NCBI RefSeq assembly: GCF_003857055.1
Contig: NZ_QGSZ01000217.1
Coordinates: forward strand, 62,001 to 126,000
Length of the DNA: 64,000 nt
Reading direction: 5' to 3'
DNA from: Micromonospora inaquosa
GTDB lineage: Bacteria; Actinomycetota; Actinomycetes; Mycobacteriales; Micromonosporaceae
The position numbers and the translations under genes were made by a program. Position 1 is the first letter of the stretch; every line of letters starts with the position of its first letter. Positions 1 to 64,000 of this stretch are shown one piece after another. The notes beneath the pieces were generated by a model. It made no database searches, had not been told where the DNA came from, and saw nothing but the letters and a program-made list of their open reading frames with translations.

Positions 1-569
1 GCCTCCCGGCGGCGTTCCTCGGCCGCCGAGGCGGCCTGCCGGGCCAACGCGAGCCGCAGCGAACGCCGGTTGCGGACGGCGTCACCGAGAGCGATGACGG
101 CGAGCATCAGGGCCGCCTCGGAGCCGAGACCAGCACCGATCACGACGGAGATGTCGTCTCCCTCGATGAGCCGGGCGACCACCGAAACGGCCAGCAGACT
201 CCCGCCGACGGCGACGGCCGGGACCACCCGGCCCCGCAGGGCCGCCACGTAGAGGATGGCGGCGGCCGGGGCGGCAACACCGACCGGCGGCAGCTCCAGC
301 GCGTAGTAGCCGAGGATGCCGGCTGCAGTCGCCAGCAGCGCCGGGACCGTCCAACGCCGGGCCACCAGCAGAAGTACGGCCAATCCGACCCCGAATCCGC
401 CGGCCAACGCCACCTGGGAGGTCGACGCGTCTTCGGTCACGACCGCCGCCGTGACCAGGCTCAGGACGGCCACAGCGAGCAGCGCCTCGGTACGGGTGGG
501 TGAGGTGGCCTGCACGTTCGTGAGCCTAAGTCGGTGTGGGTCCGCGCCGCTGCCGTCCGCAGGCAACAC
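1..569 (-). CDS. Sensor histidine kinase, N-terminal part (cut by window edge)
   Basis: Reads leftward off the window, so only the first ~189 residues are seen. The visible part has about four to five hydrophobic segments and ends in a charged helix (LALARQAASAAEERRREA) of the kind that precedes the H-box of NarL-partner (HisKA_3) kinases. The dimerisation and ATPase domains would lie beyond base 1. A GTG at 569 is used as start; a GTG at 515 (reading MQATSPTRTEALL) is equally possible and would trim 18 polar residues. It is divergent from the membrane-protein gene at 712, so the 570-711 gap should hold both promoters. The family call rests on topology and the terminal helix only, because no catalytic motif is inside the window. 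Confidence 0.6.
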   Translation of the reverse strand, partial: MLPADGSGADPHRLRLTNVQATSPTRTEALLAVAVLSLVTAAVVTEDASTSQVALAGGFGVGLAVLLLVARRWTVPALLATAAGILGYYALELPPVGVAAPAAAILYVAALRGRVVPAVAVGGSLLAVSVVARLIEGDDISVVIGAGLGSEAALMLAVIALGDAVRNRRSLRLALARQAASAAEERRRE

Positions 570-711
570 CCGCGCCCCGGCAGGTACGTCGAGAAGCGAT
601 GCCAGCTCGCGCGGCCGCGCGGCAGACGGTCCCGGTCCGGCGACCTAGCGTCGATGGCGACATAACAGATCGTGCCCGCAGGGGTCCGAAACTCGGGGGA
701 GAAGTGCCGCT

Positions 712-1224
712 GTGTCCCGTATCAAGCTGACGTGGATCGTGCTCATCGTGCTCGTCTGGGCGGCGATGATGTCCTTTGGTGGGGTCGCGGCCGAGACCGT
801 GATGCTCTACCCGAACATCTTCGGGGACGCACCCGCCTCGCTGGACCGGGCCCGTGAGTTCCTGGTCGCCGGTGGCCCGAGCGACTACTTCCCGCCGTTG
901 GGCGCCTCGGTCGTGCTGACAAGCCTCGCCGCGACCGCCCTCACGTGGCGCAATCGGCGACTGCGGTGGTACGTCGCCGCCGCCGCGGCGGTCTTCATCG
1001 CCTGCGAGTTCCTGTTCTCGGTCGTGTTCTTCTGGCCGCGCAACGAGATCATGTTCGTCGACCCGGTCGGCACGCACTCCCCGGAGTACCTGCGCCAGGT
1101 CGCCGAGGAGTTCGTCGCCGGCCACTGGGTACGCCTCGTCGGCGGCGCGGTGACATCCGCGTTGGCGTTCACCGCCCTCCTGCGCTTCGCCCGGGAAACC
1201 GCGCCGGTACGGGGCGAGCGATGA
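712..1224 (+). CDS. Small integral membrane protein (DUF1772/anthrone-oxygenase-like)
   Basis: 170 residues starting at GTG 712 behind a GGGGGAG ribosome site. About four transmembrane segments (roughly 5-27, 60-77, 84-106 and 140-160) are separated by a conserved-looking periplasmic stretch with the motif GGVAAETVMLYPNIF and a FWPRNEIMF loop. This layout resembles small actinobacterial DUF1772/anthrone oxygenase-like membrane proteins, but I see no catalytic signature and do not assign an activity. The stop codon overlaps the ATG of the next gene (ATGA at 1221-1224), so the two are probably translationally coupled. Confidence 0.6.
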   Translation: MSRIKLTWIVLIVLVWAAMMSFGGVAAETVMLYPNIFGDAPASLDRAREFLVAGGPSDYFPPLGASVVLTSLAATALTWRNRRLRWYVAAAAAVFIACEFLFSVVFFWPRNEIMFVDPVGTHSPEYLRQVAEEFVAGHWVRLVGGAVTSALAFTALLRFARETAPVRGER

Positions 1225-1697
1225 GCGCGGGACGTCGTACTCTCGGCTTCTCGTGGCCGGCCCTGGTCGCGCTCGCCGGGTTGGCCGCGCCGCGGGTGGT
1301 CCTGCACGACCTGCACGTCGTGGAGGAAGGGCAGCCCGCCGCCGTGTTGCTCGCGGTCGTACCGCTGATCTGTTGGGTGGTCGCCGTGCTGTGGCGGCGT
1401 CCGCCGCGCCCGTTCCTGACCGTTCTGGCAATCGGGGCGATCCACGGTGTGCTTCTCGCGGTCGGTCACCAGATTCTGTGGGACGAGGCGTTCGGTGCGA
1501 CCGGGCCGAGGCTCGGGGACTTCGATCCTCGGGTGCAGGAAGCGATCCTTCGGCTGGCGGCGGTGTTCTCCAGTCTCGTTACCGGGGTGCTCACCGGGGT
1601 GGTGACCGGGGCGGTGGCGGTGGTGCTGAGTCGCGTCGTCATCGGGCCGCGGCGCGCCACCGAGCGGCAGGTCGAGAAGGCGCGGCGCGGGCCGTAG
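1221..1697 (+). CDS. Hypothetical integral membrane protein
   Basis: 158 residues; ATG at 1221 overlaps the stop of the preceding gene by four bases. Hydrophobicity suggests four transmembrane helices (about 8-26, 40-56, 62-80 and 112-140), the last being rich in Gly, Val and Thr, followed by a basic tail (RRATERQVEKARR) that should be cytoplasmic. I do not recognise the family. The overlap with the DUF1772-like gene suggests both work together in the membrane. Confidence 0.6.
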   Translation: MSAGRRTLGFSWPALVALAGLAAPRVVLHDLHVVEEGQPAAVLLAVVPLICWVVAVLWRRPPRPFLTVLAIGAIHGVLLAVGHQILWDEAFGATGPRLGDFDPRVQEAILRLAAVFSSLVTGVLTGVVTGAVAVVLSRVVIGPRRATERQVEKARRGP

Positions 1698-1845
1698 TCG
1701 CACCGGCGAGGGAGGTGTAGGTGGTTGCGGGGTCCGTCCGGGCGGGCCGGGGTGGCGCGGTGCGGTCGGTCATGCCGCTGGCCCTCCTGACGCAACTCCT
1801 TCCGCTGCGGTTCGTTGGTGCGACAAGGGGCGGATGGAGGCGGCG

Positions 1846-3081
1846 ATGGCGGCGGGGCGAGGTGCCAGGCTGCTGCGTCCTCCGACGAGTTCGGGCCGTG
1901 CGACGTTCCTGGAACTGTTCTTCGATCTGGCGTTCGTTGTGGCCCTCACCCGGGTCTCGCAGCGATTCGCTGGTCTCGGCGATGACACCGGCTGGACCCT
2001 TGTCCTGGGTTTCGGGCGTACGCTGCTGCTCTTTCTGGCGCTCTGGTTGATCTGGTCGCACACCGCGTGGATCACCAGCCGTTACGAACCGGAGCAGCCG
2101 GTCATTCAGGCCGTCGTGGTCGGCACCATGTTCGCCGGTCTGATCATGGCGGTGACGCTGCCGCGTGCGCTGGAGGAGCGAGCGCTGCCGTTCACGGCCG
2201 CGTACCTGATGGTGATGGTGGTGCGGCCGTTGGTGGTGGCCGCCGCGCTGCATGGTCATCCGCGACGGATGGTGCCGATCCGGCTTGCCGTGTGGGCTTT
2301 GGCGAGCGCGCCGCTGTGGTTGGCCGGCGCGTTGGGTCCGGATGACCTCCGCCTGCCGCTGTGGGTCGCCGCGATCGCCGTCGACTACGTGGCGTGGGCC
2401 CTGGGTTGGCCGCTGCCGTGGCTCGGGGCCTCGAACGTGGGCCGTTGGCGGATCGCGGGGAGACATCTTGCCGACCGTTATCAGCAGATGTTTCTCATCG
2501 CACTCGGTGAGTCGATTCTGGTCATCGGTGTGGTCTTCAGCGGCGCGGACTATTCCGTGGGTCGGGCCGCCGCCTTCGCGGTCGCCTTCGCGACCAGCGC
2601 GCTGCTCTGGCGAATCTACTTCTACTGCACAGGTCTGCTGCTGAACGACGCGTTGGGACGGGTGGCCATGCCCGCTCGGCTGGGCGCGGCGTCGGAACGG
2701 ACGCACCTGTTGATCGTGCTCAGCGTCCTCAGCACGGCGGTCGGCTACGAGTTGGTGATCGATCAGCCGTTCGGACAGCCGCGGCCCAGTTGGCTTCTGT
2801 TCGTGGTCGGCGGTCCGATGCTCTTCCTCGTCGCCCGTGTGCGGCTGGAGTACGAGATCTTTGGTCGGGTTTCCCGTTCCCACCTGATCGGCCTGGCCGC
2901 CCTGCTGCTGTTCACGCCGGCGTTGGCCCACTGGGCGCCGATGGCCGGGCTGAGCGTGGTGGCCGGAGCGCTGGCCCTGGTCGCGCTGCTCGACGCGTTC
3001 TGGAAGTGGGGACGGCCGACGGAGGGCCCCGCTTCACCGATCGGTGGGCGGACCTCCGACGGCGGCGACTCCGAGGCGTGA
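1846..3081 (+). CDS. ltrA: Low temperature requirement protein A (LtrA) family membrane protein
   Basis: About 411 residues with roughly ten transmembrane segments. The N-terminal ATFLELFFDLAFVVALTRVSQ stretch is the hallmark of the LtrA family (Pfam LtrA), named from a Listeria gene needed for growth in the cold; the biochemical role is unknown. I choose ATG 1846 because GGAGG at 1836-1840 sits five bases upstream. An in-frame ATG at 1834 would add four residues. The tail after the last helix is short, hydrophilic and Gly/Ser-rich. A separate transcription unit follows, controlled by the palindromes near 3134. Confidence 0.88.
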   Translation: MAAGRGARLLRPPTSSGRATFLELFFDLAFVVALTRVSQRFAGLGDDTGWTLVLGFGRTLLLFLALWLIWSHTAWITSRYEPEQPVIQAVVVGTMFAGLIMAVTLPRALEERALPFTAAYLMVMVVRPLVVAAALHGHPRRMVPIRLAVWALASAPLWLAGALGPDDLRLPLWVAAIAVDYVAWALGWPLPWLGASNVGRWRIAGRHLADRYQQMFLIALGESILVIGVVFSGADYSVGRAAAFAVAFATSALLWRIYFYCTGLLLNDALGRVAMPARLGAASERTHLLIVLSVLSTAVGYELVIDQPFGQPRPSWLLFVVGGPMLFLVARVRLEYEIFGRVSRSHLIGLAALLLFTPALAHWAPMAGLSVVAGALALVALLDAFWKWGRPTEGPASPIGGRTSDGGDSEA

Positions 3082-3133
3082 CGCGCGGGCCGCCGCAGCC
3101 AACCCGGCAGCGCCCGTGACCGGTCAACGGTCG

Positions 3134-3169
3134 CCTAATTGTATTAGGTTGCAGCCTGATAGTGTTAGG
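3134..3169. promoter_or_regulatory. Tandem palindromic operators upstream of the SGNH hydrolase gene
   Basis: CCTAATTGTATTAGG (3134-3148) is a perfect 6-3-6 inverted repeat. CCTGATAGTGTTAGG (3155-3169) is the same site with arm mismatches. Their centres are 21 bp apart, two helical turns, so two dimers would bind the same DNA face. The stretch is much more AT-rich than its surroundings and lies about 80-110 bp upstream of the GTG at 3247. It looks like a promoter-proximal repressor site. The cognate regulator is not evident in the window. Confidence 0.6.
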
Positions 3170-3246
3170 TGGCGGCCAGGGTCCGGCTGCTGGGCAGCGG
3201 CGCGGCGCGCCGATGACCACCGACATCCCTGGAGAGGCTTGAGGCA

Positions 3247-4425
3247 GTGACCACCGAGCACCATCACTGGACCACCCCGATCACTCCAGACCTGCTCCGC
3301 GGCTTCGTCGACCTGGAGACGACAACGCGCGGTCTGCTGCCGCATCGGCTGACCGCCCGTGCGCGCCGGCAGATCCCCGACGACCAACTGGCCATGGCCG
3401 AGGCCCAGCCCTCCGGGGTGCGACTGGCGTTCCGCACCCAGGCCACCACGATCGAACTGGACACGCTGCCCACCAAGCGGGTCTACCAAGGCTTTCCGCC
3501 CCCACCGGAGGGCGTCTACGACCTGCTGATCGACGGCCGCCTGACCGCGCAGGCCTCGGTGGCCGGAGGCAACGTCCGGACCGTCACCGACATGTTCAGC
3601 CAGACGTCCGTGCTCGCCGAAGGGCCGGCCGGCACCGCCCGCTTCGCCGATCTGCCCGCTGGTGAGAAAGACGTCGAGATCTGGCTCCCGCACACGGAGA
3701 TCACCGAGTTGATCGCGCTGCGCACCGACGCGCCCGTCGAGCCGACTCCGGCCAACGGACGCAGGACGTGGCTGCACCACGGCAGTTCCATCAGCCACGG
3801 CTCGAACGCCGGCCATCCCAGCGCCATCTGGCCGGCTCTGGCCGCGGCTGCGGGCGGCGTGGAGTTGGTCAACCTGGGGTTCGGTGGCAGCGCGCTGCTC
3901 GACCCGTTCACCGCCCGCGCGATGCGGGACATACCGGCGGACCTGATCAGCGTCAAGATCGGCATCAACATCGTCAACGGTGATGTGATGCGTCTACGCG
4001 CCTTCACCCCCGCGGTCCACGGTTTCCTCGACACTGTCCGCGAGGGCCACCCGACCACACCACTGCTGGTCGTCTCCGCCATCCTGTGCCCGGTCCAGGA
4101 AGACACGCCCGGCCCGCTCGCGCCGGACCTTGACGGGGGGAGCCTGCGATTCAAGGCCACGGGAGATCCGGCCGAACGCAGCGCCGGACGGCTGACCCTC
4201 AACGTCATCCGTGACGAACTCGCCCGGATCGTCCAACAGCGCTCGGCCGACGACCCGAACCTGCACTACCTCGACGGACGCGACCTGTACGGCGAGGCCG
4301 ACTACGCCGAACTCCCGCTACCCGACGAGGTCCACCCCGACCCCGCCGGACATCGCCGCATCGCCGAGAACTTCGGGCGGCTCGCATTCGGTGACGGCGG
4401 CCCCTTCGCCACGAAGACCGGCTAA
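3247..4425 (+). CDS. SGNH/GDSL-family hydrolase (esterase/lipase-like)
   Basis: 392 residues from GTG 3247. Residues ~1-165 form a beta-rich N-terminal domain of the type found in two-domain SGNH acylesterases such as SsfX3. The catalytic domain begins at WLHHGSSISHGSNA, where the GxSIS block carries the nucleophile Ser. It continues through the Gly block NLGFGGSALL and the Asn block SVKIGINIVNGD, and ends in PDEVHPDPAGH, which supplies the catalytic Asp and His. All four SGNH blocks are therefore present. No signal peptide is visible, so it should be cytoplasmic. Substrate unknown; deacylation of a sugar or small molecule is likely. Controlled by the tandem operators at 3134-3169. Confidence 0.85.
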   Translation: MTTEHHHWTTPITPDLLRGFVDLETTTRGLLPHRLTARARRQIPDDQLAMAEAQPSGVRLAFRTQATTIELDTLPTKRVYQGFPPPPEGVYDLLIDGRLTAQASVAGGNVRTVTDMFSQTSVLAEGPAGTARFADLPAGEKDVEIWLPHTEITELIALRTDAPVEPTPANGRRTWLHHGSSISHGSNAGHPSAIWPALAAAAGGVELVNLGFGGSALLDPFTARAMRDIPADLISVKIGINIVNGDVMRLRAFTPAVHGFLDTVREGHPTTPLLVVSAILCPVQEDTPGPLAPDLDGGSLRFKATGDPAERSAGRLTLNVIRDELARIVQQRSADDPNLHYLDGRDLYGEADYAELPLPDEVHPDPAGHRRIAENFGRLAFGDGGPFATKTG

Positions 4426-4459
4426 GCGTTTGGCGGATCGGCTCGAATAGGTTGGCTCG

Positions 4460-5827
4460 ATGGGAGACCTCGGGCACCTGTTCCGCTCAGCCGCCGAGCA
4501 TGCCGCTGACTATCGAACGTCGCTGTCGGAGCGTCAGGTCGGAGTTCCCGTCGACCAGGTGGCGCTGACCGATGCCTTCTCCGGCCCACTGCCCTCCGCG
4601 GCGTGCCCGCCGGAGCGGGTGCTCGCCGATCTGATCGCGGCGGCCGAGCCGGGGTTGGTGGCCAGCGCCGGCCCGCGGTACTTCGGGTTCGTGGTCGGTG
4701 GCGCGTTGCCGGCGGCGACCGCGGCGGACATCCTGGCAGCTGGCTGGGACCAGCTGGCGACCAACGCCGTGACATCGCCAGCCGCTGTCGCGGCCGAAGC
4801 CGCCGCGGGTGACTGGTTGAAGGAGTTGCTGGGTATCCCCGCATCGGCCTCGGTCGGTTTCGTCACCGGTGCCCAGGCGGCCAACACCGCCGGGCTCGCC
4901 GCCGCCCGGCACCAGGTGCTGGCCGATGCGGGTTGGGACGTGGAACGGCGCGGGCTGCTCGGGGCGCCACCGATCCGGGTGATCGCCGGTCAGGAGCGGC
5001 ACGGCACCATCGACCGGTCGCTGCGGCTGCTCGGCCTCGGGACCGACGCGGTGCACCCGGTGTCCGCCGAGCCGAACGGTGCCATCGACCTCGAATCGCT
5101 GCGGGCGGTGCTGCGCGCCGGCTCGTCTGGTCCGACCATCGTGTGTCTACAGGCCGGCAACGTGAACACCGGGGCCTGCGACCGACTCCGCGAGGCCTGC
5201 GAACTGGTCCGCCGGCACGGTGGCTGGGTGCACGTCGACGGGGCATTCGGGCTGTGGGCGGCGGCCAGCCCCGCCACCCGGCACCTGGTGGACGGGCTGG
5301 AGTTGGCCGATTCGTGGGCCTGCGACGGTCACAAGTGGCTCAACCTTCCGTACGACTCGGCGTTCGCGTTCTGCGCCCGGCCCGATGTGCACGCGGCTGC
5401 GATGTCCTACAGCGCCGCGTACCTGGTCGGTTCCGGCGGGTTGCCAGCAGGAGCGGACCTGACCGCGGAGTCCTCACGACGGGCTCGGGGGTTCGCCGTC
5501 TGGGCGGGACTGCGGGAACTGGGCAGCCTCGGTGTCGCCGCACTGGTCGAGCGCTGCTGCGAACTGGCCCGTCGATTCGCCACCGGCCTGGCCAGGGCCG
5601 GCTTCGAGGTCGCGAACGAGGTGGTCCTCAACCAGGTGCTGGTCGGGTTCGGCGACGATGCGCGCACCGACCGGGTGGTGGCCGCGGTCCAGGCTGACGG
5701 CACCTGCTGGATGGGCGGAACAACGTGGCGAGGACGGCGGCTGATGCGGATCTCCGTGTCCAATGCCGCGACGACCGAAGCGGACGTGGACCGGTCGATC
5801 GCCGCGATCACCCGCCTCGCCGGGTAA
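4460..5827 (+). CDS. Pyridoxal-phosphate-dependent (group II) decarboxylase
   Basis: 455 residues. The PLP-lysine motif DSWACDGHKWLN puts the Schiff-base lysine at about K292, and HVDGAFGLW gives the PLP-binding Asp at about D260. These are features of the aromatic-L-amino-acid/glutamate decarboxylase (group II) family, which includes DOPA, tyrosine and 2,4-diaminobutyrate decarboxylases. The N-terminal PRYFGFVVGGALPAATAADIL segment is also typical. Substrate cannot be read from sequence, and neighbours give no clue because the flanking genes appear to be separate units. Confidence 0.85.
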   Translation: MGDLGHLFRSAAEHAADYRTSLSERQVGVPVDQVALTDAFSGPLPSAACPPERVLADLIAAAEPGLVASAGPRYFGFVVGGALPAATAADILAAGWDQLATNAVTSPAAVAAEAAAGDWLKELLGIPASASVGFVTGAQAANTAGLAAARHQVLADAGWDVERRGLLGAPPIRVIAGQERHGTIDRSLRLLGLGTDAVHPVSAEPNGAIDLESLRAVLRAGSSGPTIVCLQAGNVNTGACDRLREACELVRRHGGWVHVDGAFGLWAAASPATRHLVDGLELADSWACDGHKWLNLPYDSAFAFCARPDVHAAAMSYSAAYLVGSGGLPAGADLTAESSRRARGFAVWAGLRELGSLGVAALVERCCELARRFATGLARAGFEVANEVVLNQVLVGFGDDARTDRVVAAVQADGTCWMGGTTWRGRRLMRISVSNAATTEADVDRSIAAITRLAG

Positions 5828-5929
5828 CCGACCGGCAGGGCACGCACCGTGCGTTGATGTCGAACCGGCGCTTCGTGCACGCGTAGTGGCGAGTGCCACC
5901 GCGCTCCCCACGCCCTCGTTCAAGCGGAT

Positions 5930-5996
5930 AGAACGATCGGTCTTGACGGCGGGATCCCGGCTCGGTACGGTTGCCGCAGACAGAACGTTCGTTCTG
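5930..5996. promoter_or_regulatory. Promoter flanked by two TetR-type operators (EthD operon)
   Basis: TTGACG (5943-5948) and TACGGT (5966-5971) are separated by 17 bp and form a plausible housekeeping promoter. A perfect palindrome CAGAACGTTCGTTCTG lies at 5981-5996, just past the expected start of transcription. An imperfect copy, AGAACGATCGGTCTT, overlaps the -35 at 5930-5944. A third copy (9070-9084) lies upstream of the TetR gene at 8444-9052. The arrangement suggests repression of the 6040-8413 operon by that TetR protein. Confidence 0.65.
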
Positions 5997-6039
5997 CCTG
6001 GGTCGGCTGGTTGTGCGGCCGTGACTGAAGGAGAGCGCC

Positions 6040-6339
6040 ATGCCCACCAAGATCACCCTGATCATCGGCAATCCCGCCAACCCCGACGAGTTCGAGAAGG
6101 TCTACGCCGACGTACGCCGGGCCGCGGAGACGTTCCCGAAGCTTCAGCGGGTCGAGTCGGCCAAGGTGTGGCCGAAGGAGGACGGCACGCCCACCCCCGC
6201 CTACCGGACGCTCGACCTCTACTTCGCCAGCTACGAGGACGCCTCCGCCGCGGTCGCGACACCCGCTGCCGGCACCGTCTTCGGTGGGCTCCAGGGCGCT
6301 CAGGTGGAGATCACCGGGCTGTTCTCAGACGTCGAATAG
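6040..6339 (+). CDS. EthD domain protein
   Basis: 99 residues, preceded by GGAGAGCGCC. It has the EthD/dimeric alpha-beta barrel pattern: an N-terminal strand (MPTKITLIIGNPANPDEFEKVY), a central PAYRTLDLYFASYEDA segment and a short C-terminal strand. EthD proteins are about 100 residues and often accompany oxidative degradation genes; their reaction is mostly undefined. First gene of an apparent operon with a membrane protein (6415) and a flavin disulfide reductase (6974), behind the operator-flanked promoter at 5930-5996. Confidence 0.75.
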   Translation: MPTKITLIIGNPANPDEFEKVYADVRRAAETFPKLQRVESAKVWPKEDGTPTPAYRTLDLYFASYEDASAAVATPAAGTVFGGLQGAQVEITGLFSDVE

Positions 6340-6414
6340 CACCGCCGCCCGTCCCGGCGGTGGCCCGCACCCCGCTGGGCGTCCGTTCGCCTTGGAAACA
6401 CCGAGAGGATGACC

Positions 6415-6972
6415 ATGACCACCGTTGCCGTTCCCGGCATCTCGACGACGGCCGCCGCCCTGCGGCGGTTGTACTTCGGCCGCTTCGCATTCGCAATCGT
6501 CTGGGCTGCCGTGACGTTCCCACTCGCGAAGCACCTCAACCCCCTCACCGCCGCGCTGCTCGTGCTCTACCCGCTGTTCGACGTGGCCGCCGCCATCGTC
6601 GACGTCCGCGCGTCGCGGGCTACCGGATCGCCCACCCTGCTGTACGTCAACGTCGCGATCAGCCTGCTCGCCGCGGTGGGCCTGGGCATCGCCGGTGCGT
6701 CCGGCGTCCCGGCGGTCCTGCGTGTCTGGGGTGCCTGGGCGGTGGTGGCCGGGCTGGTGCAGCTGATCGTGGGCGTCACCCGCCGCAAGATGGGTGGCCA
6801 GTGGCCGATGATCATCAGCGGTGGTCTCTCCGTACTCGCCGGTGGATCGTTCATCGCGGCTGCCGCCGCGGACAACCCGGCACTGACCAACGCGATCGGC
6901 TACGCAATCCCCGGTGCCATCTTCTTCCTCATCGCGGCCATCCGCCTCGGCCGCACCGCGAAGGGAAACTGA
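6415..6972 (+). CDS. Multi-pass membrane protein (HdeD/DUF308-like)
   Basis: 185 residues with six hydrophobic segments, alternating with short loops (RASRATGSP, RRKMGGQWP). The layout resembles HdeD/DUF308 proteins, but this is a topology-based call. Start: GAGAGG (6403-6408) directly abuts an ATG at 6409, whereas the ATG at 6415 has the normal six-base spacing, so 6415 is chosen. Sits between the EthD and disulfide-reductase genes with a gap of only one base to the latter, hence co-transcribed. Confidence 0.65.
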   Translation: MTTVAVPGISTTAAALRRLYFGRFAFAIVWAAVTFPLAKHLNPLTAALLVLYPLFDVAAAIVDVRASRATGSPTLLYVNVAISLLAAVGLGIAGASGVPAVLRVWGAWAVVAGLVQLIVGVTRRKMGGQWPMIISGGLSVLAGGSFIAAAAADNPALTNAIGYAIPGAIFFLIAAIRLGRTAKGN

Positions 6973-6973
6973 C

Positions 6974-8413
6974 GTGCAGAGCGCCACCTACGACGTCATT
7001 GTCATCGGCGCGGGGCCGGTGGGGGAGAACGTCGCCGACCGCGTCGTGCACGGCGGCCTGACCGCCGCGATCGTCGAGCGGGAACTGGTAGGTGGTGAGT
7101 GCTCGTACTGGGCCTGCATGCCGACCAAGGCATTGCTGCGCAGCCAGAGCGCGCTCCGGGCCGCCCGCCAGCTGCCCGGAGCGCGCGAGGCGGTGACCGG
7201 CGAGTTGGACGCGGCGGCCGTGCTGCGCCGCCGAGACTCCTTCGCCTCGCACTGGAAGGACGACGGGCAGGTCTCCTGGCTGAACTCGGCGGGGATCGTG
7301 CTGTACCGGGGCCAGGGACGGATCAGCTCCGACCGGAGCGTCGAGGTGACCGGCGCGGACGGCGCACCGACCTCGCTCACCGCCCGACACGCGGTCGTCA
7401 TCGCGACCGGAAGTAGCGCTCTGCTGCCGGACACCGCCGGTCTGCGCGAGGCGGCGCCGTGGACCAGCCGGGAGGCAGCCGCCACGAGCGCGGTGCCCGG
7501 CCGGCTGGCCATCATCGGCGGTGGCGTGGTGGCCACGGAGATGGCGACCGCGTACGCGGGCCTCGGATCGACGGTGACGGTGCTCGCCCGGGACGGTGTG
7601 CTCACGCCGGCGGAGCCGTTCGTCGGCGAGTGGGTCACGCGGTCCCTGCGGGAAGCTGGCGTGTCGGTCCGTCTCGGTGCCGAGGCCACGTCGGTGAGCC
7701 GCGACGGCGACGGCACTGTGCACATCACGCTCACCGACGGCGACCAGGTCCACGCCGATGAAGTCCTCGTCGCGATCGGCCGTACGCCGAACACGCACGA
7801 CGTCGGCCTCGACCGGATCGGCCTGAACCCGGGCGCCTGGCTCACGGTCGACGACACCCTGCGGGTGGTCGACGGTGCCGGGGCGTTGATCGGCGACGGA
7901 TGGCTGTACGCGGCCGGGGACGTCAACCGGCGTGTGCTGCTGACCCACCAGGGCAAGTACCAGGCTCGCGCCGTGGGCGACGTCATCGTGGCGCGGGCCA
8001 GGGGCGAAGCGGTGGACGACCGCCCGTGGGGTCGGCACGTCGCCACCGCCGACGCGCGCGCCGTGCCGCAGGTCGTCTTCACCGACCCGGAGGTCGCCTC
8101 GGTGGGGCTGACCGCAGCCGCCGCCGAGGCCGCCGGGCTGCGGGTCCGGGTCGTCGACTACGACCTGGCGGCCGTCGCCGGGTCAGCGCTGCACGCGGAG
8201 GGCTACCAGGGGCACGCCCGGATGGTCGTGGACGAGGACCGGCGGGTGATCGTCGGCTTCACCCTGGTCGGACCGGACGTCGCGGAACTGATCCACGCCG
8301 CGACGATCGCCGTCGTCGGCGAGGTCCCACTGGAGCGGCTGTGGCACGCCGTGCCCGCGTATCCGACAGTGAGCGAGGTCTGGCTGCGGCTGCTGGAGGC
8401 GTACGGCCGCTGA
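6974..8413 (+). CDS. FAD-dependent pyridine nucleotide-disulfide oxidoreductase
   Basis: 479 residues from GTG 6974 (upstream in-frame sequence belongs to the previous gene). Order: FAD-binding GAGPVGEN (12-19); redox-active disulfide in GGECSYWACMPTK with Cys43 and Cys48 (class I C-X4-C spacing); NAD(P)-binding IIGGGVVATEMA; second FAD motif YAAGDVNRR; and a C-terminal dimerisation domain. The last-helix motif is HAVPAYPTVSE; dihydrolipoamide and mercuric reductases have comparable His-x-His-Pro-type motifs. No N-terminal heavy-metal domain and no C-terminal vicinal cysteines, so mercury reduction is unlikely. Physiological substrate unknown; operon context suggests a stress response sensed by TetR. 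Confidence 0.85.
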   Translation: MQSATYDVIVIGAGPVGENVADRVVHGGLTAAIVERELVGGECSYWACMPTKALLRSQSALRAARQLPGAREAVTGELDAAAVLRRRDSFASHWKDDGQVSWLNSAGIVLYRGQGRISSDRSVEVTGADGAPTSLTARHAVVIATGSSALLPDTAGLREAAPWTSREAAATSAVPGRLAIIGGGVVATEMATAYAGLGSTVTVLARDGVLTPAEPFVGEWVTRSLREAGVSVRLGAEATSVSRDGDGTVHITLTDGDQVHADEVLVAIGRTPNTHDVGLDRIGLNPGAWLTVDDTLRVVDGAGALIGDGWLYAAGDVNRRVLLTHQGKYQARAVGDVIVARARGEAVDDRPWGRHVATADARAVPQVVFTDPEVASVGLTAAAAEAAGLRVRVVDYDLAAVAGSALHAEGYQGHARMVVDEDRRVIVGFTLVGPDVAELIHAATIAVVGEVPLERLWHAVPAYPTVSEVWLRLLEAYGR

Positions 8414-8443
8414 CCCGAGCCGGTCGGCCTGCGCGCTCTGCGG

Positions 8444-9052
8444 CTAACGTGTCGACTCTGCCGACTGACGCTCCGAGTTGATCCTGAGGAGCCCTTCGAC
8501 GCCGCGCAGGAAGGTCTCGGACACCAGCGTCGGGTCGGAGAGGCATCCGGCCGCCATGGCGCCGTCCCGGAGCATGATGAAGTGACGCGCCGCCGGATCC
8601 GCCGTTTCTTCGTGGACCTGCGTCATGAGCATGGTGATGGTGTCCAGGAACCATTGCCGGTGGGCCGTGAGTTCCTGGTGCACGGGATGGTTCGTGTCGG
8701 GGTATTCGGCTGCGGCGTTCAGGAACGCGCACCCACGGAACCCGGGGGACTGGATGTTCCGCGCGATGGAACCGGCGATGGCCAGGAGGGGATCGACCGG
8801 CGATTGGTTTGCGGCGAGGGCCTCTTCCACCATTGCGTGGTCCATCTGATGCACTTCACGCAGGTAGGCCAGGATGAGGTCGTCCTTGCTGGGGAAGTGT
8901 CGGTAGAAAGTGGCCCTGGTCACCTTGGCCTCGGCGATGATCCGGTCGACGCCGACGGAGTGAATGCCCTCCGTGTAGAAGATCCTGGTCGCCGTGCGGA
9001 GAAGCCGGAGTCGTGCCTCGGAGGGCCGGGCGTCGGGTTCGTCGCGCGTCAT
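8444..9052 (-). CDS. TetR/AcrR family transcriptional regulator
   Basis: 202 residues, convergent with the disulfide reductase gene. The N-terminal helix-turn-helix reads VDRIIAEAKVTRATFYRHFPSKDDLILAYL, a textbook TetR DNA-binding domain; the remaining ~150 residues are the all-helical ligand/dimerisation domain. The ATG at 9052 is taken as the start (a TTG immediately precedes it). Its own promoter region contains CAGAACGTTCGGTCG at 9070-9084, matching the palindrome in front of the EthD operon at 5981. It probably represses both itself and that operon. The effector is unknown. Confidence 0.88.
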   Translation of the reverse strand: MTRDEPDARPSEARLRLLRTATRIFYTEGIHSVGVDRIIAEAKVTRATFYRHFPSKDDLILAYLREVHQMDHAMVEEALAANQSPVDPLLAIAGSIARNIQSPGFRGCAFLNAAAEYPDTNHPVHQELTAHRQWFLDTITMLMTQVHEETADPAARHFIMLRDGAMAAGCLSDPTLVSETFLRGVEGLLRINSERQSAESTR

Positions 9053-9069
9053 CAAACCATCTTAGCGAA

Positions 9070-9084
9070 CAGAACGTTCGGTCG
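9070..9084. promoter_or_regulatory. TetR-type operator upstream of the TetR gene
   Basis: CAGAACGTTCGGTCG shares its left half-site and core with the perfect palindrome at 5981-5996. It lies 18 bp upstream of the TetR start codon (9052), where a repressor would block its own transcription, and also upstream of the divergent hydrolase gene at 9200. Confidence 0.6.
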
Positions 9085-9199
9085 AGCTGGCGTGACCGCT
9101 CAGTTTCTCTATCTCAGCCACAGTGGCTCGATAATGCGGGATTCTGGATGCGACAACCGCCGGGTCTGCTGCGGCGAGGCATCTCGAAAGGAGTCCCAG

Positions 9200-9949
9200 A
9201 TGAGTTCTGCTCCTGACAGGTCTGCCCAAGGGGCAGGGATGCCGACAGTCGTGCTGGTCCACGGGGCATTCGCCGGCTCGTCGAGTTGGAACGGGGTGAT
9301 TGCCAATCTCAAGCGTCGAGGCTATCCGGTCATTGCCGTTGCCAACCCGCTGCGCGGTGTGCAAAAGGACGCCGCTTACGTTCGGGCTCTTTTGGACAGC
9401 CTGCCCGGACCGGTCGTGATGGCCGCCCATTCCTACGGCGGGCTGGTCATGACGGAGGCCGCGGATGGCGCCTCCAACGTCAAGGCGCTGGTGTACGTCG
9501 CGAGCGTGAGCCCGGACGTGGGGGAGAGCGTGATCGGGTTGCTCGGCAAGTACCCCGGCAGTCAACTCGCCTCAAGCATAAAAATGGTGCCGATCCCCGC
9601 CGACGGGGGCGGCATGACGACGGATCAGTACATCCTGCAGGACACGTACCCGGAGGTGTTCGCCGCCGACGTCGACCGCGGCACCGCCGAAATCATGGCC
9701 GCAACGCAGCGCCCTGCCTCGGCGAGCGCCCAGGAGGAGGCTGTGACCAAGGTCGCCTGGAAGACGATCCCCTCGTGGACCCTGATCACCACACAGGACA
9801 AGGGCATTCCGCCAGACTTGCAGCGCTTCCTCGCCGAGAGGGCGGGGTCCACGACAGTTGAGGTCGCCGCTTCCCACGCCGTGGCAGTCTCGCAGCCCGA
9901 CCCGGTCGCAGACCTCATCGACACCGCCGCCCGCGCCACCATGAGCTAG
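9200..9949 (+). CDS. Alpha/beta-fold hydrolase
   Basis: 249 residues; ATG 9200 follows GAAAGGAG. N-terminal TVVLVHGAFAGSSSW is the oxyanion-hole region, and MAAHSYGGLV is the nucleophile elbow with the catalytic Ser. A C-terminal ASHAVAVSQPDPVADLI segment supplies the His. The pattern matches the small single-domain alpha/beta hydrolases (salicylic acid esterase/EstC-like) common in actinomycetes. No signal peptide, so cytoplasmic. Divergent from the TetR gene, whose operator lies in the shared intergenic region, so it may belong to the same regulon. Confidence 0.85.
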   Translation: MSSAPDRSAQGAGMPTVVLVHGAFAGSSSWNGVIANLKRRGYPVIAVANPLRGVQKDAAYVRALLDSLPGPVVMAAHSYGGLVMTEAADGASNVKALVYVASVSPDVGESVIGLLGKYPGSQLASSIKMVPIPADGGGMTTDQYILQDTYPEVFAADVDRGTAEIMAATQRPASASAQEEAVTKVAWKTIPSWTLITTQDKGIPPDLQRFLAERAGSTTVEVAASHAVAVSQPDPVADLIDTAARATMS

Positions 9950-9973
9950 GTGCTCGCAGTGGCCTCGCCGGGG

Positions 9974-10279
9974 CTACCCGTTGGGCTGAAGCCCGCTGGC
10001 GATACGGTCCACCGCCTGCTTCGCCTCGACCAGGCTCGTGCCGGTCTGCTTGCGGTAGGCGCGAACAGCCTGAACCGTCCGACCGCTCTCCAGGTGCCGG
10101 ACAACTTCTGATTCCACCGGCGCGGCGATGCCGAGGTGATCCATCACCAGATCGAGCTTCCGCTGGAGGGCCCCGAGCTGGGCCGCCGAGCTGCGCTTCT
10201 CTTGGAACCAAGCTCCGGTCGCAGCCGCGATCGACCCGATCGTGGCGATGACGAGCAATGTTGCTTCCCAAGGATCCAT
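9974..10279 (-). CDS. Small membrane-anchored protein with ribosomal L7/L12 C-terminal-like domain
   Basis: 101 residues. A single N-terminal hydrophobic helix (about 6-23) is followed by a charged linker (QEKRSSAAQLGALQRKLDLVMDHLG). A ~40-residue C-terminal segment (VRAYRKQTGTSLVEAKQAVDRIA) then matches the helix pattern of the L7/L12 C-terminal domain. Such stand-alone anchored copies are frequent in actinobacteria and are not ribosomal stalk proteins; function unknown. Confidence 0.65.
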   Translation of the reverse strand: MDPWEATLLVIATIGSIAAATGAWFQEKRSSAAQLGALQRKLDLVMDHLGIAAPVESEVVRHLESGRTVQAVRAYRKQTGTSLVEAKQAVDRIASGLQPNG

Positions 10280-10467
10280 CAGTACATCTAATCAGCGGTG
10301 CGCAATCGAGGCACTCCGTGCTCCTGGCCGCGTGCGTCCCTCTGCCGTCGATGAGGCGTTACGTGACGCCCTGATACGGGAGCGCCCTGGACGGCGCCGG
10401 TCAGATTGCCTGGGACCGACGCCGTCCGAGCCCGTGGTGCTCACGTTCTGAGGACGTGATTTGCGGA

Positions 10468-11703
10468 TCACGCCCCGCCGGTGGGGGCTGGCTGGACCCG
10501 CTCGAACCGCACCCGGCTCAGCCATCCGGGAAGGTCACTGAGGACGTACAGCTCGCCATTCACGTCGGTGCCGATCGCGGTCGGCTGAATCGGGAAGTTG
10601 CCGATCGTCGCGGACTCGTAGCCGCCCGTCGGTTTCGGACGCACCGCGAACGCGAGAGTCGAGCAGTAGTCGCTCGCGATGTAGGTACCCCGCGCCTCCG
10701 GGGTGGCGGACCCTCGGTACACCACGCCGCCGGTCACCGAGCAGTTCTCCGTGAGGTAGTGCTCGTACTCGAAGACCGGATCGGTGTAGCGCACGCCCGG
10801 CCGGCACTGCTCCTGGTCGAAGACCGGCGTGCCCTCGCGGCAGGACCAGCCGAGGTTCGCCCCACGCTGATGCGGGCGGATGTGGTTGATCTCCTCGACC
10901 AGGCCCTGGCCGACGTCACCGATCCACAGCGAGTTGTCGACCGGGTCGATGGAGAACCGCCACGGGTTGCGAAGCCCGTAGACCCAGATCTCCGGCCGCG
11001 CGCCCGGCACGCGGACGAACGGGTTGTCGAAGGGCACGCAGTAGGGCTTTGGGCCGCAGCTGCGGTTGACGTCGATCCGCAGGATCTTGCCGAGCAGGGT
11101 GCCGAGGTTCTGACCGGACTTGAACGGGTCGTTCGCGTGACCGCCGTCGCCGAGCGACCAGTAGAGATAGCCGTCGCGGTCGAACGCCACCTGTCCACCG
11201 TTGTGGTTGCCGTACTCGGCGTGCTCCTGGGTGAGCAGCACCTGCAGTCGATCAGGAGCGCTGATGGGCACTCGTGCCAGGGTCAACGCCCCGGCCGGAA
11301 GACTCGTGTAGGCCACATAGAGGATCCCGGTCCGTGCGAAATTCGGCGCCGGAGTGATGCCGAGGAGGCCGCGCTCGTTGTCCGACGTGTCGATCCGGGC
11401 GGTCAGGTCGAGCACCGGCTCGGCGGCCAAGCCGGTGTCGGGGTGATAGGCGCGGACGGTGCCGTTCTTCTCCGCGATCAGCATCCGGCCGTCTGGCAGC
11501 CCGGTGATCGCGATCGGACGCTGCAGGCCGAAGGCGACCTGTTCGGATACCACTGTCAGTTCAGTGAGTGGCACCGCGCGGGTGCGGGATGGGCCGGCCG
11601 CTGCGGTGCCGGCTACCGGCGCCGGTGGCAGCAGCAACGCACACAGGGCCAGAATGAGCAGCCCGGCCAGCATGGTGGCCGGGCGACGACGCCGTCGCGA
11701 CAT
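10468..11703 (-). CDS. Secreted PQQ-dependent sugar dehydrogenase (glucose/sorbosone dehydrogenase family)
   Basis: 411 residues. Signal peptide: RRRRR then a hydrophobic stretch, cleavage likely near residues 30-36. The mature part is a six-bladed beta-propeller of the GSDH family. It contains LQRPIAITGLPDGRMLIAEKNG, the ERGLLGI blade motif, EYGNHNGGQVAF with the candidate catalytic base His167, YWSLGDGG (Ca/PQQ region) and YGLRNPWRFS. It should oxidise sugars outside the cell and pass electrons to an acceptor. A CebR-type operator abuts the -10 of its promoter, the same arrangement as for the LPMO gene at 12954, which suggests a joint role in oxidative polysaccharide attack. No C-terminal CBM or cytochrome domain. 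Confidence 0.88.
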   Translation of the reverse strand: MSRRRRRPATMLAGLLILALCALLLPPAPVAGTAAAGPSRTRAVPLTELTVVSEQVAFGLQRPIAITGLPDGRMLIAEKNGTVRAYHPDTGLAAEPVLDLTARIDTSDNERGLLGITPAPNFARTGILYVAYTSLPAGALTLARVPISAPDRLQVLLTQEHAEYGNHNGGQVAFDRDGYLYWSLGDGGHANDPFKSGQNLGTLLGKILRIDVNRSCGPKPYCVPFDNPFVRVPGARPEIWVYGLRNPWRFSIDPVDNSLWIGDVGQGLVEEINHIRPHQRGANLGWSCREGTPVFDQEQCRPGVRYTDPVFEYEHYLTENCSVTGGVVYRGSATPEARGTYIASDYCSTLAFAVRPKPTGGYESATIGNFPIQPTAIGTDVNGELYVLSDLPGWLSRVRFERVQPAPTGGA

Positions 11704-12160
11704 GATTCAGCTCCTCAAGCAAGTGGGATTGGGGACGCAATCTGGGAGCGTTCCCACGATACATCGATTCGCACCGATCTCAAGCCCTGCCGCCCTGCCG
11801 CCTGTCGCACGGGTGGGTAACGGGACCGGTCCATGTTGAGTTACGTCGATGTTGCGAGAGTGGATCCAGATGTGTTGGAATGGCTCAAATCGCCGCAGCG
11901 CGGGGGCAACCGCGCTGGGAACGGCCAGCACGGGAGCATCGCAGTGTCGGCGGGGCGTCGCTTTGGCAGACGGCTCGCACGCCGCATCGCTGGGCCATCT
12001 TCATGCCCACCGGCACTCGCCGGGCAGGCGTCCTCGTCCGCCCGTGCGTATCTCCCGGTCCGTGTCCCCGGCGGCCGACGCGCTCGACGTCTGACCCGCC
12101 CGGGGGCGTCCGATTCGGTCTGCCAGCGCACCAGAAGCGGCGACGAGGTGAGAAGCAGTC
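11704..12160. other. 457-bp intergenic region between dehydrogenase and membrane-protein genes
   Basis: Divergent promoter region. It holds the CebR-type box and leftward promoter described separately (11743-11783). The remainder up to 12160 contains no reading frame I would call a gene on either strand. A ribosome site (GAGGTGAGAAG) for the next gene lies near 12145. Confidence 0.5.
11743..11756. promoter_or_regulatory. CebR-type operator (dehydrogenase promoter)
   Basis: TGGGAGCGTTCCCA, one base from the perfect palindrome TGGGAGCGCTCCCA known as the binding site of CebR, the LacI-family cellobiose-responsive repressor of Streptomyces. On the minus strand a promoter TTGAGA (11783-11778), 16 bp, TATCGT (11761-11756) runs into the box, so bound repressor would block the -10. 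The dehydrogenase start codon is 40 bp further down. Confidence 0.75.
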
Positions 12161-12739
12161 ATGATTTCCCGAGAGAGTTTCGCGGGTTGGTATCGAAACC
12201 GCTTCGTATGGGTGGCGGTGATCCTGCTGGCGGTGTCGGCCGGCGCGCTCGTACTGGTCAACCGGGCCGACCAGAAGACGGAGCCGGCGGATCTGCACGG
12301 GCAGATCATGGCCCGGATGCGTACCACTCTCGAACAGGCCGACCCGGGGCAGCACAACCATGCCGGACACAGTGCCCAGCAGGCCGCCAGCAAGGAAAAG
12401 CCCGCAGTGATCTGTGGGGTCCGCGTCTACGGCTACGAGCCGTCCGACGTCACCGCGCTCGCCGACGTGCGAACGGTCTACGGCTTTCACCTCTGTGGGG
12501 TCGCCGAGCAGAAGCGCCCCTGGGACGTGGCGGTCAAGCTGGCCGGCCCCGTGATCATGGATATGTCCACCGAGCCCCCTGGCATCCAGGTGGTTGAGGC
12601 GACCGCCGACGTCAGGTTTGTCGACCGGCTGCGGGAGATGTTCCCGGACAAGTACGAGGAGGTGGCGCTCAAGGAGGCGCTGACCGAGTCGGAAATGGCC
12701 GACCAGCGCCGCCGGTACGACGCCGCGGCCGGGCTTTGA
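12161..12739 (+). CDS. Membrane-anchored protein of unknown function
   Basis: 192 residues not assigned to a family. Residues ~14-34 form one transmembrane helix, followed by an extracytoplasmic domain of ~155 residues. Just outside the membrane is a His-rich patch (QHNHAGH: His65, 67 and 70). Two cysteines, Cys85 (VICGVRVYGYEP) and Cys112 (FHLCGVAE), could form a disulfide. It lies between the CebR-boxed dehydrogenase and LPMO genes, but no CebR-type box was seen directly in front of it. An accessory role in extracellular redox or metal handling is possible; this is speculation from position and composition. Confidence 0.6.
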   Translation: MISRESFAGWYRNRFVWVAVILLAVSAGALVLVNRADQKTEPADLHGQIMARMRTTLEQADPGQHNHAGHSAQQAASKEKPAVICGVRVYGYEPSDVTALADVRTVYGFHLCGVAEQKRPWDVAVKLAGPVIMDMSTEPPGIQVVEATADVRFVDRLREMFPDKYEEVALKEALTESEMADQRRRYDAAAGL

Positions 12740-12869
12740 CCATGCCGGTCGGTCGCGATCCGTGCGGCGCTGGCGCGGCTGCCGACCTCGGTGCGCAGAC
12801 CCGTCGTTGATCAGGTGCTCTGGTCAGCATGGTCGGCTTGATCCACATTCGACCATCAATAGATCCGTA

Positions 12870-12897
12870 TTGATATTTAAGCTCATAGATGTAACAG
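12870..12897 (+). promoter_or_regulatory. Promoter of the LPMO gene
   Basis: TTGATA (12870-12875), 16 bp, TAACAG (12892-12897), within a strongly AT-rich stretch (12860-12900) unlike the neighbouring DNA. The CebR-type box begins seven bases after the -10, over the expected transcription start. The rest of the 12740-12953 gap holds no gene. Confidence 0.5.
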
Positions 12898-12903
12898 TTG
12901 GTT

Positions 12904-12917
12904 TGGGAGCGTTCCCA
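12904..12917. promoter_or_regulatory. CebR-type operator (LPMO promoter)
   Basis: TGGGAGCGTTCCCA, identical to the box at 11743-11756. It covers the likely start of transcription of the LPMO gene (start codon 12954) and sits where a LacI-family repressor would block it until cello-oligosaccharide is present. Confidence 0.75.
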
Positions 12918-12953
12918 TTGTGATCTCTGGTACCGAAGAGCGGAGGATGAACA

Positions 12954-13634
12954 GTGCGTTCACACAAGCCCGATCAATCCGGGGGGCGAACTCCGTCACC
13001 CGTCCGTCAGTCCATCCGAGTGCTCGTCGTGTTGTTCGCCATGGTGGTCGGTACGCTGCCCTCGATCGGCGCAGCCCAGGCCCACGGCACCATCATCAAC
13101 CCGGCGAGTCGGGCCTATCAGTGCTGGAAGACCTGGGGCAACCAGCACATGAACCCGGTCATGCAGCAGCAAGACCCCATGTGCTGGCAGGCGTTCCAGG
13201 CCAACCCCGACACCATGTGGAACTGGATGAGCCAGCTGCGCGACGGCCTCGCCGGCCAGTACCAGGCCCGTACCCCGGACGGCCAGCTGTGCAGCAACGC
13301 CCTCTCCAGGAACAACTCGCTGAACCAGCCCGGAGCGTGGAAGGCGACCAATGTCAGCCCCAACTTCACGGTCCAGCTGTACGACCAGGCCAGCCACGGT
13401 GCTGACTACTTCCGGGTCTACGTCACCAAGCAGGGGTTCAACCGGAGCACCCAGCAGGTCGGGTGGGGCAATCTCGACCTGATCGCGACGACCGGGCGCT
13501 ACGCGCCGGCGCAGAACATCTCGTTCAACGTCTCGGCCTCCGGGCGCTCTGGAGAGCACGTCCTGTTCGTGATCTGGAAGGCGTCACACCTGGACCAGAC
13601 CTACATGTGGTGCAGCGACATCAACATCACCTGA
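12954..13634 (+). CDS. Secreted lytic polysaccharide monooxygenase, AA10 family
   Basis: 226 residues from GTG 12954, seven bases after GGAGG. A 43-residue signal peptide ends ...IGAAQA, leaving His44 as the mature N-terminus (HGTIINPASRAYQCW), as required for the copper histidine brace. The second copper ligand is His148 in QASHGADYFRVYVT. The C-terminal block LDQTYMWCSDINIT completes the AA10 fold. The protein is a bare catalytic domain with no CBM, about 183 mature residues. AA10 enzymes oxidatively cleave chitin or cellulose; the CebR-type operator argues for cellulose or mixed plant-wall substrates, but the specificity is not decided by what I can see. Confidence 0.92.
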   Translation: MRSHKPDQSGGRTPSPVRQSIRVLVVLFAMVVGTLPSIGAAQAHGTIINPASRAYQCWKTWGNQHMNPVMQQQDPMCWQAFQANPDTMWNWMSQLRDGLAGQYQARTPDGQLCSNALSRNNSLNQPGAWKATNVSPNFTVQLYDQASHGADYFRVYVTKQGFNRSTQQVGWGNLDLIATTGRYAPAQNISFNVSASGRSGEHVLFVIWKASHLDQTYMWCSDINIT

Positions 13635-13657
13635 TCGGCACGACCGACAACCGCAAC

Positions 13658-13697
13658 ACAATCCGGCCCAGGGCGTCAGCGCCCTGGGCCGGATTGT
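13658..13697. terminator. Bidirectional rho-independent-type hairpin after the LPMO gene
   Basis: A perfect 18-bp stem (13658-13675 with 13680-13697) closes on a TCAG loop and continues into TTGTTCTT-like sequence on the plus side. It lies between the LPMO stop codon and the convergent SnoaL-like gene, so it can end both transcripts. Confidence 0.8.
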
Positions 13698-13758
13698 TCT
13701 TCAGGTAATGCCTGCCCTGCCTGTGGGTGCAACGACCCAATGGGCGCCCCGCCTGATG

Positions 13759-14151
13759 TCAGGCGGCCAGTTGGCGAACCATCTCGCCCGAGTCGTGCAG
13801 GTTCGTCATCTTCACGAATCGGCCGTTGCCCACGGTGTAGATGGCGTACTCGACGATCTCGAACGATGCCCCGGAGGCAGGAACGCCGAGCCACTCCTTC
13901 ACCGGAGTGCCGGTGTTGATCGCGCGCACGGCGATGCGGTCGCGGTCGATCAGCAGCTCGCTGAGCTCCCAGTGAATGTCGGGAACGGCGTCGACGATCC
14001 CCTTCAGGACAGTGACGACGTCATCCCGCCTGGCGGGGGTGCCGTCCAGGAGGACGTCGTCGTTGATGAACTCGTCCATGCCGTCGAGCTCATGGTTGTT
14101 GAGCGCCTCGGCGTAGCGCAGGTACCAGCTGCGTAGATCGCTGTCAGTCAT
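13759..14151 (-). CDS. SnoaL-like polyketide cyclase/ester cyclase family protein
   Basis: 130 residues in the NTF2-like fold: an N-terminal helix ([20 protein letters not shown]), a [14 protein letters not shown] strand-loop, [19 protein letters not shown] central strands and [18 protein letters not shown]. SnoaL-like proteins range from true polyketide cyclases to uncharacterised small-molecule binders. No biosynthetic cluster is nearby, so a detoxification or unknown role is more likely. ATG 14151 is preceded by an intergenic region built around a 26-bp inverted repeat shared with the divergent TetR gene. Confidence 0.75.
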
Positions 14152-14202
14152 GGGGAATGCCCCTCCTCCGTACGGACTGCGGGGGACCCCGCAGCCCGCA
14201 CT

Positions 14203-14265
14203 CACCTTGTGCACCGATCGGTGCCGAAAGCTACTGTACTTCGGCACCGACCGGTGCACAAGGTG
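14203..14265. promoter_or_regulatory. Double operator: long inverted repeat between SnoaL-like and TetR genes
   Basis: Two 26-bp arms (14203-14228 and 14240-14265) are reverse complements with one mismatch, separated by 11 bp. Each arm contains a smaller palindrome with half-site GCACCG (GCACCGATCGGTGC on the left). This gives two TetR-type sites placed symmetrically in the divergent promoter region. The right arm ends only 12 bp before the TetR start codon. Confidence 0.75.
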
Positions 14266-14277
14266 TAGGATCGTGCA

Positions 14278-14877
14278 ATGGAGAAGGCGCAGCTGGGTCG
14301 ACCGCGAGCGTTCGACGCCGAGGAGGCACTCGAGAAGGCGATGGTGGTCTTCTGGAGCCAGGGATACGAGGGGGCCAGCCTCGCGGACCTCACCGAAGCC
14401 ATGGGCATCTCCCGCAAGAGCATGTACGCGGCCTTCGGCAATAAGGAGCGGTTGTTCCGCAAGGCCTTGCAGTGCTACTCGGAAGGCCCCGGCGCCTACG
14501 TCGCCCAGGCACTGCTGGCCCCTACCGCACGCGAGGTGGCCATGGCGTTCCTGACCGGTGCGGTCCAGGCGAACACCCGGCCCGGCTGGCCCACTGGCTG
14601 CCTCGGCGTACAGGGCGCGCTGGCTGTCGGTGAGACTGGCCAGGTCGCGCGCGACACCCTGCGTGAATGGCGTGCCCACGGCCAACAGCTCCTCCGCGAC
14701 CGGTTCCAGCGGGCCGTCGAGGAGGGGGACCTGGCCGCCGACGCGGATCCGGAATGGCTCGCCCTCTACGTCATGACCATCGCAAACGGCCTGGCCGTGC
14801 AGGCGTCCGGCGGCGCGGCCTGCGACGATCTACAGCGCGTCGCCGACACCGTTCTACGGAACTGGCCGCCGACCTGA
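14278..14877 (+). CDS. TetR/AcrR family transcriptional regulator
   Basis: 199 residues. The helix-turn-helix is in [32 protein letters not shown]. The C-terminal domain ([17 protein letters not shown]) matches the TetR subgroup that often controls a neighbouring SDR or cyclase gene. Divergent from the SnoaL-like gene, with the long inverted repeat at 14203-14265 as the evident operator, so it very probably represses both. It may also influence the convergent SDR gene downstream. Confidence 0.88.
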
Positions 14878-14938
14878 CGGAACCGCACTGCGACCTGGTC
14901 GGCCACGTTCCGCCCGGGCTGCGCGTGGATCACTCTGC

Positions 14939-15718
14939 CTACGCGCCCTGTCCCTGGTTCTGCATCAGCCCACCGTCCATGAAGTACGTCGACCCGGTGA
15001 CGTAGTCGGCGTCGTCGCTGGCCAGGAAGACGGCGAGCTTGGCGATCTCCTCCGGCTGCGCGGCCCGCTTCCACGGGATGGACTGCACCTGCTCTTCCAG
15101 GAATTTCGGGTCGTCGATCGCCTGCTGGTTGAACGGGGTGAGCACCATGCCGGGCCCGATGTTGTTGACGTTCATGTGCATCGGGGCGACCTCCAGGGCG
15201 ATGCTCTTGGCCAGCTCCAGCATGCCGCCCTTGCTGGCGTCGTAGTCGGAGCCGCCGGCACGGGCCACCTCCTGATGGACGGAGGTGATGTTGATGATCT
15301 TCCCGTGCCCGCCCTGGTCGCGGCGATGCTGGATGAACCGGCGACAGCAGAAGAACATCCCGTAGAGGTTGGTGCGGATGGCCCGGTCCCAGGTCGCGGT
15401 GTCCAGGTCGGCCACCGGGGTGCCGGAGGCGTCCACGCCCGCGTCGTTCATCAGAATGTCCAGCCTGCGGAACTCCCCAAGAGCCTCGTCGAACATCGCC
15501 TCCACCTGATGCTCGACGCTGATGTCGCCCTGCACGACGACAGCCCGCTGGCCGGTCTTCTCGATCTCGGCCTTCGTGTGGTTCGCGCCCGCATGGTCGT
15601 CCAGGTAGTGCACCACCACGTCGGCGCCCTCCCGACCGAATTCGATCGCGGTGGCCTGTCCGATGCCCGAGTCGGAACCGGTGATCAGTGCGGTCCTGCC
15701 CGCCAGTCGTCCGGTCAT
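14939..15718 (-). CDS. Short-chain dehydrogenase/reductase
   Basis: 259 residues; ATG 15718 is seven bases after GGAGGGAG. Rossmann signature TGSDSGIG at residues 13-20; the usual NNAG appears as NDAG. Catalytic Ser146, Tyr159 and Lys163 occur in ITSVHQE and YDASK. The pattern and C-terminus (DDADYVTGSTYFMDGGL) resemble classical glucose 1-dehydrogenase-like SDRs. Coenzyme and substrate are not certain. Convergent with the TetR gene. Confidence 0.88.
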   Translation of the reverse strand: MTGRLAGRTALITGSDSGIGQATAIEFGREGADVVVHYLDDHAGANHTKAEIEKTGQRAVVVQGDISVEHQVEAMFDEALGEFRRLDILMNDAGVDASGTPVADLDTATWDRAIRTNLYGMFFCCRRFIQHRRDQGGHGKIINITSVHQEVARAGGSDYDASKGGMLELAKSIALEVAPMHMNVNNIGPGMVLTPFNQQAIDDPKFLEEQVQSIPWKRAAQPEEIAKLAVFLASDDADYVTGSTYFMDGGLMQNQGQGA

Positions 15719-15873
15719 CAGCACGCTCCCTCCGTGGCTGTCATCTCAGCGGGCTTACCCGCTGACCGCCGCGCCAACCGAACAGGATCGCCGGGTGCTG
15801 ACGCTGCCGAATGCACCGCTCGCATGCCTGGCGGCTGACATCGCCGCAGCGGAACTCGCGCGGGACAACGGCC

Positions 15874-17661
15874 TCACGGCATGGCGCCGGCCTCGACCTG
15901 GTCGATGATCCAGGCGGCGTTGATGAGACCGATGTGGGACAGCGCCTGGGGGAAATTGCCGATCAGGCTGCCGTCGCTAGGGTCGATCTCCTCCGACAGC
16001 AGACCGAGATCGTTTGCCCGGCCGGTGACCTCCTCGAAGATCTGCTTGGCCTCGTCGACCTGCCCGGCCAGGGCCAGCGCCTTGACCAGCAAATAGGAGC
16101 AGACGATGAAGGCGCCCTCCGACCCCGACCCCGTCCAGCGCTGCACGAGGCCGTCTTGCTCCAGTTCACGTCTGATGGCGTCCACAGTGGCGAGGACCCG
16201 GCTGTCATCGGCGGGAAGAAACCCGACGATCGACATCACGAGCACCCCGGCGTCGAGGTGGTCCGAGCCGAACGCGCCGGAGAAAGCCCCCCGCGAGGCG
16301 CTCCAACCGTCGCTGAGGATTGCCGCTCGGACTTCCTTCATGGCCTGGGACCACCGTGGGACCTGCGCCTCGGCGTCCAGGGCGCCCGCCATCTTGACGG
16401 CCCGGTCCAGGGCTACCCAGCACATCAGCTTCGACGTCAGATAGTGCCGCTCGCCCTCGCGTCCTTCCCAGACACCGGCGTCGAGCTCCCGCCACGTGTC
16501 GGCGGCCCGGTCGGCCAATGACCGCAGCAGACCCACGGTGGCGGGCGACAGATCCGCGAGTTTGTCCCGCAGGACCCAGGCGCATTCCAGGATCTCGCCG
16601 AAAACGTCGAGCTGCTTCTGCTGCCAGGCGTCGTTGCCGATCCGCACCGGTCTGCTGCCCTGGTAGCCGTCGAGGTGCTCCAGGGTGTGTTCGGTCAGGT
16701 CCCGCTCGCCACCCGCCCCGAACATGATCGGCACGTGGTCCTCCGCATCCGCCGATCCGATCGAGGCGGCCATCCAGTCGAAGAAACGGTGCGCCTCGTC
16801 GGGACAGGCGGCGACCCACAGCGCCTTGAGGGTGAAGCTGCCGTCGCGGAGCCAGCCGAACCGGTAGTCCCAGTTGGCCGTGCCGCCCACCTCCTCCGGC
16901 AGCGAGGTGGTGGCGGCCGCGACCACCGCACCGGTGGGCTGGTAGGTCAACGACTGAAGGACCAGGGCGCTGCGCCGGACCTCGTCCCGGTAGGCACCCT
17001 GGTAGTCCTGGTGGATGCCGTCCCAGGACTGCCAGGCGGCGACGGTGTCCCGCAGCGCGGCGCGCCCATCGAGCGGCACGGTCAGCGGGTCGGCGGCCCG
17101 GCGATGGTGCAGCGCGAACATGGCGCTCTCGCCCACCGCGAGAATGAATCGGCCGGTCACCAGTGAACCGTCGATGGCAAGATCACGGTCAGTGGTCAGG
17201 ATCAGGCGGTCGGCGCCTCCGGATATTTCTATCCCCAACGGGCTTCTGGTGACCGTGGGACCTACCAGTCCGTACTCCGGCCGGGCCGCGACCTCGACCG
17301 CCACCTCCACCGTGCCGGCGACGACCTCAACCTGCCGTAACAGGACGTGTGGGGAGGCGTAGCCGATGCGGTGACCGCGTTCACCGGCACCGAGGCTGAG
17401 GGCCTCGGTCAACCGCAGTACACCGCTTTCGGTGTGGAACTCCGTTTGGAGCACCATCGTCCCGTCGAGGTAGTGGCGGGAGGTTGTGTAACGACCGAGC
17501 GGTCGAATCGACCAGAAACCGCCGCTGGGGCCGAGCAGATGCGCGAAGATGCTCGGTGCGTCGAACCGGGGTGGGCACCACCAGTCAACTGAGCCGTCCG
17601 AGGAGACCAATGCCGCGCCCTGACAGTCGCCGAGAAGTGCGTAGTCACTGATCACAGCCAC
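15874..17661 (-). CDS. Glycoside hydrolase family 15 protein (glucoamylase/trehalase-like)
   Basis: About 595 residues. The N-terminal super-beta-sandwich domain begins ISDYALLGDCQGAALVSSDGSVDWWCPPRFDAPS. The (alpha/alpha)6 catalytic barrel contains GGTANWDYRFGWLRDGSFTLKALW and the C-terminal catalytic block GLLSEEIDPSDGSLIGNFPQALSHIG. Actinobacterial members of this layout include trehalases and dextran- or starch-acting enzymes; substrate unresolved. No signal peptide. Start uncertain: GTG 17661 is used because homology-like sequence begins a few residues later; upstream GTGs to 17772 are in frame. A paralogue lies at 20918. Confidence 0.82.
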   Translation of the reverse strand: MAVISDYALLGDCQGAALVSSDGSVDWWCPPRFDAPSIFAHLLGPSGGFWSIRPLGRYTTSRHYLDGTMVLQTEFHTESGVLRLTEALSLGAGERGHRIGYASPHVLLRQVEVVAGTVEVAVEVAARPEYGLVGPTVTRSPLGIEISGGADRLILTTDRDLAIDGSLVTGRFILAVGESAMFALHHRRAADPLTVPLDGRAALRDTVAAWQSWDGIHQDYQGAYRDEVRRSALVLQSLTYQPTGAVVAAATTSLPEEVGGTANWDYRFGWLRDGSFTLKALWVAACPDEAHRFFDWMAASIGSADAEDHVPIMFGAGGERDLTEHTLEHLDGYQGSRPVRIGNDAWQQKQLDVFGEILECAWVLRDKLADLSPATVGLLRSLADRAADTWRELDAGVWEGREGERHYLTSKLMCWVALDRAVKMAGALDAEAQVPRWSQAMKEVRAAILSDGWSASRGAFSGAFGSDHLDAGVLVMSIVGFLPADDSRVLATVDAIRRELEQDGLVQRWTGSGSEGAFIVCSYLLVKALALAGQVDEAKQIFEEVTGRANDLGLLSEEIDPSDGSLIGNFPQALSHIGLINAAWIIDQVEAGAMP

Positions 17662-17814
17662 GCCCGGCTCGTACCCGTCGTGGCGCTCCCTACGCCCCGG
17701 GCGGTTCCAGGGCCCGGGACCTCGTCGGGTGCGGTCAGGGGGCGTCGCGTGGGGTGTAGAACAGTTGTGCACGTGCCACCGCCCGGGCGATCCGCGCGGG
17801 GGACGCGGCCGGGA

Positions 17815-19995
17815 TCATGGGCGCGGCGTGAGCAGCAGTTGTCCGAGTTCCTGGGTGCATCGGGTGAGCGCGACGTAGAGGCCGTTCCAGCCGCGCGGTT
17901 CAGTGGCGATGCCCTGAGGGTCGACGAGGAGGGTCGCGTCCCATTCCAACCCCTTGGCCTGGCTTGCGGTGAGCACTGGCACATCACTCAGCACGGCCAG
18001 GAGTTCGGCGACGCGGTCCGCGGGGGCGATGACGCCGACAGTGCCGCCGTGCCACCGTTTCTGCAACTGCCGCACTGCGTCGACGGCGGCACTGGCAAGC
18101 TCGGCGGGTGTGATCGTGAGCTCCCAGGGGACGATGCCGGAGGAGCGGACCGCTCGTGGCGGGGCGTTGTGGCTGCCAGCCCTCTTCAAGACCGGCGCGG
18201 TCAGGTCCATGACCTCGCGCGGGGTCCGATAGCAGATGGTGAGTTCCGCGGCGGTCCAGCGGTCCCCGAAAGCGGCCTGCACCGCTTGCGCCCAACTGGT
18301 GTGCCGGTGTGCTGCCTCGGCCTGGTCGATGTCGCCGACGGCGGTGATGGAGCGGCTGGGGCAACGCCGCAGAACCATCTGCCACTGCATCTCGGACAGT
18401 TCCTGCGCCTCGTCGACGACGACGTGGCCGTACACCCAGCCGCGCTGCCGGCGGGCACGGTCGGCGACGAACTCGCCCTGTGGTTGCGGGGCGTCGACCT
18501 CGCCCAGCAGCTCGGCGAGGGCGTCGAGCAGAGCGATGTCGCTTGATGCCCAGGCAGCCGGCTCGGCCGAGACGGCGGTGATCTCCTCGGGAGACAGCTG
18601 TGGGGCGAACCGGGTCAGCAGGGCGGGGTCGGTCAGGAGATCACCCAGCAGGGTCTCGGCGTCGAGGGTGGGCCACCATGCTTCGACGAACCGGGCGATG
18701 GTGGCGTTCTCGGCGATGCGGGAACGCAGGTGCTGGACCTCCTCCTCGGAGAGCAATCCGTCGATCTCGCTGCCGGTGGACGTCCCGGTGGCGTGGTGCT
18801 CGTGCGCCATGCTCCGGTCGACGCCGGCGAGAATGTCCTCGAAGCCCTCCTCCATCTCGTCCATCAGCGCCTCGCGCTGCTCGGCGACGACATCGGCGAG
18901 GAGCAGGTGCAACTGCTCGGCGAACGCCGCGCGGGCCCGGTGGTACGGGCGTCCCTGTATCGCCGAGGCGAGCGCGTGCGCCACCGTTGCGGCTGGGATG
19001 ACGTAGAACTCGCCATCCCAGCGCAGCTTCAGCTCGCGTGGCCGGGGGAGTAGCGACGCGACGTAGCTTTCGAGCGTGGCCTGCCAGAGCGCACGGCCCT
19101 TGATTTCGGCGAGAGGGCGGCTCTCGTCGCGGCCCACCTGGACGCCGCTCAGCAGGGTGTCACAGGTCGCCGAGACGACGGCGGTCTCACCGAGCGCGGG
19201 CAGCACCTGGGCGATGTACTGAAGGAACCGCGGCGAGGGGCCCAGGACCAGGACCGCCTGGTCGGCCATCTTCCGGTACGTGAACAGGAGGTACGCGACG
19301 CGGTGCAGAGCAACCACGGTCTTGCCCGTGCCGGGACCGCCCTGAACGATCAGCGGGCCGGTCGCCTCGGCGCGGATGATGTCGTCCTGTTCGCGTTGCA
19401 GAGTGGAGATCGCCGTCGACATGCGACCGGTGCGGCGCTGGTCGAGGGCGGCAAGGAGCGCGCCCTCACCGACGAGTTCCGCCGTCATGGTCCCGTCCAG
19501 TGGCTCGTCGTCCACGCCGACGACGGTCGATCCCCTGGTGCGAATATGCCGACGCCGTGCCTGACCCTGCGGGTCGCCAGCCGTCGCGGTGTAGAACGGC
19601 CGAGCCGCGGGAGCGCGCCAGTCCACCAGCAGTGGCTCACCGCCGTCGCCCTCGTCGCGGAGACCGACCCGGCCCACGTGCCGCACGGTGCCATCACGGC
19701 TGTCGAGGCGGCCGAAGACCAGCCCTTCCTCTGCTCGCCGTAGCTCGTCGTACTGCTGGCGGAGCATGCGCTGCCGGGCCTGTTCCATCGCGTCCAGAGC
19801 CGCTGCCGAAAGCTCGACCTCCAGGTGGCTGGTCAACCTGTCCCGTCGGGCGGTGGCCACGTCCAGAAACGCCTGTTCCTCGGCGACCGCGGATCGGCGC
19901 GCGACGCCTTCCGCGACAGGGGCCGGCAGTTGGTCCTCCGGTGTCACGTCGCTGACGCCAGCAGTGCTGTTGGTCAGAGCAGACTCCCGGCGCAT
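17815..19995 (-). CDS. HelD/HelR-like UvrD-superfamily helicase (RNA polymerase-associated)
   Basis: 726 residues. Superfamily I helicase motifs: Walker A GGPGTGKT (about 219-226), Walker B VVVDEAQELS, and C-terminal SQAKGLEWD and YVALTRC. The N-terminal AEEQAFLDVATARRDRL helix is the HelD-type coiled-coil start. HelD recycles stalled RNA polymerase, and actinobacterial HelR confers rifamycin tolerance. ATG 19995 is chosen because AAGGA precedes it by seven bases. The in-frame stretch upstream (to 20079) contains a TTA and other rare codons, so it looks non-coding. Lies between two GH15 genes without obvious functional link. Confidence 0.85.
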   Translation of the reverse strand: MRRESALTNSTAGVSDVTPEDQLPAPVAEGVARRSAVAEEQAFLDVATARRDRLTSHLEVELSAAALDAMEQARQRMLRQQYDELRRAEEGLVFGRLDSRDGTVRHVGRVGLRDEGDGGEPLLVDWRAPAARPFYTATAGDPQGQARRRHIRTRGSTVVGVDDEPLDGTMTAELVGEGALLAALDQRRTGRMSTAISTLQREQDDIIRAEATGPLIVQGGPGTGKTVVALHRVAYLLFTYRKMADQAVLVLGPSPRFLQYIAQVLPALGETAVVSATCDTLLSGVQVGRDESRPLAEIKGRALWQATLESYVASLLPRPRELKLRWDGEFYVIPAATVAHALASAIQGRPYHRARAAFAEQLHLLLADVVAEQREALMDEMEEGFEDILAGVDRSMAHEHHATGTSTGSEIDGLLSEEEVQHLRSRIAENATIARFVEAWWPTLDAETLLGDLLTDPALLTRFAPQLSPEEITAVSAEPAAWASSDIALLDALAELLGEVDAPQPQGEFVADRARRQRGWVYGHVVVDEAQELSEMQWQMVLRRCPSRSITAVGDIDQAEAAHRHTSWAQAVQAAFGDRWTAAELTICYRTPREVMDLTAPVLKRAGSHNAPPRAVRSSGIVPWELTITPAELASAAVDAVRQLQKRWHGGTVGVIAPADRVAELLAVLSDVPVLTASQAKGLEWDATLLVDPQGIATEPRGWNGLYVALTRCTQELGQLLLTPRP

Positions 19996-20234
19996 CAGCA
20001 AATCCTTGTATCGAAGTAACCCGTGGACCGGATGAGCCGCGGCGTGTTCGGCGGCAAGCATAGAGTCGGTTTCCCTCACCGCCCAGGGAATCCGCCGGCG
20101 GAGATCGGAATCTCAATGCCTTGCAGTTCCGGGGTTGCTTGTGGCCTTGAGCTGGCTTCCGGCGACCTCGCGGCGGTGGTCATCGGGCACAGGAATCGGA
20201 CCGGAGCCAGGCACCAAGCCAGCGCTGGTTCCCG

Positions 20235-20789
20235 TCAGCTCAACGTGAAGGTCACGTCGTCGACGTCGAAGGCGGTGGCGCCGTTGCCGGCCGTCTCGCT
20301 GGCGAGGAAGCTGGCCGTCGCGGTGCGTTCGGTGGTGGCGGTTCCGCTCGACATGGCGTACTGCCGCCACTGCGCACCGCCGTCGAAGGCCAGCGAGAAC
20401 CTCGTCTTCGGGGGTATTCCGGTGGCCGCCAGTCCGACGTTCAGATAGTCACCGCGGCTGATCTCCGTGGTGATGGTGCGCACCCAGAAGCGGACCGTCA
20501 GGTCGCAGTTGGCCGGCACGGTGACTGTGGTGCGCAGCAGGTCGGCACGCGTCACGTCGAGTCCGGCGAAGGTGGCGTACGCGCGCCCGGTGTGTGCGGG
20601 CCGGGTCGCGTTGCCGAAGACGACGATGCGGGGGCCGGCGGTCCAGCCCGTGGTGCCGCGCTCGAACCCCGGATTCGGGTGGATCTGTCCGCCGCAGGGC
20701 GGGTCGGCCGCGGGCTGGCCGTGGGAGGCGCTGCCCGTGGTCAGGAGCAGCAGGGCCGCAGCCAGGGTGGTGGTGACGAAGGCTTTCAT
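20235..20789 (-). CDS. Secreted beta-sandwich protein, carbohydrate-binding-like
   Basis: 184 residues with a clear Sec signal peptide (MKAFVTTTLAAALLLLTTGSASHG). The mature protein reads like a CBM4_9/jelly-roll module: INPGF-type opening (HPNPGFERGTTGWTA), alternating strands with FWVRTI and a terminal AFDVDDVTFTLS strand. No catalytic motif is visible, so it is probably a stand-alone binding or structural protein. The C-terminus lacks a sortase signal. A 22-bp palindrome lies 29-50 bp upstream of the start codon. Confidence 0.7.
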   Translation of the reverse strand: MKAFVTTTLAAALLLLTTGSASHGQPAADPPCGGQIHPNPGFERGTTGWTAGPRIVVFGNATRPAHTGRAYATFAGLDVTRADLLRTTVTVPANCDLTVRFWVRTITTEISRGDYLNVGLAATGIPPKTRFSLAFDGGAQWRQYAMSSGTATTERTATASFLASETAGNGATAFDVDDVTFTLS

Positions 20790-20817
20790 CAGTTCTCCCA
20801 GCGTTAATACATTCGAG

Positions 20818-20839
20818 ATGGTCGATGCGCATCGACCAT
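20818..20839. promoter_or_regulatory. 22-bp perfect palindrome upstream of the secreted protein gene
   Basis: Half-site ATGGTCGATGC at 20818-20828 is followed directly by its exact reverse complement at 20829-20839. It lies upstream of the start codon at 20789, with a TATTAA-containing stretch between them. It is most simply read as an operator for a dimeric regulator; no matching copy was seen elsewhere in the window. Confidence 0.5.
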
Positions 20840-20917
20840 GCGCGATGGGCGTGGGTGCGTCAAGCTCTTCCCGACGTGGGCTCCGCATCGGCGGTGGCTG
20901 CCTGGAGCGGGTCGGCG

Positions 20918-22765
20918 CTACCGGCGGCGGCGGGCGTCCGCCTCGCTGTCGAGCAGGTCGTTGAGGGTCAGCGCCGAGTTGATCAGGGAGAGGTGGCTGA
21001 ACGCCTGGGGATAGTTGCCGATCTGCTCCCCGGTCGCGGCGATCTCCTCGGCGTAGAGGCCGAGGTGGTTGCTGAAGGTGAACATCTTCTCGAAGGTGAG
21101 CCGGGCGTCGTCGAGGCGGCCGGCGCGGGCCAGTGCCTCGACATACCAGAAGGTGCACATGTTGAAGGTGCCCTCGTGGCCGGGGAGGCCGTCGGGGGAG
21201 TGGACCGGGTCGTACCGGTGGACCAGGCTGTCGGAGACCAGCTCTCGCTCGATCGCCTGCAGGGTGGACTGCCACAGTGGGTCGCTCGGCGTGACGAAAC
21301 CGACCGCCGGCATGGCGAGCAGTGCCGCGTCCAGCACGGCCTCGTCGTACGCCTGCACGAAGGTGCCGCGATCCCGGTTGTATCCGCGGGCCATGACCTG
21401 GTCGTAGATCCGGTTGCGCTGCTCGGTCCAGCAGGCCATGTCGCCAGGGCGGCCGGTGCGGGTGGCCAGCCGGATGGCCCGGTCCAGCGCCACCCAGGAC
21501 ATCACCCGGCCGAAGGTGTAGTTGCGGGGGTGATGGCGGCTCTCCCAGATGCCGGCGTCGGGCTGGTCCCAGTTGTGGCAGAGCCAGTCGACGAGCCGGA
21601 CGGTGCTCTTCCACACCTGGTGCGAGACGCGGATGCCCTGCTCATCGGCGAGGTGCATGGCGTAGAGCGCCTCGCCGTGGATGTCGAGCTGGAGTTGGTC
21701 GGCCGCGCCGTTGCCGATGCGCACCGGCCGCGATCCGCGGTAGCCCTCCAGATGGTCCAGCACCTCCTCGTGCAGGTCGGAGGAGCCGTCCACCCGGTAC
21801 ATGATCTTGAGGGGGTCCTGGTGGTCGCCGGCCTCGCGGATCCGTTCGTCCAGCCAGTTCATGTACCGGCTGACCTCCTCGGTGAAGCCGAGGCCGAGCA
21901 GCGCGTGCACGGAGAAGGACGTGTCACGTACCCAGGTGTAGCGGTAGTCCCAGTTACGGGTTCCGCCGACCAGTTCGGGCAGTGCGGCGGTGGGCGCGGC
22001 GATCATCGCGCCGGTCGGCGCGTACGTCATGAGTTTCAGCGTGATGGCGGAGCGCTCGACCATCTCCCGCCAGCGGCCGGTGTAGCGGGAGCGTTCGAGC
22101 CAGCGCCGCCAGTAGTCCTGGGTCCACTCGAACATGCCCTGGATCTCTTCCGGTGGGAAGATGCGTGGCTCGGTACCGCCCGTCTCCAGGACCACCCCGC
22201 CGGTGTCACCTTCGTTCAGCGTGCCGTACGCGACCAGGTCGCCGCCCTCAAGGTGGATGTCACCCTGCTCGGAGATCAACCGCCGCACGGGGTCGACCGG
22301 GTTGAACGTCAGCGTCGCCGACCGGCTGCGGAAGACGTAGCCGCTGTGATGGCGTTCCAACTGATGCTCGTCGCGGGCGTAGTTGAACCGTGGCCGGCAC
22401 TCCACCCGGAAGCGCATGCTGCCTCGGACCATGGTGATGAGGCGGACCAGGCGGTGCGCGTCGGTGACCCGCTCGCCCGTGACCGGCATGAAGTCCATCA
22501 CCTCGGCCACACCGTCGGCGCTGATGAACCGGGTGATCAGGATGGGTGTGCCGGGGAGGTAGAGCTGCTTGGTCACGTACCGCACGTCGTGCGGCGCGAT
22601 CTGGAAGTAGCCGCCCTTCTCCTTGTCCAGCAGCGCGGCGAAGATGCTCGGCGAGTCGAATCGCGGCGCGCAGAACCAGTCGACGGTCCCGTCACACGTC
22701 ACCAGCGCGGCGGTCTGCAGATCGCCGATGAGCCCGTGATCCTCGATCGCCGGATAGCTGTCCAC
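20918..22765 (-). CDS. Glycoside hydrolase family 15 protein (trehalase-type)
   Basis: 615 residues from GTG 22765. Domain order as in the paralogue at 15874: N-terminal IEDHGLIGDLQTAALVTCDGTVDWFCAPRFDSPS, barrel motif GGTRNWDYRYTWVRDTSFSVHALL, and C-terminal GLYAEEIAATGEQIGNYPQAFSHLSLI with a candidate catalytic Glu. Length and motifs match the GH15 group that includes the characterised mycobacterial trehalase. Cytoplasmic. The two paralogues differ clearly and are not a recent duplication. Confidence 0.83.
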   Translation of the reverse strand: MDSYPAIEDHGLIGDLQTAALVTCDGTVDWFCAPRFDSPSIFAALLDKEKGGYFQIAPHDVRYVTKQLYLPGTPILITRFISADGVAEVMDFMPVTGERVTDAHRLVRLITMVRGSMRFRVECRPRFNYARDEHQLERHHSGYVFRSRSATLTFNPVDPVRRLISEQGDIHLEGGDLVAYGTLNEGDTGGVVLETGGTEPRIFPPEEIQGMFEWTQDYWRRWLERSRYTGRWREMVERSAITLKLMTYAPTGAMIAAPTAALPELVGGTRNWDYRYTWVRDTSFSVHALLGLGFTEEVSRYMNWLDERIREAGDHQDPLKIMYRVDGSSDLHEEVLDHLEGYRGSRPVRIGNGAADQLQLDIHGEALYAMHLADEQGIRVSHQVWKSTVRLVDWLCHNWDQPDAGIWESRHHPRNYTFGRVMSWVALDRAIRLATRTGRPGDMACWTEQRNRIYDQVMARGYNRDRGTFVQAYDEAVLDAALLAMPAVGFVTPSDPLWQSTLQAIERELVSDSLVHRYDPVHSPDGLPGHEGTFNMCTFWYVEALARAGRLDDARLTFEKMFTFSNHLGLYAEEIAATGEQIGNYPQAFSHLSLINSALTLNDLLDSEADARRRR

Positions 22766-22875
22766 GTCTCTCCCCGGTTCGGCTGCGTCCTGCGCATCGA
22801 ACCTAGGGGGAGAATTTGTCGACTTAGGTGAGATTCACGTTCTGCCACCCTGTCGCGTGCCCGGCCCCTACGGGG

Positions 22876-23880
22876 TCAGCGGAGCGGGCGGCAGGAAGAG
22901 CGGATCACCAGTTCGGTGGGGAGCCGGATGTGGGTGTCGCGTTCGACGCCGGCGATGAGGTCGACGAGCAGACGCAACGCCTCCGCGCCCATCCGCTGCA
23001 GCGGCTGCATGATGGTCGTCAGCGGCGGGTTGACCAGCGCGGACTCCGGTACGTTGTCGAAGCCGATCACCGACAGGTCGTTGGGCACGCACAGGCCCAT
23101 GTCGCGGGCCACGGTCATCGTGGAGATCGCCGAGAGGTCGTTACCCGCGAAGATCGCGCTCGGCCGGTCGATGAGGGAGAGAAGCTCCGCGGCGGTGCCG
23201 GCGGCGCTCTCGATCCGGAACCCGCCGACGCGGACGAGCCGCTCGTCCACCGGCACGCCGGCCTCGGCCATCGCACTGCGAAAGCCGGCCTCGCGCAGTT
23301 GCGCCGACTTCAGGTCGGAGCGTCCGCTGATGTGCCCGATCCGGGTGTGGCCGAGGGAGAGCAGGTAGTTGGTCGCCAGCACAGCGCCGGCGAAGTTGTC
23401 CGAGTCGACGGTGGGTAGGTCGGACGGCCCGGTGTGCGGGTCGACGGCCACGACGTGAAAGCTGTTTTCGGTCTCGACCACGGTCGGCGTGACGATCACG
23501 GCGCCGTCGATGAGGGTGCCGGAGAGGCGGGCGAGCGAGCGCCGCTCCCACCCCACGGCGGCGCCCTCGCCGTCTCCGCTGGAGTAGGCCAGCAGTTGGT
23601 ATCCGCTGCCCGCGACCTCCTGGGACGCCCCCTTGAGCAACTCGGTCGAGAACGGCTCGAACTCGGCTACCAGGATGCCGAGCACGTTGGTGCGGTGGCT
23701 GCGCAGGCTCTGCGCCCCCAGGCTCGCCTCGTAGCCGAGCTCGTGGATGACCTGCTGGACGCGCTCCGCCGTTGCCCGGGCAACGCCGTATCGGCCATTG
23801 ACGACCTTCGATACGGTCGCGACCGAGACGCCGGCAGTGCGTGCGACATCGGACATCTTGACGCGCTGCTGAAACACCAC
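22876..23880 (-). CDS. LacI-family repressor (BxlR-like)
   Basis: 334 residues from GTG 23880 (a second GTG at 23877 is possible). N-terminal helix-turn-helix VKMSDVARTAGVSVATVSKVVNGR, followed by the hinge and a periplasmic-binding-protein-like sugar domain ending TELVIRSSCRPL. Divergent from a binding-protein/permease/permease/GH3 operon, the same order as bxlR and bxlEFGA in Streptomyces, where the repressor responds to xylobiose. Its likely operator, CGAAAACGTTATCG, lies at 23926-23939. The symbol is withheld because the ligand is inferred from synteny. Confidence 0.88.
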   Translation of the reverse strand: MVFQQRVKMSDVARTAGVSVATVSKVVNGRYGVARATAERVQQVIHELGYEASLGAQSLRSHRTNVLGILVAEFEPFSTELLKGASQEVAGSGYQLLAYSSGDGEGAAVGWERRSLARLSGTLIDGAVIVTPTVVETENSFHVVAVDPHTGPSDLPTVDSDNFAGAVLATNYLLSLGHTRIGHISGRSDLKSAQLREAGFRSAMAEAGVPVDERLVRVGGFRIESAAGTAAELLSLIDRPSAIFAGNDLSAISTMTVARDMGLCVPNDLSVIGFDNVPESALVNPPLTTIMQPLQRMGAEALRLLVDLIAGVERDTHIRLPTELVIRSSCRPLR

Positions 23881-23925
23881 GTCGATGATGATAGGGCCGT
23901 CGCCCGGGGGTGTGTCGGACCGACT

Positions 23926-23939
23926 CGAAAACGTTATCG
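23926..23939. promoter_or_regulatory. LacI-type operator in the divergent bxl-like promoter region
   Basis: CGAAAACGTTATCG is a palindrome with one arm mismatch and the central CG usual for LacI-family sites. It lies between the LacI start (23880) and the rightward -35, so it can control both directions. Confidence 0.6.
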
Positions 23940-23946
23940 ATACCGA

Positions 23947-23974
23947 TTGACACCAAGTTACATGGCTGTAAAAC
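23947..23974 (+). promoter_or_regulatory. Promoter of the bxl-like transport operon
   Basis: TTGACA (23947-23952), 16 bp, TAAAAC (23969-23974), eight bases downstream of the LacI operator. The -35 is a consensus match. The first start codon is at 24022. Confidence 0.6.
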
Positions 23975-24021
23975 TTCGCCGCAAAGCCGAGTACCGCGAC
24001 TGACTAGTCGAGGAGACATCG

Positions 24022-25329
24022 ATGGCAACGAAGCAGCGTAGAAGTGCCGTCCTGGCACTGTTGATGACAGGTGTTCTCGTGGTCGCCGGCTGTAGCGGCG
24101 GCGACGAAGAGGCAGCCCCTCAGGGCGAGCTGTACAAGGACCCGGTGACCCTGACCTGGTGGCACAACGCCCCGCAGGACGGGCCCGGCAAGACCTACTG
24201 GGAGAAGGTCGCCAAGGACTTCTCCGCACTCCACCCCACGGTCAAGATCGAGATTGAGGCGATCGAGACCAATCAGCTCCAGCGCACCAGGATCCCCGCC
24301 GCGCTGCTGAGCAATGACCCGCCGGACATCTTCATGACCTGGGGCGGCGGCGAGATGACCGAGCAGGTGGAGGCCGACTACCTCAAGGATGTCACCGACC
24401 AGGTCAAGACCGAGGTCGCCAGCATCGGCAGCGCCGCGGAGATCTGGCAGGTGAAGGGCAAGCAGTACGGCCTGCCGTACCGGATGGGCGTCGAGGGCCT
24501 CTGGTACAACAAGGACATGTTCGCCCAGGTGGGCATCGCCGCGCCGCCGACCACCTTCGAGGAGCTCAACGCCGCGGTCGCCAAGCTCAAGGCGATCAAC
24601 GTCGTTCCGATCGCGGTGGGCGCCGGTGACAAGTGGCCGGCCGCGCACTGGTGGTACAACATGGCGCTGCGCGCCTGCTCGGTCGACACCCTCAAGAAGG
24701 CGTCCACGGACAAGGTCTTCGACGACCCGTGCTTCGTGAAGGCCGGCCAGGACCTGAAGGCGTTCATCGACACCAAGCCGTTCCAGGACAACTTCATCGC
24801 CACGCCGGGCCAGAACGACCCGACCAGCGCCAACGGCATGCTCGCCAACGGCAAGGCCGCGATGGAGCTCATGGGCGACTGGAACCGCGGCACGCTGGAC
24901 ACCGTCGCCACGGACAAGGCCAAGCTCGCTTCGTTCCTCGGCTGGTTCCCGGTGCCGGCGATCACCGGTTCCCCGGGTGACCCGAAGGCGGCCCTCGGTG
25001 GTGGCGACGGGTTCTCCTGTTCCAAGAACGCCCCGGCCGAGTGCGTCGAGTTCCTCAAGTACCTCTTGAGCCCCGAGGTGCAGCAGGGCTACGCCGAAAC
25101 CGGCACCGGTCTGCCGGTGGTCAAGGGTACGGACGCCGCCGTGAAGGACCCCGCGCTGAAGTCCATCCTGGAGTCCACCTCCAGCGCGAGCTACGTCCAG
25201 CTCTGGCTGGACACGGCTTACGGCAGCACCGTCGGCACCGCGATGAACGACGCGGTCGTCGCGATCTTCGCCGGCAACGGGACGCCTGAGAAGGTCGTCT
25301 CGGCGATGAAGGCGGCCGCAAGCAAGTGA
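24022..25329 (+). CDS. bxlE: Sugar ABC transporter substrate-binding lipoprotein (BxlE-like)
   Basis: 435 residues. Lipobox LVVAGC puts the lipidated cysteine at Cys24. The mature part is a family 1 extracellular solute-binding protein (LTWWHNAPQDGPGKTYWEKVAKDF, ALLSNDPPDIFMTWGGGEM, GLPYRMGVEGLWYNKDMF). First gene of an operon with two permeases and a GH3 enzyme; no ATPase is present, so a shared MsiK-type ATPase elsewhere must power it, as in Streptomyces. Ligand inferred as xylobiose or a related beta-linked disaccharide from synteny with bxlEFGA. Confidence 0.85.
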   Translation: MATKQRRSAVLALLMTGVLVVAGCSGGDEEAAPQGELYKDPVTLTWWHNAPQDGPGKTYWEKVAKDFSALHPTVKIEIEAIETNQLQRTRIPAALLSNDPPDIFMTWGGGEMTEQVEADYLKDVTDQVKTEVASIGSAAEIWQVKGKQYGLPYRMGVEGLWYNKDMFAQVGIAAPPTTFEELNAAVAKLKAINVVPIAVGAGDKWPAAHWWYNMALRACSVDTLKKASTDKVFDDPCFVKAGQDLKAFIDTKPFQDNFIATPGQNDPTSANGMLANGKAAMELMGDWNRGTLDTVATDKAKLASFLGWFPVPAITGSPGDPKAALGGGDGFSCSKNAPAECVEFLKYLLSPEVQQGYAETGTGLPVVKGTDAAVKDPALKSILESTSSASYVQLWLDTAYGSTVGTAMNDAVVAIFAGNGTPEKVVSAMKAAASK

Positions 25330-26324
25330 CATCCGCCAACCAGATCCGTATGCCCGCCGGCGGCGCTTCCGCGTCGCCGGCGGGCCCCCACAAGGCTGGG
25401 CGCGCGTCCGCCCGTCGAGCCGACAACCGCCGCAAGTGGTACGAGATCATCGGGCTCACCACGCCGGCCGTCCTCATCTACGTGATGTTCGTGCTGGTGC
25501 CGATGGGCTTCGCGGTCTACTACAGCCTGTTCCGGTGGCGCGGTGTCGGGCCCCCCACCGAGTTCGTCGGCCTGAGGAACTACACCCTCGCCTTCCAGGA
25601 CCCGATCTTCCTCGACGCGTTGCGCAACAACGCCATCATCGTGTTTGGGTCGCTGCTGATCCAGGGCCCGATCGCCCTGGGCGTCGCCCTGCTGCTCAAC
25701 CGTCGCTTCCGTGGGCGCGCCGTGTTCCGCCTGCTGGTGTTCGTGCCGTACGTGCTCGCCGAGGTCACCGTCGGCATCATGTGGAAGCTGCTTCTGACCG
25801 GCGGCGGCACGGTCGACGCGTTGCTGCGGTCACTGGGACTGGGCAGTCTGGTGCAGGCCTGGCTCGCGGACCTGGACCTGGTCATCTGGACCCTGCTGGC
25901 CGTCCTCACCTGGAAGTACGTCGGCTTCGCCATCATCCTTCTCCTCGCCGGGCTGTCCAACGTGCCCGACGAGCTGACCGAGGCGGCGGCCATCGACGGC
26001 GCGAGCTGGTGGCAGATCCAACGACACGTCACGATCCCGCTGCTCGGCCCGACGATCCGGATCTGGATGTTCCTGTCCATGATCGGCTCACTACAGATCT
26101 TCGACATGATCTGGGTGACCTCGGTGCCCGCGGTGCGGTCCCTCGGCGCGTCGGCCACCATGGCGACCTACATGGTGGACAACGGGTTCTTCGCCCGGCT
26201 CTGGGGCTACGGCAACGCCGTGGCGGTAATCCTGTTCGTCATCTCCTTCGTGGCGGCGCTGCTGTTCCAGCGGTTCCTGCTTCGTCGTGACATCGATGGC
26301 GCCATCACCGGAAGGGCGAAGTGA
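25326..26324 (+). CDS. bxlF: Sugar ABC transporter permease (BxlF-like)
   Basis: 332 residues starting at a GTG whose last bases overlap the stop of the binding-protein gene (GTGA). Six transmembrane segments of the MalF type, with the EAA cytoplasmic loop ELTEAAAIDGASWWQIQRHVTIPLLGP, which contacts the ATPase. It ends directly before the second permease, again with an overlapping GTGA, so the three genes are translationally coupled. The N-terminal ~35 residues are basic and cytoplasmic. Confidence 0.87.
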   Translation: MTSANQIRMPAGGASASPAGPHKAGRASARRADNRRKWYEIIGLTTPAVLIYVMFVLVPMGFAVYYSLFRWRGVGPPTEFVGLRNYTLAFQDPIFLDALRNNAIIVFGSLLIQGPIALGVALLLNRRFRGRAVFRLLVFVPYVLAEVTVGIMWKLLLTGGGTVDALLRSLGLGSLVQAWLADLDLVIWTLLAVLTWKYVGFAIILLLAGLSNVPDELTEAAAIDGASWWQIQRHVTIPLLGPTIRIWMFLSMIGSLQIFDMIWVTSVPAVRSLGASATMATYMVDNGFFARLWGYGNAVAVILFVISFVAALLFQRFLLRRDIDGAITGRAK

Positions 26325-27187
26325 CGATGGCCGTGAACACCGTTGTGCCCCCGTCCACCGGGCGCCGTCAGGTCTCCTGGGGGACGCCGCTCACCTACGC
26401 GATCGCGCTCGCGGTCGCGGCCGTGTCGATCGCCCCGGTCGTCTACGTGGTGATCGGCGGTTTCCGCACCACCCCGCAGATCGTCGCGGACCCGGCCGGC
26501 CTGCCCAACCCGCTCGTCTGGGACAACTACGCCAGGGTGCTGACCCAGAGCAACTTCTGGCAGCAAGCCTTCAACAGCGCGGTCATCGCCCTGGGCACCA
26601 CGCTCGCCGTCGTCGTGCTCGGGTTGGCCGCCGCGTTCGTGCTCGCCCGCTACAGCTTCCGCGGGCGGGAGGGGCTCTACACCTTCTTCACGCTCGGCCT
26701 GCTGTTCCCGGCCGGGGCGGCGATCCTGCCGCTCTACCTCATGCTGCGTGACCTGAATCTGATCAACTCCTACTACGCGGTGATCCTCCCGCAGGTCGCC
26801 TTCTCACTGCCGCTGACGATCGTGATTTTGCGGCCCTTCCTCTCGGCGATCCCGAGAGAGTTGGAGGACGCCGCCGCCATCGACGGCGCGAGTCGGCTCG
26901 GTTTCCTCTGGCGCGTCGCGATGCCGCTGTCGCGTCCCGCACTCGTCACCGTTGGCGTCCTGGCGTTCGTGGCCAGCTGGAACTCGTTCCTGCTGCCGCT
27001 GCTCGTCCTCAGCGACGTCAGCCTGCACACCCTGCCGCTGGGCGTGCAGAACTTCTCCAGCCAATACACCACCGACACGGCGGGCGTACTCGCCTTCACG
27101 TCGCTGGCGATGCTGCCGGCACTGCTCTTCTTCACGCTCGCGGAGAAGCAGATCGTCGGGGGCCTGCAAGGTGCGGTCAAGGGCTGA
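26321..27187 (+). CDS. bxlG: Sugar ABC transporter permease (BxlG-like)
   Basis: 288 residues. GTG 26321 overlaps the preceding stop; an ATG at 26327 is an alternative. MalG-type permease with about six transmembrane segments and the EAA loop ELEDAAAIDGASRLGFLWRVAMPLSRP. Together with the preceding permease it forms the membrane pore of the bxl-like importer. Confidence 0.87.
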   Translation: MTMAVNTVVPPSTGRRQVSWGTPLTYAIALAVAAVSIAPVVYVVIGGFRTTPQIVADPAGLPNPLVWDNYARVLTQSNFWQQAFNSAVIALGTTLAVVVLGLAAAFVLARYSFRGREGLYTFFTLGLLFPAGAAILPLYLMLRDLNLINSYYAVILPQVAFSLPLTIVILRPFLSAIPRELEDAAAIDGASRLGFLWRVAMPLSRPALVTVGVLAFVASWNSFLLPLLVLSDVSLHTLPLGVQNFSSQYTTDTAGVLAFTSLAMLPALLFFTLAEKQIVGGLQGAVKG

Positions 27188-27225
27188 GCGGCAGCGGCAC
27201 GAGCACAACCACGGAAAGGCACAGC

Positions 27226-29550
27226 ATGACTGAGGTCCACGAGGTGGTGGACGGACCGGTGCCGACTCAGGCCGGTCCGAACCACAGCCGACAGGCCGGG
27301 CACGACGCCGGGGAACGCCTACGCGATCTCCTCGGCCGGATGACGATCGAGGAAAAGATCGCCCAGCTCGTCGGCTTCTGGCAGAAGGAGGACGGCGAGG
27401 CGGTCGCACCGTTGCAGGGGGAGTTCGGCGACGTCTTCAAGCTCGAGGACTTTTCCCGGCACGGGCTCGGTCACCTCACCCGCGCCTACGGCACCCGCCC
27501 AGTGGACCCGGCGGATCGCGCGTCCTGGCTGTGGAAGTTCCAGCGGGACCTGGTCAACGGGACCCGGCTCGGCATCCCGGCGATCGTCCACGAGGAATGC
27601 CTCACCGGGCTGTCGGCGTGGAAGGCCGCCACCTTCCCCACCCCGCTGGCCTGGGGTGCCGCGTTCGACCCCGAACTGGTCACCGAGATGGCCGCGGCGA
27701 TCGGCGCCTCGATGCGGAGCCTCGGCATCCACCAGGGGCTGTCCCCGGTGCTCGACGTGATCCGTGACCCCCGCTGGGGTCGGGTGGACGAGTGCATCGC
27801 CGAAGACCCGTACCTGGTCGGCACCATCGGCACCTCGTACGTGCGGGGCCTGCAGTCGCAGGGGGTGCACGCCACCCTCAAGCACTTCGCCGGCTACTCC
27901 GCCTCGCGCGCCGGGCGCAACTTCGGCCCGGTGCACGCCGGCCGCCGGGAACTGGCCGACGTGCTGCTCCTCCCGTTCGAGATGGCGATCATCGACGGCG
28001 ACGCCCGCAGCGTCATGCACTCGTACACCGAGATCGATGGAGTGCCCGTCGCCGCCGACCCGACGATGCTGACCGGCATCCTGCGGGACCAGTGGGGCTT
28101 CGACGGCACGGTGGTGGCTGACTACTACGGGGTCGCTTTCCTCAACCTGCTGCACCACGTGGCGAGCGATCACGCGGAGGCGGCCAGGCAGGCGTTGACG
28201 GCCGGTCTCGACGTCGAGCTACCGACCGGCGACGCCTATCTGACCCTGCCGGAGTCGGTACGGGCGGGCAAGCTCGACGAGGCGCTCATCGACCGCGCGG
28301 TACTGCGGGTGCTGCGCCAGAAGCAGGAGCTGGGCCTGCTCGACGCGACCTTCAGCGACGAGCCGCCCCAGACGATCGACCTCGACTCGCCGGAGCACCG
28401 GTCGATCGCCCGCCGGCTCGCCGAGGAATCGATCGTGCTGGTCGCCAACCAGGGCGCGCTGCCGCTGCCAGCGGGTCGGCGGGTGGCCCTCATCGGCCCG
28501 AACGCCGACCGGCAGGGCGCGCTCTTCGGGTGCTACTCATTCCTCAACCACGTCCTCGTCCAGTATTCCGGTGTGGAGACCGGCATCGAGGTGCCGACCG
28601 TGCTCGACGCCGTGCGGGTCGAGTTCGGCGACGACCTCGTCACCTGGGCACACGGCTGTGACGTGGACACCGACGACCGATCCGGCTTCGACGAGGCTGT
28701 CGCCGCGGCGTCCGCCGCGGATGTCGCCGTCCTGGTCGTCGGCGACAACGCCGGCCTCTTCGGACGCGGCACGGTCGGCGAGGGTTGCGACCGGGACGAT
28801 CTGGAGCTGCCGGGCGTCCAACGCGAACTCGTCGAGGCGGTGCTCGCAACCGGCACGCCGGTCGTCCTCGTGCTGCTCACCGGACGGCCGTACACGGTCG
28901 GCTGGGCGCTTACGCGCTGCGCGGCGGTGGTGCAGACGTTCTTCCCGGGCGAGGAGGGCGCCGGGGCGATCGCGGGGGTGCTCTCCGGGCGGGTCAACCC
29001 GTCGGGCCGGCTGCCGGTCAGCCTGCCCGGGCCGGCCGGTGCGCAGCCCTACTCCTACCTGCACCCCACCCTCGGTACGGGCAGCGAGGTGACCAACCTG
29101 CCGGCGACGCCGGTGGCGCCGTTCGGTCACGGCCTGTCCTACACGACATTCGCGCACAGCGACCTCACCGTGTCCAGCACGGTGCCCACCGACGGGGCGA
29201 TCGAGGTGAGCGTGCGGGTGACGAACACCGGCGCGGTCGCCTGCGACGACGTGGTCCAACTCTACGGTCGCGACCCGGTCGCCTCGGTGACCCGGCCGTT
29301 GGCGCAACTGCTCGGCTACCAGCGGGTCCACCTGGAACCAGGTCAGTCCGTCACTGTCGAGCTGACCGTCCCCACCACCCGCCTGGCCTTCTCCGACCGC
29401 ACGTACACCCGCGTCGTGGAGCCCGGCGAGGTCGAACTCTGGGTCGGCACCAGCGCGCAGCGGGACACCCAGGCGGTGACCACGCTGGTCGGTGACACCG
29501 TCCCGGTCACCAACTCCTCCCCACGCTGGACCGTCACCAACGTCCGCTGA
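27226..29550 (+). CDS. bxlA: Glycoside hydrolase family 3 (beta-xylosidase/beta-glucosidase), BxlA-like
   Basis: 774 residues, GGAAAGG upstream of ATG 27226. GH3 N-terminal barrel: LSPVLDVIRDPRWGR, KHFAGY (Lys219-His220) and the nucleophile Asp299 in GFDGTVVADYYGV. The alpha/beta sandwich domain spans roughly 400-620, and a C-terminal fibronectin III-like domain starts near SVRVTNTGAVACDDVVQLYGRDP. No signal peptide, so it would hydrolyse imported disaccharide in the cytoplasm. Last gene of the bxl-like operon; GH3 enzymes in this position are beta-xylosidases in Streptomyces, but activity on glucosides cannot be excluded. Confidence 0.88.
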   Translation: MTEVHEVVDGPVPTQAGPNHSRQAGHDAGERLRDLLGRMTIEEKIAQLVGFWQKEDGEAVAPLQGEFGDVFKLEDFSRHGLGHLTRAYGTRPVDPADRASWLWKFQRDLVNGTRLGIPAIVHEECLTGLSAWKAATFPTPLAWGAAFDPELVTEMAAAIGASMRSLGIHQGLSPVLDVIRDPRWGRVDECIAEDPYLVGTIGTSYVRGLQSQGVHATLKHFAGYSASRAGRNFGPVHAGRRELADVLLLPFEMAIIDGDARSVMHSYTEIDGVPVAADPTMLTGILRDQWGFDGTVVADYYGVAFLNLLHHVASDHAEAARQALTAGLDVELPTGDAYLTLPESVRAGKLDEALIDRAVLRVLRQKQELGLLDATFSDEPPQTIDLDSPEHRSIARRLAEESIVLVANQGALPLPAGRRVALIGPNADRQGALFGCYSFLNHVLVQYSGVETGIEVPTVLDAVRVEFGDDLVTWAHGCDVDTDDRSGFDEAVAAASAADVAVLVVGDNAGLFGRGTVGEGCDRDDLELPGVQRELVEAVLATGTPVVLVLLTGRPYTVGWALTRCAAVVQTFFPGEEGAGAIAGVLSGRVNPSGRLPVSLPGPAGAQPYSYLHPTLGTGSEVTNLPATPVAPFGHGLSYTTFAHSDLTVSSTVPTDGAIEVSVRVTNTGAVACDDVVQLYGRDPVASVTRPLAQLLGYQRVHLEPGQSVTVELTVPTTRLAFSDRTYTRVVEPGEVELWVGTSAQRDTQAVTTLVGDTVPVTNSSPRWTVTNVR

Positions 29551-29552
29551 GA

Positions 29553-29595
29553 GCCGGTCCGCCGTCAGTCCACGGGTACCTGTCGGCGGACCGGC
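29553..29595 (+). terminator. Hairpin terminator of the bxl-like operon
   Basis: A perfect 12-bp stem, GCCGGTCCGCCG at 29553-29564 pairing with 29584-29595, begins two bases after the GH3 stop codon. The loop is 19 nt and there is no T-run, typical of high-GC actinobacterial terminators. The 29596-29713 gap shows no gene. Confidence 0.65.
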
Positions 29596-29713
29596 CCCAC
29601 CCGCATGGGTCGAGGGCCGCGGTGTCCGGCTTTCAACGCGGGGCTGATGCGGCCGCGTCACCGAGACCAGCAGCGCGGTCCGCGTCGATTGTTCGCTGGC
29701 TCCGCCGAGATAC

Positions 29714-30574
29714 CTATTCGTGCGCCCGATCGTGGTGCGGCCCGAGCTGGCCGATCTCGTACCCGTCGGGGTAGCTCCTGGCCCGGATCCCGTCGGCGAA
29801 CAACGCCGTCGCCCGCGGTGCGCCGAACCACCGCTGCAACAGTGAGCGCGTCTTCAAGGCCAGGTGCAACCCCGCCCGGACCGGCCAGGCCGGCGTGTCG
29901 ACCCGTGTCGCGCGCCGTAGCGGTGCGTCATACAGGGCACTGACCAGTGCGTTTCCCAGCGGCGCGAGCATCCGGGGGAGCCGGGTGAGCATCAGCATGC
30001 GGGTGGCCCGTTCGATGGCGGCCGCGTCGTCGTTGGGTTGCAGGTGCGCCGCGTCGTGGGCGTCGAACCAGGTCTCGAACTCGTCGTACGACCCGGGGAT
30101 GTCGGTGATGCCCATGCGTCGGCCGAGTTCCCGGTAGAACAGGTACGTGGCGTGCCGTTCGTGGCAGCAGGGCCGGCGCCAGCCGTACTCCTGCAACCAG
30201 CGGATGGGAATCACGACCAGGCAGCCGAGGACGTAGCGGAAGTCGTCGTTGCTGATGTCGTACGGGCGGTGGATCTGGTTGACGCGCCGCAACGCGTCGC
30301 GGCCCCGAGGCTGGTCGAAGCCGTTGAGAATCATCTCGTACATCAGCAGGCCGGTGTCGTCGATCCGCTTCTGGGTGCGTTCGGTCAGCTCGCCCGTAGC
30401 GGTGTGCACCGTGGCGATGGCGGGGATGGAGAAGGACCGGTTGAAGGCGAGGTTGAGCCCCAGCTTCATGTCCCACGGGAACTCGTGGCGCAGCATGGTC
30501 TGGTAGATGTCCAGGTAGTCGCGCTGCGGATCGAGAGCACGGGTGCGGGTCAGGTTGTCGTAGCGGCCTCTCAT
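29714..30574 (-). CDS. DUF2236/MpaB-family oxygenase-like protein
   Basis: 286 residues. The central part (RRVNQIHRPYDISNDDFRYVLGCLVVIPIRWLQEYGWRRPCCHERHATYLFYRELG) has the conserved His/Arg-rich helices of the MpaB/latex-clearing-protein-like DUF2236 family, whose members bind heme b and cleave or oxygenate hydrophobic substrates. Which histidine binds heme cannot be settled by eye. The ATG overlaps the stop of the upstream HAD gene by four bases, so the two are made together. Soluble; no signal peptide. Confidence 0.75.
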   Translation of the reverse strand: MRGRYDNLTRTRALDPQRDYLDIYQTMLRHEFPWDMKLGLNLAFNRSFSIPAIATVHTATGELTERTQKRIDDTGLLMYEMILNGFDQPRGRDALRRVNQIHRPYDISNDDFRYVLGCLVVIPIRWLQEYGWRRPCCHERHATYLFYRELGRRMGITDIPGSYDEFETWFDAHDAAHLQPNDDAAAIERATRMLMLTRLPRMLAPLGNALVSALYDAPLRRATRVDTPAWPVRAGLHLALKTRSLLQRWFGAPRATALFADGIRARSYPDGYEIGQLGPHHDRAHE

Positions 30575-31251
30575 CGGCGGGCGTCTCCAGCGGGTGGGTT
30601 CGTCCAGGTGGCGGTGGTCAGCCGGGCGCCGAGCAACCGCCGGGCCCGGGTGACCTGACGCGCCTTCGCGTTGACCAGCACTGGCTGCTCCGCGGCGCTG
30701 AGGATGGGGAGATCCGACAGCGAGTCGCTGTAGGCCATCCGCCACGGTGGTGTCACCCCGTGGGCGGCGAGCTGGGCCATCTTGGCTGCCCCGTGGTTGT
30801 GCACGATCAGCTTCGGCCCGTGAATGCGCGACGCCACGAGCTCGACCCCGGCGAGGCCGATCCCGTCGAGCACCGCGCGCGCCAGGGTGTGCTCGCACGC
30901 GGTCACCACGATGACCCGGTCGCCTGCGGCGAGGTGGGTGCGGATCATGCGCAGACCGGGCCCGATGACCCGCCCCGGCTCTGCGCCGAGGTCCGTGCCG
31001 AAGCGTTCGAGCGCTGCTTGCAACTCGTCGGCGTTTCGGCCCCACAAGCCGATCCGGCTCATCCACCGCGCCGCCCACGGACGCCAGGCGGGAATGGCGG
31101 CGATGGGCGCGAGGAGAACGAGCAGGACGACGGCGAGCGGCAGCCGGGCACCGGTGAAAGCGGTGCGTCGCAGGAACAGCCCGAATGCGTCCCCGCGCAG
31201 CAGGACGCCGTCAAAGTCGAAGATCACGGTGCCGTCGGCTGATGCTCCCAT
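30571..31251 (-). CDS. HAD-superfamily phosphatase (PSPase/HAD-IB type)
   Basis: 226 residues. Motif I VIFDFDGVLLRGD supplies the nucleophile and acid Asp pair; motif II VVTA; motif III Lys in HGPKLIV or GAAKMAQ; motif IV YSDSLSDLPIL. Residues ~35-58 are strongly hydrophobic (LPLAVVLLVLLAPIAAIPAW), a membrane-associated cap seen in HAD-IB lipid-related phosphatases. Overlaps the DUF2236 gene by four bases. Substrate unknown. Confidence 0.83.
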   Translation of the reverse strand: MGASADGTVIFDFDGVLLRGDAFGLFLRRTAFTGARLPLAVVLLVLLAPIAAIPAWRPWAARWMSRIGLWGRNADELQAALERFGTDLGAEPGRVIGPGLRMIRTHLAAGDRVIVVTACEHTLARAVLDGIGLAGVELVASRIHGPKLIVHNHGAAKMAQLAAHGVTPPWRMAYSDSLSDLPILSAAEQPVLVNAKARQVTRARRLLGARLTTATWTNPPAGDARR

Positions 31252-31379
31252 CGCACTATCGACCCCGGTGCCACGGGCGGTTCACCATCAGCCGAGTGTA
31301 CGGGGAGCCGAAAGTGCCGGTCGGAGTCGGCGGCGTGGTTCGGCGCCCCGGACATCGACGGTGAATCCGCCCGTGGTGC

Positions 31380-32426
31380 TCAGTACGGATAACCGGGAAT
31401 GTTGAGCCGCACGCTGTAGAGCCCGGAGTCGCCCCACGGACCCGAGGTGACGAAGAGGGTCTGCCGGTCGGGGCCGCCGAACGCCACGTTGGTCGTGCCC
31501 GAGTTTCCGGACCGGATCGTGCCGAGCTCGGTGCCCGCGGGGGAGTAGACGTGGACCAACGAGTCCCTGCCCGACGTCCAGTACACGTTGCCGGCGCAGT
31601 CGATCGTGCCGCCGTCCGGACCGCCGATGTAGTTCACGAAGACGCTGCGGGCGCCGATGCTGCCGTCGGGCTGGACCGCGTACTTGTAGATCTTGTTCTC
31701 GGAGTAGGCGCCGACGTACAGCGCGGTTCCGTCCGGTGAGAGCGAGATGCCGTTGGGTTGGCGCAACCGGTCGTCCACCAGCGACACCTGACCGGCGGAT
31801 ACGCGGAAGACGCTGGTACGCCCGTTCATCTGGTCGGAGCGGTTGCCGCGCTGGAAGTTGGGGTCGGTGAAGTAGACGACGCCGTCCGAGCGGACCGCGA
31901 CGTCGTTCGGCGAATTGAACGCCCGGCCCTGGTAGTTGGCCGCGACGGTGCTGCGGGCCCGGTCGCTGAGTCGGTACGCGGACACGCTGCGCTGGTCATG
32001 GGTGGCCGCGACGAGCTGCTGGGCGTCGGCGCTGAGCGCCAGGCCGTTGCTGCCGGCGTCGGCGATGAACGTGTCGAAGGTCGCCGGAGGGGTGAACCGA
32101 CGGATCGTCGACGGCTGGACGTTGTACGGTCCGGTGCCGGCGGCCATGTCGGACATCAGCAGGTAGCCGCCGTCGGCGACCCAGACCGGCCCTTCGAGGA
32201 AGGAGAACCCGCCCTGGATTCGCGGGGCCCACACGGTGCTGGCCGGCAGCGGTGGGCCGTAACTGGCCTCCGCCGGGCAGACCCCGGGCGGTGCGCCGGG
32301 CGGAGCGGCGAGCGCGGCGTGAGCGCTGACCTGCACGGGGTCGGCGGCAGCACCGGCGGGAAAGGTGGTGGCGCTGACCGCTAGGCACAGGCCGGCCAGC
32401 GTGGCAATGGTGGGACGCCAGGTCAT
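31380..32426 (-). CDS. Secreted SMP-30/gluconolactonase-like beta-propeller protein
   Basis: 348 residues. Sec signal peptide ending near AAADPVQ. The propeller has the family's metal-site motifs: FLEGPVWVADGGYLLMSD (Glu ligand), SPNDVAVRSDGVVYFTDP (Asn ligand), LRQPNGISLSPDGTALYVG and the terminal PDGGTIDCAGNVYWTSG (Asp). Such enzymes hydrolyse lactones; an extracellular sugar-lactonase role would suit the secreted sugar oxidation implied at 10468, but there is no direct link. Function is from family resemblance. Confidence 0.82.
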   Translation of the reverse strand: MTWRPTIATLAGLCLAVSATTFPAGAAADPVQVSAHAALAAPPGAPPGVCPAEASYGPPLPASTVWAPRIQGGFSFLEGPVWVADGGYLLMSDMAAGTGPYNVQPSTIRRFTPPATFDTFIADAGSNGLALSADAQQLVAATHDQRSVSAYRLSDRARSTVAANYQGRAFNSPNDVAVRSDGVVYFTDPNFQRGNRSDQMNGRTSVFRVSAGQVSLVDDRLRQPNGISLSPDGTALYVGAYSENKIYKYAVQPDGSIGARSVFVNYIGGPDGGTIDCAGNVYWTSGRDSLVHVYSPAGTELGTIRSGNSGTTNVAFGGPDRQTLFVTSGPWGDSGLYSVRLNIPGYPY

Positions 32427-32749
32427 CGACTACTCCAATCGTCGTCGAGGGTTGCGATGGCCGGCGTGCAAGGTCGGGGGCTGGCACGGCGTGAGGGCGG
32501 GCCGTCGACGTGAGTATTCGGGAGCCTAGGTCATGAACTAGCCGACCGCAGCGGTTTTTCGCCGTTTATTCCGACACGAACACAGCGCGATCGACAAAGA
32601 AGCTGGTCAATGCGAAATGGTGCCGACAAATACTTCCGGGGCGGCACCTGCCGCGTCGACCTCGTGGTCCGACCTCCGACCGTACCTCGACGAGGGACGC
32701 AACCTGATGACCGTCCGGTCCCGTCGAGCTTGCGGAGGAGGGAGCCTCG
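32427..32749. other. 323-bp divergent intergenic region
   Basis: Between the SMP-30-like gene (leftward) and the sigma factor gene (rightward). It has an AT-richer core (32555-32640). I found no convincing promoter pair, operator or small gene. GGAGGAGGGAG just before 32750 is the sigma factor's ribosome site. Confidence 0.4.
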
Positions 32750-33265
32750 ATGGTGGATGCCGAAGGTGAGTTCGTGGAGTACGTCTCCGCGCGACTACCG
32801 AACCTGCATCGGACCGCGTTCCTGATGTGCGGCGACGCCCATCTGGCCGACGACGTGGTGCAGCAGACGATCACGGCGCTTTACGTGAACTGGCGTCGGG
32901 TGAGCCGGGCCGACAACGTCGACGCGTACGTGCATCGGATGCTGGTGCACAAGCTCGTCGACGAGAAGCGGTTGAGCTGGGCGAAGGTGCGGCTGCTGGG
33001 GTCGGTGCCGGTGCCGGAGCGCTCGCCGGTGACACCGCATGACGACCTGGCCGAGCGGGACACCCTGCTCGCCGCGCTCGCTCGCCTTCCACGCGGCCAG
33101 CGCACCGTGCTGGTCCTGCGGTTCCTGTGCGACCTCTCGCTGGCCGACACGGCCGCCGCGATGGGCTGCTCCGAAGGCAACGTGAAAGCGCAGACGTCCC
33201 GGGCGCTGGCGGCCGTTCGCCAGGTGCTCGACGTCACCGAGATGGCAGTGAGGAGTCCGAGATGA
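32750..33265 (+). CDS. ECF RNA polymerase sigma factor, SigE family
   Basis: 171 residues. Region 2: EYVSARLPNLHRTAFLMCGDAHLADDVVQQTITALYVNWRRV. Region 4: LAALARLPRGQRTVLVLRFLCDLSLADTAAAMGCSEGNVKAQTSRAL. This is the short 'SigE family' ECF type that is multiplied in Streptomyces and Micromonosporaceae. The stop codon overlaps the ATG of a membrane protein gene (ATGA at 33262), the usual position for an anti-sigma factor. Confidence 0.88.
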   Translation: MVDAEGEFVEYVSARLPNLHRTAFLMCGDAHLADDVVQQTITALYVNWRRVSRADNVDAYVHRMLVHKLVDEKRLSWAKVRLLGSVPVPERSPVTPHDDLAERDTLLAALARLPRGQRTVLVLRFLCDLSLADTAAAMGCSEGNVKAQTSRALAAVRQVLDVTEMAVRSPR

Positions 33266-34431
33266 CCACGGCGGACGATCAGGAAATCGCGGCGCTGCTG
33301 CGGTCGGTGCCGGTTCCCGAGCCGCGGGTCGACGTGCGTCGGGCGGTCCGTGACGGCCGGCGACGCCGCCAGCATCGCCGCGTCGGAGGAATCGCCGCGC
33401 TGACAGTGCTCGCCGGGGTCGGTGTGGTGGGTGCCGTGCAGGTCGGCGGGACCGCCAGCCCGCCCGCTGCGACCACACCGGCGCTCGCGGTGTCACCGGG
33501 CGAAACCCGCTCGGCCGCTCCGCGCCCGGCGGTCACCTGCCAGGCGTCGTGGTTGTCGCAGCCGATCGGCGGCCCGGTCGCGGTGGCCAGCGGAGTAGAC
33601 CGCTCCGGGCGGCACATCATCGGCGACATCGGGACCGGGCACGAGGACGGGCGGGTCGTGCTGTGGACCGACGGGCGGCCTGTCGTCCTGCCGAAGACCG
33701 CGCGGCACGCGGGGGCGGTCAACGCCAGTGGCCATGTGGTCGGCACCAACGGCGACGGCACCGGCTGGGTGTACCGGGACGGGAAACTGCGGTTCCTGGC
33801 CACCCCGCCCGGCTACGACGCGGTGCTCGTGCACGCGGTCAACACCCGCGGCGACATCGTCGGGACGGCCCGCAGATCCGACGACTCGCACCAGGCCGTG
33901 CTGTGGTCGACGGAGCACCCACAGAAGTATCGGCTGATCGGCCAGCGGGGGTCGTCCGCGACCGGGATCACCGAGGACGGCACGATCGTCGGCGCGATGG
34001 GCGATCGGCCCTACCGGTGGACGCCGCAGGGCGTCGGAGCGGCGCTGGCGGTGCCCGACGGCTACCCGCGTGCGTCGGTCGAATCGGCGCAGGGTGAATG
34101 GGCGATCGGCATGGTTCCCGGCGACAGGCAGGGCGGCGCCGTGCAGATGCTGCCGGTGCGGTGGAACCTCTCCACCGGCGCGGTGAGCCTGTTGCCGTAC
34201 CCGGGGGTGAGCGACGTCGCCGGCAACGGTGATGTGCTGGTCGGCGACGGTGCGCCGCTGGTCGTCGCCCCGGACGGCACCTCCCGCCGGCTGCCGGGCC
34301 GACCCGAGGTCCGGGCCACCGAACCGGGCACGTACATGGCAGAGAGGATCAGCGACGATGGTCTGACGGTGGTCGGGGCCGTCTACGAGAACGAGGCGTA
34401 TCGGCCACTGGTGTGGCGGTGCGCGCGCTGA
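33262..34431 (+). CDS. Membrane protein with extracellular beta-propeller; candidate anti-sigma factor
   Basis: 389 residues: a short basic cytoplasmic segment (1-40, with DVRRAVRDGRRRRQHRR), one transmembrane helix (about 41-62), then a ~320-residue exported domain. That domain holds repeats of 'GxxVGT...D.HxxAxLW' type (HVVGTNGDGTGW, DIVGTARRSDDSHQAVLW, TIVGAMGDRPYRW, VVGAVYENEAYRPLVW), which resemble HAF-type propeller repeats. Overlap with the SigE-family gene and the topology suggest an anti-sigma factor with an extracytoplasmic sensor. No canonical zinc-binding anti-sigma motif (HxxxCxxC) is seen in the cytoplasmic part, so this remains inference. Confidence 0.7.
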   Translation: MTTADDQEIAALLRSVPVPEPRVDVRRAVRDGRRRRQHRRVGGIAALTVLAGVGVVGAVQVGGTASPPAATTPALAVSPGETRSAAPRPAVTCQASWLSQPIGGPVAVASGVDRSGRHIIGDIGTGHEDGRVVLWTDGRPVVLPKTARHAGAVNASGHVVGTNGDGTGWVYRDGKLRFLATPPGYDAVLVHAVNTRGDIVGTARRSDDSHQAVLWSTEHPQKYRLIGQRGSSATGITEDGTIVGAMGDRPYRWTPQGVGAALAVPDGYPRASVESAQGEWAIGMVPGDRQGGAVQMLPVRWNLSTGAVSLLPYPGVSDVAGNGDVLVGDGAPLVVAPDGTSRRLPGRPEVRATEPGTYMAERISDDGLTVVGAVYENEAYRPLVWRCAR

Positions 34432-34454
34432 CGGGTTGAGCGGAGACGACCGGG

Positions 34455-34853
34455 TCACGTGGTGGTGGACGGTCGCGGCGCGCTGCTGCCCACGGCACTG
34501 GCGATCAGGAGGATCACCGCGGGTAGGAACGCGCCACCGATGCCCAGCCCGAGCAGCAGACCCCATCCGGCGATGATGAGCGCGGCCACCAGATCGGCGA
34601 CCACTGTCAGCCGACCGGCTCGCTGCGCGAGCACGGGCAGCAGCGCCGCGACGACGGGGACGCCGAGCAGATAGCTGGCCGCGGCGCCCGAGTCGTCCAC
34701 GGTGAACGGGGTCAGCGCGGCGGCCACCAGCACGGTGATCGCCAGGGCCGACCAGCGGAGCACTGACCGGGTGTCGGCCGGCTTACGGACCAGGACCACG
34801 AGACCGACGAGCAGGACGCCCACGATCGCGCCGATCGCCGCCACACCGATCAT
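34455..34853 (-). CDS. Hypothetical integral membrane protein
   Basis: 132 residues with four hydrophobic helices (about 4-22, 34-50, 60-78 and 86-120) and a short Ser/Thr-rich tail. ATG 34853 is six bases after GAGGAG; a GTG just upstream at 34856 is too close. Convergent with the propeller gene. Not recognised. Confidence 0.6.
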   Translation of the reverse strand: MIGVAAIGAIVGVLLVGLVVLVRKPADTRSVLRWSALAITVLVAAALTPFTVDDSGAAASYLLGVPVVAALLPVLAQRAGRLTVVADLVAALIIAGWGLLLGLGIGGAFLPAVILLIASAVGSSAPRPSTTT

Positions 34854-34979
34854 CACGCTCTCCTCGACCGCCGCAGGTGGTGTTCATCGAAGACGGCGGA
34901 TCGTCGTCTCTACGTCACACCATACGACTGGTCGGCCCAGCCGTAGGAGACCCGAACGACAGGCGGGTTGTCGCCGGCG

Positions 34980-35855
34980 TCAGTCGGCGTCCAGCACCTC
35001 CCGCAGCCGCGCGGCGAACTCCTCGGGCTTGCCCGCGTAGCCGAACTCGCCGCCGAGGAACCCGCCGTGGTGGCTCGGGAACACCACGGCCTCCTGGCCG
35101 AGCAGCGCCGCGAGGCCCAGGGCGGTGCGGGCGGTGTACGTCCCGGCCGACTCCTCGCCGACCGCGACCACGATCCGGGTGGGCGCGGCGGTGAGCACCT
35201 TCGCGTCGGGACGGTAGTCGGTGATCGCCCACGAGTTCTGCGACAGCAGTGGATCATCGCGGCTGCCGTCGTCGTCGGAGGCCATGCCGTACATCGCCGG
35301 GTCGGGAGTGGGCTGGGCGAAGTAGGCATCGGTGAACTCGCCCTGCCAGGACGTCATCGCGATGAACGCGGCCATCCCGGCACCCGTGCCCTTCGCCTGG
35401 TACGCCTCGTAGAAGCCGGCCCGGGCACGCTCGGCGGCCGTGGCGTCGGGGAGCACGGCGTTGATCGGCGGTTCGTGCGCCACCAGGGTGGCGACGTCGC
35501 CGGGGTGGGTGGCGACCAGTTCGAGGGCGGTCACCGCACCACCGCTGCTGGCGAACACGTCGACCGGACCGACGCCGAGCGCCTCGACGAGCGCGTGCAG
35601 GTCGGCGGCCTGCTGCTGCGGCGTGTGGTCGGATCGTCCGTCCTTGCGGACGCTGCGGCCCAGACCACGCGGGTCGTAGGTGAGGACCGTGCGGTCGGTG
35701 AGGTGCGGCGCGACCGCTCCGAAGCCCTCCGCCGTCATCGGCTGGCCGATCATGAGCAGCGGGCGATGGGCGCCGGCGGGAGGTAGCGGGCCGCGGACGT
35801 CGTAGACCAGGTCGACGCCGGGAATGACCAGGATGTGCGTCTGGATGTCCTGCAT
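34980..35855 (-). CDS. Alpha/beta-fold hydrolase
   Basis: 291 residues. Strand/oxyanion region RPLLMIGQPMTAEGF, early Asp/Arg loop VLTYDPRGLGRS, nucleophile elbow VFASSGGAVTALE (Ser in S-S-G-G), and C-terminal PSHHGGFLGGEFGYAGKPEEFAARLREVL with the catalytic His. The GRS and elbow pattern fits the general epoxide-hydrolase/haloperoxidase-like group. No signal peptide. Substrate unknown. Confidence 0.83.
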   Translation of the reverse strand: MQDIQTHILVIPGVDLVYDVRGPLPPAGAHRPLLMIGQPMTAEGFGAVAPHLTDRTVLTYDPRGLGRSVRKDGRSDHTPQQQAADLHALVEALGVGPVDVFASSGGAVTALELVATHPGDVATLVAHEPPINAVLPDATAAERARAGFYEAYQAKGTGAGMAAFIAMTSWQGEFTDAYFAQPTPDPAMYGMASDDDGSRDDPLLSQNSWAITDYRPDAKVLTAAPTRIVVAVGEESAGTYTARTALGLAALLGQEAVVFPSHHGGFLGGEFGYAGKPEEFAARLREVLDAD

Positions 35856-35967
35856 CCGATGAGACTACGGCCGGCTGACCTGAGTCGGGGTGCCTTGAGG
35901 GCGGCGAGCCACCCGGTTCTTCGGGACGGCGCTCGTGCGTCGACCCGGGTGGGGCGAGGGTCTGGGG

Positions 35968-36312
35968 CTACCGGTCGGTGGCGCGGCGGATGGTCGCGGC
36001 CAGCTGCGACGCGACGTGGCCGGGCTCGACTCCGTCGACGAGAATCACCTCGCCGGTGAGGTGCCTCGTCCGCAAGGGCTTGATCTCCTGATAGTCGCTG
36101 GACTGGTACCAGGAGCGGGCGTGGGTCGCATCGGGAAACTCGAGGACGACCACGTCGCCGGACCAGTCGCCCTCCAGGACGTCGACGGCGCCGCCGTGGA
36201 CGATGAACCGGCCCGCGAAGGGCACGAGGGTGGCGTCGATTCGCTCCAGGTACGTCAGCACCTCGGCGTGCACGGGTGCCTTGCCCAGGCGTGCGATCAC
36301 GTACGCGGTCAT
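35968..36312 (-). CDS. DUF1330 family protein
   Basis: 114 residues. MTAYVIARLGKAPVHAEVLTYLERIDATLVPFAGRFIVHGG and VVVLEFPDATHARSWYQSSDYQEIKPLR are the two conserved halves of DUF1330, a dimeric ferredoxin-like fold of unknown function. Length is typical (about 95-115). Cytoplasmic. Confidence 0.82.
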   Translation of the reverse strand: MTAYVIARLGKAPVHAEVLTYLERIDATLVPFAGRFIVHGGAVDVLEGDWSGDVVVLEFPDATHARSWYQSSDYQEIKPLRTRHLTGEVILVDGVEPGHVASQLAATIRRATDR

Positions 36313-36384
36313 GATTGCCCGTCCTTTGTGTCGGGTCCTCTGCCCTGCGGTCGCTGCCAGCCTGACACGTCGATCCCCACCTGC

Positions 36385-36861
36385 TCAATGGTCGCGACAG
36401 CCGACCTGGTCGCCGATCTCCGGCGGAATGCCGAACGGGGTGCATTCGAGAGCGCTGCCTTCGCCCACCTTCTGCCACCTGCCGTCCGAGTGCTTGAACA
36501 GCAGCACACCGTCGCCCTGCATCCCGGGGTCGACGGCGAGCACGCCGGCCGTGGCCCACTGCCTCGCGCACCTGATCTGATCCGGGTCGATCCGGTGGGT
36601 GCTGGGCAGTCCCGATGCGGCCTGCAGGGTCGCCGCGCTCACCGGACAGGCGGCCGGGGTGGTGCCGGAGGGCGGGCTGTGGGTCGGTGAGGCGTTGACG
36701 GCGGAGGGTGGCGTCGCGGGCGAGGCGGGTGCGGCGGGTGCGGTGTCGGCCGGTGGCGTGGTGCTCGCCCCGGCGGCGGGAGTGGGCGAGGGGGTGGCGC
36801 AGGCTGCCAGACCGGCCAGCGCGGCGACGGGCAGGAGGGTGCGGAGCGCGGTCAGGTTCAT
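36385..36861 (-). CDS. Small secreted lipoprotein of unknown function
   Basis: 158 residues, GGAGGAAC before ATG 36861. Lipobox AGLAAC gives lipidated Cys21. Residues 25-70 are a Pro/Ala/Thr/Ser linker, and the ~80-residue globular part (TLQAASGLPSTHRIDPDQIRCARQWATAGVL...) has cysteines likely to pair. It resembles many actinobacterial lipoproteins without known function. Confidence 0.7.
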   Translation of the reverse strand: MNLTALRTLLPVAALAGLAACATPSPTPAAGASTTPPADTAPAAPASPATPPSAVNASPTHSPPSGTTPAACPVSAATLQAASGLPSTHRIDPDQIRCARQWATAGVLAVDPGMQGDGVLLFKHSDGRWQKVGEGSALECTPFGIPPEIGDQVGCRDH

Positions 36862-36986
36862 CGTTCCTCCGGGTGCGGCATCGAAAGGGCTTTCCCAGTA
36901 CACGTTCTGGGACCCCTCCGGGTTGCGCTGCCGATTCGGGGTGCCCATCGGAGCTGGTGCGTGGCTGACTCGGCCGTTCGCCCCCG

Positions 36987-36999
36987 TACATCTGATGTA
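36987..36999. promoter_or_regulatory. GntR-type palindrome, distal site
   Basis: TACATCTGATGTA, a perfect 6-1-6 inverted repeat, sharing the core ACATCnGATGT with the site at 37175. It may serve the lipoprotein gene, the GH95 gene, or both. Confidence 0.55.
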
Positions 37000-37174
37000 T
37001 GTCCATCGGGGTGGGCGGTCGTCGACGTGATCCTGGCGGATCGCTCTGCTGTGCCGTGTCGGTGCGCCGCTGCTCACCCGCCCATGCATCTTGCTGACCG
37101 GCCACAGCGTCCCGGTGTCCACGCATTGATCGACCGTTGCCTATTCTGTGGGCCCGGAGTAACCTTCCCGAAAC

Positions 37175-37185
37175 ACATCCGATGT
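37175..37185. promoter_or_regulatory. GntR-type palindrome, promoter-proximal site
   Basis: ACATCCGATGT, a perfect 5-1-5 inverted repeat 130 bp before the GH95 start codon and about 27 bp downstream of a possible -10 (TATTCT, 37143-37148). This is where a repressor would block elongation or open-complex formation. Confidence 0.55.
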
Positions 37186-37315
37186 CTGGCTCGTCAAGGT
37201 CGACATCGGCCTGCGCAGGCAGGGTCCCGGTTGGCCCCACCAAGCGGATCCCCATGTCGAGTCCCACAGTTGTCACGCTTCGGGGTGGCCGGACTGGTCA
37301 CCGTTTGGAGGATCG

Positions 37316-40315
37316 ATGTCAGACCTGACCCGACGGCAAGCCATCAAGATCGGCGCAGCCGGCGCGGGCGGCGCCCTTCTGCCGGTGCCCTGGACCGCCG
37401 TGGCACGAGCGGACTCGGTATCGCCGCCACAGGTGTTGGCCGCTGGGGACCTCGCACTCTGGTACGACGAGGGGGCCGGCAGCGACTGGCTGCGGGCGCT
37501 GCCGATCGGCAACGGCCGGCTCGGCGCCATGGTCTTCGGCAACGTCGACACCGAGCGACTTCAGCTCAATGAGGACACCGTCTGGGCCGGCGGCCCGCAC
37601 GATCCCAGCAACACCAGAGGCGCGGGGGCGCTCGCGGAGATCCGACGGCTGGTCAACGCGAACCAGTGGACCCAGGCCCAGGATCTGATCAACCAGACCA
37701 TGATGGGCAACCCGGGCGGCCAACTCGCGTACCAGACCGTCGGCAACCTCCGGCTCGCCTTCGGATCCGCCAGCGGCGCGTCACAGTACGACCGGACGCT
37801 CGACCTCACCACCGCCACCGTCACGACGACGTACGTGTTGAACGGCGTTCGTCACCAGCGGGAGGTGTTCGCCAGCGCACCGGATCAGGTGATCGCGATG
37901 CGACTGACCGCCGACCGCAGCGGCTCGATCAGCTTCACCGCCACCTTCGACAGCCCGCAGCGCACCACGGTGTCCAGCCCGGACGGGACCACGATCGGCC
38001 TCGACGGCGTCTCCGGGAACATGGAGGGCGTCACCGGCGCGGTCCGCTTCCTCGCCCTGGCCAACGCCACGGTCAGCGGCGGCAGTGTGTCCAGCTCCGG
38101 CGGCACCCTGCGGGTGACCAACGCCAACAGCGTGACACTGCTGATCTCCATCGGCTCCAGCTACGTCAACTACCGCAACGTCGGTGGCGACTACCAGGGC
38201 ATCGCCCGGCAGCGCCTCACCGCGGCGCGGGCCAGCAGCTACGACCAGCTGCGCAGCCGACACGTGGCCGACTACCAGGCGCTGTTCGGCAGGGTCACTC
38301 TGGATCTGGGCCGTACGTCCGCGGCCGACCAGACGACCGATGTCCGGATCGCCCAGCACAACAACGTCAACGACCCGCAGTTCTCCACGCTGCTGTTCCA
38401 GTACGGCCGGTATCTGCTGATCTCGTCGTCGCGGCCCGGCACCCAGCCGGCGAACCTCCAGGGCATCTGGAACGACTCGCTGGCTCCGGCGTGGGACTCG
38501 AAGTACACGATCAACGCCAACCTGCCGATGAACTACTGGCCGGCGAACACCACCAACCTGGCCGAATGCCACGGCCCGGTCTTCGACATGGTCCGGGAGC
38601 TCGCGGTCACCGGCACCCGCACCGCGCAGGTGCAGTACGGCGCGGCGAGCGGGTGGGTCACCCACCACAACACCGACGCGTGGCGGGCCACCGCGGTGGT
38701 GGACGGCGCGTTCTGGGGCATGTGGCAGACCGGCGGCGCCTGGCTCTCGACGTTGATCTGGGACCACTACCTGTTCAACGGCGACATCGAGTTCCTGCGG
38801 ACGAACTATCCGGCGATGAAGGGCGCGGCGCAGTTCTTCCTCAACACCCTTGTCACCGAGCCGACCCTCGGATACCTGGTGACCAACCCGTCGAACTCGC
38901 CGGAGCTCAGCCACCACTCGAACGCGAGCGTGTGCGCCGGCCCCACCATGGACAACCAGATCCTGCGGGACCTGTTCGACGCGTGCGCCCGGGCGAGCGA
39001 GATCCTCGACGTGGACAGCACCTTCCGGGCGCAGGTGCGTGCCACCCGGGACCGGCTCCCACCCATGAAGATCGGCTCTCGCGGCAACATCATGGAGTGG
39101 CTCTACGACTGGGTGGAGACCGAGCCCAACCACCGGCACATCTCGCACCTGTACGGTCTGGCGCCCAGCAACCAGATCACCAGGCGCGGCACCCCGCAGT
39201 TGTTCGAAGCGGCTCGCCGGACCCTGGCGTTGCGCGGCGACGACGGCACGGGCTGGTCACTGGCCTGGAAAATCAACTTCTGGGCTCGGATGGAGGAGGG
39301 CAAGCGAGCCCACGACCTGATCCGCTACCTCGCCACCACCGCGCGACTCGCGCCCAACATGTTCGACCTGCACCCGCCGTTCCAGATCGACGGCAACTTC
39401 GGCGCCACCGCCGGCATCGCCGAGATGCTGTTGCAGAGCCACGCGGGTGAGCTGCACGTCCTGCCCGCGCTGCCGCCGGCCTGGCCGAGCGGGCGGGTGA
39501 CCGGCCTACGCGGTCGGGGCGGGCACACGGTCGGCATCACGTGGGCGAGCGGCCAGGCCACCGAGATCCTCGTCCGACCGGATCGGGCCGGCACCGTCCG
39601 CCTCCGCTCCCGGATCCTGACCGGCACCGTCACTGTGGTGGACACCAGCGACGGTACGGCGGCCCGGACCACCCGGATCGACTCCGACCTCATCGACGTC
39701 ACGGTGCAGGCCGGACGCACCTACCGGGTCACCAGCTCCGGCGTTGCCACCCCCACGCTGGAGCAGAGCTTCAGCAACGTCGGCATCACCAGCGACAGCA
39801 ACACCAACGTCGGAAACTTCGACGGCGGCGGGGCCTCGCTCTCCGCGCAGGCCCTGGCTCAGGCCGGCGCCAGCCCGGGAGGCACGGTGAGCCGCAACGG
39901 AGTCAACTTCCGCTGGCCCAATGTCAGCTCCGGGGCCGCCGACAACGCCATCGCGTCGGGCCAGACCATCAGCGTGACCGGCACCGGCCGAACGCTCGGC
40001 TTCCTGCTGACCGGCACCTACGGCGCGGTGTCCGGGACCGGCACTGTGGTCTACGCCGACGGCACCCGCCAGACGTTCACGCTGAGTTCGCCAGACTGGT
40101 ATGGCGGGCCGCACTCCGGGGGTACCGCGGCCATCGTGTCCGCGTACCAGAACCGGCCCAACAACGTCCGGCAGTCCACCGCCGGCTGCATCTACTACGT
40201 GGGCGTCGCGTTGCAGAGCAAGGCGGTGGCCTCGGTGGTGTTGCCCAACATCAGTGCCCGGCCGGCGACGAACGTGCCGACCATGCACGTCTTCGCCATC
40301 GCGATCGGCAGCTGA
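37316..40315 (+). CDS. Secreted glycoside hydrolase family 95 (alpha-L-fucosidase-type)
   Basis: 999 residues. Tat signal SDLTRRQAIKIGAAGAGG, so it is exported folded. N-terminal beta domain (about 40-300) with LPIGNGRLGAMVFG. (alpha/alpha)6 barrel: YTINANLPMNYWPANTTN supplies the paired catalytic Asn400/Asn402; NIMEWLYDWVETEPNHRHISHLYGL supplies Glu594 as likely acid; PFQIDGNFGATAG carries Asp692. These match the GH95 inverting mechanism with an Asn-activated water, known from Bifidobacterium AfcA. GH95 also includes L-galactosidases. Residues ~800-999 are an added carbohydrate-binding-like domain, beyond the usual ~780-residue core. Controlled by the ACATCnGATGT sites upstream. Confidence 0.9.
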   Translation: MSDLTRRQAIKIGAAGAGGALLPVPWTAVARADSVSPPQVLAAGDLALWYDEGAGSDWLRALPIGNGRLGAMVFGNVDTERLQLNEDTVWAGGPHDPSNTRGAGALAEIRRLVNANQWTQAQDLINQTMMGNPGGQLAYQTVGNLRLAFGSASGASQYDRTLDLTTATVTTTYVLNGVRHQREVFASAPDQVIAMRLTADRSGSISFTATFDSPQRTTVSSPDGTTIGLDGVSGNMEGVTGAVRFLALANATVSGGSVSSSGGTLRVTNANSVTLLISIGSSYVNYRNVGGDYQGIARQRLTAARASSYDQLRSRHVADYQALFGRVTLDLGRTSAADQTTDVRIAQHNNVNDPQFSTLLFQYGRYLLISSSRPGTQPANLQGIWNDSLAPAWDSKYTINANLPMNYWPANTTNLAECHGPVFDMVRELAVTGTRTAQVQYGAASGWVTHHNTDAWRATAVVDGAFWGMWQTGGAWLSTLIWDHYLFNGDIEFLRTNYPAMKGAAQFFLNTLVTEPTLGYLVTNPSNSPELSHHSNASVCAGPTMDNQILRDLFDACARASEILDVDSTFRAQVRATRDRLPPMKIGSRGNIMEWLYDWVETEPNHRHISHLYGLAPSNQITRRGTPQLFEAARRTLALRGDDGTGWSLAWKINFWARMEEGKRAHDLIRYLATTARLAPNMFDLHPPFQIDGNFGATAGIAEMLLQSHAGELHVLPALPPAWPSGRVTGLRGRGGHTVGITWASGQATEILVRPDRAGTVRLRSRILTGTVTVVDTSDGTAARTTRIDSDLIDVTVQAGRTYRVTSSGVATPTLEQSFSNVGITSDSNTNVGNFDGGGASLSAQALAQAGASPGGTVSRNGVNFRWPNVSSGAADNAIASGQTISVTGTGRTLGFLLTGTYGAVSGTGTVVYADGTRQTFTLSSPDWYGGPHSGGTAAIVSAYQNRPNNVRQSTAGCIYYVGVALQSKAVASVVLPNISARPATNVPTMHVFAIAIGS

Positions 40316-40327
40316 CAGCAACTGATC

Positions 40328-40380
40328 CCGCCTCGGGGGAGGCGGTCGGCGGTAACCGTCGGTCGCCTCCCCCGAGGCGG
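40328..40380. terminator. Long hairpin terminator between convergent GH95 and GH67 genes
   Basis: A perfect 17-bp stem (CCGCCTCGGGGGAGGCG at 40328-40344 with 40364-40380) and a 19-nt loop starting ten bases after the GH95 stop. No T-run. Confidence 0.7.
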
Positions 40381-40390
40381 ACGCGGTAAT

Positions 40391-40438
40391 GAGCGGTATA
40401 CCTCAGAGGTATGAATATGACTCTGAGGTATACCGCTC
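40391..40438. repeat. 18-bp perfect inverted repeat of AT-richer sequence
   Basis: Arms 40391-40408 (GAGCGGTATACCTCAGAG) and 40421-40438 pair exactly across 12 nt. The left part also contains a nested palindrome, ATACCTCAGAGGTAT. The composition differs from the surrounding DNA. It may be a second terminator for the GH67 transcript, or a small transposon-derived or operator-like element. Confidence 0.6.
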
Positions 40439-40471
40439 AACAGCACACATGACATGCCGGGGCTTGCCCGT

Positions 40472-43400
40472 TCAGCGGATGCGCTCTCCGCGGCTCTCGA
40501 TCCGGAAGTAGTCGAAGGCGACGTCGAGGTCGGTGGAGGTGCCGGCCCGGTTGAAGGCCAGTAGCCCGGCCTTCGTCGGCTCGGCGTTCAGGGTCGTGGA
40601 GCCGATGTATCGGTAGACGTCCCCGTCGCTGGAGTAGTAGGCGCGGTAGCTGTTCCCGATCTTGGTCAGTCGGAGCCAGATGGCGCCGTCGGCCCCGACG
40701 ATGCGCTGGGCGTCGGCACCGGTGATCTCCAGGGTCGACGCCGTGCCGTTCTGTTCGCGTAGGAAGACGATCCGGGCCTTGTTGATGGCCGCGGTCGCGT
40801 TGCCCATCTCCCACGCGAGTTTCACGTAGTTGTTGTCGTCCGCGTACCCGAGAACACCGCCCTGCTCGTTGTTGGTGGCGAGTGGGCGGGAGAAGACCAC
40901 GGCGGACTCGGCCGTCCAGTCGCCGTCGACGTCCTGGAGGGCCAGGTTCCGCGCGGTGTTGACGTTGCCCTGGAGGTCGCCCTGCTGCGAGGTGATCACC
41001 AGAGACCCGTCGGCCAGTCGCCGCCTGCTCTCGTCCGGCCGGACCCACTGCCACTGCGCTCGGAGTTGTGTCGACTCGAACTCGTCGCTGCCGGTGATGG
41101 TGGTGTTCAACTCCACCGTGTAGACCGACGACGCTGCGCCGTTCGTGACGGTGACCCGAGCCTGCCCGGTGGGGTCGGTCGCCTGCTCGACCACGACCGA
41201 CGCGGCGGGGTCGGCGGCGGTGGCGGTGACCGTCGGCACGGTCGTGGTGCCGGCCGGCGTGAGGGCGTTGTAGCGCAGCACCGACGGTGCGAAGGCCGTC
41301 AGGCCCTTGCCGTCGACTCGCAGGGCCGTCAGCGTCGTGTCGGGCACCAGGTTGAAGACGTAGTTCTTCACGAGGGGGCCGAAGAAGCTCTCCGTGGTGA
41401 CCTTGACGACCGCCTGACCGGGTACGTCGGCCGCCTGGGAGATGATCTCGTAGCGGGCCTTCCGGTCAGCCGTCCGCACCTTGGTGATGGTCGGCGACGC
41501 CCCGGCCGGCACCGGGATGGTGTACGAGGTGTCCGACAGGTTGAAGCCGCCGAACGTCTTCCCGTTCACGGTGATCGTGGCCGACAGTGGCGCGTCGTTG
41601 ACCGGGATGTCCCGCCCGCTGAACTCCTTCCAGTAGTTCACCGAGGTGTCCCGCCAGTTGGCCGCGTCCGCCTCGTGGACCGCCAGCTTGGCGCGAACCT
41701 CGGTGAACCGGCGCGCGTCGATGTCGGGCTGGAGCGTTTCCCAGGTCTCCCGCATCCAGGTCACGTACTGCACACCCATCTGGTAGCGGTAGACCAACTC
41801 CGCCCAGAATGTCCGCCCGCTGTCCATCCGATGGCCCCACGGCACGTGGTGGAACCACATCAGCAGGTTCTCCGGGACCGAGTCGATGTCGCCGTAGCGC
41901 TGCTGGAGGCGGGGGAAGTACTGGGCGGCCAGGTTGCTGCCGGTGGGGGAGCGGTCGAAGCCCAGACCGACGCTGTCGGCCTTGTTGTAGTAGATCGGGC
42001 TCCAGTCGTCGCGGCCCGCCCAGTCGGCGGGGTCGGGGCGGTAGTGGGCGCCCTCGGCGAACTGGTGGCCGATGCCCAGCGGGGTCTGGTAGCTGACCAA
42101 CGACTCCCACGAGCCCATCATCATCCTGCGGATGGTGTCGACGACGCGCCGGTCGTTGCTCCAGGTCATCCGCGTCCAGTCGGTCGCGATGTCCGCCGAG
42201 TCGAGCGTCCAGTCCCACGCCTGACGGCCGAAGGCGAAGAGGTTCGCCTGGGCGAAGTGGTGCCCGGTCAGGTTGTCGGCGTTGCCGAGGTTGGCGACAC
42301 CCACGATGGCGGTGTCCGAGTGGTGTTGGGCGCTCCCGTCGACGATGTCGCCGACCAGCCGCTCCTTGAGCAGCTTCCCGTTCGCGTCGGTCGCGTACGT
42401 GTCGGTCTTGAGGATCTCCTCGTACATCGGGCCGAGGTAGGTCAGCATCCAGTTCTGACCCGTGTATTCCTGGGTGATCTGGAGTTCCAGGGCCTGGTTG
42501 GTGTTCTCCATCCGGCCGAACATCGGGTGGATGGGCTCCCGGGCCTGGAAGTCCAGTGGCCCGTTCTTGGTCTGCAGGAACACGTTGTCGGCGAAGCGTC
42601 CCCGGCTGCCGTCCGGCTGGGCCTCGTCGTCGATCGGCCCGAACTCCAGGTAGGCCCGCTTGAGCCGGTCGTTGTCGACCTCGGCGTTGTAGACGAACGT
42701 CCGCCAGTGCACGGTCATCCCGAGCGGCGCCACCGCGGCGGCGATGGCGTTGGCGCCGTCACCGTGGTCGTACCCGAAGTCCTGTGGCCCCGGCTGTCCC
42801 TCGGAGTTGGCCTTGACGGTGAGTCCCATGAAGTCCGGGATCGCGGCCTGGATCTGCTGGGCCCGGCGGTGCCACCAGCCCCGGAACTCCGCACCGTACG
42901 GGTCGAGTTGGCTGTTGGTCAGCGTGTCCGGCGCGAACCGGCTGTCGGTGGGCGCGGTGTAGCGGATCGACAGACCCAACCTGATGCCGTACGGACGCAG
43001 CGCGTCGGCGAGGGCCGCCTCCTGCGCGATGCGGGCGCTCGTCAGGTACGCGTTGTCGGCGTTGACGTTGTTGATGGTGATGCCGTTGATGCCCAGGGAC
43101 GCCAGCGCGCGGGCCATGACGAGGTAGCGGTCGAGGATGACGGGCAGGTTCCGGCCGGCGCTGGCACCGGTCGCGGCGAAGTTGAAGATCGCACCGCTCT
43201 CCCCGTTCAGCCCGCCCAGCCCGGAGGCGTTGTTGCCCGCGTAGAGACGCTCGGTCTCCCAGTTGTTCAGCAACCGATGCTTGATCTTCGGTGACTCCGC
43301 GACGCGGAGGTGGTCGATGGGTTTCTGGGTCTGCAGGAGCCGGAGGAAGGCGAAGGTGCCGTACAGCGCGCCGAGGTCGGTGTTGCCGGCGATGACGGTG

Positions 43401-43933
43401 AACCGTGCCCTGCCCTTCGACACCGAGCGGACGAGGTAGCCCTCGTCGCCCACCTTGGCCAGGTCGCGGGCCGCGATGCTGCGCCCCACCAGCGGCGAAC
43501 TCGCCGGTGTGCCCACCACTACCGCGCCGTCCGGGACCGTGCCGCCGTCGCCCGTCGTCACCGGTGTCGGCTGGCCGAGCAGCCCGCCCAGGCCGCGTAC
43601 CAGTTCGTCCCGGGCGGCGCCCAGCGTGGACTCGGCGAGTTTCTCGCTGGAACCGGGAGCCATCGCGAGGTCCGTGGTGTGCCGGTGGGCCCTGGTGGCG
43701 TCGGCGTTCTCGACCACGATCGCCGTGGCCGCCCGGCGGTAGTCGCGCAGCAGCTTCGCGTCGTCGACCGGCACGTACCGCAACCACAGGTCGGAGCCGC
43801 TGTAGTCGCCCGGCGACGCGGCCGCGGCGACCGGCGTGGTGGTGGCGACCGTGAGGGTGGCCGCGACGGTGGCGAACACCGTGCCCAGCACGATGAGGGT
43901 CCGCCGTAGCCGGGGCACCGAAGCTCGGTTCAT
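40472..43933 (-). CDS. Secreted multidomain GH67 alpha-glucuronidase
   Basis: 1153 residues; ATG 43933 is six bases after GAGGAG (an ATG at 43939 abuts it). Signal peptide ~1-38. The N-terminal GH67 accessory domain is followed by the barrel with LTVKANSEGQPGP (general acid Glu378), DNVFLQTKNGPLDFQAREP (Asp461) and QITQEYTG (Glu489). The helical C-terminal domain has YYNKADSVGLGFDRSPTGSNLAAQY and LLMWFHHVPWGH. These GH67 signatures indicate removal of (4-O-methyl)glucuronic acid from xylo-oligosaccharides. Residues ~780-1153 add an Ig/cadherin-like domain and a concanavalin-like domain. Most GH67 enzymes are intracellular and ~680-700 residues, so export and the extra domains are unusual. Confidence 0.9.
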   Translation of the reverse strand: MNRASVPRLRRTLIVLGTVFATVAATLTVATTTPVAAAASPGDYSGSDLWLRYVPVDDAKLLRDYRRAATAIVVENADATRAHRHTTDLAMAPGSSEKLAESTLGAARDELVRGLGGLLGQPTPVTTGDGGTVPDGAVVVGTPASSPLVGRSIAARDLAKVGDEGYLVRSVSKGRARFTVIAGNTDLGALYGTFAFLRLLQTQKPIDHLRVAESPKIKHRLLNNWETERLYAGNNASGLGGLNGESGAIFNFAATGASAGRNLPVILDRYLVMARALASLGINGITINNVNADNAYLTSARIAQEAALADALRPYGIRLGLSIRYTAPTDSRFAPDTLTNSQLDPYGAEFRGWWHRRAQQIQAAIPDFMGLTVKANSEGQPGPQDFGYDHGDGANAIAAAVAPLGMTVHWRTFVYNAEVDNDRLKRAYLEFGPIDDEAQPDGSRGRFADNVFLQTKNGPLDFQAREPIHPMFGRMENTNQALELQITQEYTGQNWMLTYLGPMYEEILKTDTYATDANGKLLKERLVGDIVDGSAQHHSDTAIVGVANLGNADNLTGHHFAQANLFAFGRQAWDWTLDSADIATDWTRMTWSNDRRVVDTIRRMMMGSWESLVSYQTPLGIGHQFAEGAHYRPDPADWAGRDDWSPIYYNKADSVGLGFDRSPTGSNLAAQYFPRLQQRYGDIDSVPENLLMWFHHVPWGHRMDSGRTFWAELVYRYQMGVQYVTWMRETWETLQPDIDARRFTEVRAKLAVHEADAANWRDTSVNYWKEFSGRDIPVNDAPLSATITVNGKTFGGFNLSDTSYTIPVPAGASPTITKVRTADRKARYEIISQAADVPGQAVVKVTTESFFGPLVKNYVFNLVPDTTLTALRVDGKGLTAFAPSVLRYNALTPAGTTTVPTVTATAADPAASVVVEQATDPTGQARVTVTNGAASSVYTVELNTTITGSDEFESTQLRAQWQWVRPDESRRRLADGSLVITSQQGDLQGNVNTARNLALQDVDGDWTAESAVVFSRPLATNNEQGGVLGYADDNNYVKLAWEMGNATAAINKARIVFLREQNGTASTLEITGADAQRIVGADGAIWLRLTKIGNSYRAYYSSDGDVYRYIGSTTLNAEPTKAGLLAFNRAGTSTDLDVAFDYFRIESRGERIR

Positions 43934-44039
43934 CGCCATCTCCTCGTTCGTCCGCTGGGGACGCCGGTGCGCCCGTCCCGCGAGCGCAACGACGTTGACA
44001 GATGGATTCCCGTCGATCCTGTCGGGGGCGGTCGGACCT

Positions 44040-44055
44040 CGGCAACGAGTTGTCG
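44040..44055. promoter_or_regulatory. LacI-type operator upstream of GH67
   Basis: CGGCAACGAGTTGTCG: arms CGGCAAC/GTTGTCG with one mismatch around a 2-bp centre. It lies ~107 bp upstream of the GH67 start codon, in the gap after the LacI gene's stop, and matches the site at 45277-45292 in front of the ABC operon. A weaker CAACGACGTTG lies nearer the gene at 43987-43997. Confidence 0.6.
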
Positions 44056-44080
44056 TTTCTTGTCGTGGGGCCGTGCGGCC

Positions 44081-45163
44081 TCACGGCAGGTGGGCCGCCG
44101 GGCCCGGCCCGGACCGCTGCCGAGCCCACGAGGGTCGGGCGCGACCGGGGCTCGGGTTGCGCGCGGCCGTCGAGTCGCGGACCACGAGGCGAACCGGCAG
44201 GACCATCGGTCGGCCGGTGTGCCCCGGCGCCCCCTCGATCATCGTGAGCAGGTGCCGGGTCGCGGCTGAGCCCTCCGCGTAGAGCGGCGCCGCGACAGTG
44301 GTGAGGCCGGGCGTGACGATGTCGGCGGCGAGGATGTTGTCGAAACCCACGACGCTGACGTCGCCCGGAACGTTGACGCCCATCCGGCTGAGGCCGCGGA
44401 TGATCCCGATGGCCATCTGGTCGTTGAAGGCGAGGACCGCCGTCGCGGGACGCGCGTACAACTCCTGTGCGGCCCGCTCACCGCCGGCCATGGTGGGGCT
44501 GAACGGCCCGATCTGACGAACCTTGATCTCCAACTCCATGCCCGCTTCGAGCAGCGACCGCCAGCGGATGCCGTTCGGCCAGGACGCCTGCGGCCCCGCG
44601 ACGTAGGTGATGTGGTCGTGCCCCAGCTCGCCGAGGTGCTCGGCGGCCCGCCGCACCCCACGTGGGTCGTCCGTGACGACGCACGGCACGTCGGCGAGAG
44701 CGCGGTTGAGGACCACCACCGGTCGCTGTTTGGCGACCATCCGGATGGCTGAGTCGGACATCCGGCTGCTGGCCAGCACGATGCCGTCGACCGTCGACAT
44801 GGCGCGTTCCACAGCCGCCCGTTCCAACCGGTCGGACTCCTGGGCGTCGATCAGCACTGTGGTGTATTCGCCGTCGGTCGCCGCCTCCTGCGCGCCGCGC
44901 ACGATCTCCGCGTACACCGGGTTGGTGATGTCGGCGATGACCAGCGCGATCATCTGCGTGCGGGACGTGGTGAGGGCGCGGGCGAGGGGGTTGGTCCGGT
45001 AGCCCAACCGCTCGGCGACCCGCCGGATCCGTTCGGCGGTCTCGGAGTTGACGCGACTCGGCCGGGAGAAGGCGCGGGACACCGTGGACGGTGACACGTC
45101 GGCCTCGACAGCGACGTCGTAGATCGTGACTCTCTTTCCCGGCGGCCTGGTGTGGTCGGGCAT
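44081..45163 (-). CDS. LacI-family transcriptional repressor
   Basis: 360 residues; ATG 45163 is seven bases after GGAGGAG (an ATG at 45169 is too close). HTH VTIYDVAVEADVSPSTVSRAFSRPSRVNSETAERI, then hinge RTNPLARALTTSR and the sugar-binding core through GFDNILAADIVTPGLTTVAAPLY. The C-terminal ~25 residues are a disordered Arg/Pro-rich tail. It sits between the GH67 gene (same strand, downstream) and the divergent ABC operon; palindromes on both sides suggest it represses both. Ligand probably a uronic-acid sugar, by context. Confidence 0.88.
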   Translation of the reverse strand: MPDHTRPPGKRVTIYDVAVEADVSPSTVSRAFSRPSRVNSETAERIRRVAERLGYRTNPLARALTTSRTQMIALVIADITNPVYAEIVRGAQEAATDGEYTTVLIDAQESDRLERAAVERAMSTVDGIVLASSRMSDSAIRMVAKQRPVVVLNRALADVPCVVTDDPRGVRRAAEHLGELGHDHITYVAGPQASWPNGIRWRSLLEAGMELEIKVRQIGPFSPTMAGGERAAQELYARPATAVLAFNDQMAIGIIRGLSRMGVNVPGDVSVVGFDNILAADIVTPGLTTVAAPLYAEGSAATRHLLTMIEGAPGHTGRPMVLPVRLVVRDSTAARNPSPGRARPSWARQRSGPGPAAHLP

Positions 45164-45276
45164 CTGCATGCTCCTCCCGGCTACGCGGCGTGATCATGGT
45201 ATGGCGGCCGTGAATACTCGGCAATGCCCCGGCAACAATCCGGGGCCGCCGGATCGCATTCGCGCGAGGCAATACA

Positions 45277-45292
45277 TGGCAACCCGTTGCCG
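45277..45292. promoter_or_regulatory. LacI-type operator upstream of the Pot-type ABC operon
   Basis: TGGCAACCCGTTGCCG has perfect GGCAAC/GTTGCC arms around CC and is located in the divergent promoter region between the LacI gene (start 45163) and the binding-protein gene (start 45351). A further CGGCAAC half-site is at 45230-45236. Confidence 0.6.
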
Positions 45293-45350
45293 CGGTGGCG
45301 GGCCGGCTGTCTCAATCAGCGGGGATGACACCTGGCGGAGGGAACGGCTC

Positions 45351-46571
45351 ATGGGTATGACGCGGCGCGGAGCTCTCCTGGTCACGGCATCGTCGCTCCT
45401 GGTGGGCGCGGTCGGGTGCGGGGCACCCGAAGCTCCCGGTGGCACCGAGGGCGACACCACGGGCGAGGTGCCACAGCGGCCCGGTAAGGCCGTCACGCTC
45501 AACGTCCTCGACGTGGCGGGCAACCTCCAGTTGACCCAGGGGATGATCGACGAGTTCGTCTCGAAGAACCCCGAGGTGATCTCCCGGGTGACCTATTCGA
45601 AGGCGCCGGCGCCCGAGCTGGCCGGGAAGATCAAGGCCCAGCAGGGGGCGGACCGGGTGGACATCGGTCTCGTGCTGACCGGCGTCGACGGCCTGGCCGC
45701 CGGGATCGAGCAAGGGCTCTGGATCGACGTGCTGCCGACCTTCCAGGACCGCCTCGGCGGCATGCGCGACTACCTGACGCCGGCCGCCGCGATGCAGCAG
45801 CTCGCCGGCAACGCGGGCGTCACCGTCACCTACTACCCGTCCGGCCCGCTGCTCGAATACCTGCCGTCCCGCCTCGCCTCGCCTCCCACCAGCGCGGACG
45901 CGTTGCTCGCCTGGGCCAAGGCCAACCCCAAGAAGTTCCAGTACGCCCGCCCGGCCAACTCCGGCCCGGGCCGGACCTTCCTGATGGGTCTGCCCTACAT
46001 CCTCGGCGACTCGAACCCCAAGGACCCCACCGCGGGGTGGGACAAGACGTGGGCCTTCCTCAAGGAGTTGGGCCAGTACGTCGACTACTACCCGTCCGGC
46101 ACCACCGAGACGATGAAGAACCTCGCCAACGGCACCGCGCACCTGATCGTCAGCACGACCGGTTGGGACATCAACCCGCGGGTGCTCGGCACGGTGCCCA
46201 AGGAGGCCAGGATCACCCCGATCGACGGCTTCCACTGGGTCACCGACGCGCACTACGCGGTCATGCCCAAGGGCGTGTCGACCGACACCCAGGCCGCGGT
46301 GCTGGCCCTGTTGGCGTTCATGCTCACCCCCGAACAGCAGGCGAAGGCGTACGACGAGGGCTACTTCTACCCGGGCCCGGCGATCAAGGAGGTCCAGCTC
46401 TCGTCGGCGCCGCAGAAGAGTCAGGACGCGATCCGGGAGTTCGGTCGCCCGGAGTACGACGCGCTGATCGCCGGGAACCCGACCGAGGTCCCGCTCGACG
46501 CGAAGAGCCTGGTGGCGGCGTTCAGCCGCTGGGACCGCGAGATCGGTGGCGGGAAGGTCAAGCAGGGATGA
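45351..46571 (+). CDS. ABC transporter substrate-binding lipoprotein
   Basis: 406 residues; GGAGGGAA lies six bases before ATG 45351. Twin arginines (TRRGALL) plus lipobox VGAVGC (Cys23) suggest a Tat- or Sec-exported lipoprotein. The mature part is a family 1 solute-binding protein (LNVLDVAGNLQLTQGMIDEFVSKNPEVISRVTY, DNLANGTAH-like LANGTAHLIVSTTGWD), closer in length and pattern to the PotD/iron/2-aminoethylphosphonate type than to MalE. First gene of a four-gene importer operon, its stop overlapping the ATPase ATG. Ligand unknown; LacI and GH67 context point to a sugar acid. Confidence 0.82.
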   Translation: MGMTRRGALLVTASSLLVGAVGCGAPEAPGGTEGDTTGEVPQRPGKAVTLNVLDVAGNLQLTQGMIDEFVSKNPEVISRVTYSKAPAPELAGKIKAQQGADRVDIGLVLTGVDGLAAGIEQGLWIDVLPTFQDRLGGMRDYLTPAAAMQQLAGNAGVTVTYYPSGPLLEYLPSRLASPPTSADALLAWAKANPKKFQYARPANSGPGRTFLMGLPYILGDSNPKDPTAGWDKTWAFLKELGQYVDYYPSGTTETMKNLANGTAHLIVSTTGWDINPRVLGTVPKEARITPIDGFHWVTDAHYAVMPKGVSTDTQAAVLALLAFMLTPEQQAKAYDEGYFYPGPAIKEVQLSSAPQKSQDAIREFGRPEYDALIAGNPTEVPLDAKSLVAAFSRWDREIGGGKVKQG

Positions 46572-47680
46572 GCGGCTTCTCCCAGCTGCGGCTGGACGGG
46601 GTGTCCCGCCGGTTCGGTGGTCAGGCCGCGCTCACCGAGCTGGACTTGACGATCGAGGCGGGGGAGTTCATCGCCCTGCTCGGCCCGTCCGGCTGCGGCA
46701 AGTCGACGGCGTTGAACTGTCTGGCCGGGCTCCTGCCGTTGACGGCGGGGAGCATCTGGCAGGACGAGCGCCGCATCGACACGCTGCCACCGGAGCGGCG
46801 CGGCTTCGGCATGGTGTTCCAGAGCTACGCCCTCTTCCCGCACCTGACGGTCCGGGCGAACATCGCCTTCGGACTGCGGATGCGGCGGCTGCCCAAGGAG
46901 GAGACCCGCCGGCGTACGGAGGAGGCGGTACGGCTGGTGCGACTGGAGGACCACGTCGACAAGCTCCCCGGTCAGCTCTCGGGTGGGCAGCAGCAGCGCG
47001 TCGCGATCGCCCGCGCCGTCGTGTTCGAGCCGTCCCTGGTGTTGATGGACGAGCCGTTGAGCAACCTCGACGCCAAGCTGCGCCTGGAGATGCGGACCGA
47101 GATCCGCCGGCTGCACCAGTCGCTGGGGCTCACCACCGTCTACGTGACCCACGACCAGGAGGAGGCGCTCTCCCTGGCCGACCGGCTGGTGGTGCTGCGG
47201 GAGGGGCGGGTGCAGCAGATCGGCTCGCCGCGCGAGCTGCACACCCGGCCGGCGAACTGGCACGTCGCCGACTTCATGGGCTACCGCAACCTGTGGCGGG
47301 GGCGGGTGGAGCAGCTCGACGGTGCCCAGGCCACCGTCGAGTCGTCCGGCCATCGCCTGCTCGGCGAGGCGGTCGGTGGCCTCCAGAGCCGGGCGGAGGC
47401 CGTCGTCGCGGTACGCCCCGAGGACATCCGCGTCGACGGGCCCGGCGAAACGCGCAACACCATGTCGGCGACCGTCGAGGTGGTGGAGTATCAGGGTCGC
47501 GAGTTGGCGGCCGAGGCCCGCACCGACACCGGGCTGCTGCTGCACCTGCGGACCGAGCAGCGCATCGCCCCGGGCGACCAGGTCAAGCTCGCCGTCGACC
47601 CGCAGCGGCTGCTCGTCTACCCCGCCGACGTGTCGGCGCGGGCCGACCGCCTCGCGGACGCCTCGGGGGCGACGCGGTGA
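46568..47680 (+). CDS. ABC transporter ATPase (PotA/MalK type)
   Basis: 370 residues. Walker A GPSGCGKST (39-47), Q-loop FQSYALFPHLTV, signature LSGGQQQR, Walker B LVLMDEP, switch VYVTHDQEEA. The C-terminal ~110 residues form a TOBE/OB domain (VVAVRPEDIRVDG, VVEYQGRELAAEARTDTG), as in PotA and MalK. Encoded within the operon, so this importer has its own ATPase, unlike the bxl-like system. ATG overlaps the binding-protein stop. Confidence 0.9.
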   Translation: MSGFSQLRLDGVSRRFGGQAALTELDLTIEAGEFIALLGPSGCGKSTALNCLAGLLPLTAGSIWQDERRIDTLPPERRGFGMVFQSYALFPHLTVRANIAFGLRMRRLPKEETRRRTEEAVRLVRLEDHVDKLPGQLSGGQQQRVAIARAVVFEPSLVLMDEPLSNLDAKLRLEMRTEIRRLHQSLGLTTVYVTHDQEEALSLADRLVVLREGRVQQIGSPRELHTRPANWHVADFMGYRNLWRGRVEQLDGAQATVESSGHRLLGEAVGGLQSRAEAVVAVRPEDIRVDGPGETRNTMSATVEVVEYQGRELAAEARTDTGLLLHLRTEQRIAPGDQVKLAVDPQRLLVYPADVSARADRLADASGATR

Positions 47681-48576
47681 GCGGCGCCGGGCCCGGGAGG
47701 CCGCTGACGCACTGGCAGCACCGTCTCGCCGAGCGGGGCGTCGACCGTCAGCTCTGGTTGCTGGTCCCGGCGCTGGTCTTCGTCGTCGCCCTGTTCCTCT
47801 ACCCGTTCTTCTACGGGTTGACGCTCTCGTTCCAGCCGACCAGGGGCGGACCGTTCAGCGACTACGCCCGGTTCTTCTCCGACTCGTACGAGCGGGGCAC
47901 GATCTGGATCACGCTGCGGATCGCGTTGCCCGCCGCGTTGCTGAACGTCCTCGCCGCGGTGCCGATCGCCTACCGGATGCGCGGCCGGTTCCGGGGCAAG
48001 CGCTTGGTCACCACGCTGCTGGTCGTGCCGATCACGCTCGGCACGGTCCTCACCGCGCAGGGGTTGTTGAACTTCCTCGGCCCGACCGGCTGGTTCAACC
48101 GGATCCTGCTGGCCACCAACCTCGTCGAGGAGCCGGTGCGGCTGACCCACAACTACTGGGGCGTGTTCTTCTCGCTGGTGATCACCGGCTTTCCGTTCGC
48201 GTTCCTGCTGGTGCTCTCGTACCTGTCCGGCATCGACCCGACCCTGGAACGGGCCGCGGCGACGTTGGGCGCGGACTGGCGTCGCCGGTTCACCCGGATC
48301 ACCCTGCCGCTGCTGATGCCCGGCCTCGCCACCACCTTCTGCCTGACCTTCGTGCTGGCGTTCAGCGTGTTCCCGTCGGCGGTCCTGGTCGGCAACCCGG
48401 CCGGTGAGACCCGGGTCATCTCCCTCGCCGCCTACCAGGCCGCGTATGAGCGGTACGACTACCCGTACGCGTCCGCGATCGCCATGATCATGGGCTTCGT
48501 CGAGCTGGTCATCATCGCGGTGGTGCTGGCCGCTCGCAGCCGCTTCTACACCGGTTCCACCGGAGGCAAGGGCTGA
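47677..48576 (+). CDS. ABC transporter permease (PotB-like)
   Basis: 299 residues from a GTG overlapping the ATPase stop. Six transmembrane segments, with the EAA-type loop ERAAATLGADWRRRFTRITLPLLMPGL. The short periplasmic loops and PotB-like order (LTLSFQPTRGGPFSDYARFF) fit polyamine/sugar-acid/phosphonate permeases rather than MalF. Last base overlaps the next ATG. Confidence 0.86.
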   Translation: MSGAGPGRPLTHWQHRLAERGVDRQLWLLVPALVFVVALFLYPFFYGLTLSFQPTRGGPFSDYARFFSDSYERGTIWITLRIALPAALLNVLAAVPIAYRMRGRFRGKRLVTTLLVVPITLGTVLTAQGLLNFLGPTGWFNRILLATNLVEEPVRLTHNYWGVFFSLVITGFPFAFLLVLSYLSGIDPTLERAAATLGADWRRRFTRITLPLLMPGLATTFCLTFVLAFSVFPSAVLVGNPAGETRVISLAAYQAAYERYDYPYASAIAMIMGFVELVIIAVVLAARSRFYTGSTGGKG

Positions 48577-49466
48577 TGGCAACGACCACCCGGGCGCGGC
48601 CGGCGCGACCCCCCGCCACCAGCACCGACCGGCGGCGGCGCATCGCCGCGAGGCCGGCCGCCTGGCTCGTGTGGGGCGTCGTCATCTTCTTCTTCCTCAA
48701 CCTGCTGGGCGTGGTGGCGTCCGTGCTGGTCAGCTCGTTCGGCCAGCGATGGTTCGACACCTGGCTCCCGGACGGCTACACCACCAGTTGGTACGCCCGA
48801 GCCTGGGACGAGTTCGCGCTCCTGCAGGTCATCGTCGTGACGCTGGAGGTCTCCGTACTCGTTGTGGGTCTGTCGCTGCTGATCGGCGTGCCGGCCGCCT
48901 ACGCCCTCGCGCGACGCTCGTTCCCGGGCAAGCGGCTGATCTTCCTGGTGTTCCTGCTGCCCATCCTCATGCCCCCGATCACGTACGGCATCCCGCTGGC
49001 GACCGTCCTGTACAAGTTCGGCCTGGCCGGGCACATGTCCGGGGTGGTGCTCGCGAACCTCGTACCGTCGGTGCCGTTCGTCATCCTGACCATGACCCCG
49101 TTCATCGAGCAGATCGACCCGCGGATCGAGAGTGCCGCGCGGATGTGCGGCGCGGGCCTGCGCACCGTGTTCCTGCGGGTCCTCACGCCGCTGCTGGTGC
49201 CGGGCATCCTCGCCTCCGCGATCCTCGTGCTGGTCCGGACCGTGGGCATGTTCGAGCTGACCTTCCTGACCGCGGGGCCCGACTCGCAGACCCTGGTGGT
49301 GGCGCTCTACTACTCGATGTCCGCGTCCGGGATCAGGGCCCAGCAGTCGGTCGACGCCATGGCCGTCATCTACACCTCGATGATGCTGGTCCTGCTCGTC
49401 GTCGCACTGCGCTACGTCAACCCGACCCAGCTGGTGGCGCAGGTCAAGGACGAGCCGGAGCACTGA
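48576..49466 (+). CDS. ABC transporter permease (PotC-like)
   Basis: 296 residues; the ATG shares one base with the previous stop (TGATG). Six transmembrane segments and EAA loop ESAARMCGAGLRTVFLRVLTPLLVPGI. Completes the importer. Its 3' end overlaps the 3' end of the convergent kinase gene by 23 bp. Confidence 0.86.
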   Translation: MATTTRARPARPPATSTDRRRRIAARPAAWLVWGVVIFFFLNLLGVVASVLVSSFGQRWFDTWLPDGYTTSWYARAWDEFALLQVIVVTLEVSVLVVGLSLLIGVPAAYALARRSFPGKRLIFLVFLLPILMPPITYGIPLATVLYKFGLAGHMSGVVLANLVPSVPFVILTMTPFIEQIDPRIESAARMCGAGLRTVFLRVLTPLLVPGILASAILVLVRTVGMFELTFLTAGPDSQTLVVALYYSMSASGIRAQQSVDAMAVIYTSMMLVLLVVALRYVNPTQLVAQVKDEPEH

Positions 49467-50970
49467 CGTCGGCGCCGGCGTCGAGGATCTCACCCAGGCG
49501 ACCCGCGACAGTGATGAGCGCGGGCAGCCGGGTCCGCAGACCGCGGTAGGCCGCGGTGAGAGCCGGGTCGACAGTGACGGGCTCGCCGCCGGGGACCCCG
49601 GGATCGAGCTGGGTGACCGCCGCCGGGAGATCGGCGCTGTGGCCGATCGCGAAGAGCCCGAGCGCCGCCGCGCCGAGGGTGACGTGGTCGGCCGCACCCG
49701 CGACGTGGACGGGGCAGTCCAGCACCGCGGCCATCACCTCGCGCCACAACGGAGACCGGAAGGCGCCGCCGGTGAGGCGTACGCTGCCGATCGGTGTCAC
49801 GTCGGCCAGCCGGTCACGGAGATCGCCGAGTTGCAGGCAGACCCCCTCCACGGCGGCCCGGACCAGGTGCCCGCGCGAGTGCTCGCTGCGCAGCCCCAGG
49901 AACGCGCCGGGCGGGGCGCAGCCCTCCGGTGGGGCCTCGTCGGCCCACAGGTAGGGCAGCATCACGAGACCGTCGCTGCCCGGTGCGATCCGTTCGGCGA
50001 GATCCAGCAGCGCGGGTACGGCGTGGTCGTCACCGAGGACCCGTCCCGCCCACCGCACGACGTTGCCGCCGTTGCCGACCGCCCCGCGGACAACCCACGC
50101 GTCGTCGGTCAGCGCCCCACAGGAGAAGGTTTCGGCCAGGTCAATGCGGGGGGCCTTGACGACAGTCCGCAGAGCCCCGGTGGCGCCGAGCGTCAGGCCA
50201 CCGACGGTGGGGTCGATCGCCGCCGCGCCCAGACTCCGCAACGGCCCGTCACCCGCGCCGACGACGACCGGTGTGCCCGACGGCAGGCCGATCGCGCGTC
50301 CGGCCGTCGGCGACAGCCGCAACACCGCCGTCGTGGGCAGGACCGGGGGCAGTTGACTCTCGGACACCCCGGCGAGATCGAGTACGGCGGAGCTCCACGC
50401 CCGACGGTGCACGTCGAACATCCCGGTGCCGGAGGCCGAGGACAACTCGGTCACCAGCATCCCGGTGAGCCGATGGACCACGTAGTCCTTGAGGCCGACC
50501 CACCACCGTGTGGCCGTGCAGAGGTACGGCTCGTGGCGGGCGAACCACAGGAGCTTGCAGAGCGGGTTCATCGGGTGCACCGGGGTACCCGTCAACCGGT
50601 GCAGCTCCCGGCTCTGGCCGGACGACCGCAGTTCACGGGCCGCCTCCGACGACCGCGTGTCACAGCGGGTCAGCAGCGGCGTCACCGGTGTCATCGCCGC
50701 GTCCAACCCGATCAGGCCGTACCTGGCGGAACTCAGCGCGAGGGCGACCACCTCCGCCCCGGCGGTGCCGGCCACACAGGCGGACGTCGCCGCCAGGGTC
50801 GCCGCCACGAGGACGTCCGGCTCCTGTACCCGCCAGCCGGGCACCGGTTCAAGCAGCGGGTACTCCCGCGTCGCGACGTGTCGTGCGGTGCCGTCCAGTG
50901 CGAACGCGGCCGCCCGCGCGGCCCTGGTGCCCACGTCGACTCCGACGATCACCCGACGCTCCGGCCCCAT
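49444..50970 (-). CDS. FGGY-family carbohydrate kinase
   Basis: 508 residues. First ATPase/sugar domain VIVGVDVGTRAARAAAFALDG with the phosphate-1 motif; LTRCDTRSSEAA; second domain GDGPLRSLGAAAIDPTVGGLTLGATGALR, and RLTGGAFRSPLWREVMAAVLDCPV with the adenosine motif. It resembles gluconate/xylulose kinases; sugar specificity is not decided. I use ATG 50970; a GTG at 51030 is in frame upstream. A degenerate LacI-type half-site pattern (CGGCAAGCGGTTG at 51001-51013) lies in this leader. Convergent with the ABC operon and likely to phosphorylate its cargo. Confidence 0.83.
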   Translation of the reverse strand: MGPERRVIVGVDVGTRAARAAAFALDGTARHVATREYPLLEPVPGWRVQEPDVLVAATLAATSACVAGTAGAEVVALALSSARYGLIGLDAAMTPVTPLLTRCDTRSSEAARELRSSGQSRELHRLTGTPVHPMNPLCKLLWFARHEPYLCTATRWWVGLKDYVVHRLTGMLVTELSSASGTGMFDVHRRAWSSAVLDLAGVSESQLPPVLPTTAVLRLSPTAGRAIGLPSGTPVVVGAGDGPLRSLGAAAIDPTVGGLTLGATGALRTVVKAPRIDLAETFSCGALTDDAWVVRGAVGNGGNVVRWAGRVLGDDHAVPALLDLAERIAPGSDGLVMLPYLWADEAPPEGCAPPGAFLGLRSEHSRGHLVRAAVEGVCLQLGDLRDRLADVTPIGSVRLTGGAFRSPLWREVMAAVLDCPVHVAGAADHVTLGAAALGLFAIGHSADLPAAVTQLDPGVPGGEPVTVDPALTAAYRGLRTRLPALITVAGRLGEILDAGADVSAPARP

Positions 50971-51078
50971 TCGCCCATGGTCGAGCGGCGTTCGGCGCGC
51001 CGGCAAGCGGTTGCGCGCAGTTGTCGTCACGGCGGGGGCACCCGCGGCGGGTAACCGACCCGCTGCGACGGCGGGTGC

Positions 51079-51792
51079 TCAGACCAGGAACTCCTCCCGC
51101 ATCCGCGCGCCCAGGTTGATCCCGCCGACGGCCCGTGGGCCGGCCGGATCGTGCACGGCGACGGTGTTGTTGCGACGCATCAGCTCACGAACGGCGGGCG
51201 GCAGTCGCGGCGGGTCGTCCATGGCCAGGAGCACCTGCCCGGCACTGGAGATCAGTCGATCGGCCAGGGTGGCGGCGTCGGTGTCCACCCGCACCCGGCC
51301 GTACTCCCAGCCGGCGGTGGTCAGGTCGAGCACCTCGAACACGCGGGTCAGCACCGGGGTCGGGTCGGTCACCCGGTCGAGCCGGGGCGCCCGGCTGCCG
51401 ACCACCGTGACGGCGGCGGCCACCTGCGCGTACGGGTGGAAGCCGCACGGCAACGCGAACAGCGGCCAGCGCAGGGCCGGGCCCGCCTCCTTCCACAGCG
51501 GCCGGTAGTTACGGCGGTGCACCAGCAGTCGCCGGCCCGTCCGCCGGTGGATCTCCTGGGCCTGAGCCTGAAGGTCCACATGGGCCTCATCGGCGACCTG
51601 ACTCACGATCCGGGCCGCCACCACCAGGCCGTCGTCGCTGTCGAGCGAGCCGGTGAGCGCCTCGACCTGGTCGTTGAACCGGATCCGCGCGTGGGAGCCG
51701 TACCGGGACTGGACGTCGTGCAGCAGCGCCTGCTGGCGTCCCGGGTCGAGCTGGACTCGCCTACCGCCCAGCAACCGACGGAGCCAACGCAT
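51079..51792 (-). CDS. Hypothetical protein
   Basis: 237 residues; ATG 51792 preceded by GAGGCGAC. Soluble, no signal peptide. Visible features: a basic N-terminus (MRWLRRLLGGRRVQLDPGRQQALL) and a mixed alpha/beta body with VHRRNYRPLWKEAGPALRWPLFALPCGFHPYAQVAAAVTVVG. Not recognised. Tandem with the two-component genes but separated by ~100 bp. Confidence 0.6.
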   Translation of the reverse strand: MRWLRRLLGGRRVQLDPGRQQALLHDVQSRYGSHARIRFNDQVEALTGSLDSDDGLVVAARIVSQVADEAHVDLQAQAQEIHRRTGRRLLVHRRNYRPLWKEAGPALRWPLFALPCGFHPYAQVAAAVTVVGSRAPRLDRVTDPTPVLTRVFEVLDLTTAGWEYGRVRVDTDAATLADRLISSAGQVLLAMDDPPRLPPAVRELMRRNNTVAVHDPAGPRAVGGINLGARMREEFLV

Positions 51793-51898
51793 GTCGCCTC
51801 GATTCAGCAGAGCCGTCGCGGACGGCGGCAATGCTAGTGCGTCGACTCTCCCTCATGTCGCCAAGGGGGTTGATCGACTCCGCTCTCAGGGACGGCGC

Positions 51899-52561
51899 TC
51901 ACCGACGACGCGGCGTGATCAGCCCCGACTCGTACGCCCACACCACCAACTGGGCCCGGTCGCGGCAGTGCAGCTTCGTCATCGCCCGGTTGACGTGTGT
52001 CTTGGCGGTCAGCGGACTGATCACCATGCGCGCGGCGATCTCGTCGTTGGTCAGCCCGCGTGCGACCAGTTCGACGATTTCCTGCTCCCGGGCGGTCAGC
52101 ACGTCGCGTCCGGCCGTCGGCTCGGCTGGCGGTGGGCCGGCCACGAACTCACTGATCAGCGTGCGGGTGACGGTCGGCGCGAGAAGCGCGTCACCGCGCG
52201 CGACGACGGTGACGGCGTGCAGCAGGTCGGCGGGGTCGGCGTCCTTGAGGAGGAAGCCGCTGGCGCCCGCGCGCAGGGCGGCGAAGACGTAGGAGTCGAG
52301 CCCGTAGTTGGTCAGGATGAGAACCCGGGTGGCGGCAAGGTCGGGATCGGCGGCGATGCGCCGGGTGGCCTCGATGCCGTCGAGGCCCGGCATCTGCACG
52401 TCCATCAGGACGACGTCCGGGCGCAGGCACCGCGACATTTGGACGGCCGAGGTGCCGTCGGTCGCCTCACCGACGACCTCCAGGTGGTCTTCGGCGTCGA
52501 GCAGCGCCCGGAAACCGGCTCGCATCAGCGCCTGGTCGTCGGCGAGCAGCACCCGGATCAT
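51899..52561 (-). CDS. Response regulator, NarL/FixJ family
   Basis: 220 residues. Receiver domain with LADDQ acidic pocket and phospho-acceptor Asp54 in VVLMDVQMPG; Thr/Tyr-type switch LILTNYG; Lys in FLLKDAD. C-terminal LuxR helix-turn-helix LTAREQEIVELVARGLTNDEIAARMVISPLTAKTHVNRAMTKL. Follows the histidine kinase gene by 25 bp on the same strand and is its evident partner. Confidence 0.92.
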   Translation of the reverse strand: MIRVLLADDQALMRAGFRALLDAEDHLEVVGEATDGTSAVQMSRCLRPDVVLMDVQMPGLDGIEATRRIAADPDLAATRVLILTNYGLDSYVFAALRAGASGFLLKDADPADLLHAVTVVARGDALLAPTVTRTLISEFVAGPPPAEPTAGRDVLTAREQEIVELVARGLTNDEIAARMVISPLTAKTHVNRAMTKLHCRDRAQLVVWAYESGLITPRRR

Positions 52562-52586
52562 CCCGGCTCCGTTGGCCGTCGGACGG

Positions 52587-53717
52587 TCATCGCGGGCCGT
52601 CCAGCGGGAAGGTGGCCCGTACGGTGAAGCCGTGGTCGTCGTGCGCGGCGGTCCGCAGTGTGCCGCCCAGGGCGGTGACCCGCTCCCGCATTCCCCGCAG
52701 GCCCACGCCCGGGGTCAACGGCTCCGCCGGTGACGCCCGACCGTCGTCGGTGACCGCGACGGTCAGCCCCGCCGGGGCGTACTCCACCTGGATGTGCGCG
52801 GTCGCGGGGCCGGCGTGGCGGGCCACATTGGTCAGGGCTTCCTGAATGACCCGGTACCCGGCCTGGTCGACGTCGTCGGGCAGGTCCCCGCGCTGACCGG
52901 TGACGGTCACCTGCACCGGTACGCCGACCGCCCGGGTCCGCTCGGCCAACTCGTCCACCCGGGCCAGCCCGACGCGGTCGGCGTCGGTGGGTGCGCGCAG
53001 GACGTCGAGGGTGGTGCGTAGTTCCCGCATCGCCGCGCCGCTGGCCTCCTGGATCGCCAGCAGCGTGGCCGACGGCGCATCGCCGTGCTTGCGGGCCAGG
53101 TGCACGGCGATTCCGGCCTGCACCTTGATCACCGAGATGCTGTGGGTCAGCGAGTCGTGCAGGTCGCGGGCGATGCGCAGGCGCTCCTCCCCGGCTCGCC
53201 GCAACGCCATCTCCTCGCGGGTGCGTTCGGCTTCGATCGCCCGCTGCTCGACCTGCTCCAGGTACGCCCGGCGTTGCCGCCCGACGAGCCCGGCGACGTT
53301 GGCCGCCACGAACCAGCCGAGCAGCAGGGCCGTCCGCTCAAGGATCAACTGACCCGGCTGGCCGGCCGGCGCCATCGAGATGTCGCGGGCCAGGAAGCCA
53401 CCGAGGAAGGCGAGGCTGGCCACGACGGCGGCCGACCGGTGCCCCTGCCAGGCGGCGAGGTAGACCGCGCCCAGAACGGGGAACGCGGCGGACACCCCGG
53501 GGTGTACCCGGAGGTGAACGGCCAGCATGGCGACGGTGACCACACCCAGCGCCACCACCGGGTAGCGCCGGCACGCCGCCAGGGCCACCGCCATGGCCAG
53601 GACCAGGGCGACGTCGAGCACCTCGACCGCCGCGGCGTCCGGGGTGAGCGCGGCGTTGCCGAGCAGGAGGACGCCGAGGGCGAGACCGCCGAGGGCGTAC
53701 GGGAGGTCGCGGCGCAT
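52587..53717 (-). CDS. Sensor histidine kinase (HisKA_3)
   Basis: 376 residues. About five transmembrane segments (1-150), a coiled linker (YLEQVEQRAIEAERTREEMALRR), and the H-box ERLRIARDLHDSLTHSISVI with phospho-accepting His187. The HATPase_c domain has N-box QEALTNVARHA and G-box GVGLRGMRERV. ATG 53717 starts directly at the first membrane segment. No large sensor domain, so it senses within the membrane. Divergent from the AhpD-like/multicopper oxidase group, which it might control. Confidence 0.9.
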   Translation of the reverse strand: MRRDLPYALGGLALGVLLLGNAALTPDAAAVEVLDVALVLAMAVALAACRRYPVVALGVVTVAMLAVHLRVHPGVSAAFPVLGAVYLAAWQGHRSAAVVASLAFLGGFLARDISMAPAGQPGQLILERTALLLGWFVAANVAGLVGRQRRAYLEQVEQRAIEAERTREEMALRRAGEERLRIARDLHDSLTHSISVIKVQAGIAVHLARKHGDAPSATLLAIQEASGAAMRELRTTLDVLRAPTDADRVGLARVDELAERTRAVGVPVQVTVTGQRGDLPDDVDQAGYRVIQEALTNVARHAGPATAHIQVEYAPAGLTVAVTDDGRASPAEPLTPGVGLRGMRERVTALGGTLRTAAHDDHGFTVRATFPLDGPR

Positions 53718-53861
53718 GGTCGCACTGTAGAACGGCAGTCGTCGGTGGAGCATCCCGCGCGCGTGGTACCTGCGGCGTACCACGGGTGCGGTATCGGCGG
53801 TGTGGCAAGTGTCTGCGCCGGCACGACGCTTTCCCGGCCCGCCGGAACAAGCATCGAGCCC

Positions 53862-54851
53862 ATGACATACCGCTTCTTCACCCCCACGCCGGCGAGGGCG
53901 GCCACCGGCCTCACCGCGGCGGTCTACCAACAGTCGCGCGACGACTTTCTCGGGCCCTTGCCGACGTTCCAGGCGCTCTCTGCCGTGCCGGACGTGCTGG
54001 CCGCGACCTGGGCGCTGATGCGGGAGGCACTGCTCGCCGGGGACACGCCCCGGGTGGACCGTGAACTCGTCGCGGCCGCGGTGTCCCGGGCCAACCGCTG
54101 TCAGTTCTGCGTCGACGCCCACGTGCTGCTGCTGCACGCCCTGGGCGCGCCGAAGCTGGCCGAGGCCGTCGCCCAAGGCGAGACGCCAGCCGAGCCGAAC
54201 CACGCCCAGCTCGTCGGCTGGGCGCAGGCCAGTCGCAGCCCCGCAGCCGCCGACTGGACCAACCCGTACCGCGTGGAGATCACCGGCACCCTGCTCGCCT
54301 TCCACTTCATCAACCGGGTCGTCTCGGCGTTGCTCGACCCGGATCTGCTCCCCGGCGGCCTGCAACGCTCCCCACTGGTGCGTTCGGTCGGGGGCCGGCT
54401 CTACGCCAGGGCGGCCCGGGAGCCGAAGGAACCCGGCCGGAGCCTCCCGCTCCTCGACGTCGAGGCGACGGCAGCACCGGCCTGGGCGGGGGAAAGCCCG
54501 GTCGGTGTCGCCTACGCGTCGTTGCGCAACGCCGCCACCCGGGGTGGGGAGCTGCTGGGCGAGGTGGCGCGCGAGACCGTCACGGCCACCGTGCGCTGGG
54601 AGGACGGCCGGTTCCCGGCCCGACCCGGGGACTGGGCCGTCGACCTGGTGCGCGATGTGCCGGGCACGGACCGCATCGGGACCCGGATCGCGTTGCTGGC
54701 GGCGTTCGCGCCCAGCGCGATCAGCCCGGGCGACGTCGCGCTCTGGCGGCTCTCCCACCCCGCCGACGCCGACCTCGTGCGGTTGGTCGCGTACGGGGCG
54801 ATCACGGCCACCGATCATGTCGCCCGGGCCCTCGCCTCGGCGCACCTCTAG
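53862..54851 (+). CDS. Carboxymuconolactone decarboxylase/AhpD-like protein
   Basis: 329 residues. AhpD-type redox motif SRANRCQFCVDAHVLLLH with Cys80, Cys83 and His87. The protein is longer than single-domain AhpD (~175) and has a second helical half (LVRSVGGRLYARAAREPKEPGRSLPLL...). Two-domain proteins of this family may act in peroxide defence or as electron shuttles; actual activity unknown. Followed by DUF6220 and multicopper oxidase genes in the same direction. Confidence 0.8.
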   Translation: MTYRFFTPTPARAATGLTAAVYQQSRDDFLGPLPTFQALSAVPDVLAATWALMREALLAGDTPRVDRELVAAAVSRANRCQFCVDAHVLLLHALGAPKLAEAVAQGETPAEPNHAQLVGWAQASRSPAAADWTNPYRVEITGTLLAFHFINRVVSALLDPDLLPGGLQRSPLVRSVGGRLYARAAREPKEPGRSLPLLDVEATAAPAWAGESPVGVAYASLRNAATRGGELLGEVARETVTATVRWEDGRFPARPGDWAVDLVRDVPGTDRIGTRIALLAAFAPSAISPGDVALWRLSHPADADLVRLVAYGAITATDHVARALASAHL

Positions 54852-54861
54852 GAGGTAACCC

Positions 54862-55314
54862 ATGCGCAAGGCATTCGTCGCCATCACCGCGCTGACGCTC
54901 GTCGCGTTCGCCCTGCAGTTCATCCTCGCCGCAGTGGGCGGGTTCACGAAACCCGCCGGCGACGACGCGTACGCGTTGCACAGCGTCAACGGCATGGTGG
55001 TCATCCCGGTTCTCACAGTGCTCACCGCCGTGTTCGCCGCGCTGGCGAAGGCGCCGGGAAGGCTCATCGGGCTGGCGGTCCTGCCGATCGGCCTCGTCGT
55101 CCTCCAGCCGCTCATCGCCACGCTCGCCAACGCGTTCACTGACGCGTCGGGCGTCAGCACTCCGCTCGGCCTCACCATCGGTGGGCTGCACGCACTCAAC
55201 GGAATCATCGCGGTGCACGTCGTCGTCGGCGTCCATCGGGCGGCGCGGAAGCTCGACGAGCCGGTGCCGGCCGGCGCGGGTCGGCTGCTCACCCCGGAAG
55301 GAGAACCGGCATGA
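54862..55314 (+). CDS. DUF6220-like integral membrane protein
   Basis: 150 residues with four transmembrane segments. MRKAFVAITALTLVAFALQFILAAVGGF and HSVNGMVVIPVLTVLTAV show conserved His/Asn positions at the start of helix 2, as in DUF6220 proteins, which are small membrane proteins of unknown role. The last four bases (ATGA) overlap the start of the multicopper oxidase gene, so the two are coupled and likely form a membrane redox unit. Confidence 0.75.
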   Translation: MRKAFVAITALTLVAFALQFILAAVGGFTKPAGDDAYALHSVNGMVVIPVLTVLTAVFAALAKAPGRLIGLAVLPIGLVVLQPLIATLANAFTDASGVSTPLGLTIGGLHALNGIIAVHVVVGVHRAARKLDEPVPAGAGRLLTPEGEPA

Positions 55315-57050
55315 CCACCGGGTCACTGCTCGCGGCCGACCTCGTGATCGCGGTCCTCGCGTCCGCCGCCTGGCTGGGTGGTGGCGCCGCGTCCGCGGTC
55401 CGCCGCCGGCCACTCGCCCTGGGACTGGCGGCCGTCGCGCTGCTCGCCACGCTCGCCCGCGCGGTCACGATCACCGCGCTGGCCCGCGCCGGCTGGTGGT
55501 TCGCCGCGGAGAAGGTCCTCATCGCCGCGCCCCTGTCGCTCGCGGCGGTCGGCGTCGCCGGTCCGCGACTGCTGCGGGCCCCGGGTGACATCCGGGCCGT
55601 CGCGGTCCCGCTTCTCTTCGCCGGGTACGCCACGAGCAGCGCCCTGCTCGTGACGGTCCTGCACGGCTACCCGGCGTCGGCCGGGGCGGGGCTGCTCGCG
55701 GTCGCCGGGGTCGTCGCGGCGACGCTGATCTCGGGGCGTGCCCTCGACGCGCGCCCGTCCCGGACGCTGTCCCGGGTGGCCGTCGTGGCGGCGGGCGCGG
55801 CGCTGGTGACCGGAACCGGACTGACCGTCGCCTCCGGTGCCGCGCCCGGCGTACCCCATGATCATGATTATCCGGTGGCCCGGATCGCCGCCGAACCCAC
55901 CAGGCGCTTCACCCTGACCGCCGGGACCGCCACGGTGAACGCGGGCGGCCGGGACGTCGCGGCGTGGGCGTTCAACGCGCAGGTACCCGGACCTGAGTTG
56001 ACCGCCACGGTCGGCGACGTCCTGGAGGTGACGCTGCGCAACCGGGACATCGGGCGCGGCGTCACGCTGCACTGGCACGGGTACGACGTGCCGAACGATC
56101 AGGACGGGGTGCCCGGGGTGACGCAGGCGGCGGTGCGACCCGGGCAGGAGTTCGTCTACCGGTTCCGCGCCGATCAGGCCGGGACGTACTGGTACCACAC
56201 GCATTCGGCCTCCGACGTCGGCGTGCGGATGGGTCTCTACGGTGTGCTGCTGGTGCGACCGGGGCCGGTGACCGGCCTCGACGTCACAGTGCCGGTGCAC
56301 ACCCTGGCGGGCCGTCCGTTGCCCGCGCCGAGGGTGGAGCGGGCCGAGGCCGGCGTGCCGGTGCGGTTACGGCTGATCAACACCGACAGCACGACGCACC
56401 GGTACGCCCTGGCCGGGACCGCGTTCCGGGTGGCCGCGATCGACGGTGTCGACCTGCGGGGCCCGACGCCACTGGTGGACACCGCCATCCTGATCCCGGC
56501 CGGGGGTCGCTACGACCTGGTCTTCGACGCGCCGGCGACCCCGGTGTCGCTGTTCGTCGACGGGCGGGCGGTCTACTCGACCGGCGCGGTGTCGACGGTG
56601 ACCGACGCCTGGCCGGTGCTCGATCCGCTCGGCTACGGCGCGTCCGCTCCGGTGCCGTGGTCCCGGTTCGACAGGACGTTCACCCTCGTTCTCGATCGCG
56701 GCCTCGATCTGCGCAGATTGCTGCCGCGCTACGCCCACACCGTCAACGGCGCGGCTGACCCGGACATCCCACCGCAGGTCGTACGCCTGGGCGACGTTGT
56801 GCTCTTCACGATCGTCAACCGGTCGCAGGTCGTGCACCCGTGGCACCTACACGGCCACCACGTCCTCGTGCTGGCCCGCGACGGAGGGCCGGCGACCGGA
56901 AGCCCGCTGTGGCTGGACTCGTTCGACGTCCGTCCGGGCGAGGTGTGGAAGGTGGCCTTCCGGGCCGACAACCCGGGAATGTGGGCCAACCACTGCCACA
57001 ACCTGGCGCACGCCGATGCCGGGATGACGCTGCATCTGTTGTACTCCTGA
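55311..57050 (+). CDS. Membrane-anchored multicopper oxidase
   Basis: 579 residues: about five transmembrane helices (residues ~1-180), then a cupredoxin-type oxidase outside the membrane. Copper motifs: HWHGYDVP (254-257), YWYHTHS (296-298), HPWHLHGHHV near 500 and HCHNLAHADAGM near 560. These provide the type 2/3 trinuclear site and the type 1 Cys-His-Met set. Fusion of a membrane domain to the oxidase is unusual compared with free laccases and CueO. Coupled to the DUF6220 gene, with AhpD-like and OsmC genes around it. The electron donor may be a membrane quinol or a metal ion; inference. Confidence 0.85.
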   Translation: MTTGSLLAADLVIAVLASAAWLGGGAASAVRRRPLALGLAAVALLATLARAVTITALARAGWWFAAEKVLIAAPLSLAAVGVAGPRLLRAPGDIRAVAVPLLFAGYATSSALLVTVLHGYPASAGAGLLAVAGVVAATLISGRALDARPSRTLSRVAVVAAGAALVTGTGLTVASGAAPGVPHDHDYPVARIAAEPTRRFTLTAGTATVNAGGRDVAAWAFNAQVPGPELTATVGDVLEVTLRNRDIGRGVTLHWHGYDVPNDQDGVPGVTQAAVRPGQEFVYRFRADQAGTYWYHTHSASDVGVRMGLYGVLLVRPGPVTGLDVTVPVHTLAGRPLPAPRVERAEAGVPVRLRLINTDSTTHRYALAGTAFRVAAIDGVDLRGPTPLVDTAILIPAGGRYDLVFDAPATPVSLFVDGRAVYSTGAVSTVTDAWPVLDPLGYGASAPVPWSRFDRTFTLVLDRGLDLRRLLPRYAHTVNGAADPDIPPQVVRLGDVVLFTIVNRSQVVHPWHLHGHHVLVLARDGGPATGSPLWLDSFDVRPGEVWKVAFRADNPGMWANHCHNLAHADAGMTLHLLYS

Positions 57051-57075
57051 TCGCGGATGCCGGTAGTTTTCAGGC

Positions 57076-57519
57076 ATGACTGAGGACACCTTCCGTTCGG
57101 TGGCGATCGAGCGCACCAGCCTGGGCAACTACGTCGCGCGGAATGTCCGTGGCGGGTCCGTGTCGCTGGGCACGGGCGAGGACGGCAGTTTCACGCCGGT
57201 GGAACTGCTGCTGGCCGCCATCGGCGGCTGCAGCGCGGTGGACGTGGACCACATCACCGGCCGCCGCGCGGAGCCGACCGAGTTCGCCGTCGCCGTCACC
57301 GGTGACAAGATCCGGGATGAGGCTGGCGGAAACCGGATGCGGAACCTGCGGGTCGAGTTCACCGTGACGTTCCCGGAGGGCGCGGACGGCGACCAGGCCC
57401 GTGCGGCGCTACCCCGGTCGCTGCAGCAGTCGCACGATCGGTTGTGCACCGTCTCCCGTACCGTCGAGCTCGGCACTCCCGTGTCGATCGCCGAGGTTTC
57501 CGGGCCCACTGGAGACTGA
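57076..57519 (+). CDS. OsmC family peroxiredoxin-like protein
   Basis: 147 residues. The two reactive cysteines are Cys52 (LLLAAIGGCSAVDV) and Cys124 (SHDRLCTVSRTVE), with the expected separation for OsmC/Ohr thiol peroxidases that reduce organic hydroperoxides. It begins 25 bp after the oxidase stop and probably shares its transcript. Confidence 0.85.
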   Translation: MTEDTFRSVAIERTSLGNYVARNVRGGSVSLGTGEDGSFTPVELLLAAIGGCSAVDVDHITGRRAEPTEFAVAVTGDKIRDEAGGNRMRNLRVEFTVTFPEGADGDQARAALPRSLQQSHDRLCTVSRTVELGTPVSIAEVSGPTGD

Positions 57520-57577
57520 CCGCCATTGAGCACGGCTACTCAGGTCCGGTGCGGTTCGAACATGTGAGGGTGACGGC

Positions 57578-58663
57578 ATGCGTCGACTAGGTGTGCCAAT
57601 GCTGATCGTTCTCGCCGTGGCGGTGGGCTGCGCCGAGCCGAATGCCCGGCCGGGTCGCCCGGACCAGACGGTCGCGGCGCCGGTTCCCACCGAACTGCTC
57701 GCCGACGGCAGCGTCCCCTGGGCCGACCTGAAGATCACGGACGAGGACCTCAACGGTCGCCCGCCCGAGCCGAGGCGGCCGGCCGCCGGCACCGAGCCGT
57801 GCCGTGCGGAGCAGCTGACCGGCCGGCTCACCAACTGGACCCGGCCGGGCACCGGAGGCGAGAAGCCTCGCGGCTTCGACAGCGCGATCGGCAAGCTCAT
57901 CGGCGAAGTGGACGTGCGGAACTCGTCGAAGGTGGAGTGCACCCTGCAGGGCGAGGTGCCCACCACCATGCTCGTCGCTGGCCGTGAGATCCCGATGCTC
58001 TACACCCACGGCATCAACGAGGAGGGCCGCAGCCGGGTCGTCGCCGTGCCGGCTGGTGGCCACGCCAGCCTGCGCCTGGACTGGTCCGGGCCGTTCTGCC
58101 TGCCGACCGTCGGGCTGTTGGAGCTCGCGATCGAGCTGCCGCACGACGGTGGCACCCTCCGCGCGCCGGTCGCCGCCGACGAGCGCCCGGGCTGCCCGCG
58201 GGGGGAGGGGGTCAATCCCCGGGCACAGGGGACGCTGTCCGCGAGTGGCTTCACCGAGCCGGTGGCGGTGTCGAGGCCCCCGTCCTCGCCGCTCGATCAG
58301 CTCACCGTCGCCGTTGAGGGGCCGTCAACCGCGGTCGCCGGGTCGCGCGCCACCTTCCGGGTGACGCTCGGCAACCCGACCGACGGCCCGCTCGCGTTGG
58401 ATCCCTGCCCGGCCTACCTGATGGAACGGTTCTCGCTCGGCGACGCGAGCAACGACGCGGTGAACTCGTCCCAGCTGTACCGGCTGAACTGCGGGCCGCT
58501 TCCGCAGATCCCCGCCGGCGGCAACGCGGTGTTCGAAATGGTCGTCGAGGTGCCGGCCTCGATGCGGGCCGGGCGTGAGCTGACCGTGACGTGGAAGTTC
58601 TATCTGCCGCACTACGTGCAGGGAAACGATCAGCTCGGGGTGCTCACCCTCACGGTCGGCTGA
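57578..58663 (+). CDS. Secreted lipoprotein with DUF4232-like domain
   Basis: 361 residues. Lipobox LAVAVGC gives lipidated Cys18. An acidic/Pro linker leads to a first beta domain (IGEVDVRNSSKVECTLQGEVPTTML..., AVPAGGHASLRLDWSGPFC), which resembles DUF4232. A second immunoglobulin-like half follows (VAGSRATFRVTLGNPTDGPLALDPCPAYLMERF). Function unknown; a cell-surface structural or binding role is likely. Confidence 0.7.
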   Translation: MRRLGVPMLIVLAVAVGCAEPNARPGRPDQTVAAPVPTELLADGSVPWADLKITDEDLNGRPPEPRRPAAGTEPCRAEQLTGRLTNWTRPGTGGEKPRGFDSAIGKLIGEVDVRNSSKVECTLQGEVPTTMLVAGREIPMLYTHGINEEGRSRVVAVPAGGHASLRLDWSGPFCLPTVGLLELAIELPHDGGTLRAPVAADERPGCPRGEGVNPRAQGTLSASGFTEPVAVSRPPSSPLDQLTVAVEGPSTAVAGSRATFRVTLGNPTDGPLALDPCPAYLMERFSLGDASNDAVNSSQLYRLNCGPLPQIPAGGNAVFEMVVEVPASMRAGRELTVTWKFYLPHYVQGNDQLGVLTLTVG

Positions 58664-58740
58664 GGAGCGTCGCTCCCGAGCCGGCCGCACCCGGAAAATC
58701 GACTGCTGTCGAGAACAGGGCATCGATGTTATTGAGTGCA

Positions 58741-58754
58741 TGGGAGCGCTCCCG
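58741..58754. promoter_or_regulatory. CebR-type operator upstream of GH62
   Basis: TGGGAGCGCTCCCG, a perfect 12-bp core palindrome (GGGAGCGCTCCC at 58742-58753) and one end base off the CebR site TGGGAGCGCTCCCA. It lies 96 bp before the GH62 start codon, placing the arabinofuranosidase in the same apparent regulon as the genes at 10468 and 12954. No other feature is seen in 58664-58849 besides the AGGAGGG ribosome site. Confidence 0.75.
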
Positions 58755-58849
58755 TACCATACCTGACGCGGCCTGTTAACGCTCACATTCGTCACTGAGC
58801 ATCGACCACCACCATCATGTAGGCCGCCGTCCCGCGAGGAGGGTGCTAT

Positions 58850-60250
58850 ATGACCAGATCCAGAGTCACCAGCGCAGGTCTGGTTGTGGCCGGCGTCGGC
58901 TTACTGGTGTCGTCGACAGTTGTCGCAGCGCTGCCGGCCGGCGCCGCGGCCGAGGGCTGTTCGGTGAACTACGCCGTGTCGTCACAGTGGCAGGGCGGCT
59001 TCGGCGCCAACGTGGCGATCACGAACCTGGGCGATCCGTTGAGCAGTTGGACGTTGACCTGGTCCTACGGCGCCGGGCAGACGGTCACGCAGGCCTGGAA
59101 CACGTCGTTGACGCAGAGCGGGTCCGCGGTGACGGCGAGGAACGTGAGCTACAACGGCTCGGTCCCGACCAACGGCACGGTGTCGTTCGGGTTCAACGGT
59201 TCGTGGACGGGCAGCAACCCAGACCCGACGAGCTTCGCTCTGAACGGCGTCACCTGCACCGGTGGCACGACGCCGACCACTCCACCGCCGTCGACGCCGC
59301 CGACGGACCCGCCGCCGACGACTCCACCGCCCACCCAGACCTGCGACCTTCCCTCGACGTACCGGTGGTCGTCGACGGGCGTGCTGGCGCAGCCGAGGTC
59401 GGGGTGGGTGTCGTTGAAGGACTTCACCGTTGCCCCGTACAACGGTCAGCAGTTGGTCTACGCCACCACCCACGACACCGGGACCAGGTGGGGTTCGATG
59501 AACTTCGGGTTGTTCTCGAATTATTCGCAGATGGGTTCGGCCAGTCAGAACGCGATGAACTCGGGGACTGTGGCGCCGTCGTTGTTCTACTTCGCGCCGC
59601 GCAGCATCTGGGTGTTGGCGTATCAGTGGGGTGGTCCGGCGTTCTCGTATCGGACGTCGTCGGATCCGACGAACCCGAATGGGTGGTCGTCGCCGCAGAC
59701 GTTGTTCAGTGGGAGCATCACCGGTTCGGGTACGGGTCCGATCGATCAGGCGGTGATCGGTGACGGGTCGAACATGTACCTGTTCTTCGCCGGGGACAAC
59801 GGCAAGATCTATCGGGCGAGCATGCCGATCGGGAACTTCCCGGGTAGTTTCGGGTCGAACTACACGACGATCATGAGTGACACGACGAACAACCTGTTCG
59901 AGGCGGTGCAGGTGTACAAGCTGCAGGGTCTGAACAAGTACCTCATGATCGTTGAGGCGATTGGTTCGCAGGGTCGGTACTTCCGGTCGTTCACGGCCAC
60001 GAGCTTGGGTGGGTCGTGGACGCCGCAGGCGACGTCGGAGAGCAACCCGTTCGCGGGTAAGGCGAACAGTGGTGCGACCTGGACCAACGACATCAGCCAC
60101 GGTGAGCTGTTGCGGACCAGCGCGGACCAGACGATGACGGTCAACGCCTGCAACCTGCAGCTGCTCTACCAGGGTCGTTCGCCCAGCTCCAACGGTGTCG
60201 ACTACGGTCTGCTGCCGTACCGGCCGGGTCTGCTGACCCTGCAGCGCTGA
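58850..60250 (+). CDS. Secreted CBM2-GH62 alpha-L-arabinofuranosidase
   Basis: 466 residues; AGGAGGG before ATG 58850. Signal peptide ends near [10 protein letters not shown]2 (about 37-136): [23 protein letters not shown] with exposed Trp, ending NGVTC. A Thr/Pro linker runs 137-163. GH62 catalytic domain CDLPSTYRW... onward: Asp191 (SLKDFT), Asp299 ([11 protein letters not shown]) and general acid Glu351 ([11 protein letters not shown]). GH62 enzymes remove arabinose from arabinoxylan. CBM2 binds cellulose or xylan. The middle of the gene uses noticeably more T/G-ending codons than neighbours. Confidence 0.92.
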
Positions 60251-60277
60251 CCTCATGTGATCAAGCTCGACTGAAAA

Positions 60278-60310
60278 CGGGCGGGCTCGGCGTCACGCCG
60301 AGCCCGCCCG
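60278..60310. terminator. Bidirectional rho-independent terminator after GH62
   Basis: A perfect 15-bp stem (60278-60292 with 60296-60310) with a TCA loop, 28 bp after the GH62 stop. The left side is preceded by AAAA, so transcripts arriving leftward also meet a hairpin followed by a U-run. Confidence 0.85.
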
Positions 60311-60719
60311 CACCACGCCGAGTGCAGTTGATCCTTCGGCCGCGCAGGGTCCTCGCCTCCCGACCAGGGCCCGGTCGGTTCCAGCGCTTCAGCGAGACAG
60401 GCCCTTCTGATCTCTACAAGAGGGGCGGTGGCCAGGCCCGGATGGACGACGTTCTCGGCACCCGCAGGCCAGTCGAGGCGCGGGATCCGCAGCGCATATG
60501 CGCTGCGGCACCGAGGGCGAACATCGTGACGGCGGTGACGCCAGGACCGTTGAGGTGGTGGAGGGCTGGATGGGCCAGGCCCAGGCCGCCATGATGACGC
60601 CGACACCCGATCCGCTCCGTCAACAACCTCCTGGCCAGCAACAGCTAGCCCGTGGACGTCATGCCGGAACCGCCCGACAGTGGCGGCGCAGTGCGATGCG
60701 AGCGACGCCCCACTGCACC
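60311..60719. other. Degenerate or gene-free stretch with a 22-bp palindrome
   Basis: No convincing gene over 409 bp. A leftward frame (60414-60641) reads hydrophobic peptide (HPALHHLNGPGVTAVTMFALGAAAHM) that looks like a membrane-protein remnant without start region or end. A perfect 22-bp palindrome with half-site CCGCAGCGCAT spans 60487-60508. This is probably a decayed gene. Confidence 0.45.
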
Positions 60720-61754
60720 TCACACAGTGGCCTGCGCGGCCGCGCTCGCTAGATCGGCGGACGGGCCTCGCCGACGCAGGCCGCTGGCAAGGCACAGCAG
60801 TACGCCGAGCGTTAGCCACGTTGCGAGGACGATGACCGGATGGGTGGCGCCGTGGCCGTCGAAGAAGGCGGTGGATCGCAGCAGCCGGCCACTCGCACCG
60901 GGTGGTAGCAGTTGGCCGAGCGTGCCGGACCAGCCGGGTAGCATTTCGGGCGCGGTCGCGGTGCCCGCCAAGGGGTTGCCGATGAGCATCATGGTGGCCG
61001 CCCCCAGGCCGAGCCCGGTGTATCCGAGCAGGGACTCCAGCCCCAGGAGGCTCAGGGAGGTGGCCGCGACGCTCAGGGCGACCGCGCCGGTGTTCGCCCA
61101 GTAGGAGCCGGTCAGGGAGCCGAGCCAGAACTGCAGAATGGCGCTTACGGCGAGGCCGCCGGTGACGGCGAAGGCGAGCGTTCCGATGACCCGGCGGGTG
61201 GTGCCAAGGACGAGTCTCGTCAGCAGAAATGCGGCCAGCAGACCGCCCATGACCAAGGGTAGGGCCGCGGCGGCCAGCCCGGCGCCACGCGGGTCGTCGG
61301 CCGGCAGTGGGGCGAGGTCGCGGATGGCGGCCTCCGGCTTGGCGCCCTGGGACTGCTGCGGCTGGCTGAGCGCGGTGGCGATGTTGTTGAGGGTCTGGGC
61401 GACGGCTGTGCTGCCGGCGGAGGCGAGGATGACCTGTGGTGCGCCGGAGCTTACGTCGATCGCCCCGTACACTTCGCGGTCACGGATCAACTGTTCGGCG
61501 GCGGCGGTGTCGACGACTTCGGTGATTTCGAAGGCGTCGGGAAGGCGCTCGTCGAGCGCGACGCGGATCTGTCTGACCGTAGGTGCCGGTCCGGCGACGG
61601 CGATCGGCACGTCGTGCGCCGACGAGTGTACCGAGGGCCAGGCGAAGGCGGTCAGGAGCACGCTGACGGCCACCGTAAGCAGGGCGACCGCTCGGGCCAC
61701 CGCCGACCAGGGCGACGGCGACGCGTTGGTTGCGGGCTGGGCCTGGACGGCCAT
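60720..61754 (-). CDS. YhgE/Pip-like integral membrane protein (DUF3533/ABC-2-like)
   Basis: 344 residues; GGAGGA is seven bases before ATG 61754. One N-terminal transmembrane helix (about 22-42) is followed by a large extracytoplasmic domain (43-165: PIAVAGPAPTVRQIRVALDERLPDAFEITEVVD..., VYGAIDVSSGAPQVILASAG). Five further transmembrane segments follow (about 168-340), with MLPGWSGTLGQLLPPGASGRLLRSTAFFDG in the last loop. This is the YhgE/Pip architecture (phage-infection-protein-like/ABC-2-type permeases); role unknown in actinomycetes. It directly follows a broken oxidoreductase gene. Confidence 0.8.
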   Translation of the reverse strand: MAVQAQPATNASPSPWSAVARAVALLTVAVSVLLTAFAWPSVHSSAHDVPIAVAGPAPTVRQIRVALDERLPDAFEITEVVDTAAAEQLIRDREVYGAIDVSSGAPQVILASAGSTAVAQTLNNIATALSQPQQSQGAKPEAAIRDLAPLPADDPRGAGLAAAALPLVMGGLLAAFLLTRLVLGTTRRVIGTLAFAVTGGLAVSAILQFWLGSLTGSYWANTGAVALSVAATSLSLLGLESLLGYTGLGLGAATMMLIGNPLAGTATAPEMLPGWSGTLGQLLPPGASGRLLRSTAFFDGHGATHPVIVLATWLTLGVLLCLASGLRRRGPSADLASAAAQATV

Positions 61755-61780
61755 GTCGTTTCCTCCGGATGAGACGGTGT

Positions 61781-62073
61781 TCATCGCAGGGTGAGGGGGG
61801 TTGCGGACTTGACGCGGGAAACGGTGCGCTCGGCCGCGTCGATTCGACTGGCGGTATCGACCACCAGCCGGACGCGGTCGGCCAGGATGACGCGGTATCC
61901 GACGACCGAGTCGCCGGTCCCGCCGACGAGCTGGTGCAGCGGATGCGATGAACAAAGTTGGACCGCGGGTTGATCAGGGTCACGGTCGCGTCGGCGCGCT
62001 GAGCCAGGCGGTTGGCCGCCATGACGCCGGCGTATCCACCGCCAACCACGACCACGCTGATGTTCTCCGTCAT
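61781..62073 (-). pseudogene. Frameshifted, truncated NDH-2-type NAD(P)/FAD oxidoreductase
   Basis: An intact GAGGGAG and ATG (62073) begin MTENISVVVVGGGYAGVMAANRLAQR, a perfect FAD-binding N-terminus, and continue to NFVHRIR. The expected LHQLVGGTGDSVVGYRVILADRVRLVVDTASRIDAAERTV then appears in another frame; a one-base deletion near 61939-61940 explains it. That frame stops at 61781 after SRVKSATPLTLR, so about three quarters of the usual ~370-400 residues is missing. The gene at 63195 encodes the complementary C-terminal half of such an enzyme. Confidence 0.8.
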
Positions 62074-62222
62074 GGTGTCTCCCTCGTTGTCGGCGTTCGG
62101 CCACAAGACACCGCCTGAGGGGCTCGCATAACAGCGCGTGAGCCGGGTCACTCGCCGCGCGCACGCCCGACGTTTGGCAAGTAGCCGGCCGACAGGTGGT
62201 CACCGACGGAGTCGGCGTCGGG

Positions 62223-63185
62223 TCACCACTGGGTGATGAGCGGCGGGTCCGGTTCGTGCTGCCGCCAGGCTTCGGTGAGGCGGGCGAGGCGGGTTGGGGC
62301 GGCGATGCCGCGGACGGTTGCGATCTTGCCGTTGGTGATGTCGAACGTCACGGCGCCGACGACCTGGTCGCCGAGCACGAAGAGGATGGCGGGGGCGCCG
62401 TTGACAAGCGCGTAGTGGATGGCGGGCGTGCCGCCGGCAAGTCGCCGTTTCGCGGGTGTGGGTGTGAAGCCGGCCCGTGCGACGGCGGCGACGCGCTGCG
62501 GTGTGTCGTACTGCAGCAGCGTCTCGGTCAGGCCGGCGCCGTCGGAGATTGCGGTCGCGTCGTCGGTGAGCAGCGCCACCAGCCGTTCGGTGCGGCCCGA
62601 GGAGGCGGCGGCGAGGAATTCCTCGACGATCCTGCGGGCAACGGCCGCGTCGACTTCGCCGCCGCGGCGACGCGCGGCGGTTATGCGGCGCCGGGCCCGG
62701 TGGAGGTGCTGCTGGCTTGCGGACTCGGTGATGTCGAGGATCTCGGCGATCTCGGAGTGGCGGTAGGAGAATGCTTCGCGCAGGAGGTAGACGGCCCGCT
62801 CGAGGGGTGACAGGCGCTCCATGAGAACCAGCACGGCCAGTGAGACCGATTCGCGCTGCTGGACAGTGTCGGCCGGGCCGAGCATCGGGTCGCCGTCGAG
62901 GAGCGGGTCGGGCAGCCAGGTGCCTACGGTGCGTTCGCGACGGGCTTGTGCCGAGCGGAGCCGATCGAGGCACAGGTTGGTAACGACCTTGATCAGCCAT
63001 GCTTCCGGCACCTTGATCCGCTGCCGGTCGGCGGCCTGCCAGCGCAGGAACGCATCCTGCACGGCGTCTTCGACGTCGGCGGCGGAGCCCAGCATGCGAT
63101 AGGCCAGCGAGACCAGCCGGTTCCGGCTGGCCTCGAACCGGCTGGTGTCGAAGCGATCGGTGGCGCTGCTGTCCACGGGGCCCAC
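62223..63185 (-). CDS. ECF sigma factor, SigJ/ECF41 type with SnoaL-like C-terminal domain
   Basis: 320 residues from GTG 63185. Sigma region 2 (RNRLVSLAYRMLGSAADVEDAVQDAFLRWQ), region 4 (LSPLERAVYLLREAFSYRHSEIAEILDITESASQQHLHRARRRI), and a C-terminal NTF2/SnoaL-like domain (~190-320) typical of SigJ/ECF41, where the extension controls activity in place of an anti-sigma factor. The linker motif DGGGK/R seen in ECF41 appears here as SDGAGL. It follows the oxidoreductase gene by about 9 bp, so they share an operon; ECF41 sigmas commonly sit beside such redox genes. Confidence 0.87.
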   Translation of the reverse strand: MGPVDSSATDRFDTSRFEASRNRLVSLAYRMLGSAADVEDAVQDAFLRWQAADRQRIKVPEAWLIKVVTNLCLDRLRSAQARRERTVGTWLPDPLLDGDPMLGPADTVQQRESVSLAVLVLMERLSPLERAVYLLREAFSYRHSEIAEILDITESASQQHLHRARRRITAARRRGGEVDAAVARRIVEEFLAAASSGRTERLVALLTDDATAISDGAGLTETLLQYDTPQRVAAVARAGFTPTPAKRRLAGGTPAIHYALVNGAPAILFVLGDQVVGAVTFDITNGKIATVRGIAAPTRLARLTEAWRQHEPDPPLITQW

Positions 63186-63194
63186 CCTAGGCGG

Positions 63195-64000
63195 CTACGC
63201 GACAGCCTTCTCGGCGGACGCATTCGGCGCGGTGGCCAGGCGGTGCTTGCGCTTGGGCACGCCGAAGGTCGGGTGCGAGATGGTCCACAGCGCCATCCTG
63301 TTGATGCCCTCCTTGACCAATGCAGACGTCCGACCGCCCATGTACCTCGGCGTTGCTTGCCCTTCGTCGTCGACCGTCTGCAGCATCCCGTCCCGCCGCC
63401 CGAGGGTGATGTAGTTGTACGTGTAGACCAGCTTGGTATTCGCAATCTTACGGCTGGTCAGGCGTCCCACGATCGCGTCCACGGCCTGCCGGCCAGTGAA
63501 GCCGGCTGAACCGCAAGACATCGGCAGTGGCCGGCCGTTGTCGCCGACGGCGTAGACGCTGTCGCCCACGGCGTAGACGTTCGGGTGCGAGACCGACCGC
63601 ATGGTGCGATCGACGACGATCTGACCGTTCTCAGTGACCTCCACCCCGCCGGCGGCGGCGATCGGATTGACCGCGAACCCGGCGGTCCACACGGTCGCGT
63701 CGGACGCCAGGGCGGTGCCGTCGGCGCAGAGCACCCGCGTCGCTTCGACGGCTTCGACGCTGGTGTGCTCCAGGACAGTGATGCTCAGCCGGTCGCATGC
63801 CTGGCGCAGGTGGCTGCGGGCTCCAGCGGAAAGCCGGGCGCCCAGCTCGCTGCGGGCGACCAGCGCCACCGACAGGCCGGGCCGGGACTCGGCGATCTCG
63901 GTGGCGCTCTCGATGCCGGTCAACCCGTCACCGACGACCACCACACGCCCACCTCCGCCCCGCCTGCCCAGGCTGCCCAGGCGCTCGCGCAGGCGCAGCG
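63195..64000 (-). CDS. NDH-2-like NAD(P)/FAD oxidoreductase, C-terminal part (cut by window edge)
   Basis: Reads in from beyond base 64000; about 268 residues are visible. RVVVVGDGLTGIESATEIAE is the NAD(P)H-binding Rossmann motif, VWTAGFAVNPIAAAGGVEVTENGQIVVDRTMRSVSHPNVYAVGDS is the second FAD region, and PMSCGSAGFTGRQAVDAI follows. The C-terminus (ALWTISHPTFGVPKRKH) suits a membrane-associated NDH-2-type dehydrogenase. The N-terminal FAD domain is outside the window. Upstream member of the sigma factor operon; probably its target as well, by analogy with ECF41 pairs. Confidence 0.85.
   Translation of the reverse strand, partial: LRLRERLGSLGRRGGGGRVVVVGDGLTGIESATEIAESRPGLSVALVARSELGARLSAGARSHLRQACDRLSITVLEHTSVEAVEATRVLCADGTALASDATVWTAGFAVNPIAAAGGVEVTENGQIVVDRTMRSVSHPNVYAVGDSVYAVGDNGRPLPMSCGSAGFTGRQAVDAIVGRLTSRKIANTKLVYTYNYITLGRRDGMLQTVDDEGQATPRYMGGRTSALVKEGINRMALWTISHPTFGVPKRKHRLATAPNASAEKAVA

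What the first reader, a model, noticed from the sequence alone, without database searches (positions are those of the whole stretch)
40472..43933. Exported 1153-residue GH67 with two added C-terminal domains
All GH67 catalytic signatures are present, but the enzyme has a signal peptide and ~370 extra residues (Ig/cadherin-like and concanavalin-like). GH67 normally acts inside the cell on imported aldouronates, so extracellular action, perhaps attached to polymer, would be a different strategy.
Basis: partly seen in the sequence, partly recalled or inferred. Interest (0 to 1): 0.55.

Follow-up and report, generated by a model that had tools for sequence, protein, structure and literature searches.

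The report
Secreted xylan glucuronidase with accessory domains
A soil Micromonospora carries a gene for a probably secreted enzyme of a separate branch of the GH67 family, which clips glucuronic acid off wood xylan; it has a rebuilt loop near the active site and an added sugar-binding-type domain, and it is probably an extracellular debranching enzyme rather than a wholly new kind of system.

Summary
Confirmed, on the minus strand: window 43933-40472 encodes an intact 1153-aa GH67 protein with a signal-peptide-like N-terminus, two Ig/cadherin-like segments and a C-terminal ConA-like domain of the GH43 beta-xylosidase type (PF17851; fold match Z 20.2). It is not an isolated oddity. It belongs to one clade, almost all actinobacterial: 42 of 43 dereplicated members carry an export-signal-like N-terminus, against 1 of 59 canonical actinobacterial GH67s. 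The genome also has a second, cytoplasmic-looking GH67. Catalytic and glucuronate-binding positions are unchanged in 43 of 43 members, but 29 columns that are at least 90% conserved in 107 other GH67s differ, and the loop after the Trp160 strand has 35-39 residues in all 43, against 13-16 in the 108 others. Neighbours of relatives (GH10, GH43, GH62, GH54, GH115, glucuronate isomerase) and a beta-xylosidase/ABC operon in the same window point to xylan. Best reading: an extracellular alpha-1,2-(4-O-methyl)glucuronosidase held near xylan by its ConA-like domain. Whether it keeps GH67's exo rule is open. New variant of a known kind.

The parts
40472..43933 (-). exported GH67 protein, 1153 aa, intact
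43820..43933 (-). signal-peptide-like N-terminus, about residues 1-38 (cleavage site not computed)
   Evidence: (own hydrophobicity scan), sequence
41597..43804 (-). GH67 catalytic core, residues 44-779 (N, M and C Pfam domains)
   Evidence: fold match to 1l8n Z 36.6, rmsd 2.7, 614 aligned
43130..43234 (-). clade-specific long glycine-rich loop after the Trp160 strand, residues 234-268
   Evidence: residues 226-264 have pLDDT under 50 in the model
41336..41596 (-). Ig-like segment 1, residues 780-866
   Evidence: strand pattern of model; dN/dS 0.10-0.22; no Pfam hit of its own
41090..41335 (-). Ig/cadherin-like segment 2, residues 867-948, relaxed (dN/dS 0.37-0.71)
   Evidence: profile match to a stretch of beta-galactosidase 8q2h, E 6e-7
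40484..41089 (-). ConA-like domain of the GH43 beta-xylosidase C-terminal type, residues 949-1150
   Evidence: Z 20.2 to 6ms3_B, rmsd 2.6, 182 aligned
44081..45169 (-). LacI-family regulator upstream of the gene
   Evidence: homologues in 19 of 46 loci compared
37316..40315 (+). GH95 with a Tat-type signal by eye (Pfam TAT_signal below its cut-off), convergent neighbour
   Evidence: homologues in 13 of 46 loci compared
45351..49466 (+). ABC transporter: lipoprotein-like SBP (from about 45351), ATPase 46568-47680, permeases to 48576 and 49466; substrate unknown
22876..29550 (.). LacI (-), sugar SBP, two permeases and GH3 beta-xylosidase/alpha-L-arabinosidase without signal-like start (+): probable xylo-oligosaccharide uptake operon
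   Evidence: (NF052329, 1309.6 bits against cut-off 1050)

Best explanation
The protein is an exported alpha-1,2-(4-O-methyl)glucuronosidase of a distinct, chiefly actinobacterial GH67 clade, working in extracellular breakdown of glucuronoxylan. It leaves the cell by its N-terminal signal (Sec or Tat; predicted). The GH67 core removes (Me)GlcA by the usual inverting mechanism, with Glu acid and Asp/Glu base (residues present; mechanism by family knowledge). The substrates are most likely MeGlcA-bearing xylo-oligosaccharides made outside by GH10-type xylanases (inferred). The Ig-like segments act as spacers (inferred from relaxed selection on the second), and the ConA-like domain holds the enzyme near xylan or long oligosaccharides (inferred from fold and conservation). 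The debranched xylo-oligosaccharides are then taken up by an ABC system and cut by a cytoplasmic GH3 such as the one encoded at 22876-29550 (inferred). The enzyme is therefore complementary to the second, cytoplasmic-looking GH67 of the same genome, which would treat imported aldouronates.
For: Core. Cj positions W160, V210, K288, E292, R325, K360, D365 and E393 are identical in 43 of 43 clade rows (what those residues do is recalled, but a constant offset fits four recalled numbers). Export: 42 of 43 against 1 of 59. One clade: SH-aLRT 100, branch length 1.05, separate from the actinobacterial clade that holds the genome's second copy. Second copy: L002, 37-41% identical, no SP-like N-terminus. 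Neighbours of relatives: GH10 about 25 bases downstream (L017), GH43 plus GH43_C2 and GH27-type upstream (L040), GH62 (L038), GH54-CBM2 (L043), GH127 and GH43 (L009), GH115 (L016), glucuronate isomerase (L108, with its homologue in L109). Same window: GH3 beta-xylosidase with ABC and LacI. ConA-like domain: dN/dS 0.16-0.33 in seven comparisons, 15 of 15 match PF17851. No GH115 found in this genome.
Against: No activity, secretion or binding data. Several neighbours of relatives are unrelated to glycans (helicase, proteases, acyl-CoA dehydrogenase, TPR proteins). The ConA-like domain is absent from relatives that end near residue 780 or 865 (several Streptomyces; Amycolatopsis, Nonomuraea, Nocardioides), so it is not needed for the core role. 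In GH43 enzymes a domain of this kind is reported to shape the active pocket (title in a reference list), so it need not be a free binding module. 13 of 21 exported-clade genomes tested lack a UxaC match, so the released uronate may not be used by that route. Changes around the fingerprint could mean another substrate.
Confidence: 0.58

Rival explanations
1. Endo-acting variant: the long loop and the changed columns reopen the blind canyon, so that the enzyme removes MeGlcA from internal xylose units of polymeric xylan, with the ConA-like domain as anchor.
For: The loop after the strand that carries Trp160 has 35 residues (41 rows) or 39 (2 rows) in the clade against 13-16 in 108 others, with no intermediate, and is well conserved in the clade; 29 fingerprint columns change while the glucuronate pocket does not; export and a ConA-like domain; no GH115, the family known for this job, was found in this genome.
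Against: 12 of 21 exported-clade genomes do have GH115, so it is no general replacement; passages describe GH67 as cutting only at the non-reducing end (one search says so too, beside a sentence that GH67 also acts on polymeric xylans); the loop is not modelled (pLDDT under 50), so opening of the canyon is not shown.
Confidence: 0.18
2. Different glycan: the clade removes alpha-linked (4-O-methyl)glucuronate from another plant or microbial polymer (arabinogalactan or gum type), or from xylan whose uronate carries a further sugar; the GH95 neighbour would act on the same side chain.
For: GH95 is beside GH67 in 13 of 46 loci compared, and a partial GH95 match (39.5 bits, cut-off 27) lies beside it in a Streptomyces (L043); GH127 and GH27-type neighbours; GH115 includes one arabinogalactan enzyme (passage).
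Against: GH10, GH43, GH62, GH54, GH115 and beta-xylosidase contexts favour xylan; the GH95 has Thr where the corn-xylan alpha-L-galactosidase has it, but 7kmq, its closest solved relative, aligns with Thr as well, so this does not settle its sugar.
Confidence: 0.14
3. Not exported, or inactive: the hydrophobic N-terminus is a membrane anchor, or the enzyme is a degenerate copy.
For: No signal-peptide program was available; three Micromonospora orthologues (L015, L020, L041) are broken into frames.
Against: Catalytic residues unchanged in 43 of 43 rows, dN/dS of the core 0.15-0.23, signal-like N-termini of several different sequence types across the clade, including clear twin-arginine ones.
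Confidence: 0.1

Closest known systems
GlcA67A of Cellvibrio japonicus (1gqi, GH67)
   Same: Three-domain GH67 core, all catalytic and glucuronate-binding positions checked; exported lineage (membrane-bound by recall)
   Different: About 40% identical over the structurally aligned core; 15-residue loop, no added C-terminal domains in the chain, exo-acting (passages)
Fungal GH67 (ReGH67 of Rasamsonia; GH67 of Blastobotrys)
   Same: GH67 acting on MeGlcA-xylo-oligosaccharides; secretion read for Blastobotrys (passages)
   Different: Sequences not compared here; ReGH67 is strictly non-reducing-end acting
Cytoplasmic-looking actinobacterial and Bacillota GH67, including the second copy of this genome
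   Same: Family and catalytic residues
   Different: SP-like start in only 1 of 59 and 0 of 12; second copy 37-41% identical and in a separate clade
GH43 beta-xylosidase C-terminal ConA-like domain (PF17851; probably CAZy CBM91)
   Same: Fold (Z 20.2, 182 aligned, rmsd 2.6, 25% identity) and Pfam family
   Different: Attached to a GH67 instead of a GH43; whether it binds xylan or reaches the active site is unknown
GH115 alpha-glucuronidase
   Same: Same bond, debranching role, distantly similar fold (passages)
   Different: No GH115 Pfam match in this protein; different catalytic residues (passage)

Membership tests
GH67 alpha-glucuronidase | GH67N, GH67M and GH67C domains above Pfam cut-offs | tested here: met
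   68.3, 358.1 and 276.9 bits against 24.3, 23.5 and 27
GH67 alpha-glucuronidase | catalytic acid Glu and base Asp/Glu plus the glucuronate-binding Lys, Arg, Lys | tested here: met
   43 of 43 clade rows identical at Cj 288, 292, 325, 360, 365 and 393; roles recalled
GH67 alpha-glucuronidase | GH67 fold | tested here: met
   1l8n Z 36.6, rmsd 2.7, 614 aligned; the nine GH67 entries have Z 27.9-36.6, the next rows about 20
GH67 alpha-glucuronidase | release of (Me)GlcA from aldouronic acids | not testable with these tools
   no assay possible
canonical GH67 subgroup | HWDN...ERGYAGxS fingerprint and short following loop | tested here: not met
   H159, N162 and G170 replaced in 43 of 43, S175 in 39 of 43; loop 35-39 residues against 13-16
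PF17851 / CBM91-type ConA-like domain | profile match and beta-sandwich fold | tested here: met
   15 of 15 at E<=0.05, 40.3 bits over cut-off 22.7 for the window protein; Z 20.2. Equation of PF17851 with CBM91 is recalled, supported by a passage on a GH43_11-CBM91 protein
PF17851 / CBM91-type ConA-like domain | binding of xylan | not testable with these tools
   no assay possible
Cadherin-like PF12733 (second Ig-like segment) | match above the curated cut-off | tested here: not met
   16.0 and 17.6 bits against 24.2 in the window protein
GH115 | PF15979 match | tested here: not met
   absent from the ten families listed at E<=1
Exported protein | N-terminal signal peptide | tested here: inconclusive
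   positive in my hydrophobicity scan only; no SignalP

The most novel reading that the evidence does not exclude
The clade is an unrecognised GH67 subfamily whose rebuilt loop after the Trp160 strand turns the exo-acting blind canyon into a cleft, so that it strips MeGlcA from internal positions of polymeric xylan outside the cell, a job so far assigned to GH115.
Probability: 0.17. Interest if true: 0.7.

Novelty: new variant of a known kind. Interest (0 to 1): 0.46.

Why it matters
GH67 is described in most of the passages read here as a family that cuts only at the non-reducing end, and Gram-positive examples there are treated as cytoplasmic. A tight, signal-bearing actinobacterial clade with an unchanged sugar pocket but a replaced neighbouring loop gives a natural test of what enforces the exo rule, and a possible source of secreted alpha-glucuronidases for xylan processing. 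It also shows one genome holding two GH67 lineages for what look like two compartments.

Tried and rejected
Rejected: GH115 membership (no Pfam match). Rejected: that the architecture is unique to this genome or an assembly artefact (full-length orthologues in other named species). Weighed and not used: the GH95 Thr marker as proof of alpha-L-galactosidase, because the closest solved relative 7kmq aligns with Thr too. NCBIfam gave no match for the GH67 protein. Plasmid records: 43 with a match, all under 60% identity, none covering 80% of the query. Upstream regions were aligned for regulator sites without a claim. Literature: searches for GH67 with extracellular; with signal peptide, Streptomyces and glucuronoxylan; CBM91 with xylan; GH67 with CBM91; with Micromonospora; GlcA67A; GH67 with secretome and Streptomyces; with Amycolatopsis listed no paper that I recognised from title and opening of the abstract as treating an exported actinobacterial GH67 clade; one search listed 25 of 102 and 15 of 22, I read passages of 14 papers only, and the library lacks most subscription journals. 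The two Ig-like segments were not folded alone.

Sampling limits: clade rows come mainly from a similarity search with the window protein and so are close by construction; the other GH67 rows are largely the best-scoring loci of Pfam searches (at most 30 per call), so weaker intermediates could be missing, although the full match list for Micromonospora is split (about 423-456 bits against 358-366 for unbroken matches). For the column counts 186 ORF matches were reduced: 5 short ones and 31 duplicates or contained copies were dropped, leaving 43 clade and 107 other rows plus Cellvibrio. The tree used 77 hand-picked rows: 25 clade rows, 51 others and Cellvibrio. The signal scan reads the open frame upstream of the core, not a proven start codon.
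Full report
WHAT IS THERE. The gene lies on the minus strand, 43933-40472, and encodes 1153 residues without interruption. Its core, residues about 46-779, is GH67 by Pfam, by sequence match to the Cellvibrio enzyme 1gqi (6e-170) and by the predicted fold (1l8n Z 36.6, rmsd 2.7, 614 aligned). Behind it come two short beta segments and a domain of the GH43 beta-xylosidase C-terminal type (Z 20.2 to 6ms3_B, 182 aligned, rmsd 2.6, 25% identity). The second beta segment matches cadherin-like PF12733 only below its cut-off in this protein, but 9 of 15 aligned homologues match it at E<=0.05, and a profile of the region matches a stretch of beta-galactosidase 8q2h (5.6e-07).

A CLADE, NOT A FREAK. 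One scan of a collection of 84,980 species genomes gave 44 distinct loci, of which 43 are of this clade and one (Dysgonomonas, 44% identical) is not. Relatives in Amycolatopsis, Nonomuraea and Nocardioides stop after the first Ig-like segment, and several Streptomyces ones stop after the core. In a sample of 151 Micromonospora genomes, 91 have GH67; 20 have an unbroken GH67M match of the exported type (about 360 bits over about 1065 bases) and 2 more (G418, G447) a broken one that looks like it. In a phylum-wide sample 5 of 396 genomes have any GH67, and in the order 41 of 298. In a 77-row tree the clade is one side of a branch with SH-aLRT 100 and length 1.05, next to the Bacteroidota/Cellvibrio rows under midpoint rooting; the cytoplasmic-looking actinobacterial GH67s form another clade with Bacillota as neighbours. 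The quick method, long end branches and uneven composition are flagged by the program.

EXPORT. My scan for a basic stretch followed by a hydrophobic 13-mer just before the core is positive in 42 of 43 clade rows, 26 of 30 Bacteroidota rows, 0 of 12 Bacillota rows, 1 of 59 canonical actinobacterial rows, and 2 of 6 rows of a second actinobacterial group; the other four of that group narrowly miss the threshold although all six carry SRR/TRR motifs. The signals of the clade are of different types: several Streptomyces ones read SRRxFMG, Amycolatopsis ones mostly RRRSFLIG, the window's RLRRTLIVLG. This is a home-made scan, not SignalP. The genome's second GH67 (C133, 37-41% identical) has no such N-terminus.

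CATALYTIC SITE. With Cellvibrio numbering, W160, V210, K288, E292, R325, K360, D365 and E393 are identical in 43 of 43 clade rows and in 107 of 107 others; W543 is identical in 43 of 43 and in 100 of 107. The roles of these residues are recalled; a constant offset of four fits four recalled numbers. By contrast, 29 columns with one residue in at least 90% of the others have a different commonest residue in the clade, among them H159 to N/Y, N162 mostly to T, G170 to L, V264 to F, R302 to Y/D/K/F, H400 to M, W453 to L/M/V and H549 to N. The loop between the conserved YAG and the next RY has 35 residues in 41 clade rows and 39 in 2, against 13-16 in the 108 others, Cellvibrio (15) included, with nothing between; it is well conserved within the clade, and two more insertions of 6 and 9 residues occur. 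Because it follows the strand that carries Trp160, I infer that the long loop is on the active-site face of the barrel. The model gives residues 226-264 pLDDT under 50, so its position is not shown.

CONTEXT. In the window: LacI, an ABC transporter (lipoprotein-like SBP, ATPase, two permeases) and an FGGY kinase on one side, a GH95 with a Tat-type start on the other; parts of this arrangement recur in 12-13 of 46 compared loci, LacI in 19. At 22876-29550 lies a LacI/sugar-ABC/GH3 set whose GH3 passes the NCBIfam cut-off for beta-xylosidase/alpha-L-arabinosidase (1309.6 against 1050) and has no signal-like start; it resembles the bxl operon of Streptomyces (recalled). Around relatives: GH10 about 25 bases downstream in L017; GH43 with GH43_C2, and GH27-type, in L040; GH62 in L038; GH54-CBM2 and a partial GH95 match with CBM2 in L043; GH127 and GH43 in L009; GH9-CBM2 in L011; a GDSL esterase in L013; GH115 in L016; glucuronate isomerase in L108. 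Other scanned neighbours are unrelated to glycans or had no Pfam match. The 30 neighbours scanned were chosen by hand, so these are examples, not rates.

GENOME TESTS. Of 21 genomes with an exported-clade GH67, 12 have GH115; of 5 Micromonospora without it, none; none was found in the window's genome. UxaC is found in 8 of the 21 and in 5 of the 5 controls; it follows genus (6 of 6 Micromonospora, 2 of 15 others), so it says little about the exported enzyme itself. So the clade is no general substitute for GH115, and in 13 of 21 cases there is no UxaC match for the freed uronate. This fits debranching for access to the xylose chain, but other uronate routes were not searched.

SELECTION. Against seven Micromonospora orthologues, dN/dS is 0.15-0.23 for the core, 0.10-0.22 for the first Ig-like segment, 0.37-0.71 for the second, and 0.16-0.33 for the ConA-like domain. 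The end domain is thus maintained, while the second segment behaves like a spacer.

READING. Papers (passages only): GH67 acts only at the non-reducing end, and GH115 also internally (PMC4870768, PMC3879575, PMC12037645); PMC13059095 says the same in one sentence and in another that GH67 also acts on polymeric xylans; PMC4153629 saw some activity of a GH67 on beechwood xylan and ascribes it to aldouronic acids in the mixture. In GH67 the pocket sits in a rigid blind canyon. Clostridial and Caldicellulosiruptor GH67s without signal peptide are taken as intracellular; yeasts secrete GH67 (PMC12316802); a cellulosome study lists an expressed GH67 among families it calls commonly cellulosomal (PMC6507058).

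Noticed in passing
L104:1728-9202 (+), L105:2033-9563 (minus strand, offsets on the reverse complement), L106:2112-5970, L107:2107-4906: A second actinobacterial GH67 group with twin-arginine starts, normal ERGYAG-type fingerprint and C-terminal tails of about 260-524 residues; two copies in tandem in two Micromonospora genomes. The four rows tested form one branch (SH-aLRT 99).
   Followed up: partly
window 45351-51030: ABC transporter with its own ATPase, nearest by score to phosphonate/polyamine types and below every NCBIfam cut-off shown, plus an FGGY kinase, kept beside this GH67 in 12-13 of 46 compared loci; substrate unknown.
   Followed up: partly
window 37316-40315: GH95 with a Tat-type start whose TxNxN motif carries Thr as in the corn-xylan alpha-L-galactosidase, but its closest solved relative 7kmq has Thr as well, so the sugar is open.
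   Followed up: partly
L016 (G792 contig C27): A MAG labelled Clostridiales Family XIII holds a full-length exported-clade GH67 with GH115 and UxaC within 16 kb on one contig; transfer from actinobacteria or mis-binning not examined.
   Followed up: no
L015, L020, L041 (also G418 and G447): Orthologues broken into two or more frames in three named Micromonospora; decay or sequencing error not told apart.
   Followed up: no
window 43934-44090: Intergenic stretch CGACAAGAAACGACAACTCxTTGCC nearly unchanged in 13 of the 14 Micromonospora loci aligned (not in L009), a candidate regulatory site.
   Followed up: no
G1028:C12:6649-7416: A remote second GH67M match (117 bits) in a Bacteroidota genome, in a 919-residue frame, far below the other matches of that search.
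   Followed up: no
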